The translations under genes were made by a program, and so were the position numbers. Below the pieces are notes generated by a model. The model saw only the letters and a program-made list of their open reading frames with translations, was not told where the DNA came from and did not search any database. Shown here in pieces: positions 1 to 64,000 of a stretch of DNA of 64,000 bases (its first letter is position 1; each line of letters opens with the position of its first letter). Source of the DNA: Minwuia sp. (GTDB taxonomy: Bacteria; Pseudomonadota; Alphaproteobacteria; Minwuiales; Minwuiaceae); assembly GCA_029210175.1 (NCBI GenBank), contig JARGPL010000037.1, positions 1-64,000 of the forward strand, written 5' to 3'.

Positions 1-229
1 CAACATGGACCGTCTGGTGTTCCATGAGCGGAGAAACGCGACGGGATGAATCCGTCCGGTTTGCAGAAAACCATTGCCTGAAGCCTTGAAATGGGCAGGA
101 AGGCCGCAAAACCCTTGCCCCAAGTCATCAAGCCTCTGCGCGAAATTCAGGACGTATCAAAATTGCGGGTTAATGCGGGTGTCCAGCTACGGTCGTTCGT
201 GCGGTGGCCAAACCCGGGTAATGCGGATG
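1..229. other. no recognisable gene
   Basis: Short open frames exist here on both strands, but none has a recognisable domain, ribosome binding site or plausible composition. I see no RNA gene. It is probably intergenic or decayed DNA continuous with the gene-poor stretch that follows. Confidence 0.4.
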
Positions 230-508
230 TCAGCGGCGGCGTGACGATAACTGCCCGCCGGGGGCTGCGTTCCGCCATGCGTTCGATCCCTTGCACCGGC
301 GACAGATCCGTTCACCGAACCCCTCGCTCTGGAACTTGATTTCGCATCGGAGGCACTTGCGCTCCCGGATGAGATCCTTCGGGGTGTGCCCACGCGCGGT
401 TTCCTGAATGATGAGGTGGGGATGATTGAGGCCGAAATCGGGGCCAATATCGCCAACGAAATGTTGGCACCAGGATCGGAATTGGCAAATCAGCCGAACG
501 AGTCCCTC
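230..508 (-). pseudogene. remnant of a small zinc-ribbon protein
   Basis: The minus-strand frame between a TGA at 511-509 and a TGA at 232-230 encodes about 92 residues. It contains two CxxC pairs, CLRC and CRRC, about a dozen residues apart around the segment KFQSEGFGERI, preceded by GHTPKDLIRERK. From memory this resembles small alphaproteobacterial proteins in which a CxxC zinc ribbon carries an F-x-SEG-x-x-x-R-I-C core. The frame has no ATG, GTG or TTG; the first possible initiator is a CTG near 493. That suggests the 5' end is lost or shifted and the gene is dead. A functional protein with an unusual start cannot be excluded. Its function is unknown; such ribbons usually bind nucleic acid. 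Confidence 0.45.
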
Positions 509-1810
509 TCACGGGAACATCGATGTCGGGTGCGATTGACGGGCTGGGTGCCATATCCGGCCCGGTTTGCGCTCCATGTCCCACGTTTGTGCATTTGGCC
601 GAGAGACATTCAACACCTCTCGCAGCAGAGCGAGCATCCTGCGCTTCCTTGCGATTGCAGCAGGTCCATATCGAGCGTCACGGACGGTCGAGTGCCTGCA
701 GGGATCCCAGGGTGAGGCTCGTAGCACAGAACCGCCGTACGCCGGTTGCGGAAGGCCTTGCGTGCCGCTCCACCAGGCCGTCCCGAGTCTGTCCCACAAT
801 GCGGCCATTCCATCCCGCGTCCCTCGGTCGCCATCCCGCTTCGGCACCTCCTTGTCCCATCATCGTCCCGGTAAGGTGCGAACCCGTCCTGGTTTACCCT
901 CGAACCATCCCACTATCGTCCGGCTTCAGGCGCGTCCCGTCCCGCATTGCAAAGCCCTCGGCGTCTGTCCGACCATGTTTGATAGCTGCCCATTCCGGTG
1001 CGCTGCGTCTGATGCCTTCATGCGAGGTGAGCCCGGACCCGACCTGCCGAGTGCGCAGTTGCAAGGTCCGTGGAAGCCGGTGTTGCTGCGGGCCGGGCGT
1101 GCATGGCGTTGCCGATAGCAACGATCCGAGGCGCCCTGGAATCATGGGCCGGTGCCAGTTCCCTGGGGGTTCGCTGCTCTTCGCAGCAGGGTTCCCTGCA
1201 AGTGGATTTGAATTCCCTGCTGGCTGCTTTCTGCACCCTGTTCCAGGATTCGAATTCCTTGTTATTGGTCACAGGAAATTTGGGCGGAAAGAGACTGAAA
1301 TTCATGGTGTTACGGTAACCGGAAGCGCCATTCTATACTCGAAAATACCGAAAATTCCTTGTTCTTTCCTGTAAACAGGGACGCAGTACCCGGAGAGACG
1401 TTCGCAATGGACTACGTGGCCCGCCACGATTTTCTGTCTCACGCTCAACTCGCTGCGCTCGCCCGCTCCGAAGGGGCGGCGAACGGTCGCCGGGCCGCGG
1501 TCGCGGCCTGTTGGAGAGTTCGAACTATCTTCCGCTCCCTCCGCCATTTCCCATTGAAATTGTTGGTGTTTCCTGCTTCGTGATGGATAGGATCACTTGT
1601 CGGAGCGTTCTGCTCCCTGGCAGCCAGTTGTGCCACATCAATCTCCTTGACCACGGCCAGGATCATGACCCGGCCCCAGTGGGCAGGGACATTGCCCGGG
1701 TACGACAGCAACGGATCACCTTGTCCGGGGGGGAACGACTGTCTCACCATTGGTGGCAGTGTCATCGGCGTGCACTGCGCGCATCGTTCTGCACGTCCGG
1801 TCGGGTGCGT
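509..1810. other. 1.3-kb gene-poor stretch
   Basis: Frames of up to 283 codons are open here, but their translations are rich in Arg, Ser, Pro and Cys with no domain order or credible start, which is typical of noncoding GC-rich DNA. A perfect 7-bp inverted repeat with a 2-nt loop lies at 1493-1508, with no T-tract. The stretch may be a graveyard of an old insertion; I recognise no transposase. Confidence 0.4.
1159..1371. repeat. cluster of short TTCCYTG direct repeats
   Basis: The heptamer TTCCCTG or TTCCTTG occurs at 1159-1165, 1192-1198, 1213-1219, 1255-1261 and 1355-1361. Two copies are extended to GAATTCCYTG, and a related TTTCCTG lies just after the last. On the minus strand this reads as repeated CARGGAA. 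The spacing is irregular, so it is neither a CRISPR nor a simple tandem array. I recall similar CAGGGAA-rich tracts beside decayed mobile DNA in other alphaproteobacteria, but cannot confirm a link here. Confidence 0.35.
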
Positions 1811-1960
1811 TCATTCCAGGTCGATATAAACGATATCGTTTCCCGCTGCCTGGCCGAAGAGCAACAGGAGCAACAGAGCAGATGCATAGGTCAGGGTGAC
1901 CGCAGGGCAGACAAGGCGGGCCGGCAGATAGCGTGTGTACAGTCGGGCCAGCGGTGTCAT
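1811..1960 (-). CDS. candidate small membrane protein, 49 aa
   Basis: An ATG at 1960 opens a 49-codon frame ending in TGA at 1811. The protein has a short basic N-terminus (MTPLARLYTRYLPARL), one hydrophobic segment at about residues 17-37 containing six consecutive leucines, and a short tail ending DIVYIDLE. It therefore looks like a single-pass inner-membrane peptide with positive charges on the cytoplasmic side. It lies 195 bp downstream of the carbamoyltransferase on the same strand and could be the last gene of the polysaccharide locus. The ribosome binding site is poor (GGA about 10 nt upstream). I do not recognise a family. Chance coding is possible. Confidence 0.35.
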   Translation of the reverse strand: MTPLARLYTRYLPARLVCPAVTLTYASALLLLLLFGQAAGNDIVYIDLE

Positions 1961-2155
1961 GGAGGAGATTCCAACAGGGAGCCGATCACGGGCTTCGCAG
2001 CCGACAACCAGGCAAGCACACCGATGGGGCCAAGGACTGCTGTGAGCCGGTCCGGCGCCGCATAACCAAACGGTACAACCTGTTGAGAATACACCATCAC
2101 ACTGCGGGACTATACACATCGCACTCCGCGCCCCGGGATATGTAGCCACACCAAC

Positions 2156-3910
2156 TCACGCCGTGTCGCGCACCCGCTGGATCACGGTGTCGCCCAGAAC
2201 GAGCACATCCATGTCGGTGCGCAGGAAGCAGTCCAGAGCCTCCTTCGGGCGGCAGACGACGGGTTCGTTTTCGTTGAATGACGTGTTGAGCAGCATGGGC
2301 ACGCCAGTCTGTTTCTCGAAGGCAGAGATCAGGGCGTGGTAGCGGGCGTTGGTTGCCTTGTGCACCGTCTGCAGGCGCCCGGAGCCATCGACGTGGGTGA
2401 CGGCGGGTATCCGGGCGCGGCGTTCCTCGCGAATCTGGAACACCTGCATCATGAAGGGGACATTGTCGTCCTCCTCGAACCAGTCCGGCACATGTTCCGC
2501 CATGATGGACGGCGCGAAGGGGCGAAAGCTTTCCCGCTTCTTGATCTTGGCATTCAGCACGGCCTTCATGTCGCCACGCCTTGGATCACAGAGGATGGAC
2601 CGGTTACCGAGGGCACGCGGCCCCCATTCCAGGCGACCCTGGAACCAGCCGATGACATTGCCCGCGGCGATCGCGTCGGCAGTGTGGGCGCAGAGTGCGG
2701 CCTCATCATCGAACGTGGTGACGGTGCAGCCGGCGTCGGCAATTTCCTGCTTGCCGCTGTCGAGCAGGGTCGCGACTTCGTCCGCGCCATATGCCGGACC
2801 CCAGTAGGCATGATCCATGACAAAACCGCGGGGTGCACCGCTGGCGTGCCAGGCGGCATAGGCGGCACCGATGGCACCACCAGCGTCGCCCGCAGCGGAC
2901 TGGATGTAGACTTCCTCATAGGCCGTCTGGCGGCGCACCTTGCCATTGGCGACCGAGTTCATGGCGCAGCCGCCCGCGAGGCAGAGACGTTTCAGGCCAT
3001 GCTTCGGCTGCAGCGTGTTGAGCAGGTTGAAGAAGGCTTCCTCGTACATCGCCTGTACGGAACGGGCGATGTCATGGTGGCGCTGTTCCAGCGGCAGCGA
3101 GGTATCGCGCAAGGGGCCGAGCAGGTCGGTCAAGGCGTCGGAGAACAGCTGCCCGACCTCCGGAATGCCATCCTTCCATTCGTACTGCACACCTTCCTTG
3201 TGGTGGCGGAAGTACTTCAGGTTCAGCTGGTAGCCTCCGTCACTGTCAAGCCGCACGATCTCGCGCATTTCATCCATCAGGCTGGGCTGGCCGTAGGGGG
3301 CGAGACCCATGACCTTGTATTCGTCGCCATAATGGCGGAAGCCGAGATACTGGGTCAGCGCCTGATAGAAGATGCCGAGCGAGTGGGGGAAATAGACCTT
3401 CCCCTGCATGTCGATGTCAGTACCCCGGCCAATGCCCCAGGCGCCGCTGGAGAAATCACCGAATCCGTCGACGGAAACAACAGTTGCTTCCTCGAACGGA
3501 GATACATGAAATGCGGACGACAGATGCGCCATGTGGTGTTCGATGTTGCGGATCTCGCCCCGGAAGGTCTCGCCGGGGAACGATTGCGCGATCAGTTCCG
3601 GCAATCCCTGGCGCTTGTGGCGATTGCGGATGCGGTCGAGGACCAGTTTCAGGTCCGGGCGCTTGCTGAGCACATAGCCGATCTTGCGCGGCAGGCTGAC
3701 CTTGCTGTCCTGATTGATGGCCAGCACGTCCACGTCGCCCAGCCCCACACCGGCCTCTTCCAGGCAGTAGCGGATGGACTGGGACGGGAAACCGGCCCAG
3801 TGCTTGATGCGGCGGAACCGTTCTTCCTCCACTGCGGCCACAAGCACACCGTCCCGGACAAGACAGGCAGAACTGTCGCCATGAAACGCGTTTACACCAA
3901 CAATGATCAT
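2156..3910 (-). CDS. carbamoyltransferase, NodU/CmcH/TobZ family
   Basis: The 584-residue protein has the full two-domain architecture of O-carbamoyltransferases, which move a carbamoyl group from carbamoyl phosphate, via a carbamoyl-adenylate, to a hydroxyl of a sugar or antibiotic. Visible motifs are GVNAFHGDSSA at 5-15, metal-site histidines in EHHMAH at 124-129, DGFGD at 148-152, YKVMGLAPYG at 198-207, GDAGGA at 341-346 and GRLEWGPRALGNRS at 425-438 in the YrdC-like part. The last strong gene of the polysaccharide locus, it overlaps the upstream GT by 4 bp, so it probably carbamoylates a residue of the same glycan. The acceptor is unknown. Confidence 0.9.
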   Translation of the reverse strand: MIIVGVNAFHGDSSACLVRDGVLVAAVEEERFRRIKHWAGFPSQSIRYCLEEAGVGLGDVDVLAINQDSKVSLPRKIGYVLSKRPDLKLVLDRIRNRHKRQGLPELIAQSFPGETFRGEIRNIEHHMAHLSSAFHVSPFEEATVVSVDGFGDFSSGAWGIGRGTDIDMQGKVYFPHSLGIFYQALTQYLGFRHYGDEYKVMGLAPYGQPSLMDEMREIVRLDSDGGYQLNLKYFRHHKEGVQYEWKDGIPEVGQLFSDALTDLLGPLRDTSLPLEQRHHDIARSVQAMYEEAFFNLLNTLQPKHGLKRLCLAGGCAMNSVANGKVRRQTAYEEVYIQSAAGDAGGAIGAAYAAWHASGAPRGFVMDHAYWGPAYGADEVATLLDSGKQEIADAGCTVTTFDDEAALCAHTADAIAAGNVIGWFQGRLEWGPRALGNRSILCDPRRGDMKAVLNAKIKKRESFRPFAPSIMAEHVPDWFEEDDNVPFMMQVFQIREERRARIPAVTHVDGSGRLQTVHKATNARYHALISAFEKQTGVPMLLNTSFNENEPVVCRPKEALDCFLRTDMDVLVLGDTVIQRVRDTA

Positions 3911-5022
3911 GAGCGGGCTTTCCTGATCGAACCGGAGTTGAGCGATGCATATAGGGTGAGAAACTGTTCCGCCACTGAATCCCAGCTGAACTGACTGCGA
4001 ACCAGGTCACGTCCCCGCTGGCCCATGGCCGTGCGGGTGGCGACGGGCAGGGATGTTGCCTTGTCCAACGCGGCTGCCAGGGCAGGGGCATCGTTGACCG
4101 GCACCCGCCAACCGCAGTCGATGCGTTCCAGATCCGGCCAGGGCACGCCCCGGGTCGTCAGCACGGGCACCCCGAACGACAGGGCCTCCGCCACCACCAT
4201 GCCGAAACTCTCCGAATGGCTGGGCAGCACGAACAGGCTTGCGGAATTCAGCAGGTCAGCCTTGGCCTGCCCGTCGACCGCGCCCAGCAGCCTGACGGAC
4301 CCGCCGAGATCAAGGCGCGTGATTTCCTTTTCCAGAACCGCGCGGTAGCCCGCTTCGTCCGGCCCTGCCAGCAGCAGTTCCCAGCCCTCCGGCCGGGTGT
4401 CTGCCCATGCCTGCAGTGCGGTGGGCAGCCCCTTAACGGGGTGCAGGCGACCGACGAATACCGCGGTTCGGATCCCGCCCGTTGCATTTTGGGGCGCGGG
4501 CTGGGCCACCGGCATGTCGATGCCGTTGGGGATGTTGGCAACCGTCACGCCCAGGTGACAGGCCGCCACATCCGCAGCCTCCGCGTCCGAGGTGGCATGC
4601 AGGGCTGCGGCAGTGGCCAGGTTGCGCCTCTGGTAAAGCAACCAGGCGACCCGCTTCTTCAGCCATTTGTGGCGAAGGGCCCACGGCGCAAGCATGCCCC
4701 GGGTGGATACCACACGGGGCCGGTCAAGGTGGGTCGCCATCCGTGTTACGGCCTGATTGTGAGGCAGCCAGATACCGCTGTCGTGGAACAGGTCGGGCGT
4801 GCCGAACGCGACAACGGCCGACCGCAGATCGCCAGCCAGGGGCACGATCCCGGGCATTGTGCCCTGTTCTCGCAACAGGTCGGAACTGACAGCCGATCCG
4901 TCAGGCGCCCAGATACCGACCTCCGCGCCGGCAAGCGCCAGGGCCTTCGCCAGACCGGACACCGAATAGGCCGGGCCACCGTATGCGCGTTCAAAGCTTG
5001 CTGATGCCAGGAGGAGTTTCAT
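3907..5022 (-). CDS. glycosyltransferase family 4
   Basis: A 371-residue GT-B fold enzyme. The N-terminus MKLLLASASFERAYGGPAYS gives the first beta strand and glycine-rich acceptor loop. The donor half starts near residue 185 (VFVGRLHPVKG) and contains the E-x7-E signature at E271 and E279 (ESFGMVVAE), typical of GT4 enzymes using nucleotide sugars. It should act at the cytoplasmic face, adding one sugar to the lipid-linked glycan. It starts 25 bp after the Wzy-like gene and overlaps the carbamoyltransferase start by 4 bp (ATGA), which supports translational coupling. Donor and linkage cannot be predicted. Confidence 0.85.
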   Translation of the reverse strand: MKLLLASASFERAYGGPAYSVSGLAKALALAGAEVGIWAPDGSAVSSDLLREQGTMPGIVPLAGDLRSAVVAFGTPDLFHDSGIWLPHNQAVTRMATHLDRPRVVSTRGMLAPWALRHKWLKKRVAWLLYQRRNLATAAALHATSDAEAADVAACHLGVTVANIPNGIDMPVAQPAPQNATGGIRTAVFVGRLHPVKGLPTALQAWADTRPEGWELLLAGPDEAGYRAVLEKEITRLDLGGSVRLLGAVDGQAKADLLNSASLFVLPSHSESFGMVVAEALSFGVPVLTTRGVPWPDLERIDCGWRVPVNDAPALAAALDKATSLPVATRTAMGQRGRDLVRSQFSWDSVAEQFLTLYASLNSGSIRKARS

Positions 5023-5047
5023 CGGGAAACGGACGGCTTGCGCCCGA

Positions 5048-6439
5048 TCAGATGCGCCACTTCAGGAACTTGTAGGCAAAGATGTACATCACCACGATCA
5101 GCATCCCGGTCTTGGCGAGATGGTTGAGCACGACGACCAGCTCTGTCTCCGCCTTTGCCGCCTGCAGGAACAGCAAGGGTGTCCAGAGAATGACCGTAGG
5201 ATAACGGGTTGATGCCTTCATGATCCCTCTCAGGATCAATCCGAAGAAGGCCCCCACCGCCGCCATCATGATGATGCCATAGTAACCGAAATTGACCCAC
5301 GCCTCACCCAGGACACTGATGCCAAAGGAAGTCTCGCGGTTCACATAAAGGCCTGTGTAGTCACGAAAACCATCGGACACACTGACTTCGCGTTTCTCGA
5401 TCAGGATTCTGGGCACGAAGCTGTCCTGAATCGCCCTCAGGATTGTCTGTCCTTCCTCGAATGGATGTGCGGCAGGGACATAGGCCATCACCGAGCTGAT
5501 GATCCAGCCCTGGTTCAGTCGCGCGTTCAGCTTTCCCGTCTCATTCACGGCGGAATAGCCCTCACTCTCCTCGAAGATCGAGTTCTCCGTCATGGTCTCG
5601 TAGAGGGCCACAACGCCGGACTGCTCAGGATTCTTTCGGATGCGATCTCGATAGTCCGATTTGGCGGCCTGCAACTGCACGATGAGCAGAATCCCCAAGG
5701 CAAGCAGCAGCGCCTTCCTCAAGAACCCGAGCCGCAGCTCGGCGCATATGAAGGATGCGAGCAATGCGCTCCAAAGCAGGAGTGTGTGAAACAGGCTCTG
5801 GTTGATCGAACTAGATGCCAGAATTCCGAAAGTCACAATCAGTGCGATCCATCGATATTGCATTTTCAGCATGATCATGTAAATCACGGCGATAAAGCCG
5901 AACTGGCTGATCAAATAGACAAAAAATGCCAGAGGCCCTCGAATCGAACCACCAAGAACGGTGGTCATAATGCTGAAAATGATTACATAATATATGACCG
6001 ACTTGTCTATTGGCGGCACACTTTCAATATATTTCCGGACCTGTCCAAGAGATATGCGCGGAGCCAAGAATTTCATCGCAAAGATGAATGCAAGAGTTCC
6101 CGGCAAGACGAAGGAAAAATACGACGTTTCATCGACATACATGCGGTACTTGTACGTCACGGCGTCGTGGTAATATGCAAAGTAGGCACCAAGCAGCCAC
6201 TGGCCGGATGCGATTGTCGCAATCGCTGGCAAGATGGCCAATTCCTTGCCAAGCGAGTCGATGTACCAGACCAGCGAATAGGCAAACAGCCCGACACCCA
6301 TCGCGGACAGGATACCCGTCCCGGAAGCCGCGAGGGCGGTGGTCACAAGCAATCCGGCAAGAAGGGGCAGGATCTCAGACGCAATTGCATCATCCTGGTG
6401 TGGACGATAGGCCACGGAGTGCGTCGTTTCGTAGGTCAT
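5048..6439 (-). CDS. Wzy-like polysaccharide polymerase, membrane protein
   Basis: A 463-residue polytopic inner-membrane protein with roughly ten or more hydrophobic segments and a large loop at about residues 260-385. The loop carries features seen in O-antigen and oligosaccharide-repeat polymerases: RLNQGWIISSVM, then FVPRIL, then TSFGISVLGEAWVNFGYYG. Such enzymes join undecaprenyl-linked repeat units in the periplasm. The protein is divergent, as Wzy proteins always are, so the call rests on topology, these short motifs and the context among GTs. Its presence with an ABC exporter (Wzm/Wzt) is unusual. It overlaps the upstream GT gene by 4 bp. Confidence 0.65.
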   Translation of the reverse strand: MTYETTHSVAYRPHQDDAIASEILPLLAGLLVTTALAASGTGILSAMGVGLFAYSLVWYIDSLGKELAILPAIATIASGQWLLGAYFAYYHDAVTYKYRMYVDETSYFSFVLPGTLAFIFAMKFLAPRISLGQVRKYIESVPPIDKSVIYYVIIFSIMTTVLGGSIRGPLAFFVYLISQFGFIAVIYMIMLKMQYRWIALIVTFGILASSSINQSLFHTLLLWSALLASFICAELRLGFLRKALLLALGILLIVQLQAAKSDYRDRIRKNPEQSGVVALYETMTENSIFEESEGYSAVNETGKLNARLNQGWIISSVMAYVPAAHPFEEGQTILRAIQDSFVPRILIEKREVSVSDGFRDYTGLYVNRETSFGISVLGEAWVNFGYYGIIMMAAVGAFFGLILRGIMKASTRYPTVILWTPLLFLQAAKAETELVVVLNHLAKTGMLIVVMYIFAYKFLKWRI

Positions 6440-7623
6440 TTGCCGTCAACACCCCTTTCCATCGCGATCGACCGGACGGCCTGCTGTGTGGCAGCGCTTG
6501 CAGCCTGTATCGACCATTCTTCGCTGGCTGATGCAGCCATTGCGCCAAGTGCTTCCATTCGCGATCTGTCCCTGATCAGGTCGAGCATGGCATCCGCGAG
6601 TCGGTCCGCATCGCCGCAACGGAATACACGGCCATAAGGCTTGCCGTCCAGCAGATCGGGCGCACAGCCTGTCATGTCGCTGGCGATCGCCAGACATCCC
6701 GCGCTCAGTGCCTCATTCACGCCAAGGCCCCACGTTTCGAACACCGACGGCAGAACATATACATCTGCCATCATGTATGTCTCTGGCATTTCGCTCTGAT
6801 TGCGGAAGCCAAGGAAGTGAATGTTGGGCAATTCTGCGGATTGTTGCATCAAAGCCGCCCGGTCCGGCCCGTCGCCGGCGAGCACCAGGTGGATATCCTT
6901 CGCTGATTCCTGGGCCCTGGCGAACGCGGTGATCAGGACATCGACCTGTTTTCGGTAGACGAATTTGCCAGCAAACAGGAAGACAATTGCCGTGTCATCG
7001 ATGCCGAGCGCCTGCCGCGCATGCCGGGCGCGTTCCCTGGCCGCTGTGTCGGTGCTTGCAAATCGGTCGATATCGATCGCGTGCGGCATGGTCATGATCC
7101 GTCTGTCGGGGACACCCATGGTGCGCAGGTATTCCCTGTTGCGGATACCTGGCGACAAAGCCAGGTCGATATGCCGATAGACCCAGGTCAACAGCGGACG
7201 CCGCAGCCATCTCTTCCAGGCAGCCTGTTGTGATGAGATCAGGGTCGAGTCACCCCGGAAAAGCACTGGAATGCGACCATGAAAGTGACGCATGACCGCA
7301 AGGTTCGTCCGCCAAGCCCAGCCATAAACCAGAATGGCGTCTGGCGCCCAATCAGTAATCCGTTCAATCATCGCCGGATTATCGATGCCCCTGAAATGAT
7401 GCGTCCCGGGGTCATCCGATATGTTTTCCACCATTTGCCAGTCGTACCCGTCAAGCAATGGGATATCGAGTGTGACTGTCCGGTTGAACTCGTGATCCAG
7501 ACTGTTCGCCGTGCCTTCCCAGCAATAGAAGACCTGGATATCCAGGTCCGTTTCTGACGCAAGCGTGCGGAAGAGTGGCGCGTTGTACTGGATAGGATGG
7601 CTGGAAAGAATGGCAAGCTTCAT
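6436..7623 (-). CDS. glycosyltransferase family 4
   Basis: A 395-residue GT-B enzyme. It opens MKLAILSSHPIQYNAPLFR, a beginning shared by many capsule and O-antigen GTs. The sugar-donor half has FLFAGKFVYRKQVD, the central GDGPDRAAL loop and an E-x7-E type motif in FETWGLGVNEAL. It is expected in the cytoplasm at the membrane, extending the lipid-linked glycan. Overlaps of 4 bp on both sides place it inside the operon. Substrate unknown. Confidence 0.82.
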   Translation of the reverse strand: MKLAILSSHPIQYNAPLFRTLASETDLDIQVFYCWEGTANSLDHEFNRTVTLDIPLLDGYDWQMVENISDDPGTHHFRGIDNPAMIERITDWAPDAILVYGWAWRTNLAVMRHFHGRIPVLFRGDSTLISSQQAAWKRWLRRPLLTWVYRHIDLALSPGIRNREYLRTMGVPDRRIMTMPHAIDIDRFASTDTAARERARHARQALGIDDTAIVFLFAGKFVYRKQVDVLITAFARAQESAKDIHLVLAGDGPDRAALMQQSAELPNIHFLGFRNQSEMPETYMMADVYVLPSVFETWGLGVNEALSAGCLAIASDMTGCAPDLLDGKPYGRVFRCGDADRLADAMLDLIRDRSRMEALGAMAASASEEWSIQAASAATQQAVRSIAMERGVDGK

Positions 7624-8939
7624 GGGGTCTCCGCCGGGCGAGCGGCCTCCGCATCGCCACGGTTGCCGGTGATCTGGTCAAAGAAGTGCGCGATGACGGA
7701 TGTATGGAATGCGGCGGTATGCGCCTGAAAGGCTGTCCAGTCGGTGGTCGGCGGTGAAGGAGCCAGCAGTGCAGTCACAAGCATTCGGGTCATGACCTCC
7801 ACTGGCTCGCTGAGGTCATCAAGTTCTTCAAAGGAACAGATCTGGCCTGTCTGGGTGGCTTCCAGCAATGCGGCCGTATTGCTGTCCTTGCGCAGGATAG
7901 CGACGAGAGGTCGCCGGGCCATGATATACCCGTAAGCCTTCGACGCTGAATAGGCGGGGCTGTCTGCACCAATGATCATCAGGACATCGGCATCCAGCAG
8001 CAGGCGCAGAGCACCGAAATAGGGCTGGCGGTCTGTCCATTCGGTCACGATTTCCGAAACGCCCTCCTCCCTTGCGATGGGCATGACGGTTTCGTTACCC
8101 CGTCCGGCAGCGGCATAGCTGGTTCCAATGAATTCCAGCGACAGGCGTTCGAACAGATCCGGGTGCTCGGAGAGGCCACGCCTTGCCGCACGGAACAAGA
8201 TGCGCAACGCTGTTGTCATGTCGGGGCCCCGCGCGCCAACATACCGCAGCGATATCTTGCCGGGTCTGATCGGCTTGCTGACAGGCATCTGCAACGCAAC
8301 TTCGATGTCCCCAGGGGATGCCGCAAAGGGCAATGCCAGCGTGGGACGATCCTTCAGTGCAGGATAGCGTGACTGAACCGTGTCGATGTATTGGCGTGAC
8401 ACCGCCATGACACCAGCGGCATTCGGCATGGTCGCCGCTTCCAGGCGTGATTTCTGCCAATGATCGAAGCGGAATTTCCGCGGGCGTTCCTTGTTCGGCA
8501 GGGACAGATAATAGTCGTTGCGCCATGGGTCCTGCAGGTCGACCACGAAGGGCACGCCAAACTTTCGTTGCCAGTGGGGACCGTGTGCGATCGCCGTGAA
8601 GACAGTGGTCGTGAAGCAGATCAGGTCGACCGGATTGCTGGCCAGATAGTTGTCGACAGCGCGGCGCAGCTGGAACCATGAACGGAACCCCAGATTCCCA
8701 AGTCCCGCCAAACGAGTGAGACGCGGGCTGAATGCGTCCACGTGGTGGACGGGTACATCGGCGGGAACTGTCTCTGAAAGCAGGGGATCAAGTGACCCCT
8801 CGACCCTGTCAGGATCAATGGCAAAGACAACAGGATCCCAGCCGTTCTGGCGAAAATAGGGCAGACATTGTCGCAATCGGTGCATGTCCGGGGCGTTAAT
8901 CGGCGGGAAATGAGGGGAGATGAACAGGACCCTTCTCAT
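7620..8939 (-). CDS. glycosyltransferase, GT-B fold
   Basis: A 439-residue GT-like protein starting MRRVLFISPHFPPINAPDMH, with a basic N-terminal beta strand and the PPINAPDMHR acceptor loop seen in a subgroup of EPS glycosyltransferases. The middle has VVDLQDPWRNDYY, a motif common to the same subgroup, and the C-terminal part YSASKAYGYIMARRPLVAIL matches the donor-binding helix, though the classical E-x7-E is weak. It lies 9 bp downstream of another GT and overlaps the next gene by 4 bp. The specificity is unknown, and it could also be a non-enzymatic GT-fold protein. Confidence 0.72.
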   Translation of the reverse strand: MRRVLFISPHFPPINAPDMHRLRQCLPYFRQNGWDPVVFAIDPDRVEGSLDPLLSETVPADVPVHHVDAFSPRLTRLAGLGNLGFRSWFQLRRAVDNYLASNPVDLICFTTTVFTAIAHGPHWQRKFGVPFVVDLQDPWRNDYYLSLPNKERPRKFRFDHWQKSRLEAATMPNAAGVMAVSRQYIDTVQSRYPALKDRPTLALPFAASPGDIEVALQMPVSKPIRPGKISLRYVGARGPDMTTALRILFRAARRGLSEHPDLFERLSLEFIGTSYAAAGRGNETVMPIAREEGVSEIVTEWTDRQPYFGALRLLLDADVLMIIGADSPAYSASKAYGYIMARRPLVAILRKDSNTAALLEATQTGQICSFEELDDLSEPVEVMTRMLVTALLAPSPPTTDWTAFQAHTAAFHTSVIAHFFDQITGNRGDAEAARPAETP

Positions 8940-8948
8940 GCGCCACCC

Positions 8949-10196
8949 TCAGGCCAGACTTTCAAGATAGCCAGTGACCTGGCGTTGCAGGCGGTCCTTC
9001 GAGATTTCCCATGAGAAGTGGTGCAACAGTGCATCGACAGACGCCTTGCTGGCGGCCTGCCTTGCGGCAGGATTCTCGACCAGGGGACCAAGTGCAGCAG
9101 CCAGCGATTGGGCGTTCCCCTGGGCGAAAATCCGGACGGCATCAGGCGCGATCGTGGCAACTTCTGTCTGGCCCAGCGTATTGCTGGCCACGATCGCCTG
9201 ACCTGCGCGCATGTACTCGAAAACCTTGTTCGTGATGGTCACGTCGCGGCTGATGCAGTCAGAAAGTTCGCCACAGTATCCGATGTCGTGTTCGCTCAGG
9301 CGGGAAAGCAGTTCCGATTGGGGAACCTGAGGGTGGACGTAGATCAAATTCTTGATGGCGGCAGGCAGATCGGCGACCAGGTGCTCGATGAATCCGGCGC
9401 GCGGCGTGCCGCGCAGGTGGACTTCGACCTTGGAGGGCAGGAGCGGCAGCGCCGCGACCAGCGTTTCCAGTCCTCTTCCAGGCCCGATTGTCTGGGAGAA
9501 CCAGCATATCGACGGCAGGGTCCTGTTGTTCCGGTCCAGATTCCTGCCGTCGATATGGTCACGATCTCCGGTCGGAAAGCTGTTGTGGATGACCTCAGGC
9601 ATGGGGCAGCCATAGGCAGCCACAAGTGCATCAGCCATCGCCTGCGATGTTGCAGTGCTATGGACGGCATTGTTCAGCAATTCTGCTTCCGCGCGCCGCA
9701 TCAGTTTCACGGGACGCCTTGTCCGGTCGGTTGGCAGGCCGTCCTCTGTGTACCAGTCCTCGACATCCACCCGGATCTTGCGACCGTCCGCGAGCAACTG
9801 CTGCCCGACCCAAAGCGATTTCTCGAGATGCAGGCTGTAGAGATCGGCATCGATCGAACGCGCAGCGCGCAGCAGCGCGCCGGTATCATGGCCCAGCTGG
9901 AGTGGGTGTTCGAAACCGAACTTTACCAGTGCCTCACGCGCGGCACGGGCCTTCAGCCGCATCATGAAGTGGCGGAACAGGTTCACCGGCCGTCGGTCAG
10001 AGAGGTCCAGCACGGGAATGTGGTGCCATGGCTTGTTGCCCGTGATCTGCATTATGCGCGGCAGGTCAGCCAGGTTGTTGATCGCTGCCAGCACGGTCAC
10101 GTCATGCCCAAGTTCCGACAGCGCATCCGCTTCCTTGACCACACGCGGGTTATTGATGACCTGAAAGCCGGAAACGATGACTATCCTTCGCCTCAT
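8949..10196 (-). CDS. glycosyltransferase, GT-B fold
   Basis: The ATG at 10196 is chosen because it forms an ATGA overlap with the upstream methyltransferase and begins the first beta strand (MRRRIVIVSGFQVINNPRVV). Longer in-frame starts would run deep into that gene. The product is 415 residues with a typical GT4-like order: acceptor half with a DVEDWYTED segment, hinge at ICWFSQTIGPGRGLE, and donor half containing ITNKVFEYMRAGQAIVAS. It probably adds a sugar in the polysaccharide pathway. Donor unknown. Confidence 0.75.
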   Translation of the reverse strand: MRRRIVIVSGFQVINNPRVVKEADALSELGHDVTVLAAINNLADLPRIMQITGNKPWHHIPVLDLSDRRPVNLFRHFMMRLKARAAREALVKFGFEHPLQLGHDTGALLRAARSIDADLYSLHLEKSLWVGQQLLADGRKIRVDVEDWYTEDGLPTDRTRRPVKLMRRAEAELLNNAVHSTATSQAMADALVAAYGCPMPEVIHNSFPTGDRDHIDGRNLDRNNRTLPSICWFSQTIGPGRGLETLVAALPLLPSKVEVHLRGTPRAGFIEHLVADLPAAIKNLIYVHPQVPQSELLSRLSEHDIGYCGELSDCISRDVTITNKVFEYMRAGQAIVASNTLGQTEVATIAPDAVRIFAQGNAQSLAAALGPLVENPAARQAASKASVDALLHHFSWEISKDRLQRQVTGYLESLA

Positions 10197-11032
10197 CCGG
10201 CAGGTCGTGCAAGCAGGTGACACACCCTGAAATTTGTTGCCGTGATGCCGTCGATATCGGTCTGGATGACGCTGAGGCGGTAGCCCCGCTCGACCAGCCA
10301 CGCCTGGCAACGAGTCAGAAGATCGAATGAGTGAATTTCGATCAACAGCTTGGGCTTGTGTTCGCTGATCAGCTTGTCAGCGCCGCATAGCGCATCAAAC
10401 TCCGCCCCTTCGATATCGATCTTCATCATGGACGGTGGCGAGATCTCCTGGCGTGAGAGCATGCTGTCCAGCGACACGATCTGCACATCGATCGTGCGCT
10501 GCCCGCCGACCCCATCCTGGAAGGTAGAAGTGGACAATTTGCCCATGCTGGTCTCCGGCATGATCTCGAACGTTGCATTGCCGTCCTCCGCGCCGACGGC
10601 CATCTGCTTGACCGTCAGCGTCAGATCGGGATTGAGCCGGGTCAGCTGTCCGATGCTCTCGATATTGTCGGGGTTGGGCTCGAAACAGAAGACCTCTGAC
10701 GCACCGTTGATGGCCATGACGCCCGCGATGAATCCCCGGTGACTGCCGATGTCGTAGCAGACAGCACCTTTCTGCATTTCCCCGACCAGACATGTCGTGA
10801 CATCGAGCTCGCACGTACCTGTCCAGTATGCCTTGTCCTCAGGCAGCGTCAGCAGCATCTTCAGACCGCTTGCGGGCCCGGCATTGATGCGATGTTCAAA
10901 CGTTTCGCCGCTCATCGCGTTCCGAACCAGCCACCGCTGCAATCCGGCGACCACGGGAATCTTGCGGATATTGTCTCGAATTCCCCAGGGCAGCAGGTTG
11001 ACACTGCTGATCAGCATCCGTTTGAGGCTCAT
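10193..11032 (-). CDS. FkbM-family methyltransferase
   Basis: A 279-residue SAM-dependent methyltransferase of the FkbM type. The SAM-binding glycine motif is YDIGSHRGF at about residue 94, followed by the acidic strand VFCFEPNPDNIESI. Further on, PSMMKIDIEGAEFDAL is the IDIEGAE signature of the family. FkbM-like enzymes in such loci O-methylate sugars of the glycan, sometimes as a chain terminator; that role is an inference here. It overlaps the genes on both sides by 4 bp. Confidence 0.85.
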   Translation of the reverse strand: MSLKRMLISSVNLLPWGIRDNIRKIPVVAGLQRWLVRNAMSGETFEHRINAGPASGLKMLLTLPEDKAYWTGTCELDVTTCLVGEMQKGAVCYDIGSHRGFIAGVMAINGASEVFCFEPNPDNIESIGQLTRLNPDLTLTVKQMAVGAEDGNATFEIMPETSMGKLSTSTFQDGVGGQRTIDVQIVSLDSMLSRQEISPPSMMKIDIEGAEFDALCGADKLISEHKPKLLIEIHSFDLLTRCQAWLVERGYRLSVIQTDIDGITATNFRVCHLLARPAG

Positions 11033-12255
11033 TGCGTCATTTCCTTTTCCGCAGGCCAGGCCGATCCAGGTACTGAAAGCATGGCATCGATCCTGGCGAT
11101 ATTGCGAGGGTATGTATGTTCGAGAGCCAGCGCACGCCGCCGCATCTGGCGCTCCCGGCTGTTGTGCAGGGGCAGATCGCTGATGACCTCCAGGAACCGG
11201 TCAGGAAAATCCGCATCATCCGCCGCCTGGGCCATGACCATCAGGTCGGCATCGTCGGCGTAGATGTTCATCCGGGTGCTGATGACGGCTCTGCCCGTCG
11301 CGAAATATTCGAGGATCTTGTGGGCATTCGACCGGTCCGACTCGGCCGCATGATCCAGATAGGCAAGGATGAAGCAATCCATTTCCGATACCGCCTCGAC
11401 CAGCGCCGGTTTCCCCATTGCCCCGTGAAATACGCAGTTGGCAGACTCCCGCAGTGCGGAAGGCAAGGGTGAGTCCGGGCTGAACGGTCCCCAGAAATGA
11501 AACGAGATATTCGGGCAGCGGGCCACTGTTTCCGCAATCAGCGCCACATTGATGGTTCCCCGGTCCAGGTTCCCGAAATAGCCGCATCGGATTGTTTCAC
11601 CTGGCACATGATCCTGTACCGGTCTTGCCGCCAGAGCAGCGAAATCCGGGCCGATTCCATGGTTGATGACGGCGTTCGCCACACCCGGTGAAACAGATGT
11701 TGCAGACGACAGGATCTGCTGCGACACCGACAGGATCAGGTCGGCCGTGCGACCGATGGCGTATTGGCGCGGCGTGGTCAGCGGATCGACCGGGTGAAAG
11801 ATGGCGCGCCCGGCACCAAAGGCACGCAGATCAGGGAAAGTGTTGAAATCGAAGCACCAGACCAGGTCGAACTGCGTTCCCAGGCGGCGCACCAGCCGTC
11901 GCGCTTCCAGACCGATCCAGTACCGATAGAGCCCATGGGCATGGAACCGCAGCGCGCGCAGCACCCGAGGTCGCCAGGTCACGCGCACGACCCCCGGAAT
12001 GCCGGTGTCCTGCTGTCGGATGGTGCCGGGGGAAAGGGACCAGTCCGGAGGGTCGAGGAACCAGACGCTGTTTGATGATCCAAGGGCTTCCGCATAGTGA
12101 TGTTTCGAAATCGGCATGTGGTCCCACGGCTGCGGAGAGATCAGCAGGATCTGCTTGCCCGCCAGCCAGGAACCACGATGACCGGACTGTCCATGATCGA
12201 TGATGGCTTCAGCGCCCGACAGGCTGGGTCTTGAAGAAATCCGCGACCGCGTCAA
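11029..12255 (-). CDS. glycosyltransferase family 4-like (start uncertain)
   Basis: GT-B protein with first strand KQILLISPQPWDHMPISKHH, hinge TIRCGYFGNLDRGTIN and a donor half containing SNAHKILEYFATGRAVIS. The first ATG after the upstream gene (12117) would delete the first beta strand, so the real start must be earlier. Options are a TTG at 12255, overlapping the aminotransferase gene by 47 bp behind a CAGGCGACGG stretch, or a CTG at 12165. I list the TTG. The gene overlaps the FkbM methyltransferase by 4 bp. Substrate unknown. Confidence 0.7.
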   Translation of the reverse strand: MTRSRISSRPSLSGAEAIIDHGQSGHRGSWLAGKQILLISPQPWDHMPISKHHYAEALGSSNSVWFLDPPDWSLSPGTIRQQDTGIPGVVRVTWRPRVLRALRFHAHGLYRYWIGLEARRLVRRLGTQFDLVWCFDFNTFPDLRAFGAGRAIFHPVDPLTTPRQYAIGRTADLILSVSQQILSSATSVSPGVANAVINHGIGPDFAALAARPVQDHVPGETIRCGYFGNLDRGTINVALIAETVARCPNISFHFWGPFSPDSPLPSALRESANCVFHGAMGKPALVEAVSEMDCFILAYLDHAAESDRSNAHKILEYFATGRAVISTRMNIYADDADLMVMAQAADDADFPDRFLEVISDLPLHNSRERQMRRRALALEHTYPRNIARIDAMLSVPGSAWPAEKEMTQ

Positions 12256-13318
12256 CGACCGTCGCCTGATCAGCCTCTCCCAGGAACGGATGCAGCGGCA
12301 GCGACAGGATCTCGGCCGCATGGGCATGCGCCACGGGGAAATCCGCCGGACTGTGGCCCAGATAGTCGTAAGCCGAATAGAAGGGGAGGGCACGCGGGTA
12401 GTTGATCACCGTCGGCACGCCGGCCTGTGACAGGTGTGTCTGCAGCGCATCCCGATGGGCCGTGCGGACGACATAGAGGTGATAGACGTGGCGCGCGCCG
12501 GGTCGCTGCTGCGGCAGGATCAGGTCACCGATGCCCGCCAGCATCTCGTCATAACGTTCGGCCACGGCGCGACGGGCTGTGTTCCAGTCCTGCAGATGCG
12601 GAATCTTGACGTTCAGGACGGCGGCCTGCAGCCCGTCCATGCGGCTGCAGATTCCTTCCATGACATGGTTGTTCTTGCCGCCATGCCGGGCGAACAGGGC
12701 AGCGAATTCGGCGATGTCACCGCGTTCGGTGATCAGGCAACCCGCGTCGCCCATCGCGCCGAGGTTCTTGCCGGGATAGAAGGAGAATGTGGCGACATCA
12801 CCGAAGCGCCCGACCTGCTGCCCGTCCAGTTCTGCCAGATGCGCCTGGGCACTGTCCTCGATCAACCAGAGCCCATGCCGGTCGCAGATTTCGCGCAATG
12901 CCGCGATGGCTGCAGGCTGGCCATACAGATGGACAGCGACCACGCCCCTGGTGCGGTCGGTGATCTTCGCCTCCACCTGTGCCGGGTCGAGGCAGAAGTA
13001 GGCGTCTTCGGTATCGGCAAAGACGACGCGCGCGCCAGTCTGGGTGATGGTTTCACTGGTGGCGATCCAGCTGTGGGCAGTGGTGATGACCTCATCACCC
13101 GGCCCGGCACCCAGCGCGCGAAGCGAGATGTACAGCGCATCCGTGCCATTGGCGCAGGACACGCAGTGCTTCGCCCTGGTCAGTTCGGCGAAATTCCGCT
13201 CGAACCCGTCCACATCCGCCCCGCGAATGAAGGCGGAGGTATCGATGACGCGGGCGATCTCGGCATTCAGCCTGGGCTGCAGACTGTCGTGCAGCGCCTT
13301 CAGGTCCACGAACTGCAT
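12209..13318 (-). CDS. wbpE: DegT/DnrJ/EryC1 sugar aminotransferase, WbpE-like
   Basis: A 369-residue PLP-dependent aminotransferase of the DegT family. The PLP lysine is K184 in SFYPGKNLG, the ring-binding aspartate is D155 in IEDSAQAH, and NGTDAL at 57-62 binds phosphate. The family transaminates keto-sugar nucleotides. Beside a WbpB-type oxidoreductase and a WbpD-type acetyltransferase, the likely reaction converts UDP-2-acetamido-3-keto-glucuronate into the 3-amino sugar, using glutamate. The ATG directly follows the stop of the acetyltransferase gene. A perosamine-synthase role, paired with the GDP-mannose dehydratase of this locus, is a weaker alternative. Confidence 0.8.
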   Translation of the reverse strand: MQFVDLKALHDSLQPRLNAEIARVIDTSAFIRGADVDGFERNFAELTRAKHCVSCANGTDALYISLRALGAGPGDEVITTAHSWIATSETITQTGARVVFADTEDAYFCLDPAQVEAKITDRTRGVVAVHLYGQPAAIAALREICDRHGLWLIEDSAQAHLAELDGQQVGRFGDVATFSFYPGKNLGAMGDAGCLITERGDIAEFAALFARHGGKNNHVMEGICSRMDGLQAAVLNVKIPHLQDWNTARRAVAERYDEMLAGIGDLILPQQRPGARHVYHLYVVRTAHRDALQTHLSQAGVPTVINYPRALPFYSAYDYLGHSPADFPVAHAHAAEILSLPLHPFLGEADQATVVDAVADFFKTQPVGR

Positions 13319-13783
13319 CTATTTCTCTCCCCCCATCAGGCGCGCAGGATTGCCGACATAGAAACCCGGTTCGGAAATATCCTTCGTGACCACCGCGCCA
13401 GCGCCGATGACGACGTCGTCGCAGATGCTCACCGGCATGATCGTGGCGTTGGTCCCGATGGATACCCGATCGCCAATGCGTGTATGGCCCCACTTCGTCC
13501 GGTCGCCGCGTGCCGGGCCGCCAGCGGAGAAGCTGTCATTGATGAACATGGCCCCATGGGAGACGAAACAGTCCGCACCGATGGTGACCAGTTCGCAGAT
13601 GAACGCATGGGACTGGACGCGCGTGCGGTCACCGATGACCGCCCCGGCCTGAATTTCCACGAACGGGCCGACAAAGCAGCCATTGCCCAGGGTGCAGCCA
13701 TAGACATTGGCGGGTTCGACAATCGTCACGCCCTCGCCACAGGTCACATCGCGGATGCCAACCGACTTCAGGTCAGGTGCCAT
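13319..13783 (-). CDS. wbpD: hexapeptide-repeat N-acetyltransferase, WbpD-like
   Basis: A 154-residue left-handed beta-helix acyltransferase. Imperfect hexapeptide repeats run through most of the protein (for example IGDRTRVQSHAFI and IGTNATIMPVSICDDVVIG) and the conserved end VGNPARLM is present. An insert around FINDSFSAGGPARGDR fits the catalytic loop of the sugar N-acetyltransferase group. It would acetylate the new 3-amino group of the uronic acid with acetyl-CoA. It overlaps the oxidoreductase gene by 11 bp and abuts the aminotransferase gene, giving the order B-D-E. Confidence 0.8.
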   Translation of the reverse strand: MAPDLKSVGIRDVTCGEGVTIVEPANVYGCTLGNGCFVGPFVEIQAGAVIGDRTRVQSHAFICELVTIGADCFVSHGAMFINDSFSAGGPARGDRTKWGHTRIGDRVSIGTNATIMPVSICDDVVIGAGAVVTKDISEPGFYVGNPARLMGGEK

Positions 13784-14804
13784 GCTTTGCCGCCCGATAG
13801 ATCTTGTCGATGATCTCGACGGTCTTCAGCCCCTCGAACCCGATGGTGCCGATGGAGCCTTCCGCCGTCAGCACCTTCTGGATGTTCTCGTACACATCCT
13901 CATGGTTTGACATGGAGCCCTGATAGGCGCCGTATTCGTTGGCCGGGCGTCCTTGCCTCAACTGTGATGCATCCATGCCCTGGATGTTCTCGTATTCGAT
14001 CTCGTTCAGGTACTGGCCACCGATCTTGATCGTGCCCTTCTCGCAGAACAGGGTCAGCGACCCCTCCATGTTCCGTCCAAAGCTGTTGATGGTGAAGCTG
14101 ACGCTGCCGATCGCACCGCTGTAGAAGCGCAGGATGGCGACGCCCGCATCCTCGAACTCGACCGAGTCGCCGTGGCAGTAGTTGTCCATGAAACTGGCCA
14201 CATCCTGCACGTCACCGGCAAGCCAGTAGAGCAGATCGATGAAGTGGCTGAACTGGGTGTAGAGGGTGCCGCCGTCCATCGCCAGGGACCCCTTCCAGCT
14301 GTCGGCGTAATAGGCGTCGTTGCGGTTCCAGAAGCAGTTCAGATGCACGCTGTAGATCCGCCCCAGCGCGCCCTGGTCCAGCAGGTTCTTCAGGTGTTCG
14401 ACGGGCGGGTTGTAGCGGTTCTGCTTCACCAGGAAGAGGCGACGGTTGGCCTTCTCGCCTGCCTTGATCATCTCTCCGCACTCATGAACGGTCAGGGCCA
14501 TCGGCTTCTCGCACAGCACGTGATACCCGGCCTCGAATGCCTTGATCGTGTGTTCCGCATGCATGCCGTTCGGGGTGCAGATAGCCACCACGTCGCTCTT
14601 CCCGCGCATGCCTTTCAGCATGGCATCGAAGTCCGTGAAGACTTCTGCGCCGCTTTCCTCTGCAGCGCTTCGTGCCTTTTCCTCCACCACATCGCAGACC
14701 GCCGTCAGGCGCCCGAACCTGGGGGCGTGGCCGGCATGGCGCTGGCCGATACGACCGCAGCCGACGATGGCGAAACCGGTGCTGTTGGGGGATACCTGCT
14801 GCAT
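13773..14804 (-). CDS. wbpB: Gfo/Idh/MocA oxidoreductase, WbpB-like
   Basis: A 343-residue NAD(P)-dependent sugar dehydrogenase. The Rossmann motif is IVGCGRIGQRHA near residue 13 and the family motif CEKPMAL near residue 98. The segment FLVKQNRYNPPV closely resembles WbpB-type UDP-2-acetamido-2-deoxy-glucuronate 3-dehydrogenases, which make the 3-keto sugar that a WbpE-type enzyme transaminates. The gene starts 38 bp downstream of the HisF-like gene. No UDP-GlcNAc 6-dehydrogenase (WbpA) is in the window, so the uronic acid precursor must come from elsewhere. Confidence 0.8.
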   Translation of the reverse strand: MQQVSPNSTGFAIVGCGRIGQRHAGHAPRFGRLTAVCDVVEEKARSAAEESGAEVFTDFDAMLKGMRGKSDVVAICTPNGMHAEHTIKAFEAGYHVLCEKPMALTVHECGEMIKAGEKANRRLFLVKQNRYNPPVEHLKNLLDQGALGRIYSVHLNCFWNRNDAYYADSWKGSLAMDGGTLYTQFSHFIDLLYWLAGDVQDVASFMDNYCHGDSVEFEDAGVAILRFYSGAIGSVSFTINSFGRNMEGSLTLFCEKGTIKIGGQYLNEIEYENIQGMDASQLRQGRPANEYGAYQGSMSNHEDVYENIQKVLTAEGSIGTIGFEGLKTVEIIDKIYRAAKHGT

Positions 14805-14842
14805 GTTGTTTTTCAGACTGCTGTTTCGGAAAGGGATGGCAT

Positions 14843-15634
14843 TCAGGGCGCGCCGTCGGTCGGCCCGAGGTGGTTGAACAGGCCTTCACGCAGGACGGTC
14901 TGGCTGGGGTAGTTGACCAGAACCGCGCGGTGCGGGCCCTTGAAGACAAATTGCGCGCCAGCCGCAACGGCCGAGGCGCCTGAATCGCGGATCGCGTTCA
15001 GGAAGTCTGGAATATCACGTGCGCCGCCGCTGGCAATGACTGGCACCTCGACCGTTTCCGCGATCTGCCGGATCAGGTCAAGATCATATCCGTCGAAGGT
15101 GCCGTCGCGGTCCACGGCGGTCAGCAGGATCTCACCCACCCCCGCCGCAACCACGCGCCTGGCCACGTCGAGCACCGATCCGGGGACCTTCTTCGTGCCG
15201 CACTGCGTGACGACCCTTGGGCCCCCGAACATGCCCTTCTTGACATCCAGGCTGGCAACCACGGCCTGTGCGCCATAGATGCGCCCGATCTGAGCAGGCA
15301 GGTCAGGGGTCTCGAACAGGGCCGTGTTCAGCACGACCTTCTCGACCCCGGCGTCAAACGCCTGCCTGGCGTGGTCCAGGGTGCGGATGCCCCCGCCATA
15401 GCCGAACGGGATGAAGCATTCGCTGGCGATTTCCCGCAACATCCCGAAATCCGGGGCCTTGCCTGATTTTGCGACTCCGATGTCGAGCAGCATCAGTTCA
15501 TCGACTTCCTTGTCGCTGAAGATCTTCACCGTGTTGACAGGGTCGCCGACGTAGGTGCGCTTGCCGAACTTGATGGTCTTCACCAGGCGTCCCTGTTCGA
15601 TCAGCAGCGTGGGAATGACGCGGACGCGCTTCAT
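14843..15634 (-). CDS. hisF: HisF-like cyclase subunit of a sugar amidination system
   Basis: A 263-residue (beta/alpha)8 protein of the HisF family. The ends of the barrel are intact (FGYGGGIRTLDHA, LLTAVDRDGTFDGYD, IASGGARD) and the second catalytic aspartate lies in VVASLDVKKG. The first catalytic aspartate, Asp11 of Thermotoga HisF in the ACLDVKDGR strand, is replaced: this protein reads PTLLIEQGR. It is therefore unlikely to make imidazole glycerol phosphate. With HisH next to it and a WbpG-type protein upstream, it probably channels ammonia for amidine formation on a sugar, like HisF2 of Pseudomonas O-antigen loci. It overlaps the HisH gene by 4 bp. Confidence 0.85.
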   Translation of the reverse strand: MKRVRVIPTLLIEQGRLVKTIKFGKRTYVGDPVNTVKIFSDKEVDELMLLDIGVAKSGKAPDFGMLREIASECFIPFGYGGGIRTLDHARQAFDAGVEKVVLNTALFETPDLPAQIGRIYGAQAVVASLDVKKGMFGGPRVVTQCGTKKVPGSVLDVARRVVAAGVGEILLTAVDRDGTFDGYDLDLIRQIAETVEVPVIASGGARDIPDFLNAIRDSGASAVAAGAQFVFKGPHRAVLVNYPSQTVLREGLFNHLGPTDGAP

Positions 15635-16272
15635 TCCACGCCTGCCTTTCCTTCGGCGAAGTTCCGCAGCAGGGTCATGCCGAAGCGGTGGCTCTTTTCC
15701 GGGTGAAACTGCACGCCCAGCATGTTCTGGTGCGTGACGGCGGCGCAGAAATCATAGCCATGGTGGGCCGTTGCGGCCACGTCCGCAGGATCATCACAGA
15801 CCATGTGAAATGAATGCACGAAGTAGAACCGCGGAGGATCTTCGTGGAAGCCATGCAGGGCGGTTTGCGGCTGTTTCACGTCCAGATTGCTCCAGCCCAT
15901 GTGGGGTACCCGATCGGTGGGGGACAGCCGGGAGCGGTCGAAAGCCAGGACATCAGCATCGATCCAGCCGAGACCGGGCAGTTGGCCCTCGTCACTGCGC
16001 CGCGCGAACAATTGCATGCCGACGCAGATACCCAGGATTGGCACGCCATCGCGCCGGACGCGCTGGTCCAGTGCCTCCGCAATGCCCTTGGTCCTTATGC
16101 TCTCTGCCCCGTAATCGAAGGCGCCGACGCCGGGGAAGACGATCCGGCCTGCAGTCAGGATCTCCTCGGCCTCCGACGTGATGGTCGACCTGATCCCCAG
16201 CTTCTTCAGCATGTTGCGAATGGATGCGGGGTTGCCGCAGCCATAATCGACGATGGTTACAGGGCCGGTCAC
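15631..16272 (-). CDS. hisH: HisH-like glutamine amidotransferase subunit
   Basis: A 213-residue class I glutaminase. The nucleophile is C83 in ILGICVGMQLF, and the His and Glu of the triad are H190 and E192 in GVQFHPEKS. The oxyanion segment VFPGVGAFDYG is present. It releases ammonia from glutamine for the HisF-like partner encoded immediately downstream. The pair sits between a WbpG-type amidotransferase gene and wbpB, with no other his genes, so a role in histidine synthesis is unlikely. It overlaps both neighbours by 4 bp. Confidence 0.87.
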   Translation of the reverse strand: MTGPVTIVDYGCGNPASIRNMLKKLGIRSTITSEAEEILTAGRIVFPGVGAFDYGAESIRTKGIAEALDQRVRRDGVPILGICVGMQLFARRSDEGQLPGLGWIDADVLAFDRSRLSPTDRVPHMGWSNLDVKQPQTALHGFHEDPPRFYFVHSFHMVCDDPADVAATAHHGYDFCAAVTHQNMLGVQFHPEKSHRFGMTLLRNFAEGKAGVE

Positions 16273-17414
16273 CGCACGACCCGCTTTGCCAGGTTGAACG
16301 CACCGCGCAGCGGCTTCAGCAACGGATAGGTTTCATAGACGGACCGTTCCACGGCGTAATCGGTATGCGGGCGCGGTTCCGCCTTCATGATCGCGTCGAA
16401 TTCGTCGAGCGTGAAACCCAGTTTCTTGGAGACGAAAATGCGGTCTTCTTCCATCTGCTCGGGGTCGTAGGGCGGCTCATCCAGTTCGGCCAGCGCCGCT
16501 TCCTTGGTCATCTGACCGGCGTAGATCAGGTTGGTCAGGTGCGCCTTGCGCTTGTCCACGCCGAATTTGCGGGGCAGGATGTAGCCTTGGTAAAAGCGGG
16601 TGAAGATCGATTCATGGTGCTTGCCGCCATAGTCGCGCCAGCCAAGTTCATCCTGAATGCGCTGTTTCACCTCGGCCTTGTCATAGGGCAGCAGGTTCAG
16701 GATCGAGTGGGATTGCAGTCCCCGGAACATCTGATCCCACTTCTTCAGCTTCAGCGACATGAAGGGATAGGTCTTCAGCGGCACCTCGCCGAACGCCGCG
16801 TGAATGGCCTTGATGTTCACGTGGTCGTTCTTGGCGTAGTTCCAGTGCGGGGGCATGACGAATTCGGTCACCACGTTCGTGCCGCTGAGGATGTGCCTGA
16901 TGCCATGCTTCGCTGCCAGCCGATACAGCAGGGCAAAGACGGCGTGATCCGACACGACCTCGATATCGATGACGGACGCCTTCAGGTGCGCCCGCTGCAG
17001 GTCGCGGAACTCGCTCCAGTCTATGACATGGGTATGCAGATCGATGTCCAGGCGACTGACGATCTGTTCGATGTTCTGGACCGCCAGTTCCGCGTTCCAG
17101 CCGTTGTCGAGATGCACGGCCAGCGGACGCAGACCCAGACGTCGCGCCTGAATCGCCACGAATGTACTGTCGACACCACCGCTCAGCCCCATGATGCAGT
17201 CGTAGGGCTTGCCCTTTCCGTCCCGCTTGATCTGTTCGGCGAGGGCCTGAAGCATGGCCTCGCCTTCTGGTCCGTTGTGAACCAGCTCGGCTTCGGCTTT
17301 CCTGTAGTCGTGGTAATAGTGCGACCGGCCCTCATCATCGAAGCGCATGTCCGGGTCGTCACGCGTGTCCAGCACACCGATGCTGCACTGGCGGTAGTTC
17401 GGGATCAGCGGCAT
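16269..17414 (-). CDS. wbpG: N-acetyl sugar amidotransferase, WbpG-like
   Basis: A 381-residue PP-loop ATPase; the loop is SGGVDST at 78-84. Later segments TNVVTEF and HWNYAKNDHVNI fit the WbpG/PseA family, which adenylates an acetamido group and swaps it for an acetamidino group with ammonia from HisH/HisF. The ATG at 17414 lies 13 bp after the upstream GT; longer starts would run into that GT. Odd feature: family members I know begin with two Cys pairs (CxxC, then C-x-x-C after a DTSDP-like motif). Here the region reads QCSIGVLDTRDDP then SHYYHDY, so three of the four cysteines appear to be missing. Confidence 0.83.
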   Translation of the reverse strand: MPLIPNYRQCSIGVLDTRDDPDMRFDDEGRSHYYHDYRKAEAELVHNGPEGEAMLQALAEQIKRDGKGKPYDCIMGLSGGVDSTFVAIQARRLGLRPLAVHLDNGWNAELAVQNIEQIVSRLDIDLHTHVIDWSEFRDLQRAHLKASVIDIEVVSDHAVFALLYRLAAKHGIRHILSGTNVVTEFVMPPHWNYAKNDHVNIKAIHAAFGEVPLKTYPFMSLKLKKWDQMFRGLQSHSILNLLPYDKAEVKQRIQDELGWRDYGGKHHESIFTRFYQGYILPRKFGVDKRKAHLTNLIYAGQMTKEAALAELDEPPYDPEQMEEDRIFVSKKLGFTLDEFDAIMKAEPRPHTDYAVERSVYETYPLLKPLRGAFNLAKRVVR

Positions 17415-17427
17415 GTTGGTTTCACTC

Positions 17428-18708
17428 TCAGGCAGCACGGGGCGAACCGGTGGCGCTTGCATAGACCGCGCGCAGGCGATGGCAAAATGTTTCCCCACCC
17501 CAATTCTGTCGCGCGTGGTTCTGGATTGCTTGGGAATCAACGGACGTGCCGGATGCGGACATTTCCAGCATCGCGGCAATCAGAGCGGCCCGGTCGTCGG
17601 GTACTACCAGTCTGCCTGTCGCCGGGGTCAGTATTTCCTCGGGGCCGCCGGACGCCATGGCGATGACCGGCATGCCGCAGGCCATCGCTTCGATGATCAC
17701 CACGCCAAAGGTCTCGAAATGACTGGGGAAGACAAACACGTCTGAGCGCAGCATCTCGGCCCGAACCCCGTCGGGGCGCAATTCCCCCAGAAAATCGATC
17801 CGGTCACCGACACCGCTGTCGCGCGCCTGGTCTTCCAGCGTGGACCGCAGGGGGCCGTCGCCGACAAAGACCAGCCGCGAGTCCGGTCGGTCATCCGCAA
17901 CCGCCCGGAACGCATCGATCAGCAGTTTCTGGTTCTTCACCGGCAACAGGCTGCCGACAGTGAGAAAGCGGACTGACGCATCGTTCCTGTCTGGACGTGC
18001 TGCATCGGCGAAAGCCGGAGGCAGTACATTGCCGATCACCGTGGGCTGCACCGGCAGTGGCCCAAGCGCGCGTTCCAGCGTTGCATGCACGGCGTGGCTG
18101 ACCGGCAGGAACGCACGCGCCTCCGTGATGGCGAGGCGAATGGCGGGAAACCAGCTGGCGGGCACCTGACCAAGATGAAAGGCGCTGCTGTGTTCGGTCA
18201 GCACGTAAGGCACGCCGTCACGTCGGGCGATGCGCGCGGCCAGCAGCCCGGCGGGCAGGCTGTTGTGCGCATGGATCAGGTCGGGCGTGCCGAAGCGTTC
18301 GCAATAGGCGCGGTATGCCGCCATGCCTGCCCGCTGCCACCAGATCGGGTCGTGGCGGGCGGACGGCGCAGTACCATAGAGCGCTTCGATCCTCAGGACG
18401 GGTATCCCTTTCCAGTCATCGATCACCAGTGTCGTCTCGGGGCGGGTCCAGCGTCGCAGCAGTTCCCGTCCAAGCGCCGCAAAGCTGCTCACCGGCAGGC
18501 TGGGGTCGCTTGGCCGCAAGGCCATCCGGCGCAGCATGTTCTTCAGGAACATGGGCACGGAATAACGCAGGCGGACGGACAGTACGCCGAACCGCTCCGA
18601 CTCCGTACTGCGCAGGGCATCGAGCTGATGGCCCTGGAAGATGCCGGCGAGCGGGTTGCGCTCCGGCAGGAATTCCTCGGTCGGCAGGATCAGGATATGC
18701 GTGCTCAC
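17428..18708 (-). CDS. glycosyltransferase family 4
   Basis: A 426-residue GT4 enzyme. The acceptor half includes PDLIHAHNSLPAGLLAA and VLTEHSSAFHLG, a pattern common in GT4 proteins. The donor half starts at FLTVGSLLPVKNQ and has the E-x7-E motif in FETFGVVIIEAMACGMPVIA. It acts in the cytoplasm on the growing glycan; the donor is unknown. It ends 13 bp before the WbpG-type gene and starts 50 bp after a GT2 gene. Confidence 0.87.
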   Translation of the reverse strand: MSTHILILPTEEFLPERNPLAGIFQGHQLDALRSTESERFGVLSVRLRYSVPMFLKNMLRRMALRPSDPSLPVSSFAALGRELLRRWTRPETTLVIDDWKGIPVLRIEALYGTAPSARHDPIWWQRAGMAAYRAYCERFGTPDLIHAHNSLPAGLLAARIARRDGVPYVLTEHSSAFHLGQVPASWFPAIRLAITEARAFLPVSHAVHATLERALGPLPVQPTVIGNVLPPAFADAARPDRNDASVRFLTVGSLLPVKNQKLLIDAFRAVADDRPDSRLVFVGDGPLRSTLEDQARDSGVGDRIDFLGELRPDGVRAEMLRSDVFVFPSHFETFGVVIIEAMACGMPVIAMASGGPEEILTPATGRLVVPDDRAALIAAMLEMSASGTSVDSQAIQNHARQNWGGETFCHRLRAVYASATGSPRAA

Positions 18709-18758
18709 TGCTATCTGCTCTCAGTCCGCACGCCGACAGACGAAAGATGCAGCGAATT

Positions 18759-19640
18759 TCATGACCTGTGCAATCCGTTCCTGGTGTGCTTGGCAATCGG
18801 GTTCAGGACATCCCTGTAGTAAACGAGTGCCTGCGTGAGCTGTCCGCGCATGACATAGTGCCGCCAGAAAGCCTGCTTCTTTCGCTTGACGAATGACTGA
18901 ATGGCCGTGGTTCGTTCGGCGTCAGTCAGTGGGCAGTTGGCTTCGGCCAGAGCCTTCAGCGCGACCTGAACCTGCATTGCGGTCTTTTCCAGTCCGGTGT
19001 TTGCGTTCTGCTCCTGACCTTCATGCACCCGGTCCCAAACAAGGGCCTGGGGCAGTGTTACCAGCGGGTATCGCGCACCGATCTTCAGCCAGAACTCCAT
19101 ATCCCCGAGCTGGCGCATTCCCGAGAAACCACCAACTGTCTCGAACGCGGATCGAAGTATCATGCTTGATCCGGGTGCGCGGCCGAACAACTCGCGACCG
19201 CAAAATTCTTCGAGGTAGGCTTGCTTGGGACTGAACAGAACAGGGTGCGGCCGGTCCAATTCCGATCTGGCCGAAAGACCAAAGCCGGCGTCGGGGAACT
19301 GTTCCATGCAGCGCACGATGGCCCCCAGGCCCCAAGGATAGATCATGTCATCCGAATCGACATACTTCAGGTACTTGCCCCTGGCGAGGCTGGCGGCATG
19401 GTTGCGATTGGGGTAATCGCCCAGGTTCTGCGGGTTCTGATAGACGCGTACCCGGCTGTCGCGCTCAGCAATGGACCTGGCGATTTCGACAGTGTTGTCG
19501 CTGGACCCGTCATCGACGACGATCAGTTCCAGATCATCGAAATCCGACGCCAGAACGCTGCCCATGCCATCCGCAATATAGTCGGCGCGATTATAGGCGG
19601 TCATGAGCACGCTGACGGTGGGGGGTGTCGCCTGGTTCAT
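18759..19640 (-). CDS. glycosyltransferase family 2
   Basis: A 293-residue GT-A enzyme. VSVLMTAYNRADYI and ELIVVDDGSSDNT form the nucleotide site, and YLKYVDSDD carries the DxD-type metal motif (about residues 93-101). It shares an unusual string, NLGDYPNRNHA, and overall layout with the next gene upstream, so the two look like tandem paralogues. It adds a sugar from a nucleotide donor at the cytoplasmic membrane face; substrate unknown. A 141-bp gap, the largest in the locus, precedes it. Confidence 0.85.
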   Translation of the reverse strand: MNQATPPTVSVLMTAYNRADYIADGMGSVLASDFDDLELIVVDDGSSDNTVEIARSIAERDSRVRVYQNPQNLGDYPNRNHAASLARGKYLKYVDSDDMIYPWGLGAIVRCMEQFPDAGFGLSARSELDRPHPVLFSPKQAYLEEFCGRELFGRAPGSSMILRSAFETVGGFSGMRQLGDMEFWLKIGARYPLVTLPQALVWDRVHEGQEQNANTGLEKTAMQVQVALKALAEANCPLTDAERTTAIQSFVKRKKQAFWRHYVMRGQLTQALVYYRDVLNPIAKHTRNGLHRS

Positions 19641-19781
19641 CTGTGTTCCTCGGTCCTGCGATTTTCAGGTATCGGCACGGTCCCAGACTGTACTGCCCTG
19701 AACGTCTGACCGACCGCATCGGGCTGTCCAATCATGTCTCCAGAACCTACGTGGAGGGCGGTTCTCAAATAGGCAATTCTC

Positions 19782-20636
19782 TCAGCCAAGGGCGTCCTTC
19801 AGGCGGGTACCTGTCTCCGAGAAGATGCGCGTTGCGTTTCTCAAACCGAACTCGCCCCGGCGCCACGCCAGAAGTGTTCCGCGCACGAAGTTCTTGCGGT
19901 ATTTCCTGAGGGTCCGCATGCAATCCGCTTCCGGCAGCGGGCAGGCCGGGTCACTCAACGCTTCCACCGATACCCTGTACGTGATGTTCCTCTTGCGCGC
20001 GAGATTGCCCTCGCTTTCCTGTCCGGGACGCCGGAAGTCCCGGTCCAGAAATGCCGGAATTGCGACGACAGGGAAGCGGGCTGAAAGCCGCAACCAGAGA
20101 TCAAGATCACCGCGATGCCGGATGGACCGAAAACCACCTACAGCCTCGTATGCGCTGCGGCGGAAAATCGCTGACGTTGGTGCATTGGTCAGAAAACCAC
20201 CGCCAAGGTAGTGCTTCTGATAAACGGTCTCCGGAGCCAGATCATAGGGCAGTGGCCGGGACTCATCGTTCACCTTGCACAATCCCAGTCCGGCCTCCGG
20301 ATAGGCCTCCATGTACCGCACATGAACATCCAGTGCATGGGGGTAAAGGACATTGTCACTGTCCAGGAACTTGATGTAGCGCCCCTGTGCCTCGGCAACG
20401 GCGCGGTGACGGTTCGGATAATCGCCAAGATTGGTTTCATTCCGAAGCAACCGTATCCGTCGGTCCTTGCCTGCACAGTTTCGGGCAATCTGCATGGTTT
20501 CATCATCTGATGCGTCGTCCACTACCAGATACTCGAAATCCTCGAAGGTCTGATTCAGCACGCTCTCTATTGCAGTCCCGATATGCGCCTCGGAATTGTA
20601 TGACGTCGTTATGACTGTAACCATCGGATTGGTCAT
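19782..20636 (-). CDS. glycosyltransferase family 2
   Basis: A 284-residue GT-A enzyme. The site motifs are VTVITTSYNSEAHI, YLVVDDASDDET and YIKFLDSDN, where the acidic metal motif is DSDN instead of the usual DSDD. NLGDYPNRHRA is shared with the neighbouring paralogue at 18759-19640, and both end with a Lys/Arg-rich stretch (RKYRKNFVRGTLL here). The gene follows the next GT2 by 12 bp. Substrate unknown. Confidence 0.83.
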   Translation of the reverse strand: MTNPMVTVITTSYNSEAHIGTAIESVLNQTFEDFEYLVVDDASDDETMQIARNCAGKDRRIRLLRNETNLGDYPNRHRAVAEAQGRYIKFLDSDNVLYPHALDVHVRYMEAYPEAGLGLCKVNDESRPLPYDLAPETVYQKHYLGGGFLTNAPTSAIFRRSAYEAVGGFRSIRHRGDLDLWLRLSARFPVVAIPAFLDRDFRRPGQESEGNLARKRNITYRVSVEALSDPACPLPEADCMRTLRKYRKNFVRGTLLAWRRGEFGLRNATRIFSETGTRLKDALG

Positions 20637-20648
20637 CAGAACTGCCCG

Positions 20649-21653
20649 TCAGCCCGCATTTTCTCTGGCTGCGGCACTTGTCGCCCCACTTTTCACAGGA
20701 ATTGGCGGCGTGCCGAGGTACTCCGCGTGCAGCTTGGCCAATGCCTGGGGGCCTTTCGCCGCTGCTTTCTCGAAAATTGAAATGCCGTCCATCACACCGC
20801 GGATGCATTCGCGCTGGTTCCGCCACCAGTACAGTTTCTCACGCAAAGACAGTGTCGGTTCGCGGAGCAGCCTGACGGCTTCTCTGAGCGGGCGCTTTAC
20901 TTGTCTGCCTGGCATCAGGTCGAAAAGTTCCTTGCCGAGGAGGCAGACCACCACGGTACGCTGCAACGTCGTGTGATAGTTCATCTGGTGGTAGTGGTAC
21001 ACGCGTGCAGCCGGGTCCCGCACCAGCGCGTACCCTGCACGCAGCGCGTCGATGGCGATCAGCATGTCCTCCCCATAGACAGCGCGGCGGAACGGGACCT
21101 GCTCCAGAAAGCTCCGGCGATACATCGACGTCACGTCATCGATGACGCAGGCGCTTCGCCGTTCGGCCTTGTCAGCGGCATCGAAGGCTTCGGCACTGCC
21201 GAACCTGTGGATCGAGCGAACCGGTTCCGATACCGGCCTGAACCATTCGAGCGGATTGTTCCGGGGGTCATGCGCCACGACCTGAATGCCGCTGACAGCG
21301 GCAACATCGTCGGCGACGAAGCCGGCCTGCATGCGCTCGATCCAGGTTTCGTCCATGGGGCGCGCATCGCCGACGGTAAAAAGAACGAGGTCACCGCTGG
21401 TTTCCCTGACACCCAGATTGCGCGTGTCGCCATGGTTGAATTCGGACGGTGCTATCTCGAGAAGGCGGACTTTCGGATACTGCCTCACGATGTCCTGTGT
21501 TCCGTCCGTGGAGCCGGAATCAATAATCAGGATTTCGTCCACAGCAACGGTCTGGCCAAGAATGCCGTCCAGACAGGCAGCCATTCCCACGGCTTCGTTC
21601 TTTACCGGGATGACGACGGAAATGCGGGGTAGGTGTCCGGTCATGGCATTCAC
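20649..21653 (-). CDS. glycosyltransferase family 2, rhamnosyltransferase-like
   Basis: A 334-residue GT2 protein: ISVVIPVKNEAVGM, EILIIDSGSTDGT and a metal motif in LVLFTVGDARP. The string SEFNHGDTRNLG and the layout of the C-terminal half resemble a subgroup often annotated as rhamnosyltransferases. The rml genes for dTDP-rhamnose are about 38 kb away, so the activity is plausible but not shown. The ATG overlaps the stop of the nucleotidyltransferase gene by 4 bp. Confidence 0.82.
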   Translation of the reverse strand: MNAMTGHLPRISVVIPVKNEAVGMAACLDGILGQTVAVDEILIIDSGSTDGTQDIVRQYPKVRLLEIAPSEFNHGDTRNLGVRETSGDLVLFTVGDARPMDETWIERMQAGFVADDVAAVSGIQVVAHDPRNNPLEWFRPVSEPVRSIHRFGSAEAFDAADKAERRSACVIDDVTSMYRRSFLEQVPFRRAVYGEDMLIAIDALRAGYALVRDPAARVYHYHQMNYHTTLQRTVVVCLLGKELFDLMPGRQVKRPLREAVRLLREPTLSLREKLYWWRNQRECIRGVMDGISIFEKAAAKGPQALAKLHAEYLGTPPIPVKSGATSAAARENAG

Positions 21654-22420
21654 AGGTTGAACTGCTGCAGCGCGATGTTGAGCTCCGCTGTGGTGCCGAT
21701 ATCGATGTACTTCGCGCCCTTGAACGTCAGGGCCTTCACCCGCATCTTCTGTTCGATCGCATGGTTGAAGACGTCACCCAGCACGACCTCCTGCGCGCCT
21801 GGTGTCAGCTTGTCCAGATACGCACCGAGCAGGGCCGTGAACGCCGGTGACCAGCAGCACGCGCCCCACAGGCCGGGCAAGTCCGATGTCTCGGGCTTGT
21901 CGTAGGTCCAGATGACGTTGTTGTTCTGGTCCATGTCGACCATGCCGAACTTGCTCGGATTGTCCGTCGGGAACAGCGCGAGCGTCAGGTCGGCCTGATG
22001 TGCTTCATGGAAGGCCAGAAGCTGGCTGAAGCAGTCGCTCGGCTCAATGATCGTATCCGGCATGCCGAACAGCACCGTCTGATCGGTCAACCAGGGCCGC
22101 GCCAGATCGATGGCATAGGGCATGCCATTCAGTTCCTCCTGAAACAGGTAACTGACATTGGTCTGAAAGCGGGTGCCGTTGCCGTAATACTGCATGATGT
22201 CGGACTTGCCTTCGCCAAGAACGACAAACACCCGCTGGGCACCCGCCGACACAAGGTGTTCCAGCAGGTACTGGCTGACGACCTTCGGGCGTTTCTCCAC
22301 CACGCCATTGATCTCGATATCCTGGTATCCGACCGGGAACAGTTCCTTGGGACAGGGAAACGGCTTCAGCCGGGAACCCCGACCAGCAGCCGGGACGATG
22401 GCGGTGACGGATCTGGTCAT
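21650..22420 (-). CDS. sugar-1-phosphate nucleotidyltransferase
   Basis: A 256-residue nucleotidyltransferase. The signature PAAGRGSRLKPFPCPKELFP lies at residues 10-29, and LFGMPDTIIEP supplies a metal-binding aspartate. It belongs to the NTP_transferase family that joins a hexose-1-phosphate to a nucleoside triphosphate. Whether the product is a UDP-, dTDP- or GDP-sugar cannot be told; it is distinct from the RmlA encoded at 62474. The ATG at 22420 is chosen because it overlaps the stop of the upstream GT2 gene by 4 bp; longer starts would lie wholly inside that gene. Confidence 0.8.
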   Translation of the reverse strand: MTRSVTAIVPAAGRGSRLKPFPCPKELFPVGYQDIEINGVVEKRPKVVSQYLLEHLVSAGAQRVFVVLGEGKSDIMQYYGNGTRFQTNVSYLFQEELNGMPYAIDLARPWLTDQTVLFGMPDTIIEPSDCFSQLLAFHEAHQADLTLALFPTDNPSKFGMVDMDQNNNVIWTYDKPETSDLPGLWGACCWSPAFTALLGAYLDKLTPGAQEVVLGDVFNHAIEQKMRVKALTFKGAKYIDIGTTAELNIALQQFNL

Positions 22421-23451
22421 GGGTTTGTGCGTACCTCTGATGTTACCGGCGTGGTGATCGGAATCTGCCCGATGGTGCTTTGACACGAGAAGGAACTCAG
22501 CAGGGCGGAGACCAGTCGTTGTGCTGGCCCGAATCTGGTCAGGCGGCTCTGATGAAGACCCAGCACCACAGCAATCCGCAAGGCCTCGCCTGGCTGGACC
22601 ACGCCCTCGCGTAATGCCCAGTGCAGGAGCGACGTCGCCAGCCGCATCTGCCCGGATCGGGATGCGCCAGTCGCGATCTCCACGACCATGAAGCGCAGTT
22701 CGGGCAATCGATTCGTCTGCCCGTTCGCCCGCAACAACGCCGCAGTCTGCTTTACCACCTGGACACGGCTCCATTGCTTTGCCGGGGCAAAGAACTGACT
22801 GCGACTGAGACTTGCCGGGTTGACCCGATTGTGCAGATCCGGCGGCAGGTCGAAGAACTTGCGATAGCGGTAGCCCTGGATGTAGGCCCGGAAGAACAGT
22901 TCGATGTCCTGCCACAGCATCAGGTCCAGGTCCCACATGCCGATCCTGACGAATGATTCCTTGCGCCAGAGCACGCCTGTCCCCTGTGCGATCGCATCCT
23001 GACGGAACTGTCGGGTGAGTTCGTCTTCTGCCTTGTCGATATTCCACCAGAGTCCCAGATCGTGTGGCGCATGCTCGAACATCAGCCCGGGAAAGATTGC
23101 GAAATCCAGATCCGGTTCGCCATCCATGGCTCTGACCCGGTTTTCGAGGCAGAAGGGTTCGATGATGTCGTCGGTGTCGAGGAACATGACGTAGTCCCCA
23201 TCGCACATGGCAACGCCTTCGTTGCGGCAGGTGCAGGCACCTTTCGGTTGCCAGGTGCGGTCGTAGAGACGGATACGGCTGTCGCGCGCCGCGTACTCGG
23301 CCACGATCTCCTTCGTGCGATCCGTTGATCCATCATCGACGACCAGCATTTCCCAATGCGGCCAGGTCTGCGCCAGCACCGAGTCGAGTGTTTCCGCAAC
23401 CAGGTCCTCGCGGTTGAAACTCGGGGTGAGGATGGAGACAAGTGAAGGCAT
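22417..23451 (-). CDS. glycosyltransferase family 2
   Basis: A 344-residue GT-A enzyme with VSILTPSFNREDLV at the N-terminus, MLVVDDGSTDRT and the metal motif YVMFLDTDDIIEP near residue 95. The C-terminal third is helical and could contact the membrane or a partner. It follows the AT-rich asnB-type gene by 1 bp but has normal local composition. Substrate unknown. Confidence 0.85.
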   Translation of the reverse strand: MPSLVSILTPSFNREDLVAETLDSVLAQTWPHWEMLVVDDGSTDRTKEIVAEYAARDSRIRLYDRTWQPKGACTCRNEGVAMCDGDYVMFLDTDDIIEPFCLENRVRAMDGEPDLDFAIFPGLMFEHAPHDLGLWWNIDKAEDELTRQFRQDAIAQGTGVLWRKESFVRIGMWDLDLMLWQDIELFFRAYIQGYRYRKFFDLPPDLHNRVNPASLSRSQFFAPAKQWSRVQVVKQTAALLRANGQTNRLPELRFMVVEIATGASRSGQMRLATSLLHWALREGVVQPGEALRIAVVLGLHQSRLTRFGPAQRLVSALLSSFSCQSTIGQIPITTPVTSEVRTNP

Positions 23452-23452
23452 G

Positions 23453-25288
23453 CTAATTCATCAAAATATGAGCGTTTATGATCGGCCAGATACGAGATGC
23501 AGTGTGTCTGTCCACAACTTTCTTGGAAATAATATCGCAAAAGTAGTCCCGTATTACACGACCATCCCAAATATCCGATTCTAAGAATTTTCTATCATGC
23601 AAAATATCAAGAAACATCGAGGGTGATTCGAGCATCCAGGTCTCTAGAGGCGAGTTGATGCCAATCTTATCCTTTCGGTTCAAAATGCAGTCCGGTATTC
23701 TTCCCTCAAAAGCTTGTCGAACTATTTTCTTGTTATTGTGGGAATCAAATTTCTCCCCTGAAGCAAGTGAAATGCCTTTGGTTACTAGACGCCAATCGAG
23801 GAAGGGTGACCGGATTTCAATGCCATGAAGCATGGAGCCCTGATCAAAATTCCGAAGTATAGTGGGTAGTCGATAGTGATAGATTTCGTTGATAGAAATT
23901 TCTTGATCGCGATTTAGGGGCCTTCCCGAATAGCATCTCGGCCAGGTTGGCGCGCGATAGATCCATGGTCGGCTATTGGCATTTCTTCGCAGGAAGAAAC
24001 TCGATTTAAGATCTGCCTTTGCTCTCATTTGGCGCAAACGGGTCTTCAGCGAGTCGCGGAAAGATGGTGGTTGGGTAAAACCCCGTAGATCGATTTTACT
24101 GTTGTAAGTATCGATCATGTCAGGGTATCCAAAAAATATCTCGTCGGCTCCATGGCCGTCGATCGATATCTTAAAGCCATTCGAACGCATTCTCTCGTAG
24201 GCTTGATGCGTTATATCTGGTAGATACCGTATATTGTCGAAATGTTTGGTTTTCGCCACTAGGTTTTCGAAAAACTCCGCCATGTTCGGTTCGATTTTGT
24301 GAATTCCAGTGCCGTACATGTCAGCGATGGCTATGGCGTATCTTGTTTCGTCCCACTCGGAGCCAGGCAGACTGATTGTGTGGGGAGTAGATACAGGCTT
24401 CTGCCTGCTGCTTCTCGGCATCGGATCGTTGAGAGCGATCTCCATGCATTGCGCGAAAACGACCGAGGAATCAAGTCCGCCGCTTAGGGCGGTGCTAATA
24501 TGCGCATCCGACCGCATCCGGAGCCTGCACGCATCAGAGAACAGCTCGCGAAATTCTTCAACGTGATCAGTAATGCGACCAACATCAAGTTCATCTATAT
24601 GATCCTCAATTGACCACCACTTTCGATGTTCGATCTTTCCATTCGAATCTATTCTCATCAATGTTCCGGGAGGTAGCGAAAAACAATCTTCGTATATCGT
24701 CGAACTGGTGCCTTCAGTGTGATATACATTGTGCAATGTGTCCGAAAGAACCTTCCTATTTATTGAACGACTAGGGGAAATGATCTGGAATGATTGTGTT
24801 TCCGATGAAAAAATGATTCGATTTTGCATTTTTAGGTAGTATAGAGGTTTAACGCCAAATCTATCACGGCATGAATATAGAGTTTTATTTTCTTCATCCC
24901 AAATAATTATAGACCACATCCCGTTCATTTTCAAAAACAGGTCCTCTTTCCATTCAATAAAGCCGCAAAGAATTACTTCTGTGTCGCTCATGTTAGTGAA
25001 CACATGTCCGAGAGACATTAGTTCATTCTTGAGTTCCAAAAAATTATAAATTTCACCATTGAAAGAGATGGTCAAATTTTCTCTTTGGTCTGTCATTGGT
25101 TGGGAGGCATCATTCGAGATATCCAGAATTGCAAGCCGAGTATGCCCCAGCGCCACATTTCCCGCAGCGTTGATGAAGGTGCCTGAGCCGTCAGGTCCTC
25201 TGTGATTCAAGGTTGCGGTCAAGTTAGCGACCTCTTCTTCTTCAATGCGCCGTCCACCAAAACTGATAATTCCAACGACACCACACAT
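23453..25288 (-). CDS. asnB: asparagine synthase (glutamine-hydrolysing)-type amidotransferase
   Basis: A 611-residue AsnB-family protein. The Ntn glutaminase domain begins with nucleophile C2 (MCGVVGIISF) and has LNHRGPDGSG and FNGEIYNF. The synthetase domain has the PP-loop ALSGGLDSS near residue 267. In polysaccharide loci such enzymes often amidate the carboxyl of a uronic acid rather than aspartate, which is my preferred role, untested. The gene is visibly AT-rich, with many A/T-ending codons and AT runs such as AAAATTATAAATTT, unlike its neighbours. This points to recent transfer together with the wzt 3' end. It abuts the wzt stop directly. Confidence 0.87.
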   Translation of the reverse strand: MCGVVGIISFGGRRIEEEEVANLTATLNHRGPDGSGTFINAAGNVALGHTRLAILDISNDASQPMTDQRENLTISFNGEIYNFLELKNELMSLGHVFTNMSDTEVILCGFIEWKEDLFLKMNGMWSIIIWDEENKTLYSCRDRFGVKPLYYLKMQNRIIFSSETQSFQIISPSRSINRKVLSDTLHNVYHTEGTSSTIYEDCFSLPPGTLMRIDSNGKIEHRKWWSIEDHIDELDVGRITDHVEEFRELFSDACRLRMRSDAHISTALSGGLDSSVVFAQCMEIALNDPMPRSSRQKPVSTPHTISLPGSEWDETRYAIAIADMYGTGIHKIEPNMAEFFENLVAKTKHFDNIRYLPDITHQAYERMRSNGFKISIDGHGADEIFFGYPDMIDTYNSKIDLRGFTQPPSFRDSLKTRLRQMRAKADLKSSFFLRRNANSRPWIYRAPTWPRCYSGRPLNRDQEISINEIYHYRLPTILRNFDQGSMLHGIEIRSPFLDWRLVTKGISLASGEKFDSHNNKKIVRQAFEGRIPDCILNRKDKIGINSPLETWMLESPSMFLDILHDRKFLESDIWDGRVIRDYFCDIISKKVVDRHTASRIWPIINAHILMN

Positions 25289-26590
25289 TTATATCAACCC
25301 TCTCACGTTCCATTTTAATTTTGGGTGAATTAGGCCGAATGGAGAGGTAATTTCGCCCATCGCGTTGAGGGTTATGCCGGTTTGATCAAAAGCAAAGTCT
25401 GATATTTCAAAAAATAGAGCCTCTTCAGCCAAATGAAGAACTAATTCATTTGGAATATCTAGGCAAAAAGTTAGTTTATATTTTCCAGTATTTAATAAAT
25501 GAGCCGGTATGGTCAATAATGATTCATATAATCCCATCCGATATTCGATTTTTTTCGATTCGTGGAAGTCACTTGTTGTAAATAGCAGGTTTCCCAAGGC
25601 ATCGAAAAGCGAAATATTGAGTCTCTTATTTCTTATTGGCTTTCGAATTTCATATTTTGTGACAATATTTATTTCTTGGTCAGTAGATCGTACGGCATGA
25701 GTGTTCGAATTTCCAGAATAAACTGATGCCTCTGTCATTTTTGCTTGACTGGTGGCCGATTTTTCTGAAAATATTACCCTACTTTTGCTATTTCGAATGC
25801 CTGAGTCCATATATTGTTCGATGATTCTGCCGGTCTCGCCGCGGTTCACGACTGTTCCCTGGTCCATCAGGATGGAGTTGGGGCAGAGTTGCCGAACCGC
25901 TGCCATGTTGTGGCTGACGAACAGGACCGTCCGCCGGGAGGACCGGCTGAGATCCTGCATCTTGCCCAGGCACCGCTGCTGGAATTCCGCGTCGCCAACG
26001 GCCAGAACTTCGTCCACGATCAGGATGTCGGTTTCAAGATGCGCCGCGACGGCGAAGGCGAGCCGGACGTGCATGCCTGACGAATAGCGTTTCACCGGTG
26101 TGTCGATGTATTTGGCACAGCCGGAAAACTCGACGATCTCGTCGAACCGGGCGCGGATTTCCTGCTTGCTCATGCCCAGGATCGCGCCGTTGAGGAAGAT
26201 ATTCTCCCGCCCCGTCAGATCAGGATGAAAGCCGGTGCCGACTTCCAGCAGGCTGGCGATCCGACCGTTGACGAAGATCCGCCCTTCGGTCGGTGCGGTC
26301 ACCCGTGACAGCAGTTTCAGCAGGGTGGACTTTCCGGCACCGTTGCGCCCGACGATGCCGACGATGTCCCCTTCATTGACCTGAAAGTTTATATCGCGAA
26401 GCGCCCAGACGAAGTTTCCAGAACCTTCTGCGGTTCTGTCGTTCACCACCCCGACCTTGGCGAAAGGGTCGGGCCTGCCACGCAGCCGCGCCCAGGCCCT
26501 GTTCAGGTCGTGCGACAGCGACCCTGTGCCGACTTCTCCCAGCCGGTACATTTTCGATACATCCTCGACGCGCAGTGCCGGGGTGCTCAT
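25289..26590 (-). CDS. wzt: polysaccharide ABC exporter ATPase, Wzt-like
   Basis: A 433-residue ATPase that powers export of lipid-linked polysaccharide with Wzm. Walker A is GRNGAGKST at 81-89, the signature is YSSGMHVRLAF at 169-179 and Walker B is ILIVDEVLAVGD at 189-200. Residues from about 262 form an extra C-terminal domain, which in Wzt proteins recognises the modified chain end. That domain is encoded by AT-rich DNA (25289 to about 25804), while the ATPase half has the composition of the host locus, so the gene looks mosaic. It overlaps the wzm stop by 1 bp. Confidence 0.9.
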   Translation of the reverse strand: MSTPALRVEDVSKMYRLGEVGTGSLSHDLNRAWARLRGRPDPFAKVGVVNDRTAEGSGNFVWALRDINFQVNEGDIVGIVGRNGAGKSTLLKLLSRVTAPTEGRIFVNGRIASLLEVGTGFHPDLTGRENIFLNGAILGMSKQEIRARFDEIVEFSGCAKYIDTPVKRYSSGMHVRLAFAVAAHLETDILIVDEVLAVGDAEFQQRCLGKMQDLSRSSRRTVLFVSHNMAAVRQLCPNSILMDQGTVVNRGETGRIIEQYMDSGIRNSKSRVIFSEKSATSQAKMTEASVYSGNSNTHAVRSTDQEINIVTKYEIRKPIRNKRLNISLFDALGNLLFTTSDFHESKKIEYRMGLYESLLTIPAHLLNTGKYKLTFCLDIPNELVLHLAEEALFFEISDFAFDQTGITLNAMGEITSPFGLIHPKLKWNVRGLI

Positions 26591-27477
26591 CAGACCGTAT
26601 CCATGAAGTTTTTCTCGATCTGGTTGAAGATCACCGTGGCGATGATCAGCAAGGTTACGATGACGCCGCCGCTGTAGGCCAGATGCATCGGATCGAAGTC
26701 GCCACGACCGATGAAGGCAAAGCGGAAGGTCTCAACAATCGGCGTGATGGGGTTGGCCAGAATGAATGGCCTGTAGGCGTCTGGCAGCGACGAAACCGGA
26801 TAGATGATGGGCGTTGCATACATCAGCAGCTGGACACCGAACTGCATCAGGAACCGCAGGTCACGATACTTGGTCGTCATGGCGGAGATGATCATGCCCA
26901 GGCTGAGGCCCAGAACGCCCATCATCAGCAGCAACAGGGGCAGCAGCAGGACCGCCCAGTTGGGGCGCACGATTTCCGTCGTGGCGACGAAGTAGGCCAC
27001 GAAGCAGAGCAGGATCGTGAACTGCACCGCGAACTTCAGCAGCCCGGACAGCACCACCGAAAGCGGTACGATCACGCGCGGGAAGTAGACTTTGCCAAAG
27101 ATGGCTGCGTTGGTGATGAACGTTTCCGAGGTCTTGGTGAAGGCCTCGGCGAAGAACGTCCACATCGTGATCCCTGCCAGATAGAACACGGCGTGCGGCA
27201 TGCCGTCGGTGGAGATGTTGGCGATGTTGCCGAACACGATGGTGAAGACGATCATCATCAGGACCGGCTGGATCACGAACCATATCGGGCCCAGGATCGT
27301 CTGCTTGTACAATGCCACGAAATCCCGCCGCACCAGCAACAACAGCAGGTCGCGATACTGCCAGATCTCGCCCAGTGGCACGGAAAGCAAGCCGCGCTGC
27401 GGTTCGATAACCCGCGTCCAGCGCATGTTATCTGGTGTCGCCGACATTGGTTTGGCCTGATCTTTGGTGTCAGTCAT
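26590..27477 (-). CDS. wzm: polysaccharide ABC exporter permease, Wzm-like
   Basis: A 295-residue permease of the ABC-2 type with six predicted membrane segments. Family features include LLLLVRRDFVALYKQTILGPIW near the N-terminus (first amphipathic helix and coupling region) and FRFAFIGRGDFDP before the last segment. Together with Wzt it would move the finished, lipid-linked chain across the inner membrane. The gene lies 2 bp after the gmd stop, and its own stop shares one base with the wzt ATG. Confidence 0.9.
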   Translation of the reverse strand: MTDTKDQAKPMSATPDNMRWTRVIEPQRGLLSVPLGEIWQYRDLLLLLVRRDFVALYKQTILGPIWFVIQPVLMMIVFTIVFGNIANISTDGMPHAVFYLAGITMWTFFAEAFTKTSETFITNAAIFGKVYFPRVIVPLSVVLSGLLKFAVQFTILLCFVAYFVATTEIVRPNWAVLLLPLLLLMMGVLGLSLGMIISAMTTKYRDLRFLMQFGVQLLMYATPIIYPVSSLPDAYRPFILANPITPIVETFRFAFIGRGDFDPMHLAYSGGVIVTLLIIATVIFNQIEKNFMDTV

Positions 27478-27479
27478 TG

Positions 27480-28451
27480 CTATCCATCATTCAGGGCAAG
27501 TTCCGCCGCGACCATCGCCTTGACCACGTCGGGCATATGAAGGGTGGCGCGCCAGCCGAGATCCTGCGCTGCCCGGCGGGCGTCGCCCTGACCGAAGTCG
27601 ATATCGGAAGGACGCTTGAAAGCAGCGTCCGTTTCAATATGGCGGGCAGCATCAAGACCAAGTTCGGCAAACGCCGCATCGCAGAATGCCTGCAAGGTAT
27701 GGCTGGTTCCGGTGGCGATCACGTAGTCTGTCGGGATGTCGGTCTGCAGCATGCGCCACATGGCATCGACATACTCCGGTGCCCACCCCCAGTCGCGGCT
27801 GACCGCAAGGTTCCCCAATTTCAGGACCCCACCACCTTCACGCGCAATCTGCACTGCGCCGCTGATGATCTTGCGGGTCACGAAGCGGGCCGGCCTGAGG
27901 GGAGATTCATGGTTGAACAGGATGCCTGTGCAGGCGTGCAGGCCATATGCCTCCCTGTAGTTCGCCACCGCCCAGTGCGCGGTGGCCTTGGCCGTGGCGT
28001 AGGGGCTGCGCGGATGGAAGGCGGTTTCCTCGTTTGCCGCCTTGCCAGCGGTGTCGCCGAAGCACTCGCTTGACCCTGCGTTGTAGATGCGTGTCGGACG
28101 ACCCATGAAACGCACGGCCTCCAGCAGGTTCGTGGTGCCGACTGCAATGCTCTCCAGTGTCTCGACGGGTTGTTCGAACGAAAGCCCCACGGAACTCTGG
28201 CCAGCGAGGTTGTAGATCTCGTCTGGCTGATACCGGGTGAGCGCCTGCAGCACGCTGCGGAAATCGGTCAGCACCATCGATGCGGTCTCGACGCGGTCCG
28301 CGATGCCGAGGCGGTACAGATTGCCGAATGCATGTGTCGTCGCATCGCGCGATGTGCCGACCACCCGATAGCCCTTGTCGAGCAGAAGCTCGGCCAGATA
28401 GGCACCATCCTGCCCGGACACACCGCAGATCAGTGCTGTTCTTGCCGTCAT
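27480..28451 (-). CDS. gmd: GDP-mannose 4,6-dehydratase
   Basis: A 323-residue short-chain dehydrogenase of the extended type. The NADP site is GVSGQDG at 10-16, the catalytic set is around S127-S128 (GSSECFG) with Y151 and K155 (YATAK), and NLAGQSSVGLSFEQP, typical of Gmd, is present. It makes GDP-4-keto-6-deoxymannose, precursor of fucose, rhamnose, perosamine and related sugars. No reductase or epimerase to finish such a sugar sits beside it. It overlaps the upstream GT by 4 bp. Confidence 0.88.
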   Translation of the reverse strand: MTARTALICGVSGQDGAYLAELLLDKGYRVVGTSRDATTHAFGNLYRLGIADRVETASMVLTDFRSVLQALTRYQPDEIYNLAGQSSVGLSFEQPVETLESIAVGTTNLLEAVRFMGRPTRIYNAGSSECFGDTAGKAANEETAFHPRSPYATAKATAHWAVANYREAYGLHACTGILFNHESPLRPARFVTRKIISGAVQIAREGGGVLKLGNLAVSRDWGWAPEYVDAMWRMLQTDIPTDYVIATGTSHTLQAFCDAAFAELGLDAARHIETDAAFKRPSDIDFGQGDARRAAQDLGWRATLHMPDVVKAMVAAELALNDG

Positions 28452-29536
28452 CGCTTCACCACCTTGTCCACGATGCTCCCGACCCGCTCCACAAACCGAC
28501 CGAAGGCGAAGTAGTCCAGGCCGTCCGGTACGCCGCGTGGCGCGGCCAGGCCTTTGGCCACGGCGTCCAGCAGAGCATGCGGGTCATCGGGGTCAACCAT
28601 CTGGCCTAATGCCCCGTCGCGCACCGCGTCGCGGCTGCCATCGGTGGAACTGGCGACGACAGGCACACCGCTGGCCATCGCCTCCAGGAACACGAAGCCG
28701 AAACCTTCACCGCGACTTGGCATGACGTAGAGGTCCGCCAGGCGGTAAAGATCAGCCTTCTCCGCCTCATCGACAAAGCCGGTGAACACCACATGCCCGT
28801 CGACGCCCAGCGCGGTCACCCGCGCCTTCAGTCGGCTGCGATCATCGCCATCGCCGGCAATGACGTAGGCGATCTTCGGGTCGCGCTCGATCAGGGTCGG
28901 CAGGATGTTCAGCACCTCGTCAAAGCCCTTGGCACGCTGTTGCGACACCAGGCGGCCGAAGGTCAGCAGGACCTTGCGGCCCTGCAGGCCATAGCGTTGC
29001 GCCATCGCCTCTGATTTCTCGCCCGGTGCGTAATCCTGCAGGTGAATGGCATTGGGCAAAAGGGTGATGCGCTCCTGCGCGACACCAGACCAGCCGATGA
29101 AGCGGTCGCGGGTAAAATCGCTGATGGCGTAATAATGGTCCAGCCGCTTGCTGGCCCAGGCGGTCATTCGGCGTTGCGATGGCTGCCATGCCTCGATGCC
29201 ATACAGCGCGCCGAGAACCGGCAGGCGGAACATGCGCCCCAGCGCCCAGGCCAGTGGTGCGAGGTTCAGGTGGCCGCAATAGATCATGTCGCAGCGCGCT
29301 ATCCGGCCAAGATCACGCGCGATTGTCTTGAGGAAACCCGCAACGCCGCTTGCGGCTTTCGTTCTGTAGGTCAGGCCAACCGGCATCGTTTCCAGTGCGT
29401 GCGAAATGAGGCGTGGTGCCGCGGTGACATCCGTCACTTCAGGAAGCTGCAGAAACGCCGTCAGCAAGTCCTTGTTGTAGGCTGCAATTCCGCCATGCCT
29501 GCCATAGGCATCCGTGATCAGCGCGTAGATCCGCAT
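28448..29536 (-). CDS. glycosyltransferase family 4
   Basis: A 362-residue GT4 enzyme. Acceptor half: ITDAYGRHGGIAAYNKDLL. Donor half: VLLTFGRLVSQQRAKG, GDGDDRSRLKARV and the E-x7-E type motif in GEGFGFVFLEAMASG. It is expected in the cytoplasm, adding an early sugar given its promoter-proximal place, though gene order is not proof. It shares one base with the galE stop. Donor unknown. Confidence 0.87.
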   Translation of the reverse strand: MRIYALITDAYGRHGGIAAYNKDLLTAFLQLPEVTDVTAAPRLISHALETMPVGLTYRTKAASGVAGFLKTIARDLGRIARCDMIYCGHLNLAPLAWALGRMFRLPVLGALYGIEAWQPSQRRMTAWASKRLDHYYAISDFTRDRFIGWSGVAQERITLLPNAIHLQDYAPGEKSEAMAQRYGLQGRKVLLTFGRLVSQQRAKGFDEVLNILPTLIERDPKIAYVIAGDGDDRSRLKARVTALGVDGHVVFTGFVDEAEKADLYRLADLYVMPSRGEGFGFVFLEAMASGVPVVASSTDGSRDAVRDGALGQMVDPDDPHALLDAVAKGLAAPRGVPDGLDYFAFGRFVERVGSIVDKVVKR

Positions 29537-30516
29537 CAGGTGACGTTCGCCCTCTGGTGCCAGGCCCAGGCGGTGCGGATGATGTCATCCAGATCGGCGA
29601 ACTGTGGGCGCCAGCCGAGTATTTCATGCGCGCGTGCGGCACTGCCGACCAGTCTTGCGGGGTCTCCGACGCGGCGCGGCCCATATTCGACGGGGACCTT
29701 CAGGCCGGTTACACGTTCCACCGCCGCAATGACCTCCGACACCGAATATCCTGTGCCGTTGCCAAGGTTGAACGGGCCTGAGGGCAAGCCGCGTTCCAGC
29801 CCGCCGAGCGCGCGAACGTGCGCGTCGGCCAGATCGGTGACGTGAACGTAGTCGCGGATACAGCTGCCGTCCGGCGTGTCGTAGTCCGTTCCGAAAACCG
29901 TGATCGCCGACCGTCGCCCGGAAGCAGCATCCAGGATCAGGGGGATCAGATGGGTTTCGGGGTCGTGATCTTCGCCGGCTTCGCCGTCCGGGTCGGCGCC
30001 GGCGGCATTGAAATACCGCAGGGCGATCCAGGCCAGGCCGTGCGCGCGTTCGAAATCGGCCATCATCTGCTCGACCATCAGCTTGGACTGGCCATACGCG
30101 TTGATCGGGCGTTGCGGTGCGTCTTCGACAATGGGAATGACGTCCGGCACGCCGTAGGTCGCACAGGTGCTGGAAAATACCATGTGGCGAATGCCGTGGT
30201 CGCGGATCGTTTCAAGCAGGTTCAGGCTGCCCGCCGCATTGTTGCGATAATATTTCCCCGGGTCGGTCATCGATTCACCGACATAGGCATAGGCCGCAAA
30301 GTGGATCAGGGCCGTCGGCGCATGTGTGGCGATCACCTGATCGAGTCTTGTGCGATCCTGAATGTCTCCAGCTTCGAAAGGCCCCCAGCGCACCGCTTCG
30401 CGATGGCCATAGATCAGGTTGTCATAGACCACAGGCACATGGCCTGCGGCGGCCAGGGCCTTGCAGGTATGCGCGCCGATGTAACCGGCACCGCCTGTAA
30501 CCAGTACCGTACTCAC
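29536..30516 (-). CDS. galE: UDP-glucose 4-epimerase
   Basis: A 326-residue epimerase. The NAD-binding motif is TGGAGYIG at 7-14, the catalytic Ser/Thr is in FSSTCATYG, and the Tyr-x-x-x-Lys pair is in INAYGQSK. The length suits GalE. It interconverts UDP-glucose and UDP-galactose, or the N-acetylated or uronic forms; residue-level specificity cannot be judged here. Second gene of the locus, overlapping the MarR-type gene by 4 bp. Confidence 0.88.
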   Translation of the reverse strand: MSTVLVTGGAGYIGAHTCKALAAAGHVPVVYDNLIYGHREAVRWGPFEAGDIQDRTRLDQVIATHAPTALIHFAAYAYVGESMTDPGKYYRNNAAGSLNLLETIRDHGIRHMVFSSTCATYGVPDVIPIVEDAPQRPINAYGQSKLMVEQMMADFERAHGLAWIALRYFNAAGADPDGEAGEDHDPETHLIPLILDAASGRRSAITVFGTDYDTPDGSCIRDYVHVTDLADAHVRALGGLERGLPSGPFNLGNGTGYSVSEVIAAVERVTGLKVPVEYGPRRVGDPARLVGSAARAHEILGWRPQFADLDDIIRTAWAWHQRANVT

Positions 30517-30881
30517 TTGCGCTGTGCCTCCTGCTGTTCGTGGGCCGGGTTCAGTTCCACCTGCAGGGTCTCGATCTCGGCCTTCAACGCCTCGTACTCG
30601 GCCATCTTGCGTTTCAGGAACCGTCCCGTGAGGGCCGACTTTTCCGCAATGCCCTTTGGCGTCAGCATGTAGGCGTAGCGGCGCTTGTCTGCCGCGGCAG
30701 AGAAATTGCCGATCTTGATCAGGCCCTTTTCCACCAGTGCATTGAGGCAGTAGTGCGCGCCGCCGACACTGATCCCGACGGCCCTTGCCAGGTCGCGCTG
30801 GCTCATCTCCGGATTTTCCTGAAGCAGGCGCAGCACCCTGAAATGCACGTCTTCCTGCGTCCTCTTGCGGGAACCGGCCAT
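30513..30881 (-). CDS. MarR-family EPS-associated transcriptional regulator
   Basis: A 122-residue winged helix-turn-helix protein. The recognition helix region is MSQRDLARAVGISVGGAHYC, followed by the wing AAADKRRYAYMLTPKGI and a Lys/Glu-rich C-terminal helix that may form a coiled coil for dimerisation. Proteins of this type are named EPS-associated MarR regulators because they head exopolysaccharide loci. It is the first gene after the candidate promoter at 31017-31045 and would autoregulate the whole locus. The start has GGGA 7 nt upstream. Signal and ligand unknown. Confidence 0.85.
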   Translation of the reverse strand: MAGSRKRTQEDVHFRVLRLLQENPEMSQRDLARAVGISVGGAHYCLNALVEKGLIKIGNFSAAADKRRYAYMLTPKGIAEKSALTGRFLKRKMAEYEALKAEIETLQVELNPAHEQQEAQRK

Positions 30882-30920
30882 CAGGTCCCGGTGCAGCCTC
30901 TGACCGTCAGGCAGGTTTCG

Positions 30921-30936
30921 CCACGGCTACCGCACC
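30921..30936 (-). promoter_or_regulatory. ops-like element in the operon leader
   Basis: Read on the transcribed strand this is GGTGCGGTAGCCGTGG. It contains the core GCGGTAGC of the enterobacterial ops element (GGCGGTAGCGTG), which pauses RNA polymerase and recruits RfaH. It lies about 45 nt before the MarR start and about 75 nt after the predicted transcription start. The 8-bp core also occurs by chance at 10277-10284 and 22867-22874 on the other strand, so position, not sequence alone, supports the call. Confidence 0.4.
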
Positions 30937-31015
30937 AGACCGCACTGCGGTGCGCCTGTGGTGCCGTTGACCAAGGTTGGTCCAGGGTCTGCGAATCAAT
31001 GCTGACCATGGGCGT

Positions 31016-31029
31016 GTTCATAATTGAGC
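31016..31029. promoter_or_regulatory. operator-like repeat, copy 1
   Basis: The 14-mer GTTCATAATTGAGC matches copy 2 (31141-31154) at 11 of 14 positions, and all three differences are A/T swaps in the centre: GTTCAWWWTTGAGC. The motif is an imperfect palindrome, as MarR-type operators usually are. It covers the predicted -10 of the polysaccharide promoter, so binding there would block transcription. The binding protein is inferred to be the adjacent MarR regulator. Confidence 0.5.
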
Positions 31030-31045
31030 AATCAGCATGTTGCAA
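31017..31045 (-). promoter_or_regulatory. candidate promoter of the polysaccharide operon
   Basis: On the minus strand TTGCAA (31045-31040), a 17-bp spacer and TATGAA (31022-31017) fit a sigma-70 promoter with 4 of 6 matches in each hexamer. Transcription would start near 31010, giving a leader of about 130 nt before the MarR ATG. The -10 sits inside operator copy 1. Confidence 0.45.
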
Positions 31046-31140
31046 GCCGTGGCAGTCGCAAATGCTGCGCTGCATCACGTGCGTTGATGCCGCAGCTTTC
31101 GTGAGATTGCGCACTACACAACGCTGGTGCGAAGTGCCAT

Positions 31141-31154
31141 GTTCAATTTTGAGC
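31141..31154. promoter_or_regulatory. operator-like repeat, copy 2
   Basis: GTTCAATTTTGAGC, the second copy of GTTCAWWWTTGAGC, lies 125 bp from copy 1 in the same orientation and 26 bp before the ATG of the NusG-like gene. A regulator bound at both copies could control both divergent transcripts, possibly by looping. This is an inference from repetition and position. Confidence 0.45.
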
Positions 31155-31180
31155 GACATGATCGGAAAGCGAGCGATCCA

Positions 31181-31693
31181 ATGGCGGATTCTGAAACAAC
31201 CGAAATCTGGTTTCTGGCGCAGCTGAAGCCCAATTGCGCGCGGATCGCGGTGCGCAACCTTGAACGGCAGGGCTTCCGCACCTTTCAACCCCTGCAGCAG
31301 GAGACCGTGCGTCGGGAGACGCGGTTCGCGCACCGTATCCAGCCGCTGTTTCCGGGTTATCTGTTCGTCGCCGTGGACGCCAGGGATGGCGGATGGACCG
31401 CCATCAACGGCACTCAGGGTGTAACGCGTCTGGTCAGTTTCGGCAGTCGTCCGTCAACCGTGCCCGGGGACCTCGTCGAAGCGCTCATGGCCCGATGTGA
31501 CTCATCGGGTCGACTGCTGCCGGAAGTCACGGTCAAGACAGGTGACGAGGTGGTCATGACCGGCGGTGCGTTTGCCGAGTTCATCGGCCGGGTCGAGCAT
31601 GTGGATGCGGATCAGCGGGTATGGGTCCTGCTCGACATCCTCGGTCGCACGACCCGCGTGGGCGTGACCCCGGACAAGCTGCGCGTCGCCTGA
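31181..31693 (+). CDS. NusG-family antitermination protein, RfaH-like role
   Basis: A 170-residue NusG paralogue. The NGN domain covers about residues 8-105 (WFLAQLKPNCARIAVRNLER, then FPGYLFVAVD), and a KOW-type segment follows at about 119-140 (VKTGDEVVMTGGAFAEF). Housekeeping nusG normally lies next to ribosomal protein genes; this copy faces a polysaccharide operon, as specialised NusG relatives such as RfaH and UpxY do. I infer that it rides on RNA polymerase through the long locus. The ATG at 31181 is chosen over 31127 because the domain begins right after it and GGAAAGCGAG lies upstream. Confidence 0.85.
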   Translation: MADSETTEIWFLAQLKPNCARIAVRNLERQGFRTFQPLQQETVRRETRFAHRIQPLFPGYLFVAVDARDGGWTAINGTQGVTRLVSFGSRPSTVPGDLVEALMARCDSSGRLLPEVTVKTGDEVVMTGGAFAEFIGRVEHVDADQRVWVLLDILGRTTRVGVTPDKLRVA

Positions 31694-31752
31694 ACCTGCT
31701 GTTGATGCTTCCCATCCATGGTGTCGAAGCGGCAAGGGAGCATCCCATCGAG

Positions 31753-33741
31753 CTATTCGCCCTGCGGGCCCAGCAATCTGGCGACCTGATCCTGGATGGC
31801 CATGCTCACGCGCCGGGCACCGGTCACTGACAAGTGGTCGTCATCGGAATACCATGAGGCTCGGGTGTCGCCGACCGGGCAACGGTCGCCGCACAGAACG
31901 GGGGCCAGGTCCAGCCGCTGATCTGTGGTCAGGTGTTCTGCAAGCACGCTCTGGACGAATTGCTGCAGCGTTGCATGGTCGGATCGGGAGACGGATAGAT
32001 CGTGCAGCGCGCCAGCAACATCCGGGTCTTCGAAGGCCCGGTAATAGATGTCCTGCGGTTGGCGGCGTTGCTGGGGCACCTGTTCGATGAGCAACAGCGC
32101 AATTCCTGCGTCACGGTATGCCGCGGCGGTCGCGGCAACGCCCGCACGAAACGCTGCGCGTGACATTGCCCTGTCCTTGGGTTGCCCTTCAGCCATGGCA
32201 ACATAGGAAAACTCCGACCCGTCATAACCACCGTCCGTGTAGTAGGTCCATCGGCCAATCAGCACGACCAGCTTCATGTCCTGCGCCACCGCATGTTCCA
32301 GAACGCGCTGGTTCAGCGCATGGCAATTGGTCTGGCGCTGGTCCGACCGGATGGAATGGATGCCGAGGACGGGCAGGCAACCGCTGGCGCCGCTGAAGAA
32401 AGCGGGGCGGTTCAGCCGCTCCGCGATGCTCGTCATGGCAGGTAGCATGGCCAGGGCGTGGCTGTCACCGAAGACCATCCAGTCCGGGGGACTGGTCGTT
32501 GGACCCAGATGGCATCCCCAATCGTCTGTGCTGTGCGCACCGGCCTTGGCGAAACAAGCTTCTTCGCGGTCGGACATGGTGAAGGTGCTGGCAACGGAGT
32601 CCGGCAGGTTGAAACGTGCCGGGAATCCGCCGGATGTCGCGCTGAGTACTCCGAATGCGCCCAGCACCAGAAACGCCGCTACCAGGCTGCCAGCAACGCG
32701 GCTGAACCTCATTCGCTCCGACCGTCTGAACGGTACCTCTATGAACCACCAGGTCAGCCACGACAGCATGAGAACGGGCGGCACCAGCATCATCAGCACC
32801 AAAAGGTCGGCATCCTCACCAAACCGTATCCGCGCGAAGGCAAAGACGGGTTGATGCCACAGGTAGGCGCTGTAGCTGATCAATCCGACACCGACCAGCA
32901 GTCGGTTGCCCAGTATGCGACCGGCCATGGTGCCGCCTGTTGCGTTCATCAGGACCAGCAGCGTGCCGAGGACGGGTATCAGGGCCAGCATGGATGGAAA
33001 CGGATCGTCCTTGTCGAGCCAGGCGATCGAGACTGCCAGCATCGCGATTCCGATGAATGCCAGCGCATTGCTGGCGCGCGGACCCGAACGCCATGTCCAT
33101 ACCGCGCCGACAGCACCGGCCAGAAGTTCGAATGCGCGGGTCGGGGCGAGGTAGAAATTCGCTGCTGGCTGATAGCGCCACGCCCATTCAGACAGGCCGA
33201 GACTGACGACGAGGCCCGCAATCAGCAGGAACAGCAACCCGCGCAGTCCGAAGCGCCAGACAGCCACCATGAACAGCGGAAAGAGCATGTAGTACTGCTC
33301 CTCCACCGCCAGACTCCAGGTGTGCAAAAGCACATTCTCCTCCGCCGCATCGGCGAAGTAGCCACTTTCACGCCAGAACAGGACGTTCGACAGAAACAGC
33401 AGCACGGCGACAATGCTGCGCCCGAAGAATTCAAGCTTTGGCGGTGTCATCCAGACCCAGGCGAAAGGCAGACAGACCAGCATGACCGTGAACAGGGCGG
33501 GCAACAGGCGACGAATGCGCCGGGCGTAGAACCCCGAGAGGGTGAACCGGCCCAGATCCTTTTCGTTCAGGATGATCGTGGTGATCAGAAACCCGCTGAT
33601 GACGAAGAAGATGTCGACACCAACAAACCCGCCATCGAACCCGGGCATGCCCGCATGAAACAGGATCACCGGCAACACGGCCAGCGCGCGCAGCCCGTCG
33701 ATCTCCGGACGGTAGCCGGCTGAAGGGATCGTCGGTTTCAT
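31753..33741 (-). CDS. OafA-type O-acyltransferase with SGNH domain
   Basis: A 662-residue membrane protein. Residues 10-375 are an acyltransferase-3 domain (YRPEIDGLRALAVLPVILFH, VGVDIFFVISGFLIT) with about ten membrane segments. A periplasmic SGNH hydrolase-like domain follows, with GDSHA at 425-429 and a DDDHLS catalytic motif near the end. Such fusions O-acetylate cell-surface glycans. It points toward the NusG-like gene (59 bp apart, tail to tail) and may decorate the polysaccharide made by the adjacent locus, though it lies outside that operon. Confidence 0.88.
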   Translation of the reverse strand: MKPTIPSAGYRPEIDGLRALAVLPVILFHAGMPGFDGGFVGVDIFFVISGFLITTIILNEKDLGRFTLSGFYARRIRRLLPALFTVMLVCLPFAWVWMTPPKLEFFGRSIVAVLLFLSNVLFWRESGYFADAAEENVLLHTWSLAVEEQYYMLFPLFMVAVWRFGLRGLLFLLIAGLVVSLGLSEWAWRYQPAANFYLAPTRAFELLAGAVGAVWTWRSGPRASNALAFIGIAMLAVSIAWLDKDDPFPSMLALIPVLGTLLVLMNATGGTMAGRILGNRLLVGVGLISYSAYLWHQPVFAFARIRFGEDADLLVLMMLVPPVLMLSWLTWWFIEVPFRRSERMRFSRVAGSLVAAFLVLGAFGVLSATSGGFPARFNLPDSVASTFTMSDREEACFAKAGAHSTDDWGCHLGPTTSPPDWMVFGDSHALAMLPAMTSIAERLNRPAFFSGASGCLPVLGIHSIRSDQRQTNCHALNQRVLEHAVAQDMKLVVLIGRWTYYTDGGYDGSEFSYVAMAEGQPKDRAMSRAAFRAGVAATAAAYRDAGIALLLIEQVPQQRRQPQDIYYRAFEDPDVAGALHDLSVSRSDHATLQQFVQSVLAEHLTTDQRLDLAPVLCGDRCPVGDTRASWYSDDDHLSVTGARRVSMAIQDQVARLLGPQGE

Positions 33742-33754
33742 TCGGGCCGACCGG

Positions 33755-35047
33755 TCATTCCGGGGGTGTGATCTTCAGGCGATTGATGCGGTGGCGGCGG
33801 CGTTCCAGCACTTCGAAAGTGAAATCGTGAAAGCGGAAAACCTGTCCGACTTCGGGCAGGACCTGGGCTTCGTAGATCACCAGACCGGCGACGGTCGACG
33901 CCTCTTCGTCCGGCAGGTTCCAGTCGAAACGCCGGTTCAGATCACGGATCGTCACCGATCCCTCCACTTCGAAGTTGCCATCGGGCAGGGGCCGGACACC
34001 GGCGGTAACGGCGTCATGCTCATCGGAGATGTCGCCAACGATCTCTTCCAGAATGTCTTCCAGGGTCACGATACCCTTCAGCGCCCCATATTCGTCGACC
34101 ACAAGCGCGAAATGGGCGTGGCGGCGGCGGAACGCATTCAATTGCTCCCGCAGGGACGTTGTTTCCGGCACGAACCAGGGTTCGCGAGCAACGGCAGTGA
34201 TGTCCAGCGTCGCAGCATCGCCATTGTTCTTCGACAGTGCGCGTGCCAGATCCTTGGCATGCAGCACGCCGACGATGTTTTCCTGTTCATCGCGCCAGAG
34301 CGGGATACGGGTGAAATTGCTGTCCAGCGCGGCCCCGACGATCGCCTCCGCCGGCTCGTCGATGTTCAGCGTCTTGATCCGGCGCCGGTGCATCATGATT
34401 TCCGAAACGAACACGTCATCCAGTTCCAGGATGGACCCAAGCATGTCCTTCGCAGTCTTCCGCACGCCGCCCTCGCGGTGATGCAGTTCGATCTGCCCGC
34501 GCAGTTCATCTGCAACATCCATGGTGTCGTCCGCGCTGCGGCCTGCCCCCAGAATGCGCAGGGCGAGGCGCACGATGGCTTCCACAGCGATCACGGCAGG
34601 TGACAGCGCGCGTACCAGGAAGCCGATGACCGGCGAAACAGTCAGAGCAAAGCGATCCGGATTTCGGATGGCATAGGTCTTCGGCAGCACCTCGGCAAAG
34701 ATCAGCACCAGCAGGGTCATCATGACCGTGGCGATGGCGACCGCCGCATCGCCGACCAGGGCTATCAACACACTGGTGGCCAGGGCCGATGCCAGGATAT
34801 TCACCAGATTGTTGCCGAGCAGGATGGATCCGATCAGCCGTTCCTTGTCTTCCGTCAGCCGGTTGACCAGATGCGCCTTCTTGTTGCCCAGTCGTTCCAT
34901 GTGATGCATGCGGGCACGGGACGCAGCGGTCAGCGCTGTCTCGGAACCGGAAAAGAATGCGGACATGAAGAGCAGCAGCACGATGGCTGCGATGGAAAGG
35001 ATCAGGCTCCAGTCAAAGGTGGCGATCTCAGCGCTGGCGCTTTGCAT
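33755..35047 (-). CDS. CNNM/CorC-HlyC family membrane transporter
   Basis: A 430-residue protein with three parts: a DUF21 membrane domain (residues 1-190, FFSGSETALTAASRARMHH and LLGNNLVNILASALAT), a pair of CBS domains (about 205-330, SEIMMHRRRIKTLN and FALVVDEYGALKGIVTLEDI) and a C-terminal CorC_HlyC domain. The family is linked to magnesium or cobalt efflux and is often misnamed hemolysin. The ATG at 35047 shares one base with the aroB stop and has the expected N-terminus; longer starts lie inside aroB. The link to shikimate genes is positional and common in alphaproteobacteria. Confidence 0.88.
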   Translation of the reverse strand: MQSASAEIATFDWSLILSIAAIVLLLFMSAFFSGSETALTAASRARMHHMERLGNKKAHLVNRLTEDKERLIGSILLGNNLVNILASALATSVLIALVGDAAVAIATVMMTLLVLIFAEVLPKTYAIRNPDRFALTVSPVIGFLVRALSPAVIAVEAIVRLALRILGAGRSADDTMDVADELRGQIELHHREGGVRKTAKDMLGSILELDDVFVSEIMMHRRRIKTLNIDEPAEAIVGAALDSNFTRIPLWRDEQENIVGVLHAKDLARALSKNNGDAATLDITAVAREPWFVPETTSLREQLNAFRRRHAHFALVVDEYGALKGIVTLEDILEEIVGDISDEHDAVTAGVRPLPDGNFEVEGSVTIRDLNRRFDWNLPDEEASTVAGLVIYEAQVLPEVGQVFRFHDFTFEVLERRRHRINRLKITPPE

Positions 35048-36153
35048 CAGGTGCGTTCCGTCTTCAAGAATGAAACAAGCTCGCTGGCGGCAACATCGCG
35101 GGTGATGAAGGCATCCCCGATTCCCCGGGCGAGCACGAATGTCAGGCGGCCGTCGCGGACTTTCTTGTCCTGGGCCATGTGGGCGACAAGGCGGTCTGCG
35201 GGTACGTCGCCAAGGCCACGGTCCGCCGGATCGACGGGCAACCCGACCCGTGCCAGGTGGCGGCGCGCCCGTACCGCATCCTGACCCGGACACAGGCCGA
35301 GACGGACCGAGAACTCCAGTGCCTGCACCATGCCGATGGCCACAGCTTCCCCATGCAGCAGGCGACCATCATAGCCCCCCTCTGCCTCGAGTGCGTGGCC
35401 AAAGGTGTGGCCCAGATTCAGCAGGGCGCGCTGGTCGTTCTCGCGTTCATCCGCGGCAACGATATCCGCCTTTGCCTGGCAACTGCGGGCCACGGCCTCT
35501 GCCCTTGCCGCGTCATCGCCGGCAATGACCTTTTCGCCATGCTGTTCCAGCCATTCGAAGAAGGGCCGGTCGCCCAGCAGGCCGTATTTCACGATCTCCG
35601 CGTAGCCAGCCAGCACTTCGCGCGGGGGCAGGGTATCCAGCGTGTCGGTATCTGCCAGGACAAGCGCTGGCTGATGGAAGGCACCAATCAGGTTCTTGCC
35701 TTCGGGCGTGTTGATTGCCGTCTTGCCGCCAACGGAACTGTCGACCTGCGCCAGCAGGGTTGTCGGAACCTGGATGAAACCGGTTCCCCGCCGCAGGATG
35801 GCGGCAGCAAACCCGGTCAGGTCGCCGATCACGCCACCGCCGAGGGCGACGACCATGTCATCGCGCCCCACCTGTTGCCCGATCAGCCAGCGGCTCAACC
35901 GTTCCAGCTGGGTAAAGTTCTTCGTCGCCTCCCCGGGCGGAAGGATCAGCGTCTCGCAGGCGATGCCTTCCTGCTTGCAGGCTGCCAGAAACGCCGGCAG
36001 CTGGGCCGCAGCGACATGTTCATCCGTCACGACCGCAAGCCGGGGACGGCGCAGCAGTGCAGCGACGTGTGCCCCGGCGCGTTCGAGCAATCCGGTGCCG
36101 ATCAGGATGTCGTAGGACCGGTCGGCGAGGGCGACGGTGACGGTGCGTGTCAT
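35047..36153 (-). CDS. aroB: 3-dehydroquinate synthase
   Basis: A 368-residue AroB, second step of the shikimate pathway: DAHP to 3-dehydroquinate, with NAD and a divalent metal. Typical motifs are VALGGGVIGDLTGFAAAILRRG, VPTTLLAQVDSSVGGKTAIN and LLNLGHTFGHALEAEGGY, the last supplying metal-binding histidines. The length is standard. It overlaps aroK by 4 bp, giving the common aroK-aroB pair. Confidence 0.96.
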   Translation of the reverse strand: MTRTVTVALADRSYDILIGTGLLERAGAHVAALLRRPRLAVVTDEHVAAAQLPAFLAACKQEGIACETLILPPGEATKNFTQLERLSRWLIGQQVGRDDMVVALGGGVIGDLTGFAAAILRRGTGFIQVPTTLLAQVDSSVGGKTAINTPEGKNLIGAFHQPALVLADTDTLDTLPPREVLAGYAEIVKYGLLGDRPFFEWLEQHGEKVIAGDDAARAEAVARSCQAKADIVAADERENDQRALLNLGHTFGHALEAEGGYDGRLLHGEAVAIGMVQALEFSVRLGLCPGQDAVRARRHLARVGLPVDPADRGLGDVPADRLVAHMAQDKKVRDGRLTFVLARGIGDAFITRDVAASELVSFLKTERT

Positions 36154-36815
36154 GAGCGGGCCGCAGCCTCCGTCGCTTGATCCGGCGCGCCCAGCGCATC
36201 GATGATGCGGTCGACAACCACATCATGGGTGTCGCCCCCGCTTTCCACGGCCAGATCAGCCTCGGCATATACCGGATATCGCTCTGTCATCAGCGTGGCG
36301 AGGATGTCGCGCGGTGTGCCGCCCTGCAGCAGCGGCCTGTCCGTTCGCTTGGCGCATCGGCGGACCAGCGTATCCAGATCGGCCTTGAGCCAGATCGATG
36401 TGGCCTCTGCCGAAATCAGGCGACGGGTCTCACCGTTCATGAATGCCCCGCCGCCGGTGGCAATCACCTGGCGTGGTTCAGCGAGCAGCCGCTGCAGGAC
36501 CCGCCGTTCCCCGTCACGAAAGTGGGCTTCGCCGTAGATCTCGAAGATCTCCGGAATCCGCATGCCTGCCGCGGCCTCGATCTCGTCATCCGCGTCGATG
36601 AAACGAAGGCGCAGGCGATGGGCCAATCGACGGCCAACAGTGCTCTTGCCCGCACCCATCAGGCCGACAAGCACAAGCGAACGGCCAGTGTCTGGCTGAT
36701 TTCCAGGGTTCTGATGCCTTGGAGAATGGCTCACAGAGGGAATTGCATCTGACCGTTCATCAGTTCTTCCCTCACCGCCTTGTGCCGTGACGCTGCGCGT
36801 CGTCTCCCGTGACAT
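36150..36815 (-). CDS. aroK: shikimate kinase
   Basis: A 221-residue kinase of the shikimate pathway. The P-loop is GLMGAGKST at 51-59, and DADDEIEAAAGMRIPEIFE and ATGGGAF bind shikimate. The ATG at 36815 is preferred because GGAG lies 5 nt before it. It leaves a 50-residue charged N-terminal extension before the kinase core. A GTG at 36734 would shorten the extension to about 23 residues, and an ATG at 36854 would lengthen it. AroK is followed by aroB with a 4-bp overlap. Confidence 0.93.
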   Translation of the reverse strand: MSRETTRSVTAQGGEGRTDERSDAIPSVSHSPRHQNPGNQPDTGRSLVLVGLMGAGKSTVGRRLAHRLRLRFIDADDEIEAAAGMRIPEIFEIYGEAHFRDGERRVLQRLLAEPRQVIATGGGAFMNGETRRLISAEATSIWLKADLDTLVRRCAKRTDRPLLQGGTPRDILATLMTERYPVYAEADLAVESGGDTHDVVVDRIIDALGAPDQATEAAARS

Positions 36816-36869
36816 CGGTCTCCGTGCCTTTTCTGCCGCAGGCCGCGCCCGCATTTCGGTCGCAGCCAA

Positions 36870-36898
36870 TTGAAAGCCTGTTACCCCGTCGATACACT
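36870..36898 (+). promoter_or_regulatory. candidate promoter for the small protein-xerD operon
   Basis: TTGAAA (36870-36875), a 17-bp spacer and TACACT (36893-36898) match sigma-70 hexamers at 5 and 4 of 6 positions. It lies 88 bp before the ATG of the 46-residue protein, in the gap that separates it from the divergent aroK. Confidence 0.4.
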
Positions 36899-36985
36899 GC
36901 CGACACCGTCCGTCAAGCTCTATAGGATGACGGGTGACTCGCCCGATACTGTCATCTCACCTCCACCGGAGTACACAACGGCCCC

Positions 36986-37126
36986 ATGCGACGTCTGTTT
37001 CTGTTCCTGTTCCTGCTGGTCGTTGTCCTCGGCGCCGGTGGTGCCGTGTTTGTCGCCACCTGGGACATTCCGCCCCCCACGAGCGAAGTTCGCAAGGTAG
37101 TCCCTGATGAGCGTTTTCCGCGTTAA
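36986..37126 (+). CDS. small membrane-anchored protein, 46 aa
   Basis: ATG at 36986 to TAA at 37126. The peptide has a basic start (MRRLF), a hydrophobic segment to about residue 25, then TWDIPPPTSEVRKVVPDERFPR. The sequence reads as a signal anchor with a short proline-rich periplasmic tail. I recall similar small proteins ending in DIPPPT...V.P..RFP. in other Rhodospirillales at the same place, but cannot confirm by search. It overlaps the next gene by 20 bp, which suggests coupling. CCACCGGAG lies about 18 nt upstream, so the ribosome site is not strong. Function unknown. Confidence 0.65.
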   Translation: MRRLFLFLFLLVVVLGAGGAVFVATWDIPPPTSEVRKVVPDERFPR

Positions 37127-38879
37127 GTCCCCGGTTTGCCGACTGACGACCATCGTCGTCGCCGGTCTGCTGCTGGTGTCACCTCTGGTATCCATGGCGC
37201 AAACCGGTTCCGCTGCACCGCAGTCCACCGGACCGCGATCCCTGCTGCCGCCGGGTGTCGGGGCGAACGCCGCCCCGCGCCCGGATCGTTCGGCGGGGGA
37301 AGGGACAAGTGGCGGCATTCTGATCCGGCAACTTGATGCGCCCGGAGAATCAGCGGCTGGTCTGCTGGTTGCCTCTTCCGGTGGTCTGGGCGTTGATCTC
37401 TGGCGTGGATCCCAGGCTGGTGTGGTTCATGCGCTCTATGGCCGGATGCCGGACACATACACATCTCCCGCCGCCCGCGATCTGGCGCGCCGGGTGCTGC
37501 TTTCTGTCGGCACGCCCCCTGCGGGCAGCGATGGCGCGGCCCTGCTGGGCCAGCGGATGACGCATCTGGTGACAATGGGCGAAGTGGGGTCGGCCATTGC
37601 CCTTGCGGCGGCGTCGGGGGATATCGGCGATCCTGCATTCAGCCGACCGCTTGTGGATGCACTGTTGCTGAACGGTGACGTTGCGCGTGCCTGCGATCAG
37701 GTTTCGGTGCAGGTGCGGGGTGGCAGTCGCGATTTCTGGCAACGCGCATCGGTGTTCTGTGACTTGCAGGCCGGACGTCGCCCGGACGCCGACCTGACCC
37801 GCACGATCCTGAATGAAACCGGGCGCAGCACGGCGCTGTTCGATGAACTCGCGGATGCGGTTGCCGACGGGATCTCGGTCACACTCGACAACGCCAGCGC
37901 CTTCGGGCCGCTGGAACTGGCCATGTTCCGCGCGGCACCAAAGGCGGCACTGAAGGAAATTGGCAGGCCGGCACCGGCAGTGGCGGCTCAGCTCGCCACC
38001 TTGCCCCGCCTGACCACGCCGCAAAGGCTGGATGCGGGGGAGATTGCCAACCGCGCCGGAACCTTGCCCACTGCAGCGGTCAGCCTGATCCTTGGCGCGC
38101 CGGACGCTGATCTTTCTGCTGGGCCATTGCGCAAGGCGGCTGTCAGTGTGTCGAACGCCAGCGGCATCGCAGAGCGGGCAGAGGCTCTGCTGGTGCTGTG
38201 GGATGCGGCGGTGGCACAGGGGGATGCGTCACTGGCCGCCGCGATGGCCGCCCCGGCGCTGGCGAACATGATTCCATCTGCCGATATCGGTTTCCTGGCC
38301 CCGGTCGCGTTCCGCATGCACCTGTTGAATGGCGCTGATGAACGTGCGCTTGGCTGGCTCGAGTTGTTGCGTCGACGCGCGACGGCTGGCGAAGGCGGCG
38401 CGATCCGCGCCCAGATCGCGGCCCTGCCGCTGGCGCAGGTCTCGGCGCTGGACCCTGTCAACGACCGCCGTCTGGGCAACTGGCGTGCCGCCAACCCGGA
38501 CGGGGCGGTGGCTGACCGGCAATGGCGCAGGATCCTGCTGCTGATGGACGCGGTTGGCAGCCCGGTGAGCGAGACCCTCTGGACCGATGCCCTGAAAGCA
38601 GCACCCGAAACGGGACCGGACGCGCCCCGTATCGCGGACGCCGCACTCTGGCGTCAGCTGGTCATGGCCAGTGGTGCCGGTCGAACGGGGGAGGCGGCGC
38701 AGGCTGCACTGGCACTTGTGGGCAGTGCAGGGCCGGGCGCACTGGATCCCGTGACGCTTGCCACGGTGGTCGGATCCCTGCGGCGTGCAGGTCAGGCGGC
38801 AACGGCCAGGCGATTGGCGGTCGAGGCATTGATCGCGACCGAGAACGCAGCGGGGGCCGGCCTGTCTGCCGGTGACTGA
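37107..38879 (+). CDS. secreted protein of unknown function, 590 aa
   Basis: The N-terminus (MSVFRVKSPVCRLTTIVVAG then LLLVSPLVSMAQ) is a clear signal peptide with a likely cut after about residue 31, so the protein should be periplasmic. The rest is almost entirely helical, rich in Ala, Leu and Gly, with repeated short helices from about residue 110 to 580 that suggest TPR- or SEL1-like solenoid repeats. No catalytic motif is visible. Located directly before xerD, as I recall for other alphaproteobacteria, and 20 bp inside the end of the small protein gene. Function unknown. Confidence 0.8.
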   Translation: MSVFRVKSPVCRLTTIVVAGLLLVSPLVSMAQTGSAAPQSTGPRSLLPPGVGANAAPRPDRSAGEGTSGGILIRQLDAPGESAAGLLVASSGGLGVDLWRGSQAGVVHALYGRMPDTYTSPAARDLARRVLLSVGTPPAGSDGAALLGQRMTHLVTMGEVGSAIALAAASGDIGDPAFSRPLVDALLLNGDVARACDQVSVQVRGGSRDFWQRASVFCDLQAGRRPDADLTRTILNETGRSTALFDELADAVADGISVTLDNASAFGPLELAMFRAAPKAALKEIGRPAPAVAAQLATLPRLTTPQRLDAGEIANRAGTLPTAAVSLILGAPDADLSAGPLRKAAVSVSNASGIAERAEALLVLWDAAVAQGDASLAAAMAAPALANMIPSADIGFLAPVAFRMHLLNGADERALGWLELLRRRATAGEGGAIRAQIAALPLAQVSALDPVNDRRLGNWRAANPDGAVADRQWRRILLLMDAVGSPVSETLWTDALKAAPETGPDAPRIADAALWRQLVMASGAGRTGEAAQAALALVGSAGPGALDPVTLATVVGSLRRAGQAATARRLAVEALIATENAAGAGLSAGD

Positions 38880-38882
38880 TCC

Positions 38883-39797
38883 TTGCAGGACCGCCGACTG
38901 ATCGATCTCTTCATCGACATGCTGGCGGCGGAGCGGGGGGCGGCTGCCAATACGCTTGCCGCCTATCGTCGTGATCTCGATGGCGTGGTCGACAGCCTGC
39001 CGGCCAAGGTGACGCTGTTCACCGCCAGTGCCGATGACCTGCGCGGCTGTCTGGCGGCGATGGTCAGGGCCGGACTCGCGCCGTCGACGCAGGCGAGAAA
39101 GCTGTCGACCATTCGCACGTTCTATCGCTTTCTGGTGCAGGATGCCCTGCGCCAGGATGATCCGTCGCAGGCGCTGGATTCGCCCCGCCTTTCGCGGCTC
39201 TTGCCGAAGGTGCTGACCGTTGAAGACGTGACCGCCCTGTTGCAGCAGGTCAGGACCGGTGCGGATCACAAGGCCGTCCGGATGGCCTGCCTGCTGGAAA
39301 TCATCTATGCGTCCGGTCTGCGGGTCAGTGAGCTGCTGACCCTGCCGCATCCGCCGCTGGGCAGCGACCCGCGTTTCCTGCAGGTGCGCGGCAAGGGTGG
39401 GCGGGACCGTCTGGCTCCGATGAGCGTGGAAGCGCTGGAAGCACTGTCGAGATACCTTGATGTGCGTGCCCGGTTTCTGGTGAAGGGCAAGCCGTCGCCC
39501 TGGCTGTTTCCGTCGCGTGGCGGCGATGGCCATCTGACCCGGCAGGCGTTCAGCATCGCGCTCAAGAAGCTGGCGATGGATGCCGGCATCGACCAGTCGC
39601 GGGTGTCCCCGCATGTCCTGCGGCACGCCTTTGCCAGTCATCTGCTGGCCGGGGGGGCGGACCTGCGCAGCCTGCAGAAGATGCTGGGTCATGCGGATAT
39701 TTCCACCACCCAGATCTATACCCATGTGCAGGAAGCGCGGCTGGCGGCCCTGGTGGAGACATCGCATCCGCTGGCCCGCCAGGGGCGGAAAGGCTGA
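38883..39797 (+). CDS. xerD: site-specific tyrosine recombinase XerD
   Basis: A 304-residue recombinase that with XerC resolves chromosome dimers at dif. All catalytic residues are visible: R147 (SGLRVSELL), K171 (RGKGGRDRL), H244 and R247 (SPHVLRHAF), H270 (LGHADISTT) and Y279 (QIYTHV). The N-terminal SAM-like DNA-binding domain spans 1-95. The start is a TTG at 38883, 3 bp after the upstream stop. No other in-frame ATG would keep the N-terminal helix. It is chromosomal housekeeping, not a phage integrase: no att site or phage gene is near. Confidence 0.92.
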   Translation: MQDRRLIDLFIDMLAAERGAAANTLAAYRRDLDGVVDSLPAKVTLFTASADDLRGCLAAMVRAGLAPSTQARKLSTIRTFYRFLVQDALRQDDPSQALDSPRLSRLLPKVLTVEDVTALLQQVRTGADHKAVRMACLLEIIYASGLRVSELLTLPHPPLGSDPRFLQVRGKGGRDRLAPMSVEALEALSRYLDVRARFLVKGKPSPWLFPSRGGDGHLTRQAFSIALKKLAMDAGIDQSRVSPHVLRHAFASHLLAGGADLRSLQKMLGHADISTTQIYTHVQEARLAALVETSHPLARQGRKG

Positions 39798-39828
39798 CGC
39801 GCCGTGGACCAGGCCGACCCGAGTCGGC

Positions 39829-39857
39829 TTGTGCGGTTGTGCACCGGTCTGTAAGAA
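39829..39857 (+). promoter_or_regulatory. candidate promoter of the malyl-CoA lyase gene
   Basis: TTGTGC (39829-39834), a 17-bp spacer and TAAGAA (39852-39857) are a weak sigma-70 fit 47 bp before the ATG. A perfect 6-bp hairpin (39813-39828) lies directly upstream and may be the end of the xerD transcript, although it lacks a T-tract. Confidence 0.3.
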
Positions 39858-39904
39858 ACCCGGCAGAGAAAATTATTTCATGAACCCCGGGGGTAATCTC
39901 GACC

Positions 39905-40885
39905 ATGTCCTTCAAGATCGTTGAACAGACCACACCGCGCCTCAACCGTTGCGAACTCGCCGTGCCCGGCTCTTCGCCGCAGATGTTCGAAAAGGCAGCC
40001 AAGTCCGATGCCGATGTGATCTTTCTCGACCTCGAAGATGCCGTGGCACCCGACGACAAGGCCGCAGCCCGCAAGAACATCATCCAGGCGCTGAATGACA
40101 TCGACTGGGGCGACAAGACCATGTCGCTGCGCATCAATGGTCTGGACACCCATTACATGTACCGCGATGTGGTGGATGTGCTGGAACAGGGTGGTGAGCG
40201 TCTCGACCTGATCATGATTCCGAAGGCGGGCACCGCGTCCGATATTTATGCCGTCGACATGCTGGTGACGCAGATCGAGGCCGCAACCGATCGCAAGAAG
40301 CGGATCGGCTTCGAGATGATCATCGAAACCGCGCTTGGCATGTCCAACGTGGACGAGATCGCTGCCGCCAGCCCGCGTAACGAGTCGCTGCACTTTGGCG
40401 TTGCCGACTATGCGGCTTCCACCAAGGCCCGCACGACGGTCATTGGTGGACCCCATCCGCTGTACGGTGTTCTGACCGATCCGGCGGAAGACGGTGGTGC
40501 CCGCGATTACCATTGGGGTGACATGTGGCACTACGCGGTGTCGCGCATGGTTGTTGCCGCCCGCGCCAACGGCCTGCGCCCGATCGATGGCCCGTTCGGT
40601 GATTTCTCCGATCCCGATGGCTACCGCGCTCAGGCCAGCCGTTCCGCCATTCTCGGTTGCGAAGGCAAGTGGGCCATCCACCCGAGCCAGATCAAGACGG
40701 CCAACGAAGTCTTCACGCCGTCGGAGAAGGACGTCACCAAGGCCAAGCGCATTCTGGAAGCCATGGAGCAGGCGCAGAAGGAAGGCCGCGGCGCGGTTGC
40801 CCTTGACGGTCGCCTGATCGACATCGCCTCCATCAAGCAGGCCGAAGCACTGGTCAAGCAGTCCGAACTGATCAGCGGCAAGTAA
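39905..40885 (+). CDS. mcl1: L-malyl-CoA/beta-methylmalyl-CoA lyase
   Basis: A 326-residue HpcH/HpaI-family CoA lyase. The metal-binding acidic cluster is FLDLEDAV (E44, D45), the substrate arginine is in MSLRINGLD, and RIGFEMIIETALG supplies another metal-site glutamate. The sequence closely resembles Mcl1 of Rhodobacter-type organisms, which cleaves malyl-CoA and beta-methylmalyl-CoA to glyoxylate plus acetyl- or propionyl-CoA in the ethylmalonyl-CoA pathway. GGGGGT lies about 10 nt before the ATG. Monocistronic: promoter-like hexamers precede it and a terminator follows. Confidence 0.87.
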   Translation: MSFKIVEQTTPRLNRCELAVPGSSPQMFEKAAKSDADVIFLDLEDAVAPDDKAAARKNIIQALNDIDWGDKTMSLRINGLDTHYMYRDVVDVLEQGGERLDLIMIPKAGTASDIYAVDMLVTQIEAATDRKKRIGFEMIIETALGMSNVDEIAAASPRNESLHFGVADYAASTKARTTVIGGPHPLYGVLTDPAEDGGARDYHWGDMWHYAVSRMVVAARANGLRPIDGPFGDFSDPDGYRAQASRSAILGCEGKWAIHPSQIKTANEVFTPSEKDVTKAKRILEAMEQAQKEGRGAVALDGRLIDIASIKQAEALVKQSELISGK

Positions 40886-40914
40886 GCTTCCGCTTCCACG
40901 TTTCTGCGAATTTG

Positions 40915-40953
40915 CGGCGTCCCCGGTACGGATCGGGGGCGCCGTTTTCGTTT
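40915..40953 (+). terminator. rho-independent terminator after mcl1
   Basis: A GC-rich stem (CGGCGTCCCCG paired with CGGGGGCGCCG, one mismatch or bulge) with a short loop is followed by TTTTCGTTT. It lies 30 bp after the mcl1 stop. It is the clearest intrinsic terminator in the window. Confidence 0.75.
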
Positions 40954-41122
40954 GTGAGCCGCAACAGACATGCGCTGTCCACCACGGGCGCGAGACCTGG
41001 GGGCCACACGTTGATCCGTCTCCGGACGCCGTGAAACGTGGATGCCGGATCGGCACCGCGCTTGTCCGGCATGACAGATCAGGCGCTGGATTGCCTGGTC
41101 GTACAGGCAAGACCCATCGGCT

Positions 41123-41545
41123 TCAGTCTTCGACGACCAGGGCGTCGATCAGGGGCCAGGTGTCTTCGCGCAGTGGCAGGGATTTACGGGCTTCCAGGTC
41201 GAAGTGGATCGTCGTCACTTCGCTGGTTGCGGCCAGTTCCCCGGTCTCCGGGTTCACCATCCGGTGGACGCAGACCATCGAGGTGCGACCCCGTTTCAGG
41301 ATCGCACTCTCGACGATGATCGGGCTGCCGACCGTCTGTTCCGCCTTGTATTCCACGACATGTTTCACATCGACGAACCCGAGCCGCTGTTCGCCCATTT
41401 GCATCCACTTGTAGCCACAGGCGGAGAGCAGATGCCCCGCCGCCTGATCGAAGAAGTGGGTGTAGTACATGACATTCATGTGGCCCATGTGGTCACAGTG
41501 CCAGGGGAAGATGGACCCCCTGTAGGTCTCGATCCATTTGCCCAT
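41123..41545 (-). CDS. acyl-CoA thioesterase, hotdog fold (4HBT-like)
   Basis: A 140-residue hotdog-fold thioesterase. The core helix region is WHCDHMGHMNVMYYTHFFD, where the aspartate after the first histidine is the usual catalytic residue of the 4-hydroxybenzoyl-CoA thioesterase group. Later strands (AILKRGRTSMVCVHRMV) fit the fold. The ATG at 41545 is 5 bp after the stop of the CoxL-like gene, so the two are probably co-transcribed. It would hydrolyse an acyl-CoA; the substrate is unknown. Confidence 0.85.
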   Translation of the reverse strand: MGKWIETYRGSIFPWHCDHMGHMNVMYYTHFFDQAAGHLLSACGYKWMQMGEQRLGFVDVKHVVEYKAEQTVGSPIIVESAILKRGRTSMVCVHRMVNPETGELAATSEVTTIHFDLEARKSLPLREDTWPLIDALVVED

Positions 41546-41550
41546 GGTCG

Positions 41551-43869
41551 TCAGTCGTTCAGGGCGTGCCAGACACGCAGCGGCGTCAGTGGCATGTCCA
41601 GTGTTTCCACTTCCGGTCGCGACGAGCGCACCGCATTCAGCACCGCGTTGACGAAGGCCGGCGGCGCACCGATGGCCCCGGCTTCGCCAGCCCCTTTCAC
41701 GCCCAGCGGGTTGGTGGTGCAGCGGACGTTGCGGGTGATGAAGTTGACGTTCGGCATCTCGGCAGCGCGAGGCATCTGATAGTCCATCAGACTGCCGGAA
41801 AGCAGCTGCCCGGACTCGGGATCGAACACGGTATGTTCGGTCCATGCCTGTCCCAGCCCCTGCACGATGCCGCCGTGGACCTGGCCCTCCAGCAGCATCG
41901 GGTTCAGGGTGACGCCGAAATCGTCGACCACGGTGTAGTTGACGATCTCGACGGTGCCGGTTGCGGCATCCACTTCCAGTTCGCAGACATGGCAGCCGTT
42001 GGGGAACGTCGGTGAATCGTTGGTGTGATCGTTCTCGCTGTCGATACCGGGTTCCTCGCCTTCCGGCAGGTTCGCCGGATCGCGGGACTGGCGCGAAAGC
42101 TCGAACAGGTCGATGCCCTTGTCTGTGCCCGCAACCGTGAAGCGGCCATCGGCGAATTCGATATCAACCTCTGCCGTCTCGAGGATCTGGGCAGCGATCT
42201 TGCGGCCCTTTTCCAGTGTCTTGTCGGCAGCCCCCAGGATGGACGCACCACCCACGGGGATCGACTTCGATCCGCCGGTGAAGCCCGGCGGCGTCAGGTC
42301 GGTGTCGCCCTGCAGCACTTCGATGTTCTCGACATCGATGCCGAATTTCTCCGACAGGATCTGCATGTAGGAAATGCGATGACCCTGGCCGCTGTCCATG
42401 GCACCCGTCAGGATGCGGACCTTGCCGGTTGCATCATCGAACTGCAGCTTGGCGGGAATGCCGCCGCCGCCACCGCACCGTTCCACATAGGTGGCGAGGC
42501 CGATGCCGCGCAGCTTGCCACTGGCCTCCGACTGCTTGCGGCGTGCATCGAAGCCGTTCCAGTCCGCCGCCTTCATGGCGTCTTCCATGCAGGCGGTGAA
42601 TTCACCTGAATCGATGACATCGCCGAGGCCCATGGTGTGTGGCATCTCTTCGGGGGTGGGGAAGTTGCGCCGGCGGATCTCGTCCGGAGTCAGACCCATC
42701 TCGGTGGCAACCCGGTCCACCAGCCGCTCGATCATGTAGGCGGCCTCAGGACGACCGGCACCGCGATAGGCATCGGTCGGGACGGTGTTGGTCATGACGC
42801 CCAGCACAGAAACATGGCAGAGCGGAATCTTGTAGAGGCCGGTGTACATGCCCGCGCAGGCATCTGTGGGGATGAAGGGACCGAAATTGGCGAGATAGGC
42901 ACCCATGGCCGCATAGGTCGTGGCCCGGATTGCCTTGAAATGCCCCTCCGCATCCATCGCAAGCTCGGCAATGGTGACGTTGTCGCGACCATGACTGTCG
43001 GACAGGAATATCTCGGACCGTTCGCCGGTCCAGCGCACAGGGCGCTTCAGCCGCTTGGCGGCCCACAGCGTCAGACAGGCTTCCGGGTACAGGAACGCGC
43101 GGGTGCCGAAGCCGCCACCGACATTGCCGGTAAGCATGCGCAGCTTTTCCATCGGGATCGACAGCATGCCAGCCAGCATCTGCAGGTGCATCGCCGGTCC
43201 CTGCGTCGGGATGAAGACCGTGAAACGTTCCGTCTCCGGGCTGTAATCGACGGCTGCTGCGCGGGGTTCCATGGGGTTGGAGACCAGGCGGTTGTTGACC
43301 ACGCGGATGCTTGTCACCCGATCTGCGGTATCGAAGGCGGCATCCACGGCGGACCTGTCGCCCTTGCCATAGCGGAAAACGACATTGTCGGGAATGTCGT
43401 CCCAGACCGGGTTCGCACCAGGCTGCGCAGCCTCGAAGGTGTCGGTGGCAACCGGCAGGTCGTCGATTTCCAGTTCGATCAGGTCGGCTGCGTCGCGTGC
43501 CTGTGCCAATGTCTCGGCCACGATGAAGGCGACCGGTTCACCCACATGGCGCACCTTTTCCGTGGCCAGAATGGTGCGTGGCGGGCGCGGATGGTCGCTG
43601 CCATCCTCATTCTTGATGCCGGTCAGGCAGAGCAGGTTGCCCACCTTGTCCGCGGCCAGTTCATCGCGGGTCAGGATCTCCACCACGCCTGGGGACTGCC
43701 GGGCGGCATCCACGTTCAGGCTGGTGATCGTCCCGTGCGCCGCGGCGGAGCGGAAGACGAACCCGCGCAGCGCGCCGGTGACTTCCGCATCATCGGTATA
43801 GCTGCCAAGGCCGCGCAGCAGGTCCTGATCTTCGGTTCTGAGGGCACGTGAGCCAACGCCAAACTTCAT
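41551..43869 (-). CDS. xanthine dehydrogenase-family molybdenum subunit, form II CoxL-like
   Basis: A 772-residue large subunit of the molybdenum hydroxylase family. GGGFGTRAF at 251-259 contacts the cofactor, and GAGEAGAIGAPPAFVNAV near the end contains the catalytic glutamate. The active-site loop is AYRGAGR at 367-373, the form II CoxL signature, rather than AYxCSFR of true CO dehydrogenases. It therefore probably oxidises another aldehyde or heterocycle. The partner FAD (CoxM) and iron-sulphur (CoxS) subunits are not beside it. The neighbours are a thioesterase and an SDR on the same strand. Confidence 0.87.
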   Translation of the reverse strand: MKFGVGSRALRTEDQDLLRGLGSYTDDAEVTGALRGFVFRSAAAHGTITSLNVDAARQSPGVVEILTRDELAADKVGNLLCLTGIKNEDGSDHPRPPRTILATEKVRHVGEPVAFIVAETLAQARDAADLIELEIDDLPVATDTFEAAQPGANPVWDDIPDNVVFRYGKGDRSAVDAAFDTADRVTSIRVVNNRLVSNPMEPRAAAVDYSPETERFTVFIPTQGPAMHLQMLAGMLSIPMEKLRMLTGNVGGGFGTRAFLYPEACLTLWAAKRLKRPVRWTGERSEIFLSDSHGRDNVTIAELAMDAEGHFKAIRATTYAAMGAYLANFGPFIPTDACAGMYTGLYKIPLCHVSVLGVMTNTVPTDAYRGAGRPEAAYMIERLVDRVATEMGLTPDEIRRRNFPTPEEMPHTMGLGDVIDSGEFTACMEDAMKAADWNGFDARRKQSEASGKLRGIGLATYVERCGGGGGIPAKLQFDDATGKVRILTGAMDSGQGHRISYMQILSEKFGIDVENIEVLQGDTDLTPPGFTGGSKSIPVGGASILGAADKTLEKGRKIAAQILETAEVDIEFADGRFTVAGTDKGIDLFELSRQSRDPANLPEGEEPGIDSENDHTNDSPTFPNGCHVCELEVDAATGTVEIVNYTVVDDFGVTLNPMLLEGQVHGGIVQGLGQAWTEHTVFDPESGQLLSGSLMDYQMPRAAEMPNVNFITRNVRCTTNPLGVKGAGEAGAIGAPPAFVNAVLNAVRSSRPEVETLDMPLTPLRVWHALND

Positions 43870-43884
43870 GTCATGTACTCCGGA

Positions 43885-44667
43885 TCAGAAAAGGGTATTG
43901 CGGTTCGCATGCCCGCAATCGACGGTGACGATTGTGCCGCTGATATAGGCGGCACGGTCAGAGGCGAGGAAGGCGACGGTGTTGGCCACTTCGCGCGGGT
44001 GTCCTGCACGGCCAAGCGGCAGGTTCTTCATCAGTTCTTCCCAGCGTTCCGGGTCGCCCAGCTTGGCCTCTGCGGTGTCGCGGAAGCGGGCGATGATGCG
44101 GTCGGTCAGGATGGCGCCCGGGTTGACGCCGACAACGCGGATATTGTCTGCCGCGCTTGCCCCGCCCATGGTCTTGGTGAACGCCATCAGGGCAGCATTG
44201 CCGGTGGACCCGGCGACGTAGACCGCGTCCATCTTTTCCCCCGCCATGCCGACGACATTGACGATGGTGCCAAAGCCGCGCGCCTTGAACCGGGCATAGT
44301 AGTCGCGGGTCATGTTGATGAAGCCATAGACCTTCAGGTCCCAGGCCTCGCGCCAGCGTTCTTCCGTAACTGCCTGCAGGTCGCCGCCGGGAATGGCCCC
44401 GGCATTGTTGACCAGGATGTCCGGCTCAGGGCAGTCGGCGGCCACCCGGGCGACGGATGCGCTCTCCGACAGGTCGGCCGCAGTCGTGGTGACCGTGCAG
44501 TGATAGGTCTGGGTCAGAATGTCGGCGGCATGTTTCAGCCGTCCCGGATCAACCGATACCAGATGAACATTCGCGCCCTCTTGCGCGAAGACTTCCGCAC
44601 ACGCGAAGCCAATGCCCCGCGAACCGCCCGTGATCAACACGGTCTTTCCCTTCAGCGCCAGATCCAT
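43885..44667 (-). CDS. SDR-family oxidoreductase lacking the YxxxK site
   Basis: A 260-residue classical-length SDR. TGGSRGIG at 13-20 binds the nucleotide, NNAG lies at 87-90 and VNPGAI at 181-186. The catalytic Ser is not evident (IVNVVGMAG), and the usual YxxxK reads YVAGSTGNAAL: aligned on the following helix, Tyr becomes Gly153 and Lys becomes Asn157. I recall a subgroup with this GNAALMAFT pattern, so the loss may be ancestral. It may bind substrate or cofactor without normal SDR chemistry. The ATG at 44667 lies right after a GGAGAG-like site and gives the standard N-terminus. Confidence 0.85.
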   Translation of the reverse strand: MDLALKGKTVLITGGSRGIGFACAEVFAQEGANVHLVSVDPGRLKHAADILTQTYHCTVTTTAADLSESASVARVAADCPEPDILVNNAGAIPGGDLQAVTEERWREAWDLKVYGFINMTRDYYARFKARGFGTIVNVVGMAGEKMDAVYVAGSTGNAALMAFTKTMGGASAADNIRVVGVNPGAILTDRIIARFRDTAEAKLGDPERWEELMKNLPLGRAGHPREVANTVAFLASDRAAYISGTIVTVDCGHANRNTLF

Positions 44668-44760
44668 CTCGGTCGTCTCTCCCCATCGGTCCCCATCAGC
44701 ACACCATCTTAGCCCGCCTGTGCGCAAACCGGTATGTCATTAGTTGCATGTACCGAATGA

Positions 44761-45975
44761 TCAGGCGCTCTCGACGTCTTCCCAGTCGATGGCGTCCAGT
44801 TTCAGGGCCCGGTTGACCGGCGGCATCGGATATTTCAGCGGGGTGCCGCAGTTGAACAGAATGGTGTGCGCCCGTCGGTCCAGCCTGCCGTCATCGACAG
44901 CCACGCGCCATGCGGCCAGCGTCGCCGCGCCCTCCGGCCCCAGCAGCACGCCATCATCGCGCGCGGCATCGGCCTGGGCGGCCATGATGGCGCCATCATC
45001 CACGGCAATGGCGAAGCCGCCGCTGTTGCGCACCGCGCGCAGGATCAGGAAATCGCCCACCGCCTGCGGCACGCGGATGCCGCTGGCCACCGTCGCGGCG
45101 TTTTCCCAGCGGGTGGCATGTTCCACGCCTTCGTCGAACGCGCGCACGATGGGCGCACAGCCGGTGGCCTGGACCGCGATCATCTTCGGGCGTTTCGGGC
45201 CGATCCAGCCCAGGGCTTCCAGTTCGTCGAAGGCTTTCCACATGCCGATCAGCCCGGTACCGCCGCCGGTCGGGTAGAGAATGGCGTCCGGCAGGGTCCA
45301 GCCGAGCTGTTCCGCCAGCTCCAGGCCCATGGTCTTCTTGCCTTCGATCCGATAGGGCTCCTTCAGGGTGGAGACATCGAACCAGCCCATCCGTTCCTTG
45401 CCTTCCCGCACGATGGCACCGCACTGGTCGATCTGGCCATTGACGCGCCAGACCCTGGCGCCCTGCAGGGCGATTTCCCGCACGTTCACGTCCGGCGTCT
45501 CTTCCGGGCAGAAGACATAGACCTCCATCCCCGCCGCCCGGCCATAGGCGGCCATCGCGGCCCCGGCGTTGCCGTTCGTCGGGATGGCGAGGCGGGTCAG
45601 CCCGAACCGCTTCGCCATGGAAACGGCCAGCGCCATGCCACGCGCCTTGAACGATCCGGTGGGCAATCGGCCCTCATCCTTGGTCCACAGCCGGTCGGCT
45701 TTCAGACGCGCACCGGTGCGGTGCAGGGGAAGCAGGGGCGTCTCCACCTCCCCCAGCGTGACGCGGTGCCGGGGATCGGCGACCGGCAGCATCTCGGCGT
45801 AGCGCCAGAGGCCCGGTGGCTGTTGTGCCAGCGCATCGCGGTCGAGTTCCCGCTTCATCCGGTCAAGGTCATAGCGCACCAGCAGGGGCTTGCCTGTGGG
45901 GGACAGGTTGTGCACGGCGTCAGCGTCAAACCGGTCGCCGGTGGCGCTGCATTCCAGATGGGTGACGAATGTCAT
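44761..45975 (-). CDS. thrC: threonine synthase
   Basis: A 404-residue PLP enzyme (fold type II) that converts phosphohomoserine to threonine. The PLP lysine is K110 in LPTGSFKARGM, and TNGNAGAAMAAYGRAAG and YPTGGGTGLIG bind the phosphate. Its N-terminus matches the threonine synthase subgroup that starts with a zinc-ribbon-like domain, but the usual Cys pairs are replaced (ECSATGDRF and NLSPTGKP). The ATG at 45975 has GGA about 10 nt upstream; a TTG at 45990 is an alternative. A dehydratase or other fold II activity cannot be fully ruled out. Confidence 0.82.
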   Translation of the reverse strand: MTFVTHLECSATGDRFDADAVHNLSPTGKPLLVRYDLDRMKRELDRDALAQQPPGLWRYAEMLPVADPRHRVTLGEVETPLLPLHRTGARLKADRLWTKDEGRLPTGSFKARGMALAVSMAKRFGLTRLAIPTNGNAGAAMAAYGRAAGMEVYVFCPEETPDVNVREIALQGARVWRVNGQIDQCGAIVREGKERMGWFDVSTLKEPYRIEGKKTMGLELAEQLGWTLPDAILYPTGGGTGLIGMWKAFDELEALGWIGPKRPKMIAVQATGCAPIVRAFDEGVEHATRWENAATVASGIRVPQAVGDFLILRAVRNSGGFAIAVDDGAIMAAQADAARDDGVLLGPEGAATLAAWRVAVDDGRLDRRAHTILFNCGTPLKYPMPPVNRALKLDAIDWEDVESA

Positions 45976-46130
45976 TCTGCGTCCGATCAACAGGTTTCAG
46001 GTTCCTGTCCCCATCCTCGCCCTGCAGCAGGCGGGGCGACAAGCCTTCTTGCTGGCCCAGCCGGAATGTTCATATATCTGTTCGATATCGAAAGCCGAGG
46101 TATGAAGGGGGAAGAGCCGTTCCGGATCAG

Positions 46131-46502
46131 GACACAGTACCGATCAACTACATCGAGTTCGCGGTGTCGGACATGGCGCGGACCAAGGCGTTCTGCGCGG
46201 CGGCTGCCGGGTCGACCTTCACCGACTATGGTGACAGTTATTGCGCCTTCAGCGATGGCACCATGTCGGGCGGGTTCGAAATCAGCATTCCGGTGGTGAA
46301 CGGCGGGCCGTTGATCGTGCTCCATGCCGACGACCTGGCGGCAGCGGCAGGACGGGTGACGGATGCGGGGGGACGTATCTCGAAGCCGGCATTCGGTTTT
46401 CCCGGCGGTCAGCGGTTCCAGTTCCTCGACCCGGACGGCCATGAACTGGCTGTGTGGTGCAAGGATCAGGAACGCACACCCTTTCGCCCGCGCTTCAAAT
46501 GA
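46131..46502 (+). CDS. VOC-family (glyoxalase-like) protein, start unclear
   Basis: About 123 residues of a vicinal-oxygen-chelate protein: INYIEFAVSDMARTKAFC at the start, then LIVLHADDLAAAAGRV and a C-terminal FQFLDPDGHELAVWC with the metal-site glutamate. Related proteins begin with a Met at the codon that reads GAC here (46131). No ATG, GTG or TTG lies in frame between there and an implausible ATG at 45969. An out-of-frame ATG at 46102 suggests a small indel, so the gene may be damaged or use a rare start. It overlaps the convergent DUF1801 gene by 37 bp. Confidence 0.65.
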   Translation, partial: DTVPINYIEFAVSDMARTKAFCAAAAGSTFTDYGDSYCAFSDGTMSGGFEISIPVVNGGPLIVLHADDLAAAAGRVTDAGGRISKPAFGFPGGQRFQFLDPDGHELAVWCKDQERTPFRPRFK

Positions 46503-46906
46503 TACGTCAGCGCGTGCCGGATGGGCAGGCGCAGCAGGTCGCGTGGCAGGTCTGTCGCGGGGTCCAGCAGGATGGCGCGATTGCCGTCATAGCTCAGGTC
46601 GGCGTCCGCACCTGGCCCGGCCCTGAAGTCGGAGATGATGCTGGTCTGGCAGTGGAAGAACAGGGCAGCCTGCCTGCCGTCCTTCGTTGCCCCCAGACGA
46701 ATGGTTGATCCGACACGCGGGCGTTGCGGCAGATACGACGGCTGTCCCCATTTCAGGGTTTCCTGCACCGGGTGAGTCTGGGGCAGGTCGGCGACCGATT
46801 CCAGGATCAGGTGGCGCAGGGCCAGCAGGGTCGGGCGCAGATGGTCGGGCAGGGCGTCAAGTGCTGCCTGAACGGACGGGTCCGGCTGATCGGCATTTCC
46901 CGTCAT
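46466..46906 (-). CDS. DUF1801 domain protein
   Basis: A 146-residue protein of the DUF1801 (YdhG-like) family. The characteristic pieces are HLRPTLLALRHLILESVADL, VQETLKWGQPSY, SIRLG and AALFFHC, in that order. The fold is known but no biochemical role is established. It lies 7 bp after rlmN would begin to end, that is, on the same strand and downstream of nothing: its stop overlaps the convergent VOC gene by 37 bp, and rlmN ends at 46914 just upstream of its start. Confidence 0.75.
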   Translation of the reverse strand: MTGNADQPDPSVQAALDALPDHLRPTLLALRHLILESVADLPQTHPVQETLKWGQPSYLPQRPRVGSTIRLGATKDGRQAALFFHCQTSIISDFRAGPGADADLSYDGNRAILLDPATDLPRDLLRLPIRHALTYHLKRGRKGVRS

Positions 46907-46913
46907 TGCCGGT

Positions 46914-48116
46914 TCACGCGTCCGCGGCGACGCCGGTCTTTTCCCGGCGCCCGCGTTCGCTGGCGGTCTTCAGCTGTCCGCAGGCGGCCATGATGTCACG
47001 ACCGCGCGGCATGCGGACCGGGCTGGAATAGCCCGCGCCGTTGACGATCTCGGCAAACTTGCGAATGGCCTTTTGGCTGGAGCACTTGTAGGCGACGCCA
47101 GGCCAGGGGTTGAAGGGGATCAGGTTGACCTTTGCCGGGATGTCCTTGATCAGCCGCACCAGCTCCCGGGCTTCGGCCGGGCTGTCGTTGATGCCGTCCA
47201 GCATGACGTATTCGAACGTGATCCGCCGGGCATTGTTGGCCGCCGGATAGTCGCGGCAGGCCTGAATGAGTTCCTTCAGCGGATGCTTGCGGTTGATCGG
47301 CACCAGCACGTCGCGCAGTTCATCGTTCACGGCGTGCAGGGAGACGGCGAGGTTGACCTGCAGTTCCGACCCGCAGCGTTCCATCATCGGCACGACACCG
47401 GATGTGGACAGGGTGATGCGCCGTTTCGAGATGGCAATGCCGCGCCCGTCCATGACGATCCGCAGGGCCTTGGCCACATTTTCATAGTTCAGCAGCGGCT
47501 CCCCCATGCCCATCATGACGATGTTGGAAAGCTGGCGGTTGCCGTTCTGCGGGCTTGGCCATTCGCCGATGGTGTCGCGGGCGATCATCACCTGTGCCAC
47601 GATCTCCCCCGGGGTCAGGTTGCGCACCAGCTTCTGTGTGCCGGTATGGCAGAAGCTGCAGGTCAGGGTGCAGCCGACCTGGCTGGACACGCACAGTGCG
47701 CCACGATCCGTTTCCGGAATGTGCACCGCCTCCGCCTCATGCCCATCGGGGAAGCGCATCAGCCATTTGCGGGTGCCATCGCTGGACTGCTGGCAGACCG
47801 TGATGTCCGGGCGACCGACGATGAAGCGGTCTGACAGGTCCGCCCGCCAGGCCTTGGAGATGGAGGTCATGGCGTCGAAGTCACGTGCGCCGCGCTCATA
47901 GATCCAGTGGAACAGCTGCCCGGCGCGCATCTTCACCTTGTCCGGCCGTTCCCCGGCATCCAGCAGCGCGTCCGCCATCTCCGTCCGGTCGAGACCGATC
48001 AGGTTGGTGCGCCCGTCGAAACCGGCGGCAAAGGGCCGGTCCGTGGCGCGTACGTCCGGCTGGATCGCGGTGACCGCCTGTGGTTCCAACATGGGGTCAT
48101 TCATACTTTCGGTCAC
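46914..48116 (-). CDS. rlmN: 23S rRNA A2503 / tRNA A37 C2-methyltransferase
   Basis: A 400-residue radical SAM methylase. The 4Fe-4S motif is CTLTCSFC (C149, C153, C156). C142 (ALCVSSQVG) corresponds to E. coli C118 and C379 (AACGQL) to the methyl-carrying C355. The enzyme methylates C2 of A2503 in 23S rRNA and of A37 in some tRNAs. It overlaps the IalB-family gene by 4 bp; the order IalB-rlmN is one I recall in other alphaproteobacteria. Confidence 0.95.
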
Positions 48117-48640
48117 GGGCAGGCCTTGTCGATGGCATTCATCGCGGCCGTAAAGCCCAGCAGGGAATAGGTGTCGACTGTCTTGGTGCCACGCTTGGAG
48201 AAACCGGTGATCACCATCTCCAGCCCGGCTTTCATGGTCTGCACCAGACGGGCGTCATCGCGCGGGTCCAGCGACCAGGCGCGTTCGCCATCGGTCTGCA
48301 GCCCGACCTGCGTCGCGCCGATCTTCACCAGCGCTTCCCGCTTTGGCGCAAAGGGATAGCCGGAAACCATGCTGATCTCGTTCTCCACACCGTCCGGCGG
48401 ACGATGGGCGACGTTGAACCGGATCGCGCCGCGCTGAACCCCTGCCGGCAGCGACTTCTTCGGCGAGGAGGTGACGAAGCAGATCTGCTGTCCCCCGTCG
48501 CGATAGATCCACGCCGACCAGTCCCGGTGATCACCGATCTTCTGCGGTGCGGCCTGAGCTTGTGCCGCCCCGGACCAGACGCCGGTGAGCGCGACAACTG
48601 CGGCCAGCAAGGCCGCGCACATGATGTTGTTCCTGAGCAT
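48113..48640 (-). CDS. IalB-family periplasmic protein
   Basis: A 175-residue protein with a signal peptide ([20 protein letters not shown] through AQA at about residue 29). It has the invasion-associated locus B fold: [20 protein letters not shown] near the start and the SMVSGYPFA and [18 protein letters not shown] segments. The name comes from Bartonella; in free-living alphaproteobacteria the role is unknown and invasion is not implied. The ATG at 48640 gives the best signal peptide. A further upstream ATG (48691) adds 17 residues without a signal function. Confidence 0.82.
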
Positions 48641-48839
48641 TGGCGGAACATAGAGGGCGAATGCGGCAATTTCCAGATGAACCACAGCCAAATCGTGCCT
48701 TTACCGCCCCATCTGGCGCAAGAATGGGACTGCCATGCATGGGCTTGCGATTGACGCATGGCGAACCTGCGGGCGATTGTGCCCGCAACTGCGCATGCCA
48801 TGATCGCGCAGCCAGCAGCCCCGGGGGAGAAGAACGACC

Positions 48840-49454
48840 ATGTCGAAAGCCGAGTTTCACTTCGATTTTGCCAGCCCGAATTCGTACATGTCCCACTGTG
48901 TCGTACCGCAGATCGCGGCGCGCACCGGTGTGCAGATCGACTATGTGCCCGTCCTGCTCGGCGGTCTGTTCCGCCTGACCAACAACAAGTCACCGATGGA
49001 GCAGAACGCGGGCGTGCTCAACAAGAGCGAGTACGGCAGGCTGGAGATGGGTCGCTTCATCGCCCGCCACAAGCTCGACCGCTTTGTCATGAACCCGCAT
49101 TTCCCGATGAACACGGTTGCCCTGATGCGCGGCGCGCTGGTCGCGGGCCGCGACGGGTTCGCCACCGACTACATCAACACCGTCTTCCAGGCGATGTGGG
49201 AAGACGGGTTGAAGATGGATGATCCCGAAGTCATGACCGGTGCGCTGGACAAGGCGGGCATGGACGGTGCCGCGATCCTTGCCGGAACCCAGGATCAGGC
49301 GATCAAGGACCAGCTCATGGCGAATACCAAGGCGTCTGCGGACCGGGGGAATTTCGGCAGCCCGACGTTCTTTGCAGGTGACGAGATGTACTTCGGCAAG
49401 GACCGCCTGCGTGATTTCGAGGAAGAGATCGTGCGCCAGCGGGATGCCGCATGA
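48840..49454 (+). CDS. 2-hydroxychromene-2-carboxylate isomerase-like protein (DsbA fold)
   Basis: A 204-residue kappa-class GST/DsbA-fold protein. The start EFHFDFASPNSYMSH has the conserved serine-containing loop of HCCA isomerases, and NFGSPTFFAGDEMYFGKDRL is the typical C-terminal motif. The fold uses glutathione. Known members act in naphthalene breakdown, but no such pathway is nearby, so the substrate is unknown. GGGGGAGAAG lies 8 nt before the ATG. The following MFS gene starts 10 bp after it. Confidence 0.83.
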   Translation: MSKAEFHFDFASPNSYMSHCVVPQIAARTGVQIDYVPVLLGGLFRLTNNKSPMEQNAGVLNKSEYGRLEMGRFIARHKLDRFVMNPHFPMNTVALMRGALVAGRDGFATDYINTVFQAMWEDGLKMDDPEVMTGALDKAGMDGAAILAGTQDQAIKDQLMANTKASADRGNFGSPTFFAGDEMYFGKDRLRDFEEEIVRQRDAA

Positions 49455-49464
49455 GTGATCGTGC

Positions 49465-50685
49465 GTGACTGACGGCGCCGCCGCACCTGCAAGGCGTTAT
49501 CCCGGCACAGCCCTTGGCTCCACACTGGTCCTGCAGATCGTGGCGGCGGCGATGTTCAGCGCGACCGCCGTGGTGGCTCCGGTCCTGCCGCCGGGACTGC
49601 ATCTGGATGAGGCCGGGCTGGGCATCTTCGGCGCGCTGACCTTCGCCGGGGCGATGTTCGGGACATCGATTGCGGCGTTCCTGTTGCCGCAGTACGGACC
49701 AGTGCGTCTGATACAGGTGGGCATCCTGCTGTCCGCGCTGGCCCTGACCGGCCTCTTCACCGGGTTGCCTGCGATTGCCTTCACCGCCGCCGTTCTGATC
49801 GGCATCGGCTATGGCCCGAACGCGCCGGGCGGGTCGTTTCTGCTGTCGCGCCACACGCGCCCGGAACGGCGCAGCCTGATCTTTTCCATCAAGCAATCGG
49901 GAGTGCCTGCGGGCGGGGCGATGGTCGGCATCATCGTACCGCTGGTGGAGGCGTCACATGGCTGGCAGGCCGCGATCGGCACGATCATGCTGATCGGCAT
50001 CGCCACGGTGGTGCTGGTGCAGCCCTGGCGCGACCGGATGGACCGTGACGTGATGCGCAGCGATATCAAGGGGCCGCCCATGCGCCTGGCCGACGTGGTG
50101 CCCTTTGGCGTCATTCGGGCCAACCCGATGCTGACCAGGATCGCCATCATGTCGTTCACCTATGGTGCCGGGCAGATGATCATGGGCACCTATCTGGTGA
50201 TCTTCCTGACCGAGAATGCCGGGCTGACCCTGCTCGCGGCAGGGGCCGCGTTCTCCGCCATGCAGATGAGCAGTTTCGGCGTGCGCATGGTTGCGGGCTG
50301 GCTGAACGACAGGCTGGGCCGTTCGCGCCTGATCCTGGCGTCATTTGGCGTGGTGACAGCCATTTCCGTGACCCTGCTGGCACGCATCGATGCGTCGGCT
50401 TCCGAGGGTCTGATCCTGCTCTTGTCCGCCGCCTGCGGGGCTGGGGCGGCTGGCTGGAACGGCGTCTATCTGGCTGAGGTCGCGCGCCAGGTGCCGGAGC
50501 AGCAGATCGCCGCCGCAACGGCGGCAACGGTGTTCTTCACCTATTTCGGTCTGGTCATCGGCCCGGCGGTCTTCAGCCTGCTGCTGTCGCTCTATGGCTA
50601 CCAGATCGCTTTCGCCTGCCTGGCTGTCGCCGTGCTGGCCGGTGGACTTGTGATCCTGGTGCCATCGCGGGTCAGCGCAGCGTGA
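49465..50685 (+). CDS. MFS transporter
   Basis: A 406-residue transporter with twelve predicted membrane segments. The cytoplasmic loop between helices 2 and 3 is weak, but YGPNAPGGSFLLSRHTRPERR in the middle of the N-half and MVAGWLNDRLGRSRLIL between helices 8 and 9 carry MFS A-like motifs (D-R/K-x-G-R). The GTG at 49465 is the start, 10 bp after the isomerase gene, implying co-transcription. Substrate unknown. It overlaps the convergent M23 gene by 14 bp. Confidence 0.85.
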   Translation: MTDGAAAPARRYPGTALGSTLVLQIVAAAMFSATAVVAPVLPPGLHLDEAGLGIFGALTFAGAMFGTSIAAFLLPQYGPVRLIQVGILLSALALTGLFTGLPAIAFTAAVLIGIGYGPNAPGGSFLLSRHTRPERRSLIFSIKQSGVPAGGAMVGIIVPLVEASHGWQAAIGTIMLIGIATVVLVQPWRDRMDRDVMRSDIKGPPMRLADVVPFGVIRANPMLTRIAIMSFTYGAGQMIMGTYLVIFLTENAGLTLLAAGAAFSAMQMSSFGVRMVAGWLNDRLGRSRLILASFGVVTAISVTLLARIDASASEGLILLLSAACGAGAAGWNGVYLAEVARQVPEQQIAAATAATVFFTYFGLVIGPAVFSLLLSLYGYQIAFACLAVAVLAGGLVILVPSRVSAA

Positions 50686-51955
50686 CGCTGACGTCCCGGC
50701 TGTCGTAAAGTGCCCCATCCCGCACGATCCTCACCTCACCGCGATAAAGACCGGGTGCGAATCCTTCAGGCGGAGTGCGCCGACCCGAATATGCGAACCG
50801 CTGTGCCTGATGCTTCGGGTGGGGCGGTAGTGTCTGGTCGAAGACGCGGTTGCCGTCCGGGCCGGTGATGCTGACGCTGACTTCATCCCCCTGGCGAATG
50901 CCGAAGATGATGTACCAGACCACGAGACCCTGGCCGTCGCGGGCCACGGTTGCGGGGGCGGCGGCACCTTCGATCGCCTCATCGAAAGAAAGCTGTCGGT
51001 CCAGGAACCCGGCGTCCAGGATCGCGCCCGGGCGATAGGCAACCTGATCGATGGCGGCAGCCGACCAGAGCGTCTGATATTCGCCACCGCAGGCGGCAAC
51101 CGGACTCAGGCCACGATAGGGGTCGACGACCTCACCATCCTTCCGCACCGAAAGGTGCAGGTGCGGGAACTCGGCACTGCCGGACATGCCGACCATACCC
51201 AGAGGGTCACCAGCCAGAACAGTCTGTCCCCTGGTTGCAATGACCGACCCCTTGCGCATGTGGCAGTACTGGGTTTCCCAGCCATCCTCATGCACGATCA
51301 CCACCGCGTTGCCGCATTCGCGGCCCTCGACTGCGCCTGCGGGCAATTTCTTGATGTTGATGTCGTCCATCCCGTCGCGAATGGCGCGCACGCGGCCGTT
51401 GCGCGCGGCGAGCACGGTGACGCCATCACGCAGGGCCTGCAGGTTACGGATACGGAAGTCGGTGCCCTTGTGCGTCTGGTAGCTCAATGGCCCGCAGGTG
51501 AAATCCAGCGCGTCGGGACCGGGATCGATATCGACGAACTGCTGGATGAAACAATCCTGACCCAGCGTGCAGTCGATCGGTACATCAAGGCTGAACCCGT
51601 CGGGGGGGGCGGGATGATGCGCATACGACGCAATTCGGGCGGTTGCTGCGGCCTCGGCTGCAAATGAACTCGTCGGTCGGGATGTGCCCGTGGTCGCCTG
51701 AGGGGGGAATATCGTTGCTGCTGCCGCTTCAACGGTGGGCGTGGATGGTTGCGGCGTGGCAGGTGCACGCACAGCAGCAGGTGCCTCCACGGGCATTGGT
51801 TGCGCGGTGCCGGGCACGGCGGCTTCTGCTGCCACGCTTGTGTCCGAGATGTTCGCGACAACGGGTTCTGGATCATCACTGAACCGTTCCACGAACATGT
51901 AGACCGTGATGGAAAGCAGCACGGCGATCATTGCGACAAGGGCCCAGCGCAGCAT
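50672..51955 (-). CDS. M23-family zinc metallopeptidase, membrane-anchored
   Basis: A 427-residue protein. Residues 6-24 form a signal anchor, and 30-115 are a disordered Ala/Pro/Thr-rich linker. The peptidase part has the M23 zinc ligands: H162 and D166 in THKGTDFRI, then H265 and H267 in HLHLSV. GRECGNAVVIVHEDGWETQY is the usual strand between. A beta-rich C-terminal extension (about 300-427) may bind substrate. It probably cuts peptidoglycan peptides in the periplasm. It lies 72 bp after ptsN. Confidence 0.87.
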   Translation of the reverse strand: MLRWALVAMIAVLLSITVYMFVERFSDDPEPVVANISDTSVAAEAAVPGTAQPMPVEAPAAVRAPATPQPSTPTVEAAAATIFPPQATTGTSRPTSSFAAEAAATARIASYAHHPAPPDGFSLDVPIDCTLGQDCFIQQFVDIDPGPDALDFTCGPLSYQTHKGTDFRIRNLQALRDGVTVLAARNGRVRAIRDGMDDINIKKLPAGAVEGRECGNAVVIVHEDGWETQYCHMRKGSVIATRGQTVLAGDPLGMVGMSGSAEFPHLHLSVRKDGEVVDPYRGLSPVAACGGEYQTLWSAAAIDQVAYRPGAILDAGFLDRQLSFDEAIEGAAAPATVARDGQGLVVWYIIFGIRQGDEVSVSITGPDGNRVFDQTLPPHPKHQAQRFAYSGRRTPPEGFAPGLYRGEVRIVRDGALYDSRDVSVTLR

Positions 51956-52027
51956 GTCAGCGTTTCCCCTTGCGTCAGTTCCGTCTCATGCGCGTCGGGG
52001 GACTTTGCGTGCCGTCCCCGATACGAT

Positions 52028-52492
52028 TCAGGCAGCCTCCGAGGCCGTGCCGGATGTCAGCAGGGCGTAGAGGGCATCGTCACTGCGCGCTCCGCGCAGC
52101 TTGTCGCGGACATTGCGGTCACGCAACAGCCGCGAAATGCGCGACAGCGCCTTCAGGTGATCCGCCCCGGCGGACTGCGGCGCCAGCAGCAGGAACACAA
52201 GATCGACGGGCTTGCCGTCCAGGGCATCGAAGTCGACTGGCTGTTTCAGCAGGGCAAAGACACCGCTCAACCCGTTCAGGTCGGCGATCCGCCCATGGGG
52301 GATGGCGACACCCTCACCCACGCCGGTGCTGCCCAGCCGCTCCCGCTCCAGCAGGACATCGAAGACAACCCGATCATGCAGTCCGACCTGTTCCGCGGCG
52401 ACGCGGGCCAGTTCCTGCAAAATCTGCTTCTTGCTGCCGGCCTTGAGACCAAAGATCACTGATTTGGGTCTCAGGAGGTCCTGAATTTCCAC
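52028..52492 (-). CDS. ptsN: PTS IIA-Ntr nitrogen regulatory protein
   Basis: A 154-residue EIIA-Ntr. The phosphorylated histidine is in VGEGVAIPHGRI, and the N-terminus (VEIQDLLRPKSVIFGLKAGS) and LLLAPQSAGADHLKALS are typical. It takes phosphate from the NPr protein and regulates potassium transport and nitrogen-related functions. The GTG at 52492, with AGGTG 6 nt upstream, gives the standard N-terminus; a longer ATG start at 52600 would overlap hpf. It follows hpf by 70 bp in the usual rpoN-hpf-ptsN order. Confidence 0.92.
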   Translation of the reverse strand: MEIQDLLRPKSVIFGLKAGSKKQILQELARVAAEQVGLHDRVVFDVLLERERLGSTGVGEGVAIPHGRIADLNGLSGVFALLKQPVDFDALDGKPVDLVFLLLAPQSAGADHLKALSRISRLLRDRNVRDKLRGARSDDALYALLTSGTASEAA

Positions 52493-52562
52493 ACTACACC
52501 TGTTCTGTTTCCGCCACCTGATCGCCTGCGCCAGCCCGGTCATCGCCGGGTGCGCTGCTGCG

Positions 52563-53141
52563 TCAGGCTTCGGCGGGATCGATCCAGCCGATATGGCCAT
52601 CGCTGCGCCGATAGACCACGTTCAATCTGTCACTGCCGAGGTTCCGGAACATCAGTGCGGACTGATCCGCAAGATCCAGCCGCATGACGGCATCGCTGAC
52701 CGTGCAGGACGGCACGCTGGCCGTCGTTTCGGCAATGATCACCGGATGCGTTTCCGCAGGTTCCGTTTCCTCGATCTCCGCTTCGTCACTGGCGAGGACA
52801 TAATCCTGCGCCATCATGTTCGCAATACCTTGCTGCTTCTGGCGCGAGTGGTGGTCCTTCAGCCTGCGCTTGTAGCGCCGCAGCTGCTTTTCCATGCGCT
52901 CGGCGGCCTGATCGAAGGCGCCGTGGGCCTCACCATCGCTGCCCTGGCTCTTCAGGAAGATGTCGTGGCCGATATGGACAGCGCAGTCCACCCGGATCAT
53001 CTGACCATTGCGTGAAAAGGTGACTGAACCGTCGATGCCGTCGCCGAAATACTTCTCGACGGCGTCATTGATGCGGTCCTCGACGCGCTGCCTCAGCGCA
53101 TCACCCAGATCGATCTGCTTGCCTTCAATCGTGATTTTCAT
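52563..53141 (-). CDS. hpf: ribosome hibernation promoting factor, long form
   Basis: A 192-residue long-form HPF. The N-terminal beta-alpha-beta-beta-beta-alpha domain (residues 1-105, MKITIEGKQIDLGDALRQRV and RVDCAVHIGHDIFLKSQGSD) binds the small subunit in the tRNA/mRNA channel. A charged linker follows, and the C-terminal domain (about 137-192, PVIIAETTASVPSCTVSDAV and YRRSDGHIGWIDPAEA) dimerises ribosomes into 100S particles. A 146-bp gap to rpoN may hold its own promoter. Confidence 0.94.
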   Translation of the reverse strand: MKITIEGKQIDLGDALRQRVEDRINDAVEKYFGDGIDGSVTFSRNGQMIRVDCAVHIGHDIFLKSQGSDGEAHGAFDQAAERMEKQLRRYKRRLKDHHSRQKQQGIANMMAQDYVLASDEAEIEETEPAETHPVIIAETTASVPSCTVSDAVMRLDLADQSALMFRNLGSDRLNVVYRRSDGHIGWIDPAEA

Positions 53142-53287
53142 GTTGCCTCTTCTGTACCGCCAAAAAATGCGTGTTTGCCGGGCGGTGCTGCAACGCGGCG
53201 CGGACCATAGGTAGCCCGTTCTGCCAAGTCAACCCGCCGAGACCGCCACCCTGACCGAACGCTCAGCGCCCGGATTTCCGCGCCCTT

Positions 53288-54850
53288 CTATCGGACCAGT
53301 GACATCTGCAGACGCTTCTGCCGTCTGCGCTGCACGGAGGACGGGATACGCAGGGCCTCACGGTATTTCGCTACCGTCCGTCGTGCAATGTCGATCCCTT
53401 CTTCCTTCAGGATCTCCACGATCCTGTCGTCGGAAAGAACCTTCTTGGGATCTTCCTCATCAATCAGATCACGGATCCGCTGTCTTACCGACTCCGCCGA
53501 ATGCGAATCGCCTCCCCGGTTCGACGGGATTGCTGCCGTGAAGAAATACTTCATCTCGAAGATGCCGCGCGGTGTGCCCATGTACTTGTTGGCGGTCACG
53601 CGGCTGACCGTGCTCTCGTGCATGCCGATGGCGTCTGCGATGGTCTTCAGGTTGAGTGGCCGCAGATACTGGACGCCCAGAGCGAAGAATCCGTCCTGCT
53701 GGCGTACCAGTTCGGTGGCGACCTTCATGATCGTGTTGGCGCGCTGATCCAGCGACTTCACCAGCCAGTTGGCGGTGTTGAGGCACTCGCTGAGGTAGGT
53801 CTTGTCCTCGGCCTTCTTCGTCGTGCGGCTGACCTCGGTGTAATAGCGGTTGTTGACCAGCACGCGGGGCAGCGTCTCGCTGTTCAGCTCGATTGACCAG
53901 CTGCCATCCGGTTTCTGGCGCAGCAGGACGTCGGGAATTGCGGTCTGGGCTTCTTCTGTTTCGAAACAGCTGCCCGGTCGCGGGTCGAGACGGCGGATTT
54001 CCGACACCATTTCGGCCAGGTCTTCCTCATCGACTTCGCATTCGCGCATCAGTGCCGGATAATCCTGCCGGCCCAGCAGTTCCAGGCGCGCCACCATGCG
54101 CTGCATCGCGGGGTCGTAGCGGTCCTGTTCGATGAGTTGCAGCGCCAGGCATTCGGACAGGTTGCGCGCGCCAATGCCCGTGGGCTCGAACCCCTGCACG
54201 ATCTGCAGGACATCCTCCACCAGATCGGTCTCGCATCCCAACCGCTCGGCCACTTCTGCCAGATCGTCGCGGAAATACCCGTCCGGGTCGAGGGAATCGA
54301 TGATGGCCGACCCGACCATGCGCTGCACGTCGTCAACGACTGCCAGACCCAGCTGCGTCATCAGCGATTCCCGCATGCTGATGTCTTCGCCCAGCGTGTT
54401 CTCCAGGCTGAGGTCCATGTCTTCGAACCGCGATGATCCGCCGGATCCCATCTGCCCGAGGCTGCCGCCGGTATCGCCGGAATCGCCGGTTGAGGGCGCG
54501 ACTTCGCCCATGCGGTCGGCACTGCTGTCCTCGCTGCTGGCAGCGCGGTCGGCATCGAATGCCTGTTCGGCCTCTGCCCCGCCGCCGTTTTCCGCGGTGA
54601 TGGACATTTCAGGGACCGTTTCGTCGCCAAACCCGTCGCCTGATGTGTCCGGCGCGGCTTCCGGCTCCGGCGTGTCCGGTGCTCCTTCAGCCTCTCGCGG
54701 CTCCAGCAGCGGATTACGCTCCAGTTCCTGTTCGACGAAGGACGTGAGTTCGATGTTGTTCAACTGCAGCAGCTTGATGGCCTGCTGCAGTTGCGGCGTC
54801 ATGACGAGGCTCTGGCTCTGTCGTATCTCCAGGCGGGGTCCGATGGCCAT
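53288..54850 (-). CDS. rpoN: RNA polymerase sigma-54 factor
   Basis: A 520-residue sigma-54. Region I is the Gln/Leu-rich N-terminus (QSQSLVMTPQLQQAIKLLQL), region II an acidic Ser/Asp-rich linker (about 60-145), and region III contains the core-binding and HTH parts. The RpoN box ARRTVAKYRE lies at 489-498 near the C-terminus. It directs RNA polymerase to -24/-12 promoters with AAA+ activators, for nitrogen use and other functions. It starts 12 bp after lptB, likely in one operon with the lpt genes. Confidence 0.96.
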   Translation of the reverse strand: MAIGPRLEIRQSQSLVMTPQLQQAIKLLQLNNIELTSFVEQELERNPLLEPREAEGAPDTPEPEAAPDTSGDGFGDETVPEMSITAENGGGAEAEQAFDADRAASSEDSSADRMGEVAPSTGDSGDTGGSLGQMGSGGSSRFEDMDLSLENTLGEDISMRESLMTQLGLAVVDDVQRMVGSAIIDSLDPDGYFRDDLAEVAERLGCETDLVEDVLQIVQGFEPTGIGARNLSECLALQLIEQDRYDPAMQRMVARLELLGRQDYPALMRECEVDEEDLAEMVSEIRRLDPRPGSCFETEEAQTAIPDVLLRQKPDGSWSIELNSETLPRVLVNNRYYTEVSRTTKKAEDKTYLSECLNTANWLVKSLDQRANTIMKVATELVRQQDGFFALGVQYLRPLNLKTIADAIGMHESTVSRVTANKYMGTPRGIFEMKYFFTAAIPSNRGGDSHSAESVRQRIRDLIDEEDPKKVLSDDRIVEILKEEGIDIARRTVAKYREALRIPSSVQRRRQKRLQMSLVR

Positions 54851-54862
54851 GCTGCGGCGCCC

Positions 54863-55639
54863 CTACATCCGGAAACGTTCGCCGAGATACACCCGGCGTA
54901 CGTCGTCATGATTCACGATGTCTTCGGGCGTGCCCTCCATCAGTACGCGCCCGTCGTGCAGGATGTAGGCCCGGTCGATGAGGTCGAGCGTCTCGCGCAC
55001 GTTATGGTCAGTGATCAAGACACCCAGACCACGATCCTTCAGGTGGAACACAAGGTCACGGATCTCGCCCACGGCAATCGGGTCGATGCCGGCAAGCGGT
55101 TCGTCCAGCAGCATGAAGGACGGACGCGACGCCAGCGCCCGGGCAATTTCCACCCGCCGCCGTTCCCCGCCCGACAGCGCCATGGCGGATGCCCGGCGCA
55201 GATGGGTCAGCGAGAATTCCGCCAGCAGGTCTTCAAGCATCTGTTCGCGCACTTCGCGCTCACTCTCCGCCACTTCCAGCACGGCACGAATGTTCTGTTC
55301 GACGGTCATGCCGCGGAAGATGGAGGCTTCCTGCGGCAGGTAGCCGACACCCAGTCGCGCCCGGCGATACATCGGCAGACTGGTGATGTCGTGACCGTCC
55401 AGCATGATCTGGCCGAAATCCGCCTTGATCAGCCCTGTAATGATATAGAAACAGGTCGTCTTGCCCGCTCCGTTAGGGCCCAGCAGGCCCACGGCTTCTC
55501 CGCGCTGCACTGACAGGGAAACGTCGCGCAGGACGGGGCGCTTCTTGTAGCGCTTGCCGAGCTTCTGCGCCGACAGCCCGGTATTCTCATGCACCAGGCG
55601 CGGCGCGGTCGTATCAGTTGTATCGGGACTGTCGGTCAT
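54863..55639 (-). CDS. lptB: LPS export ABC transporter ATPase LptB
   Basis: A 258-residue ATPase powering the Lpt bridge that moves LPS to the outer membrane. Walker A is GPNGAGKT at 54-61, the signature LSGGER at 155-160 and Walker B FMLLDE at 175-180. YLPQEASIFRGMTVEQNI is characteristic of LptB. It overlaps lptA by 4 bp; lptF and lptG are not in the window. Confidence 0.95.
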   Translation of the reverse strand: MTDSPDTTDTTAPRLVHENTGLSAQKLGKRYKKRPVLRDVSLSVQRGEAVGLLGPNGAGKTTCFYIITGLIKADFGQIMLDGHDITSLPMYRRARLGVGYLPQEASIFRGMTVEQNIRAVLEVAESEREVREQMLEDLLAEFSLTHLRRASAMALSGGERRRVEIARALASRPSFMLLDEPLAGIDPIAVGEIRDLVFHLKDRGLGVLITDHNVRETLDLIDRAYILHDGRVLMEGTPEDIVNHDDVRRVYLGERFRM

Positions 55640-56196
55640 TGGGTCTGGCCTGATCGCTGGGGCTGGAAGATGCCCTTGACACGTCCGCCTGCGCCAGCCG
55701 CGCCGTCGAGGCGCGTTATGCCGGTTTCCAGGTTCATCACCAGACGCTGGCCGGTCAGCACATTGCGGTCCTGAAACAGCCTCACGCCACCTTCCAGCAC
55801 GATCGTGGCGCTGTCGATGTCGTAGACGCCCCGTTCACCGGTGGCGCGTTCCTTTTCCGTCGAGACCTGCACGTTGCCGACGGCTTCAAGCTTCGAAATG
55901 CGCCCGCCGACCGCCGCGCCTTCGCCCTTCCCGTCATCCCCTTCACGGTAGGTGACGCGCAACTGGTCCGTGCGCAGGTTCATCCGTCCCTGCTGGGCAT
56001 CGACATTGCCGATGAAGACTGCGACCTGCTGATCACGGAAGACCTCCAGGTTATCTGCCTGGATCTCGATCGGTGCGTCCGGATCACCGGCGAGCGCGCC
56101 CTGTGCATCGGCAGACGAGACCGGTGCAAGGATCAACATGGCCAGCATCAGGGCCGCCAGCGCCAGGGTCGGGATGCAGGGTTTGGCGAACGGCAT
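55636..56196 (-). CDS. lptA: LPS transport periplasmic protein LptA
   Basis: A 186-residue periplasmic protein with a signal peptide (cut after about residue 31, SSADAQG). It has the OstA/LptA beta-jellyroll: PIEIQADNLEVFRDQQVAVF, GNVDAQQGRMNLRTDQLRV and a strand around VQVSTEKERATGERGVY. Multiple copies form the bridge between LptC and the outer membrane. It shares one base with the lptC stop and overlaps lptB by 4 bp. Confidence 0.92.
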   Translation of the reverse strand: MPFAKPCIPTLALAALMLAMLILAPVSSADAQGALAGDPDAPIEIQADNLEVFRDQQVAVFIGNVDAQQGRMNLRTDQLRVTYREGDDGKGEGAAVGGRISKLEAVGNVQVSTEKERATGERGVYDIDSATIVLEGGVRLFQDRNVLTGQRLVMNLETGITRLDGAAGAGGRVKGIFQPQRSGQTQ

Positions 56197-56999
56197 CAGA
56201 GATCTCCCCTTCCGGATTCGATGACCAGCTTCACATCGCCGATGAAACGGATGGTGTCGCCATTGCCCGCAACCTCGAAACGCTTTGCCGTGATCCGCCC
56301 GAACGGCCCATGACCGCTGACGGGGTCACCGCCGGTAATCCGCCCGGCACCAAGTTCGAATGTTGCGTTGCTGCTGTGAATCTCGTTACCGCTGTCGGTG
56401 AACAGCGCCACTTCCCCGTTCAGGATCAGGCGCTGCGCCTCGCGATCATAATTCCCGCTATCGGCGGACAGCGACATCCATGCCCCATCTTCCATCGTCG
56501 TATCGCCGGAGATGTTGGACAGGTGCACCAGTTCCGGTGAGTCAGCATCCTGCACCACCTGATCGGCAGTGATGTTGATGGTGTGTGCACCACCGCTGAT
56601 GAACCGGGCCTTCGCCATGGTCGATGTTGGTGCGCCGACGTCGATGTCCGCAAAGTCGATCGGCAGACCGTCGCGTCTTTCGGTGAACTGCGGCCAGGCC
56701 AGCAGGGCGACGATCAGCAAGGCCGAAACACCGATCAGACCGAACTTGATCCGGTTGACCAGGGGATTGCGTCGCGCGTCCCCGGTGGAGATCATGCGGG
56801 CCTTTGGCTGGGCGTTCCAACGGCGCTCCGTCTCGTTGCCCGCCGCTCTGGTGGGCGTCGATGCCGACGCCACGGCGGCTGACCCGTCCTGCACAGGGGC
56901 GTCGTGTACTGTTCCGTCGCGTACTGTTCCGTCGCGTACTGGCCCGTCGCGTACTGGCCCGTCGGTCTGGCCCGTCTCGCCTTTGTCCCCGGCGGTCAT
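56196..56999 (-). CDS. lptC: LPS export protein LptC
   Basis: A 267-residue protein with one membrane helix (about residues 83-103, FGLIGVSALLIVALLAWP) and a periplasmic beta-jellyroll (GLPIDFADIDVGAPTSTMA onwards) that hands LPS to LptA. The N-terminal 68 residues before MISTGDARRN are low complexity and include five near-identical pentads of the type DG(P/T)VR, encoded by a 15-bp tandem repeat. The ATG at 56999 overlaps the kdsD stop by 4 bp, which supports this long start. A start at 56795 would remove the repeats. Confidence 0.88.
   Translation of the reverse strand: MTAGDKGETGQTDGPVRDGPVRDGTVRDGTVHDAPVQDGSAAVASASTPTRAAGNETERRWNAQPKARMISTGDARRNPLVNRIKFGLIGVSALLIVALLAWPQFTERRDGLPIDFADIDVGAPTSTMAKARFISGGAHTINITADQVVQDADSPELVHLSNISGDTTMEDGAWMSLSADSGNYDREAQRLILNGEVALFTDSGNEIHSSNATFELGAGRITGGDPVSGHGPFGRITAKRFEVAGNGDTIRFIGDVKLVIESGRGDL
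56901..56960. repeat. 15-bp tandem repeat within lptC
   Basis: Four consecutive 15-bp units (GTCGCGTACTGTTCC and variants with GGCCC or GTCGTG) run in frame with lptC and continue as a decayed fifth unit. On the coding strand they give the pentads DGPVR, DGPVR, DGTVR and DGTVH. Units of this size are prone to slippage, so the copy number may differ between strains. Confidence 0.85.
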
Positions 57000-58006
57000 G
57001 CAACACCCGCGCGCAGGCAGTCGTGGATATGCAGCAACCCGACGGGCCGCCGGTCATCGTCCAGTACGAACAGGCTCGTCACCTTGTTCTCGTGCATGAT
57101 CCCCACGCCTTCGGATGCCAGCGCTGTGGCGCGGATGGTGTGGGGGTTGCGCGTCATTGCTTCATCCACGGCGCGGGTCAGCAGGTCCGGCAATTTCATG
57201 CCACGACGCAGGTCTCCGTCCGTCATGATGCCGGCGAGTCTGCCCTGATCGTCAGTGACCGCCAGGCAACCAAGGCTCTTCGCCGTCATCTCGATCAGTG
57301 CGTCCGACATGGCGGTACCTGTCGGTACGCGGGGCAATTCGTCCCCGGAATGCATGATGTCGGCAACAGTGATCAGCCGACGTCCGAGCTTGCCGCCCGG
57401 ATGCAGCCGCCCGAAATCACGCGCCGTGAAATTGCGTCTTTCGAGCAGCGCAACGGCCAGCGCATCACCCAGGGCGAGCATCATGGTTGTCGACGTGGTC
57501 GGGGCCAGCACGTGGGGACAGGCCTCTGGTGCGTCAGGGGTGACGAGGCAGACGTCGGCTGCATCGCCCAGTGTCGACGGGGTGCGTCCGACCATGGCGA
57601 TGACGGGCACCATGTTGCGGCGGGCGAATTCGACGATATCACCCAGTTCATGGGTTTCGCCGGAATTACTCAGCCCGATCAGCGCATCATTGTCGGTGAT
57701 CATGCCGAGATCGCCGTGGCTCGCTTCCCCCGGATGCACGAAATAGGCGGGCGTGCCGGTGGACGCCATGGTCGCAGCAATCTTGCGGGCGATATGGCCA
57801 CTCTTGCCCATGCCGGTCAGGATGACCCGGCCCTTTACCCGAACCAGGCAGTCGACGGCGGCCACGAAGCTTTCATCCAGACCGGCAGCGAGCGCGGTCA
57901 GTGCCTTGGCTTCCATATCGATGACCTGCCGACCGATGATGATATCTTCAGCGATAGCTTCATCTGCTGCATTCCGGTGCGTCGATCTGCTGGCGTCGTC
58001 AGCCAT
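56996..58006 (-). CDS. kdsD: arabinose-5-phosphate isomerase
   Basis: A 336-residue KdsD/KpsF. The SIS domain (residues 30-190) has GMGKSGHIARKIAATMASTG and LIGLSNSGETHELGDIVEFA. Two CBS domains follow (about 210-335, MHSGDELPRVPTGTAMSDAL and IMTDGDLRRGM). It interconverts ribulose 5-phosphate and arabinose 5-phosphate, the first step of Kdo synthesis for LPS. First gene of the run kdsD-lptC-lptA-lptB-rpoN, each overlapping or close to the next. Confidence 0.94.
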   Translation of the reverse strand: MADDASRSTHRNAADEAIAEDIIIGRQVIDMEAKALTALAAGLDESFVAAVDCLVRVKGRVILTGMGKSGHIARKIAATMASTGTPAYFVHPGEASHGDLGMITDNDALIGLSNSGETHELGDIVEFARRNMVPVIAMVGRTPSTLGDAADVCLVTPDAPEACPHVLAPTTSTTMMLALGDALAVALLERRNFTARDFGRLHPGGKLGRRLITVADIMHSGDELPRVPTGTAMSDALIEMTAKSLGCLAVTDDQGRLAGIMTDGDLRRGMKLPDLLTRAVDEAMTRNPHTIRATALASEGVGIMHENKVTSLFVLDDDRRPVGLLHIHDCLRAGVA

Positions 58007-58067
58007 TGTCCGTCACGGCCTCTTTCTCGTTGGGTTGCTGCCGACCCGCTGCTTGCAGGCAAGGCAT

Positions 58068-58084
58068 AACAAGATTCGTGCCAA
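58068..58084 (-). promoter_or_regulatory. sigma-54-like promoter upstream of kdsD
   Basis: On the minus strand TTGGCACGAATCTTGTT fits the sigma-54 consensus TGGCACG-N4-TTGCW except for the C of the -12 GC, which is T. It ends 62 bp before the kdsD ATG, and the downstream operon includes rpoN itself. The -12 GC is normally important, so it may be inactive or only an ancestral trace. Confidence 0.3.
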
Positions 58085-58208
58085 TATGGGTGATGTGTCC
58101 TGCCCACGCAACATCAGAGCACTCAATCGTGCAGAAAGGCTTTACGAAATCCGGCGTTGGCACCTGGCATGTCTGTCGCTGGCCAGTCGCTTCGAAGCCG
58201 ACGCCGGG

Positions 58209-58823
58209 TCACGAGTGGGCGAAGATATCGGTTTCGGGCCAGCCGACCAGATCCAGCTCCGCCCGCATCGGCAGGAAATCGAAACAGGCCTGGGCCATGT
58301 GGCTGCGCCCCTCCCGCGCGATCATGACGTCCAGCTTTTCGCGGATCGCATGCAGGTACAGGACATCCGATGCGGCATAGGCCATCTGGGCGTCCGTCAG
58401 GTCGTCCGCCCCCCAGTCGGATGACTGCTGTTGCTTCGAAATGTCGACGCCCACCAGTTCGTTGCAGAGGTGCTTCAGGCTGTGGCGATCCGTGAAGGTG
58501 CGGCACAGGCGACTGGCGATCTTGGTGCAGTAGACGGGTGCGGTCTTCGCGCCCAGGCCATTCCTCAGTGCCGCGATGTCGAAACGGGCAAAGTGGAACA
58601 GTTTCAGGACCGTCGGATCCTCAAGCATCCGCGCCAGGTTCGTGGCAGGCGCACCACCCGGGCGGATCTGCACCAGATGCGCGTTGCCGTCACCTGACGA
58701 AAGCTGCACCAGGCAGAGCCGGTCGCGATGCGGGTTCAGGCCCATCGTTTCCGTATCGATGGCCACGACCTTGCCCAGGTCAACACTGGCGGGCAGGTCG
58801 TCGCGATGCAATTCGATGCTCAT
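58209..58823 (-). CDS. rnd: RNase D-like 3'-5' exonuclease, single domain
   Basis: A 204-residue DEDD exonuclease. Exo I is AIDTETMGL (D23, E25), Exo II is in LFHFARFDIAALRN and Exo III is the Tyr/Asp motif in AQMAYAASDVLYL. E. coli RNase D has extra HRDC domains and is about 375 residues; this form has the exonuclease core only, as many alphaproteobacterial proteins do. It trims 3' ends of tRNA or other RNA. It is separated by 202 bp from kdsD and is divergent from the NDUFA9-like gene. Confidence 0.88.
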   Translation of the reverse strand: MSIELHRDDLPASVDLGKVVAIDTETMGLNPHRDRLCLVQLSSGDGNAHLVQIRPGGAPATNLARMLEDPTVLKLFHFARFDIAALRNGLGAKTAPVYCTKIASRLCRTFTDRHSLKHLCNELVGVDISKQQQSSDWGADDLTDAQMAYAASDVLYLHAIREKLDVMIAREGRSHMAQACFDFLPMRAELDLVGWPETDIFAHS

Positions 58824-59005
58824 CTGCTGGTTCCTTCCGGCTTGATAGCCTGTCGCGGCGGTGAACGTCGCATATCATGTGTGTGCCAGCGCCACCAAGT
58901 GGCAGTACGCGACGTATCGCATCGTTGCCTTCGGCGCGACAGCGCGATAGAGGTTGCAACGAGGTCGGTATCAGGTTGTTTCCGGCGGTTCGGGAGGTTT
59001 TTCGG

Positions 59006-59974
59006 ATGCATGGCATGCGTGTCACGGTCTTCGGTGGTTCCGGTTTCATCGGACGTCACCTGGTACGTCGTCTTGCCCGGGCAGGTGCGACTGTCACGGT
59101 TGCCGTCCGATACACGGAAGGCGCCCAGTTCCTGAAGCCGATGGGCGATGTCGGGCAGGTCATACCGGTCTATGCCAACATCAGCAAGCCAGCGACCGTT
59201 GCGCGCGCCGTCGCCGGTGCGGACGCAGTGGTCAATCTGGTCGGGGTGCTGCATCAGGGTGATCAGAGTTTTTCGGCGGCGCATGCCGCCGGTGCACGCA
59301 ATGTGGCCCAGGCGGTGGCCGAGGCGGGGATCACGAAACTGATCCAGATGTCCGCCCTTGGCGCATCTGCGGGGTCCCAGGCGTCCTATGCCAAGACCAA
59401 GGCAGCGGGCGAAGCTGCGGCGCTGGACGCCGTGCCGACCGCAGTCATCCTGCGGCCGTCCGTTGTCTTCGGACCGGAGGATGACTTCCTCAACCGATTT
59501 GGCGCCATGTCGCGTATCGCACCGGCGCTGCCGCTGGTCGGTGGTGGTGGAACACGGTTCCAGCCGGTCTATGTGGGCGATGTGGCCGACGCCATTGTCG
59601 CCGCGATCAACAGTGATGATGCGGCGGGCCGTACCTTCGAACTCGGCGGTCCCCGCGTGATGACGTTCCGCGAGATTCTCGAATTCGTGCTTGCCGAGAC
59701 CGGTCGTTTCGCTCTCTTGCTGCCGCTGCCTTTCGGGGTGGCGAAAACGATGGGGGCCATCATGCAGTTGCTTCCCGTGCCACCACTTACGCTAGACCAG
59801 GTACGCCTGCTGGAGGAAGACAACGTGGTGTCGGACGGTGCTGCGGGTTTTGCCGAACTTGGCATCACCGAACTGGAGCCGGTGGAAGCCATTGCGCCTG
59901 GCTATCTCGCGCGGTTCCGCAAGCCGGGTCCGGCACACCAGCCTGATGGCGTCGCCGACCATGTGGTGGATTGA
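59006..59974 (+). CDS. NDUFA9-like NAD(P)-binding protein
   Basis: A 322-residue extended-SDR protein of the complex I NDUFA9 family. The Rossmann motif is VFGGSGFIGRHLVRRLARA at about residue 7. FQPVYVGDVADAIVAAI and the region VILRPSVVFGPEDDFLNRF are typical. There is no Tyr-x-x-x-Lys pair in the usual place beyond YAKTKAAGE, which may serve. In alphaproteobacteria such proteins are linked to complex I assembly or quinone metabolism; that is an inference. The ATG at 59006 has GGGAGG 8 nt upstream, while longer starts lack one. It precedes rmlC. Confidence 0.85.
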   Translation: MHGMRVTVFGGSGFIGRHLVRRLARAGATVTVAVRYTEGAQFLKPMGDVGQVIPVYANISKPATVARAVAGADAVVNLVGVLHQGDQSFSAAHAAGARNVAQAVAEAGITKLIQMSALGASAGSQASYAKTKAAGEAAALDAVPTAVILRPSVVFGPEDDFLNRFGAMSRIAPALPLVGGGGTRFQPVYVGDVADAIVAAINSDDAAGRTFELGGPRVMTFREILEFVLAETGRFALLLPLPFGVAKTMGAIMQLLPVPPLTLDQVRLLEEDNVVSDGAAGFAELGITELEPVEAIAPGYLARFRKPGPAHQPDGVADHVVD

Positions 59975-59991
59975 GGGCACGGCCCATTCCC

Positions 59992-60543
59992 ATGCGGATC
60001 GAGCAAACAGCAGTATTCCCCGAGATCATACAGGTATGGCCGGTGCGTCATGACGATGACCGGGGTTTCTTTTCCGAGACATGGAACAGTGCTGCACTGG
60101 AAGTGGCCGGCCATGACTGGCGATTCGTGCAGGACAATCATGTGCGCAATGGCCCCCGCGGCACCCTGCGGGGGCTGCACCTGCAGATCGCGCCCAATGC
60201 ACAGGGCAAGCTGATCCGCTGTCTGAATGGTGCGATCCTGGATGTTGCGGTCGATGTGCGCCGGGGATCGCCGACATTCGGCAGGCATGTGGCGGTCGAG
60301 CTTTCGGCACAGGAATGGAACCAGCTCTGGGTTCCGCCCGGCTTTGCCCATGGATATTGCACGCTGACTGATGGCGCGGAAGTCATCTACAAGGTGACCG
60401 CCCCCTATGATCCGACCGCAGAGCGTGGGCTGGCTTTCGATGACCCCGCGCTGGGCATAGACTGGCCGGTCGACAGGCAATCCGCATTGTTGTCGGACAA
60501 GGATCGCGAACAGCCAGCCCTGGCCGAGTTCGGAGGCGTCTGA
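59992..60543 (+). CDS. rmlC: dTDP-4-dehydrorhamnose 3,5-epimerase
   Basis: A 183-residue cupin epimerase, third step of dTDP-L-rhamnose synthesis. H63 lies in the conserved RGLHLQ motif, and PPGFAHGYCTLTDGAEVIYK is the other family signature. The ATG at 59992 gives the standard N-terminus; a TTG at 59971 would overlap the upstream stop. It starts 17 bp after the NDUFA9-like gene and 3 bp before rmlB. Confidence 0.95.
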   Translation: MRIEQTAVFPEIIQVWPVRHDDDRGFFSETWNSAALEVAGHDWRFVQDNHVRNGPRGTLRGLHLQIAPNAQGKLIRCLNGAILDVAVDVRRGSPTFGRHVAVELSAQEWNQLWVPPGFAHGYCTLTDGAEVIYKVTAPYDPTAERGLAFDDPALGIDWPVDRQSALLSDKDREQPALAEFGGV

Positions 60544-60546
60544 AAC

Positions 60547-61587
60547 ATGCGAATTCTGGTGACCGGGGGCTGCGGCTTCATCGGCTCCGCCCTTGTGCGG
60601 CGGCTGGTGCGCGCCGGAACCGACGTTCTGAACATCGACTGTCTGACCTATGCGGGGCGCCCCGAGAATGTCGAGGATGTGTCGGGCCAGGCCAATTATC
60701 GTTTCCTGCAGGCCGACATCTGTGACGTGGAGGCAATGAATGATGCATTCCGGTCATTCCGCCCTGATGCGGTGATGCATCTGGCAGCGGAAAGCCATGT
60801 CGACCGTTCGATCGATGGTCCTGCCGCTTTCATTCGTACCAATGTGACCGGCACGGGTGTCCTGCTGGAAGCTGCACTGGCGTACTGGCGCGGGCTGGAA
60901 GGCTCTGCCCGCGACGGTTTCCGGTTCCTGCATGTATCCACTGACGAGGTTTATGGCAGCCTGGCGGAGGGTGCCTACTTCCGCGAAGGTGATGCCTACA
61001 GACCGAATTCCCCCTATGCCGCGTCAAAGGCCGGTTCCGACCATCTGGTGCGGTCCTTCGGCGTGACCTACGGCATGCCTGTGCTGATCACCAACTGCGG
61101 CAACAATTACGGGCCATTCCAGTTTCCCGAAAAACTCATCCCGCTGATGATCCTCAACGCACTGGATGGCCGGGCGCTGCCGATTTATGGCAAGGGCGAC
61201 AACGTGCGCGACTGGATCCATGTGGATGATCATGTCGCTGCGCTGATTGCCGTGCTGGAGCGGGGGCGACCGGGGCAGACCTATCTGGTGGGTGCCCGTG
61301 GGGAACAGCAGAATCTGGATGTGGTGCAGCATCTCTGTGCCCGCCTCGACGCCCTGATACCGGACTCACCGCATGCGCCGCACTGGAACCTGGTCACCCG
61401 GGTGAAGGACAGGCCCGGACATGACCAGCGCTATGCCATTGATCCGACCCGCATGGAGCAGGAAATCGGCTGGGCACCGACGATGAGCTTTGCCGATGGG
61501 CTGGAAGACACGATCCGCTGGTACATGTCCCGCCGCGCGTGGCTGGCCCGTGTGCATGATCGCGGCAGGCTGGGTGACGGGGCGTGA
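60547..61587 (+). CDS. rmlB: dTDP-glucose 4,6-dehydratase
   Basis: A 346-residue extended SDR, second step of dTDP-rhamnose synthesis. The NAD motif is TGGCGFIG at 6-13, the active-site trio is T132-D133-E134 (STDEVYG) and Y157/K161 (SPYAASK). NCGNNYGPFQFPEKLIPLMI is also typical. It overlaps rmlD by 4 bp. Confidence 0.96.
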   Translation: MRILVTGGCGFIGSALVRRLVRAGTDVLNIDCLTYAGRPENVEDVSGQANYRFLQADICDVEAMNDAFRSFRPDAVMHLAAESHVDRSIDGPAAFIRTNVTGTGVLLEAALAYWRGLEGSARDGFRFLHVSTDEVYGSLAEGAYFREGDAYRPNSPYAASKAGSDHLVRSFGVTYGMPVLITNCGNNYGPFQFPEKLIPLMILNALDGRALPIYGKGDNVRDWIHVDDHVAALIAVLERGRPGQTYLVGARGEQQNLDVVQHLCARLDALIPDSPHAPHWNLVTRVKDRPGHDQRYAIDPTRMEQEIGWAPTMSFADGLEDTIRWYMSRRAWLARVHDRGRLGDGA

Positions 61588-62477
61588 CCATCCTCGTCCT
61601 CGGCGCCGGCGGGCAGGTTGGCGCATCGCTGCGCTGGCGGGCGCTGGCTCGGGGGCAGGGCATCATCGGTCTGAACCGCAGCGAACTGGACATCACCGAT
61701 GCCGCCGCCGTGCGCCATGCCATTGCCGATCTGAGGCCTGAGATTGTCATCAATTGCGCGGCCTATACGGCCGTCGACAAGGCGGAGGATGAGCCAGAGC
61801 TGGCGATGGCGATCAACGGGTCCGGCGCAGGTCATGTGGCCCATGCCTGCGCCCTTGCTGCGGTGCCGCTGATCCACCTTTCCACGGACTATGTCTTCGA
61901 CGGGACAGGGCAGGGGGCTTACCGGGAAGATGACCCGACAGCTCCCACGAGTGTCTATGGCGTCACCAAGCTTGCCGGAGAAAAGGCAGTCTTCGACGCC
62001 TGGGGCAAGCACATCATCCTGCGGACGGCCTGGGTCTTCGGCGCAATGGGGGGCAATTTCGTCAAGACCATGCTGCGGCTTGCCGCGTCAGGACAGTCCG
62101 ATCTGAAAGTGGTCGATGATCAGGTGGGTGGCCCGACGCCAGCGGATGCCATCGCCGATGCCTGTCTGGATATTGCGGCCCATGTCGCGCAGGCAGACAT
62201 CATTCCATGGGGCACATATCACTTCGGCGGCGCACCGACCGTCTCCTGGTTCGGCTTTGCGCAAGCCATTCTGGCTCACTATCCGGACATGAAGATCGCG
62301 CCCTGCACGACGGAAGCCTTCCCGCGCCCGGCACCCCGACCGGCCAATTCGGTGCTGGATTGCGCGCGCATTCGTGCAGCGTTCGGCATCGCCCAACCAG
62401 ACTGGGCCCCATATCTGGCTCAGCTCTTGCGTGATCTCGGTGAGACAGTCTCGAAAGATGGAAAGGGTATTTCATGA
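61584..62477 (+). CDS. rmlD: dTDP-4-dehydrorhamnose reductase
   Basis: A 297-residue NADPH-dependent reductase, last step of dTDP-L-rhamnose synthesis. The nucleotide motif is [11 protein letters not shown] at 5-15, and the catalytic Tyr-x-x-x-Lys is VYGVTK, preceded by [23 protein letters not shown] is the family hallmark. It starts with GTG (ATGA-like overlap with rmlB) and overlaps rmlA by 4 bp. Confidence 0.95.
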
Positions 62478-63346
62478 AGGGAATCGTGCTCGCGGGTGGG
62501 GCAGGTACGCGGCTGCATCCCATGACCCGGGTGGTCTCGAAACAGCTCTTGCCGGTCTATGACAAGCCCATGGTCTATTACCCGCTCTCGACGCTCATGC
62601 TGGCGGGTATCCGCGACATCATACTGATCTCGACCCCGGAAGACCTGCCCCGCTTCGAGAACCTGCTGGGTGATGGTCGCGACTGGGGGCTGAACCTGCA
62701 CTATGCCGAACAGGCGGCGCCGAAGGGCATTGCCGAGGCATTGATCATTGCCGAGGATTTCGTGGGTGGTGACCGTTCGGCCCTCGTGCTGGGGGACAAT
62801 ATCTTTTACGGGCGCGGATTTTCCGGGATGCTGCGGGATGCGGCGACCTTTGAAGATGGCGCGGTCGTCTTTGCCTATCAGGTGGTGGATCCGGAACGGT
62901 ATGGCGTTGTCAGTTTCGACAAGGACAATCGGGCAATCGACATTCTGGAAAAGCCGAAGAACCCGCCGTCCTCCTTTGCCGTAACCGGCCTTTATTTCTA
63001 CGACCGTCATGCAGCCGATGTCGCCCGCGCAATCAAGCCGTCACCCCGCGGAGAGCTGGAGATCACGGACGTCAATCGCCATTACCTGGAACGTGGTAAG
63101 CTGCGCGTGGAGACATTGGGGCGAGGTTTCGCCTGGCTCGACACCGGTACGCCGGGCAGCCTGCTGGATGCGGCCGAGTTCATTCATGCCGTGGACAAGC
63201 GTCAGGGGCTGAAGATCTCAGCACCGGAAGAGATTGCCTGGCGGTCCGGATGGATCGACGATGCCCGCCTGCAGTCGCTGGCCGACGCGATGAAGGGCAA
63301 TGACTACGGGACGTATCTGTCTCGGCTGATAGGGAAACCTGACTAG
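62474..63346 (+). CDS. rmlA: glucose-1-phosphate thymidylyltransferase
   Basis: A 290-residue nucleotidyltransferase, first step of dTDP-rhamnose synthesis. The signature is [14 protein letters not shown], followed by [20 protein letters not shown], and the metal aspartate is in [10 protein letters not shown]. The length and ending match the RmlA family. Last gene of the rmlCBDA operon. The dTDP-rhamnose made could feed LPS or the polysaccharide locus 32 kb away. Confidence 0.96.
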
Positions 63347-63356
63347 GGAGAGTGAC

Positions 63357-64000
63357 ATGACCATCCGTCTCTACGCCATGACCTGTGGCTGGCTGACCAT
63401 GAACCTGAAGGCGATGCTGGACGGGGCAGAGGGGAAGATCAAGATTCCCGTTCCCTGTTTCCTGGTGGAACATCCGAAGGGGCGTGTGCTGTTTGACAGT
63501 GGCCTGAACCGTCAATTGCAGACGGATCCAGCGGCCCGGCTGGGCAAGATCGCGCGATACTACGATATCTTTTTCGAAGCAGGCGAGGACATTGCGGCCC
63601 GTCTGAATACACTTGGCCTTGATGTCGATGACATTGACTACCTGATCAATTCGCACCTGCATTTCGATCACGCGGGCGGGAATGACGCCATTCCCAACTG
63701 TCAGATGGTGGTGCAACGGCGGGAGTGGGACGCCGCCACCGATGACGATATGGCAGTCAAGAACGGTTTCATGCGTCAGGATTTCGATCACGGGCATGAC
63801 CGGCTGCTTGTCGACGGCGAGCATGACATCTTCGGCGACGGCAGCGTGGTGTGCCTGCCCACCTATGGCCATACTCCGGGACACCAGTCCCTGAAGGTTC
63901 GGCTGGATTCGGGCGATGTGGTGCTGACCGGCGACGCCTGCTACCTGCGCCAGACGCTTGAGGAAATGCGATTGCCGATGATCCTGCATGACGCCGAAGA
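63357..64000 (+). CDS. MBL-fold hydrolase, AHL lactonase-like (cut by window end)
   Basis: The first 214 codons of a metallo-beta-lactamase-fold protein; the 3' end lies outside the window. Zinc ligands are in SHLHFDHAGG (HxHxDH), GHTPGHQS and LTGDACYLR. The early MTCGWLTMNLKAML and FLVEHPKGRVLFDSGLN resemble AttM/AhlS-type lactonases that open the ring of acyl-homoserine lactones. The activity is an inference; related MBL proteins cleave other esters. The ATG at 63357 follows GGGAGAG and lies 10 bp after rmlA. Confidence 0.8.
   Translation, partial: MTIRLYAMTCGWLTMNLKAMLDGAEGKIKIPVPCFLVEHPKGRVLFDSGLNRQLQTDPAARLGKIARYYDIFFEAGEDIAARLNTLGLDVDDIDYLINSHLHFDHAGGNDAIPNCQMVVQRREWDAATDDDMAVKNGFMRQDFDHGHDRLLVDGEHDIFGDGSVVCLPTYGHTPGHQSLKVRLDSGDVVLTGDACYLRQTLEEMRLPMILHDAE

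Follow-up and report, generated by a model that had tools for sequence, protein, structure and literature searches.

Glycans are polymerised in the periplasm in Wzx/Wzy pathways and in the cytoplasm in ABC pathways, and a locus of Minwuia sp. (order Minwuiales, Alphaproteobacteria) raises the question of what a Wzy-like membrane protein, here called WZY, can do in an operon whose exporter is the ABC pair Wzm/Wzt. The window, that is, the whole stretch of DNA analysed, comprises 64,000 nucleotides of contig JARGPL010000037.1 (assembly GCA_029210175.1), and its base 1 is the beginning of the contig.

The operon and its conservation in Minwuia relatives

WZY (protein P0001) is encoded by a single open reading frame at 5048-6439 on the minus strand and is a multi-pass membrane protein of 463 aa; the plus strand over the same positions is different from the WZY gene. 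The gene belongs to a co-directional chain running from 31333 to 2156, in which neighbours overlap or are spaced by at most 141 bp; in particular, WZY and the glycosyltransferase gene upstream of it share 4 bp at the WZY start, and Wzm and Wzt lie in the same chain about 20 kb upstream. Pfam and NCBIfam scans of the window genes gave 11 glycosyltransferases in the operon, together with modification genes including a carbamoyltransferase, an FkbM methyltransferase, a HisH/HisF/WbuX amidation set, and genes of amino-sugar synthesis. The features, in the direction of the chain, are as follows:

27480..30516, minus strand: GDP-mannose-dehydratase-like gene, GT4 glycosyltransferase (GT_K), and epimerase gene
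26590..27477, minus strand: Wzm, ABC-2 permease (PF01061; 83-87% identity to three relatives)
25289..26590, minus strand: Wzt, ATPase with C-terminal carbohydrate-binding domain (PF00005 and PF14524)
23453..25288, minus strand: AsnB, asparagine-synthase-like amidotransferase, without orthologue in the loci of the three relatives
17428..23451, minus strand: one GT4 and four GT2 glycosyltransferases and a nucleotidyltransferase
14843..17579, minus strand: HisF2-type, HisH, and WbuX genes, the sugar amidation set
12209..14804, minus strand: DegT aminotransferase, small putative acyltransferase (label inferred), and Gfo/Idh dehydrogenase (the outer two named by profile)
11029..12393, minus strand: GT_E, glycosyltransferase
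10193..11032, minus strand: FkbM-type methyltransferase
8949..10310, minus strand: GT_D, glycosyltransferase
7620..8939, minus strand: GT_C, glycosyltransferase
6436..7623, minus strand: GT_B, GT4 glycosyltransferase, overlapping the WZY start and strongly variable like WZY
5048..6439, minus strand: WZY, polymerase-type Wzy-like membrane protein, 463 aa (loop 270-375; conserved R264, R307, R344, K349, and E379)
3907..5022, minus strand: GT_A, GT4 glycosyltransferase, directly downstream of WZY
2156..3910, minus strand: carbamoyltransferase, the final operon gene

The DegT, small, and Gfo/Idh genes are likely devoted to amino-sugar synthesis. Just upstream of the operon and on the same strand, an acyltransferase-SGNH fusion at 31753-33741, which has no counterpart among the genes listed for the relatives, is likely to function in glycan O-acetylation. 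Among the versions of the locus, that of the window genome alone has the GT2 gene at 19782-20636 and the AsnB-like gene; three other genomes (G068, G363, and G286) also have AsnB-like genes close to their ABC exporters. Beyond the end of the operon, the two open reading frames scanned in 1-2155 gave no Pfam match, and in the relatives the genes past the carbamoyltransferase have no link to glycans, as judged by inspection of their translations.

As the sequence-only reading had stated, no Wzx was seen: the Pfam and NCBIfam scans found no such protein in the window genes that they covered. In the operon the same scans recognised neither a Wzz nor an initiating transferase, and no donor-lipid synthase or small modification-type flippase was recognised there.

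The occurrence of a Wzy-like multi-pass gene inside a wzm/wzt operon, the starting claim of that reading, was confirmed by the exact reading frame, the co-directional chain, and the syntenic homologues of three relatives (G004, G005, and G008). These homologues have about 50-54% identity to WZY and occupy its position, always flanked by the two GT4 genes. From an HTH gene to the carbamoyltransferase their operon keeps largely the same order apart from some relocated genes; such conservation and synteny rule out a chance reading frame. WZY is present in four of the nine genomes of the order, all of one genus. A Wzm of the Minwuia type (83-91% identity) is found in the WZY-bearing genomes and in G006, whose contig ends inside Wzt, and the genomes G003, G007, and G002, with Wzm matches of only 30-31%, have no WZY. 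Four homologues in named records are labelled Minwuia sp., Minwuia thermotolerans, Thalassobaculaceae bacterium, and Kordiimonadales bacterium IMCC3096. Spread by plasmids or viruses was also considered and found no backing, since P0001 had no match in viral contigs or plasmids and none of four WZY relatives had a match in plasmids.

Family placement and predicted structure of WZY

P0001 matched no Pfam or NCBIfam model at E<=0.1, PF04932 included, and since no curated model was matched above its cut-off, the protein is named Wzy-like here and is not assigned to TIGR04370 or PF14296. Three of its relatives (L086, L117, and L122) match TIGR04370, the 'oligosaccharide repeat unit polymerase' model, below the cut-off, and L086 also matches PF14296 below the cut-off; L117, encoded in G128, matches NF046084 at 51.5 bits against a cut-off of 420 bits. 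A four-sequence WZY profile found 10 genomes at E<=0.01 among 398 genomes of the phylum, and a 13-sequence profile found 17 of the 385 genomes in the class at E<=0.001. One weak hit in the class, in G134 (L005), was discarded as a WZY relative because the matched stretch reads as an importer or periplasmic-binding-protein region.

The kinship emerges from profile-profile comparison. The five Minwuia-group WZY proteins align with eight remote Wzy-like proteins with a probability of 99.5% (E 9.8e-23) and with seven TIGR04370-hit proteins with 96.7%, a value that falls to 42.4% (E 2.6e-4) when the bridging sequences L058 and L059 are removed. The latter set holds 7 of the 13 loci found with TIGR04370, with L055, L057, L061, L062, L063, and L064 omitted; some of their frames read as other proteins or fragments, and L057 was moved to the Wzy_C set. 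In hhalign, the Minwuia group scored 0.1-0.2% against three Wzy_C/WaaL sets and 0.15% against ten Wzx, with reversed controls at 0.0-0.2%, and a 27-member WZY profile scored 0.8-1.7% against the Wzy_C sets, although such low scores do not prove an absence of kinship, because two true Wzy_C sets score 1.4% against each other in the same test. The 'Wzy-like motifs' of the sequence-only reading thus hold by profile-profile comparison and find no counterpart in the curated models.

The alignment of the 27 members shows conserved R264 (25/27), R307 (23/27), R344 (26/27), K349 (26/27), and E379 (25/27), and no histidine conserved in at least 80% of the rows; 12 Wzy_C proteins share two arginines (11/12 and 12/12) and a histidine (12/12). 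According to a 2024 study of these enzymes (PMC10920833), one clan unites the ligases with FtsW/RodA-type enzymes and with a group of inverting polymerases, and nearly all those polymerase families carry Asp/Glu at the position of the acceptor-activating His of ligases. In one weak sequence alignment, E379 falls a few residues off this position. By profile comparison WZY belongs with the polymerase-type Wzy proteins, a placement from which its activity is predicted. The clear grouping with O-antigen ligases by which the sequence-only reading would have been refuted was not seen, there being neither Wzy_C/WaaL profile similarity nor a conserved His; these same observations rule out an ordinary ligase as a family assignment, and a ligase function is weighed separately below.

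Sequence searches for relatives of known structure were negative: with P0001, phmmer returned matches no better than chance (E 0.1), and the 13-sequence profile had none up to E 10. A first model of WZY, built from four sequences, was poor (pLDDT 39.8), and a model from 27 sequences reached a pLDDT of 77.5 and a pTM of 0.81, with a long loop (270-375) near the C-terminus that bears conserved basic and acidic residues, as in Wzy topology. With this model Foldseek returned nothing at E<=0.001. The longest matches near the top of the structural comparison, among unrelated helical proteins of similar Z, were FtsW (8bh1_A, Z 6.6, 5.7 A over 233 residues) and WaaL (7tpg_B, Z 6.2, 5.9 A over 241 residues), both below the tool's safe level. 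The model agrees with a predicted glycosyltransferase of the FtsW/WaaL fold class, and the comparison with WaaL that the sequence-only reading had proposed gave scores that do not separate polymerase from ligase.

Joint divergence and changes of exporter

In the Minwuia group Wzt combines a conserved and a variable half. Between the window genome and the three relatives the ATPase part is 87-90% identical and the binding domain 20-31%; over the four genomes together the respective ranges are 87-95% and 16-50%, as if the C-terminal binding domain had been swapped among them. WZY and GT_B vary as well. For the pairs G004-G005, G004-G008, and G005-G008, respectively, identities are 70%, 62%, and 65% for WZY, 16%, 50%, and 16% for the Wzt binding domain, and 55%, 77%, and 56% for GT_B. 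Two GT2 genes are 72-78% identical in the pairs with G005 and the remaining rows of this comparison are at 79-99%; between G004 and G008, the other 22 rows are at 85-98%. GT4_F, GT2_H, and AsnB, window genes without orthologues in all three relatives, are omitted from it.

Controls for this divergence are provided by proteins of the same genomes encoded elsewhere. The window genome has four Wzy_C matches and one Wzx-type flippase on another contig (C27, 4030-4794), its sole PF01943 and PF13440 match; the genome search for wzx suggested by the sequence-only reading thus yielded a candidate outside the locus. Among the relatives this flippase is 95-97% identical, the Wzy_C of contig C12 94-96%, and that of C24 86% (G005-G008); the C24 Wzy_C is also low against the window genome (61-63%), so the contrast rests on the three relatives. 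A counterpart of the C27 flippase (69%) occurs in G003 and G007, genomes without the WZY locus. The C12 cluster (17264-23154) encodes a PF02397 initiating transferase, two Wzy_C, and a Wzz/kinase-type protein, and its Wzy_C recurs across the genus; it suggests that a Wzx-dependent pathway is present in the genome. On the simplest reading of this joint divergence in sequence, a variable part of one glycan would be handled by all three of WZY, GT_B, and the Wzt binding domain; for a ligase, variation in step with the core and the reducing end would be expected.

The exporters beside WZY were then compared in 20 WZY-bearing genomes, searched with Wzt_C and PF13440; PF01943 was applied to ten genomes, namely eight with more remote WZY, the window genome, and G068. 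An additional, purpose-built profile of 11 Wzx sequences missed the Wzx of G038 that PF01943 finds, and absences by this profile were not used. WZY lies on the same strand as Wzm/Wzt and within about 21 kb of them in 5/20 genomes (the window genome, G004, G005, G008, and G068), a proportion that lacks a proper background rate because the genomes were chosen for having WZY. In three genomes (G680, which has an additional weak Wzt_C match elsewhere, G128, and G038) a Wzx is located no more than about 24 kb from WZY; in five, Wzt is located elsewhere in the genome (G393, G399, G405, G363, and G286), and in the other seven neither exporter was seen near WZY (G390, G542, G435, G409, G382, G305, and G216). 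Three of the last (G382, G305, and G216; loci L118-L130) belong to one genus, and each of these genomes has three WZY-like genes, of which one lies in a cluster rich in GT4 genes and without a recognised exporter in its vicinity.

In G068, a member of another family, a 29.6 kb contig carries in order AsnB, Wzm, Wzt, glycosyltransferases, GT_B, WZY, an acyltransferase, GT_A, and the carbamoyltransferase, with identities to Minwuia of 32% for GT_B, 39% for GT_A, and 66% for the carbamoyltransferase; hence GT_B, WZY, GT_A, and the carbamoyltransferase accompany Wzm/Wzt in both. The tool estimates this genome to be 100% complete; it gives no match to PF01943 and a single one to PF13440, which is MurJ. 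In G680 and G128, homologues of GT_C, GT_B, WZY, GT_A, and FkbM or the carbamoyltransferase stand alongside Wzx, the set of G128 being split over two neighbouring stretches. Matches to GT_A, GT_B, and GT_C reach 144-255 bits in these two genomes and do not exceed 69 bits in 11 control polysaccharide regions selected irrespective of WZY (the C12 cluster and 10 regions surrounding flippase matches). In the WZY tree, G068 groups with G680, G128, G393, G399, G405, G363, and G286 (support 100/99) and a single clade of Minwuia and G068 WZY is rejected (p-AU 0.0017), the G068 branch being long. Since the shared set adjoins either Wzm/Wzt or Wzx and the tree joins G068 to G680 and G128 among others, the neighbouring exporter has changed in the history of the set, which points to an exchange of exporters around shared glycosyltransferase and WZY genes within Alphaproteobacteria.

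WZY also occurs away from ABC loci. G393 and G399, of another class, have a Minwuia-like locus (L155-L158; Wzm 63-64%, Wzt 54%, GT_D 47%, GT_K 47%, DegT 65-67%), in which the DegT, Gfo, and AT genes are 64-67% identical to those of Minwuia; these identities suggest that the locus was transferred as a whole. WZY has no match within the 40 kb read around this ABC locus and stands alone, far away. In G363 and G286, a Wzm/Wzt cluster includes homologues of GT_B, GT_C, and GT_D, a Wzy_C, and a PF02397-type gene, and WZY is elsewhere. A fifth close homologue (L075, 1118-2506) stands by itself on a 3.6 kb contig of a metagenome-assembled genome labelled Thalassobaculaceae, between unrelated aldehyde dehydrogenase-like and YihY-like genes named by eye. 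Orphan genes of this kind are equally compatible with a ligase and with a polymerase gene that has left its locus; for Salmonella, Klebsiella, and Enterobacter, displacement of wzy or wzx has been proposed (PMC5867348).

Possible roles of WZY and comparison with known systems

The favoured reading, given slightly less than an even chance, is a hybrid ABC/Wzy pathway in which WZY polymerises the glycan exported by Wzm/Wzt. About 11 glycosyltransferases would build a large undecaprenyl-PP-linked unit in the cytoplasm, Wzm/Wzt would export this glycan block in place of Wzx, WZY, a putative periplasmic polymerase-type glycosyltransferase, would join the exported blocks, and a separate ligase would then attach the joined blocks; the activity and substrate of WZY, the block size, and the export of short blocks instead of finished chains are all predictions. 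The family placement, with a conserved Glu and without the ligase His, argues for this pathway, as do the exporter exchange between Minwuia/G068 and G680/G128, the joint divergence of WZY, GT_B, and the Wzt binding domain in genomes with a conserved flippase and conserved Wzy_C, and the presence of the C27 flippase in two genomes that lack the WZY locus. However, P0001 matches no polymerase model, WZY is outside the ABC locus in four genomes and alone in L075 (usual for a ligase, possible for wzy), Wzt retains a C-terminal binding domain as in ordinary ABC pathways exporting finished chains, neither Wzz nor an initiating transferase was recognised in the operon, a Wzx-type flippase is encoded elsewhere in the genome, and the Z scores for FtsW and WaaL are close. 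Among the three options left by the sequence-only reading (a ligase, a polymerase for a second glycan, and a hybrid pathway), the exporter exchange and the joint divergence favour the hybrid, and the other two retain smaller shares of probability.

The strongest competitor, with roughly one chance in four, is an unusual ligase or other transferase in an ordinary ABC pathway, which would take the completed glycan after its ABC export off undecaprenyl-PP and attach it to lipid A-core or a different acceptor. Each ABC or Wzx pathway needs such an enzyme, which would explain WZY beside either exporter as well as the orphan genes, and the match to WaaL (7tpg) is long; but the Wzy_C profile scores and the missing His speak for another family, the window genome already has four Wzy_C matches, the Wzy_C of another genome, G680, matches the putative-ligase model TIGR03097 below its cut-off, and the divergence that WZY shares with a glycosyltransferase and the Wzt binding domain is not seen in the Wzy_C proteins of the three relatives. 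It is improbable that WZY polymerises the unit of a second glycan flipped by a Wzx elsewhere, e.g., that of C27, and shares with the ABC pathway only the operon and glycosyltransferases: the genome does have a PF01943 flippase and the C12 cluster, and eleven glycosyltransferases could suffice for two glycans, but G068 keeps the same arrangement with no genomic Wzx profile match except MurJ, and the C27 flippase is highly conserved where WZY is not and persists in the WZY-less G003 and G007. The addition by WZY of a branch or terminal block to the ABC-exported chain, without chain polymerisation, would also explain the joint divergence and the tolerance of either exporter, and extracytoplasmic modification of exported glycans is known (PMC11127046); nevertheless, the family ties of WZY are to repeat-unit polymerases and neither a donor-lipid synthase nor a modification-type small flippase was recognised in the operon, so that this role appears less probable again, and some quite different role would be a considerable surprise.

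Returning to the hybrid pathway, a broader proposal, advanced with slightly more reserve than the pathway itself, is a further mode of glycan assembly: large lipid-linked blocks would be delivered by Wzm/Wzt in the role of Wzx and joined by a periplasmic Wzy-type enzyme, the exporter beside one conserved glycosyltransferase-Wzy set would have been exchanged in the course of alphaproteobacterial history, and one variable block end would be recognised both by WZY and by the Wzt binding domain. If one glycan uses both halves, export and polymerisation modules would be exchangeable, against the textbook split; it would then be understandable how an ABC exporter could cope with very large repeat units, and the flipping of short blocks by Wzm/Wzt would become testable. 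If WZY is instead a ligase, it would be one without the usual His, which would also be new.

With the Wzy proteins of TIGR04370/PF14296, WZY shares the multi-pass topology, the long loop near the C-terminus, conserved Arg/Lys and Glu, and profile-profile similarity; unlike them, P0001 and its closest homologues reach neither model and the exporter of the operon is Wzm/Wzt. The model NF046084, an exosortase Y-associated Wzy-like protein, is matched by L117 far below the cut-off and not by P0001. In Wzx/Wzy pathways a Wzx is expected in the locus, and the Minwuia cluster has none; its amidated amino-sugar set resembles that of the O-antigens of Pseudomonas aeruginosa, which are Wzx/Wzy-made. As in the ABC (Wzm/Wzt) O-antigen pathway, Wzm, Wzt with a binding domain, glycosyltransferases, and sugar synthesis genes are united in one operon, to which Minwuia adds a polymerase-type Wzy-like gene and as many as 11 glycosyltransferases. 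Rhizobium etli, which uses an ABC exporter for a complex O-antigen, is a possible counter-example to an argument from glycosyltransferase number. For the ABC-made O-antigens known up to 2015, PMC4483657 gives repeat units of one to three kinds of sugar.

In the open-access literature searched, with subscription papers outside its scope, no locus with Wzm/Wzt and Wzy and without Wzx is described. An ABC exporter standing in for Wzx is exemplified by Helicobacter pylori Wzk, which restored O-antigen in an E. coli wzx mutant (PMC2841628). Wzk, like PglK in this comparison, differs from the Minwuia exporter: it is a single MsbA-like protein, and the Minwuia exporter consists of two separately encoded ABC-2 subunits, Wzm and Wzt, and includes a binding domain; no Wzy was found in H. 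pylori, and the Minwuia operon has WZY. A related arrangement is the Yersinia enterocolitica O:7/O:19 locus, where wzm/wzt, wzx, and wzy occur together, a combination left open in the corresponding passage of PMC11380512; it shares wzm/wzt and wzy in one locus with Minwuia and, unlike the Minwuia and G068 loci, also has wzx.
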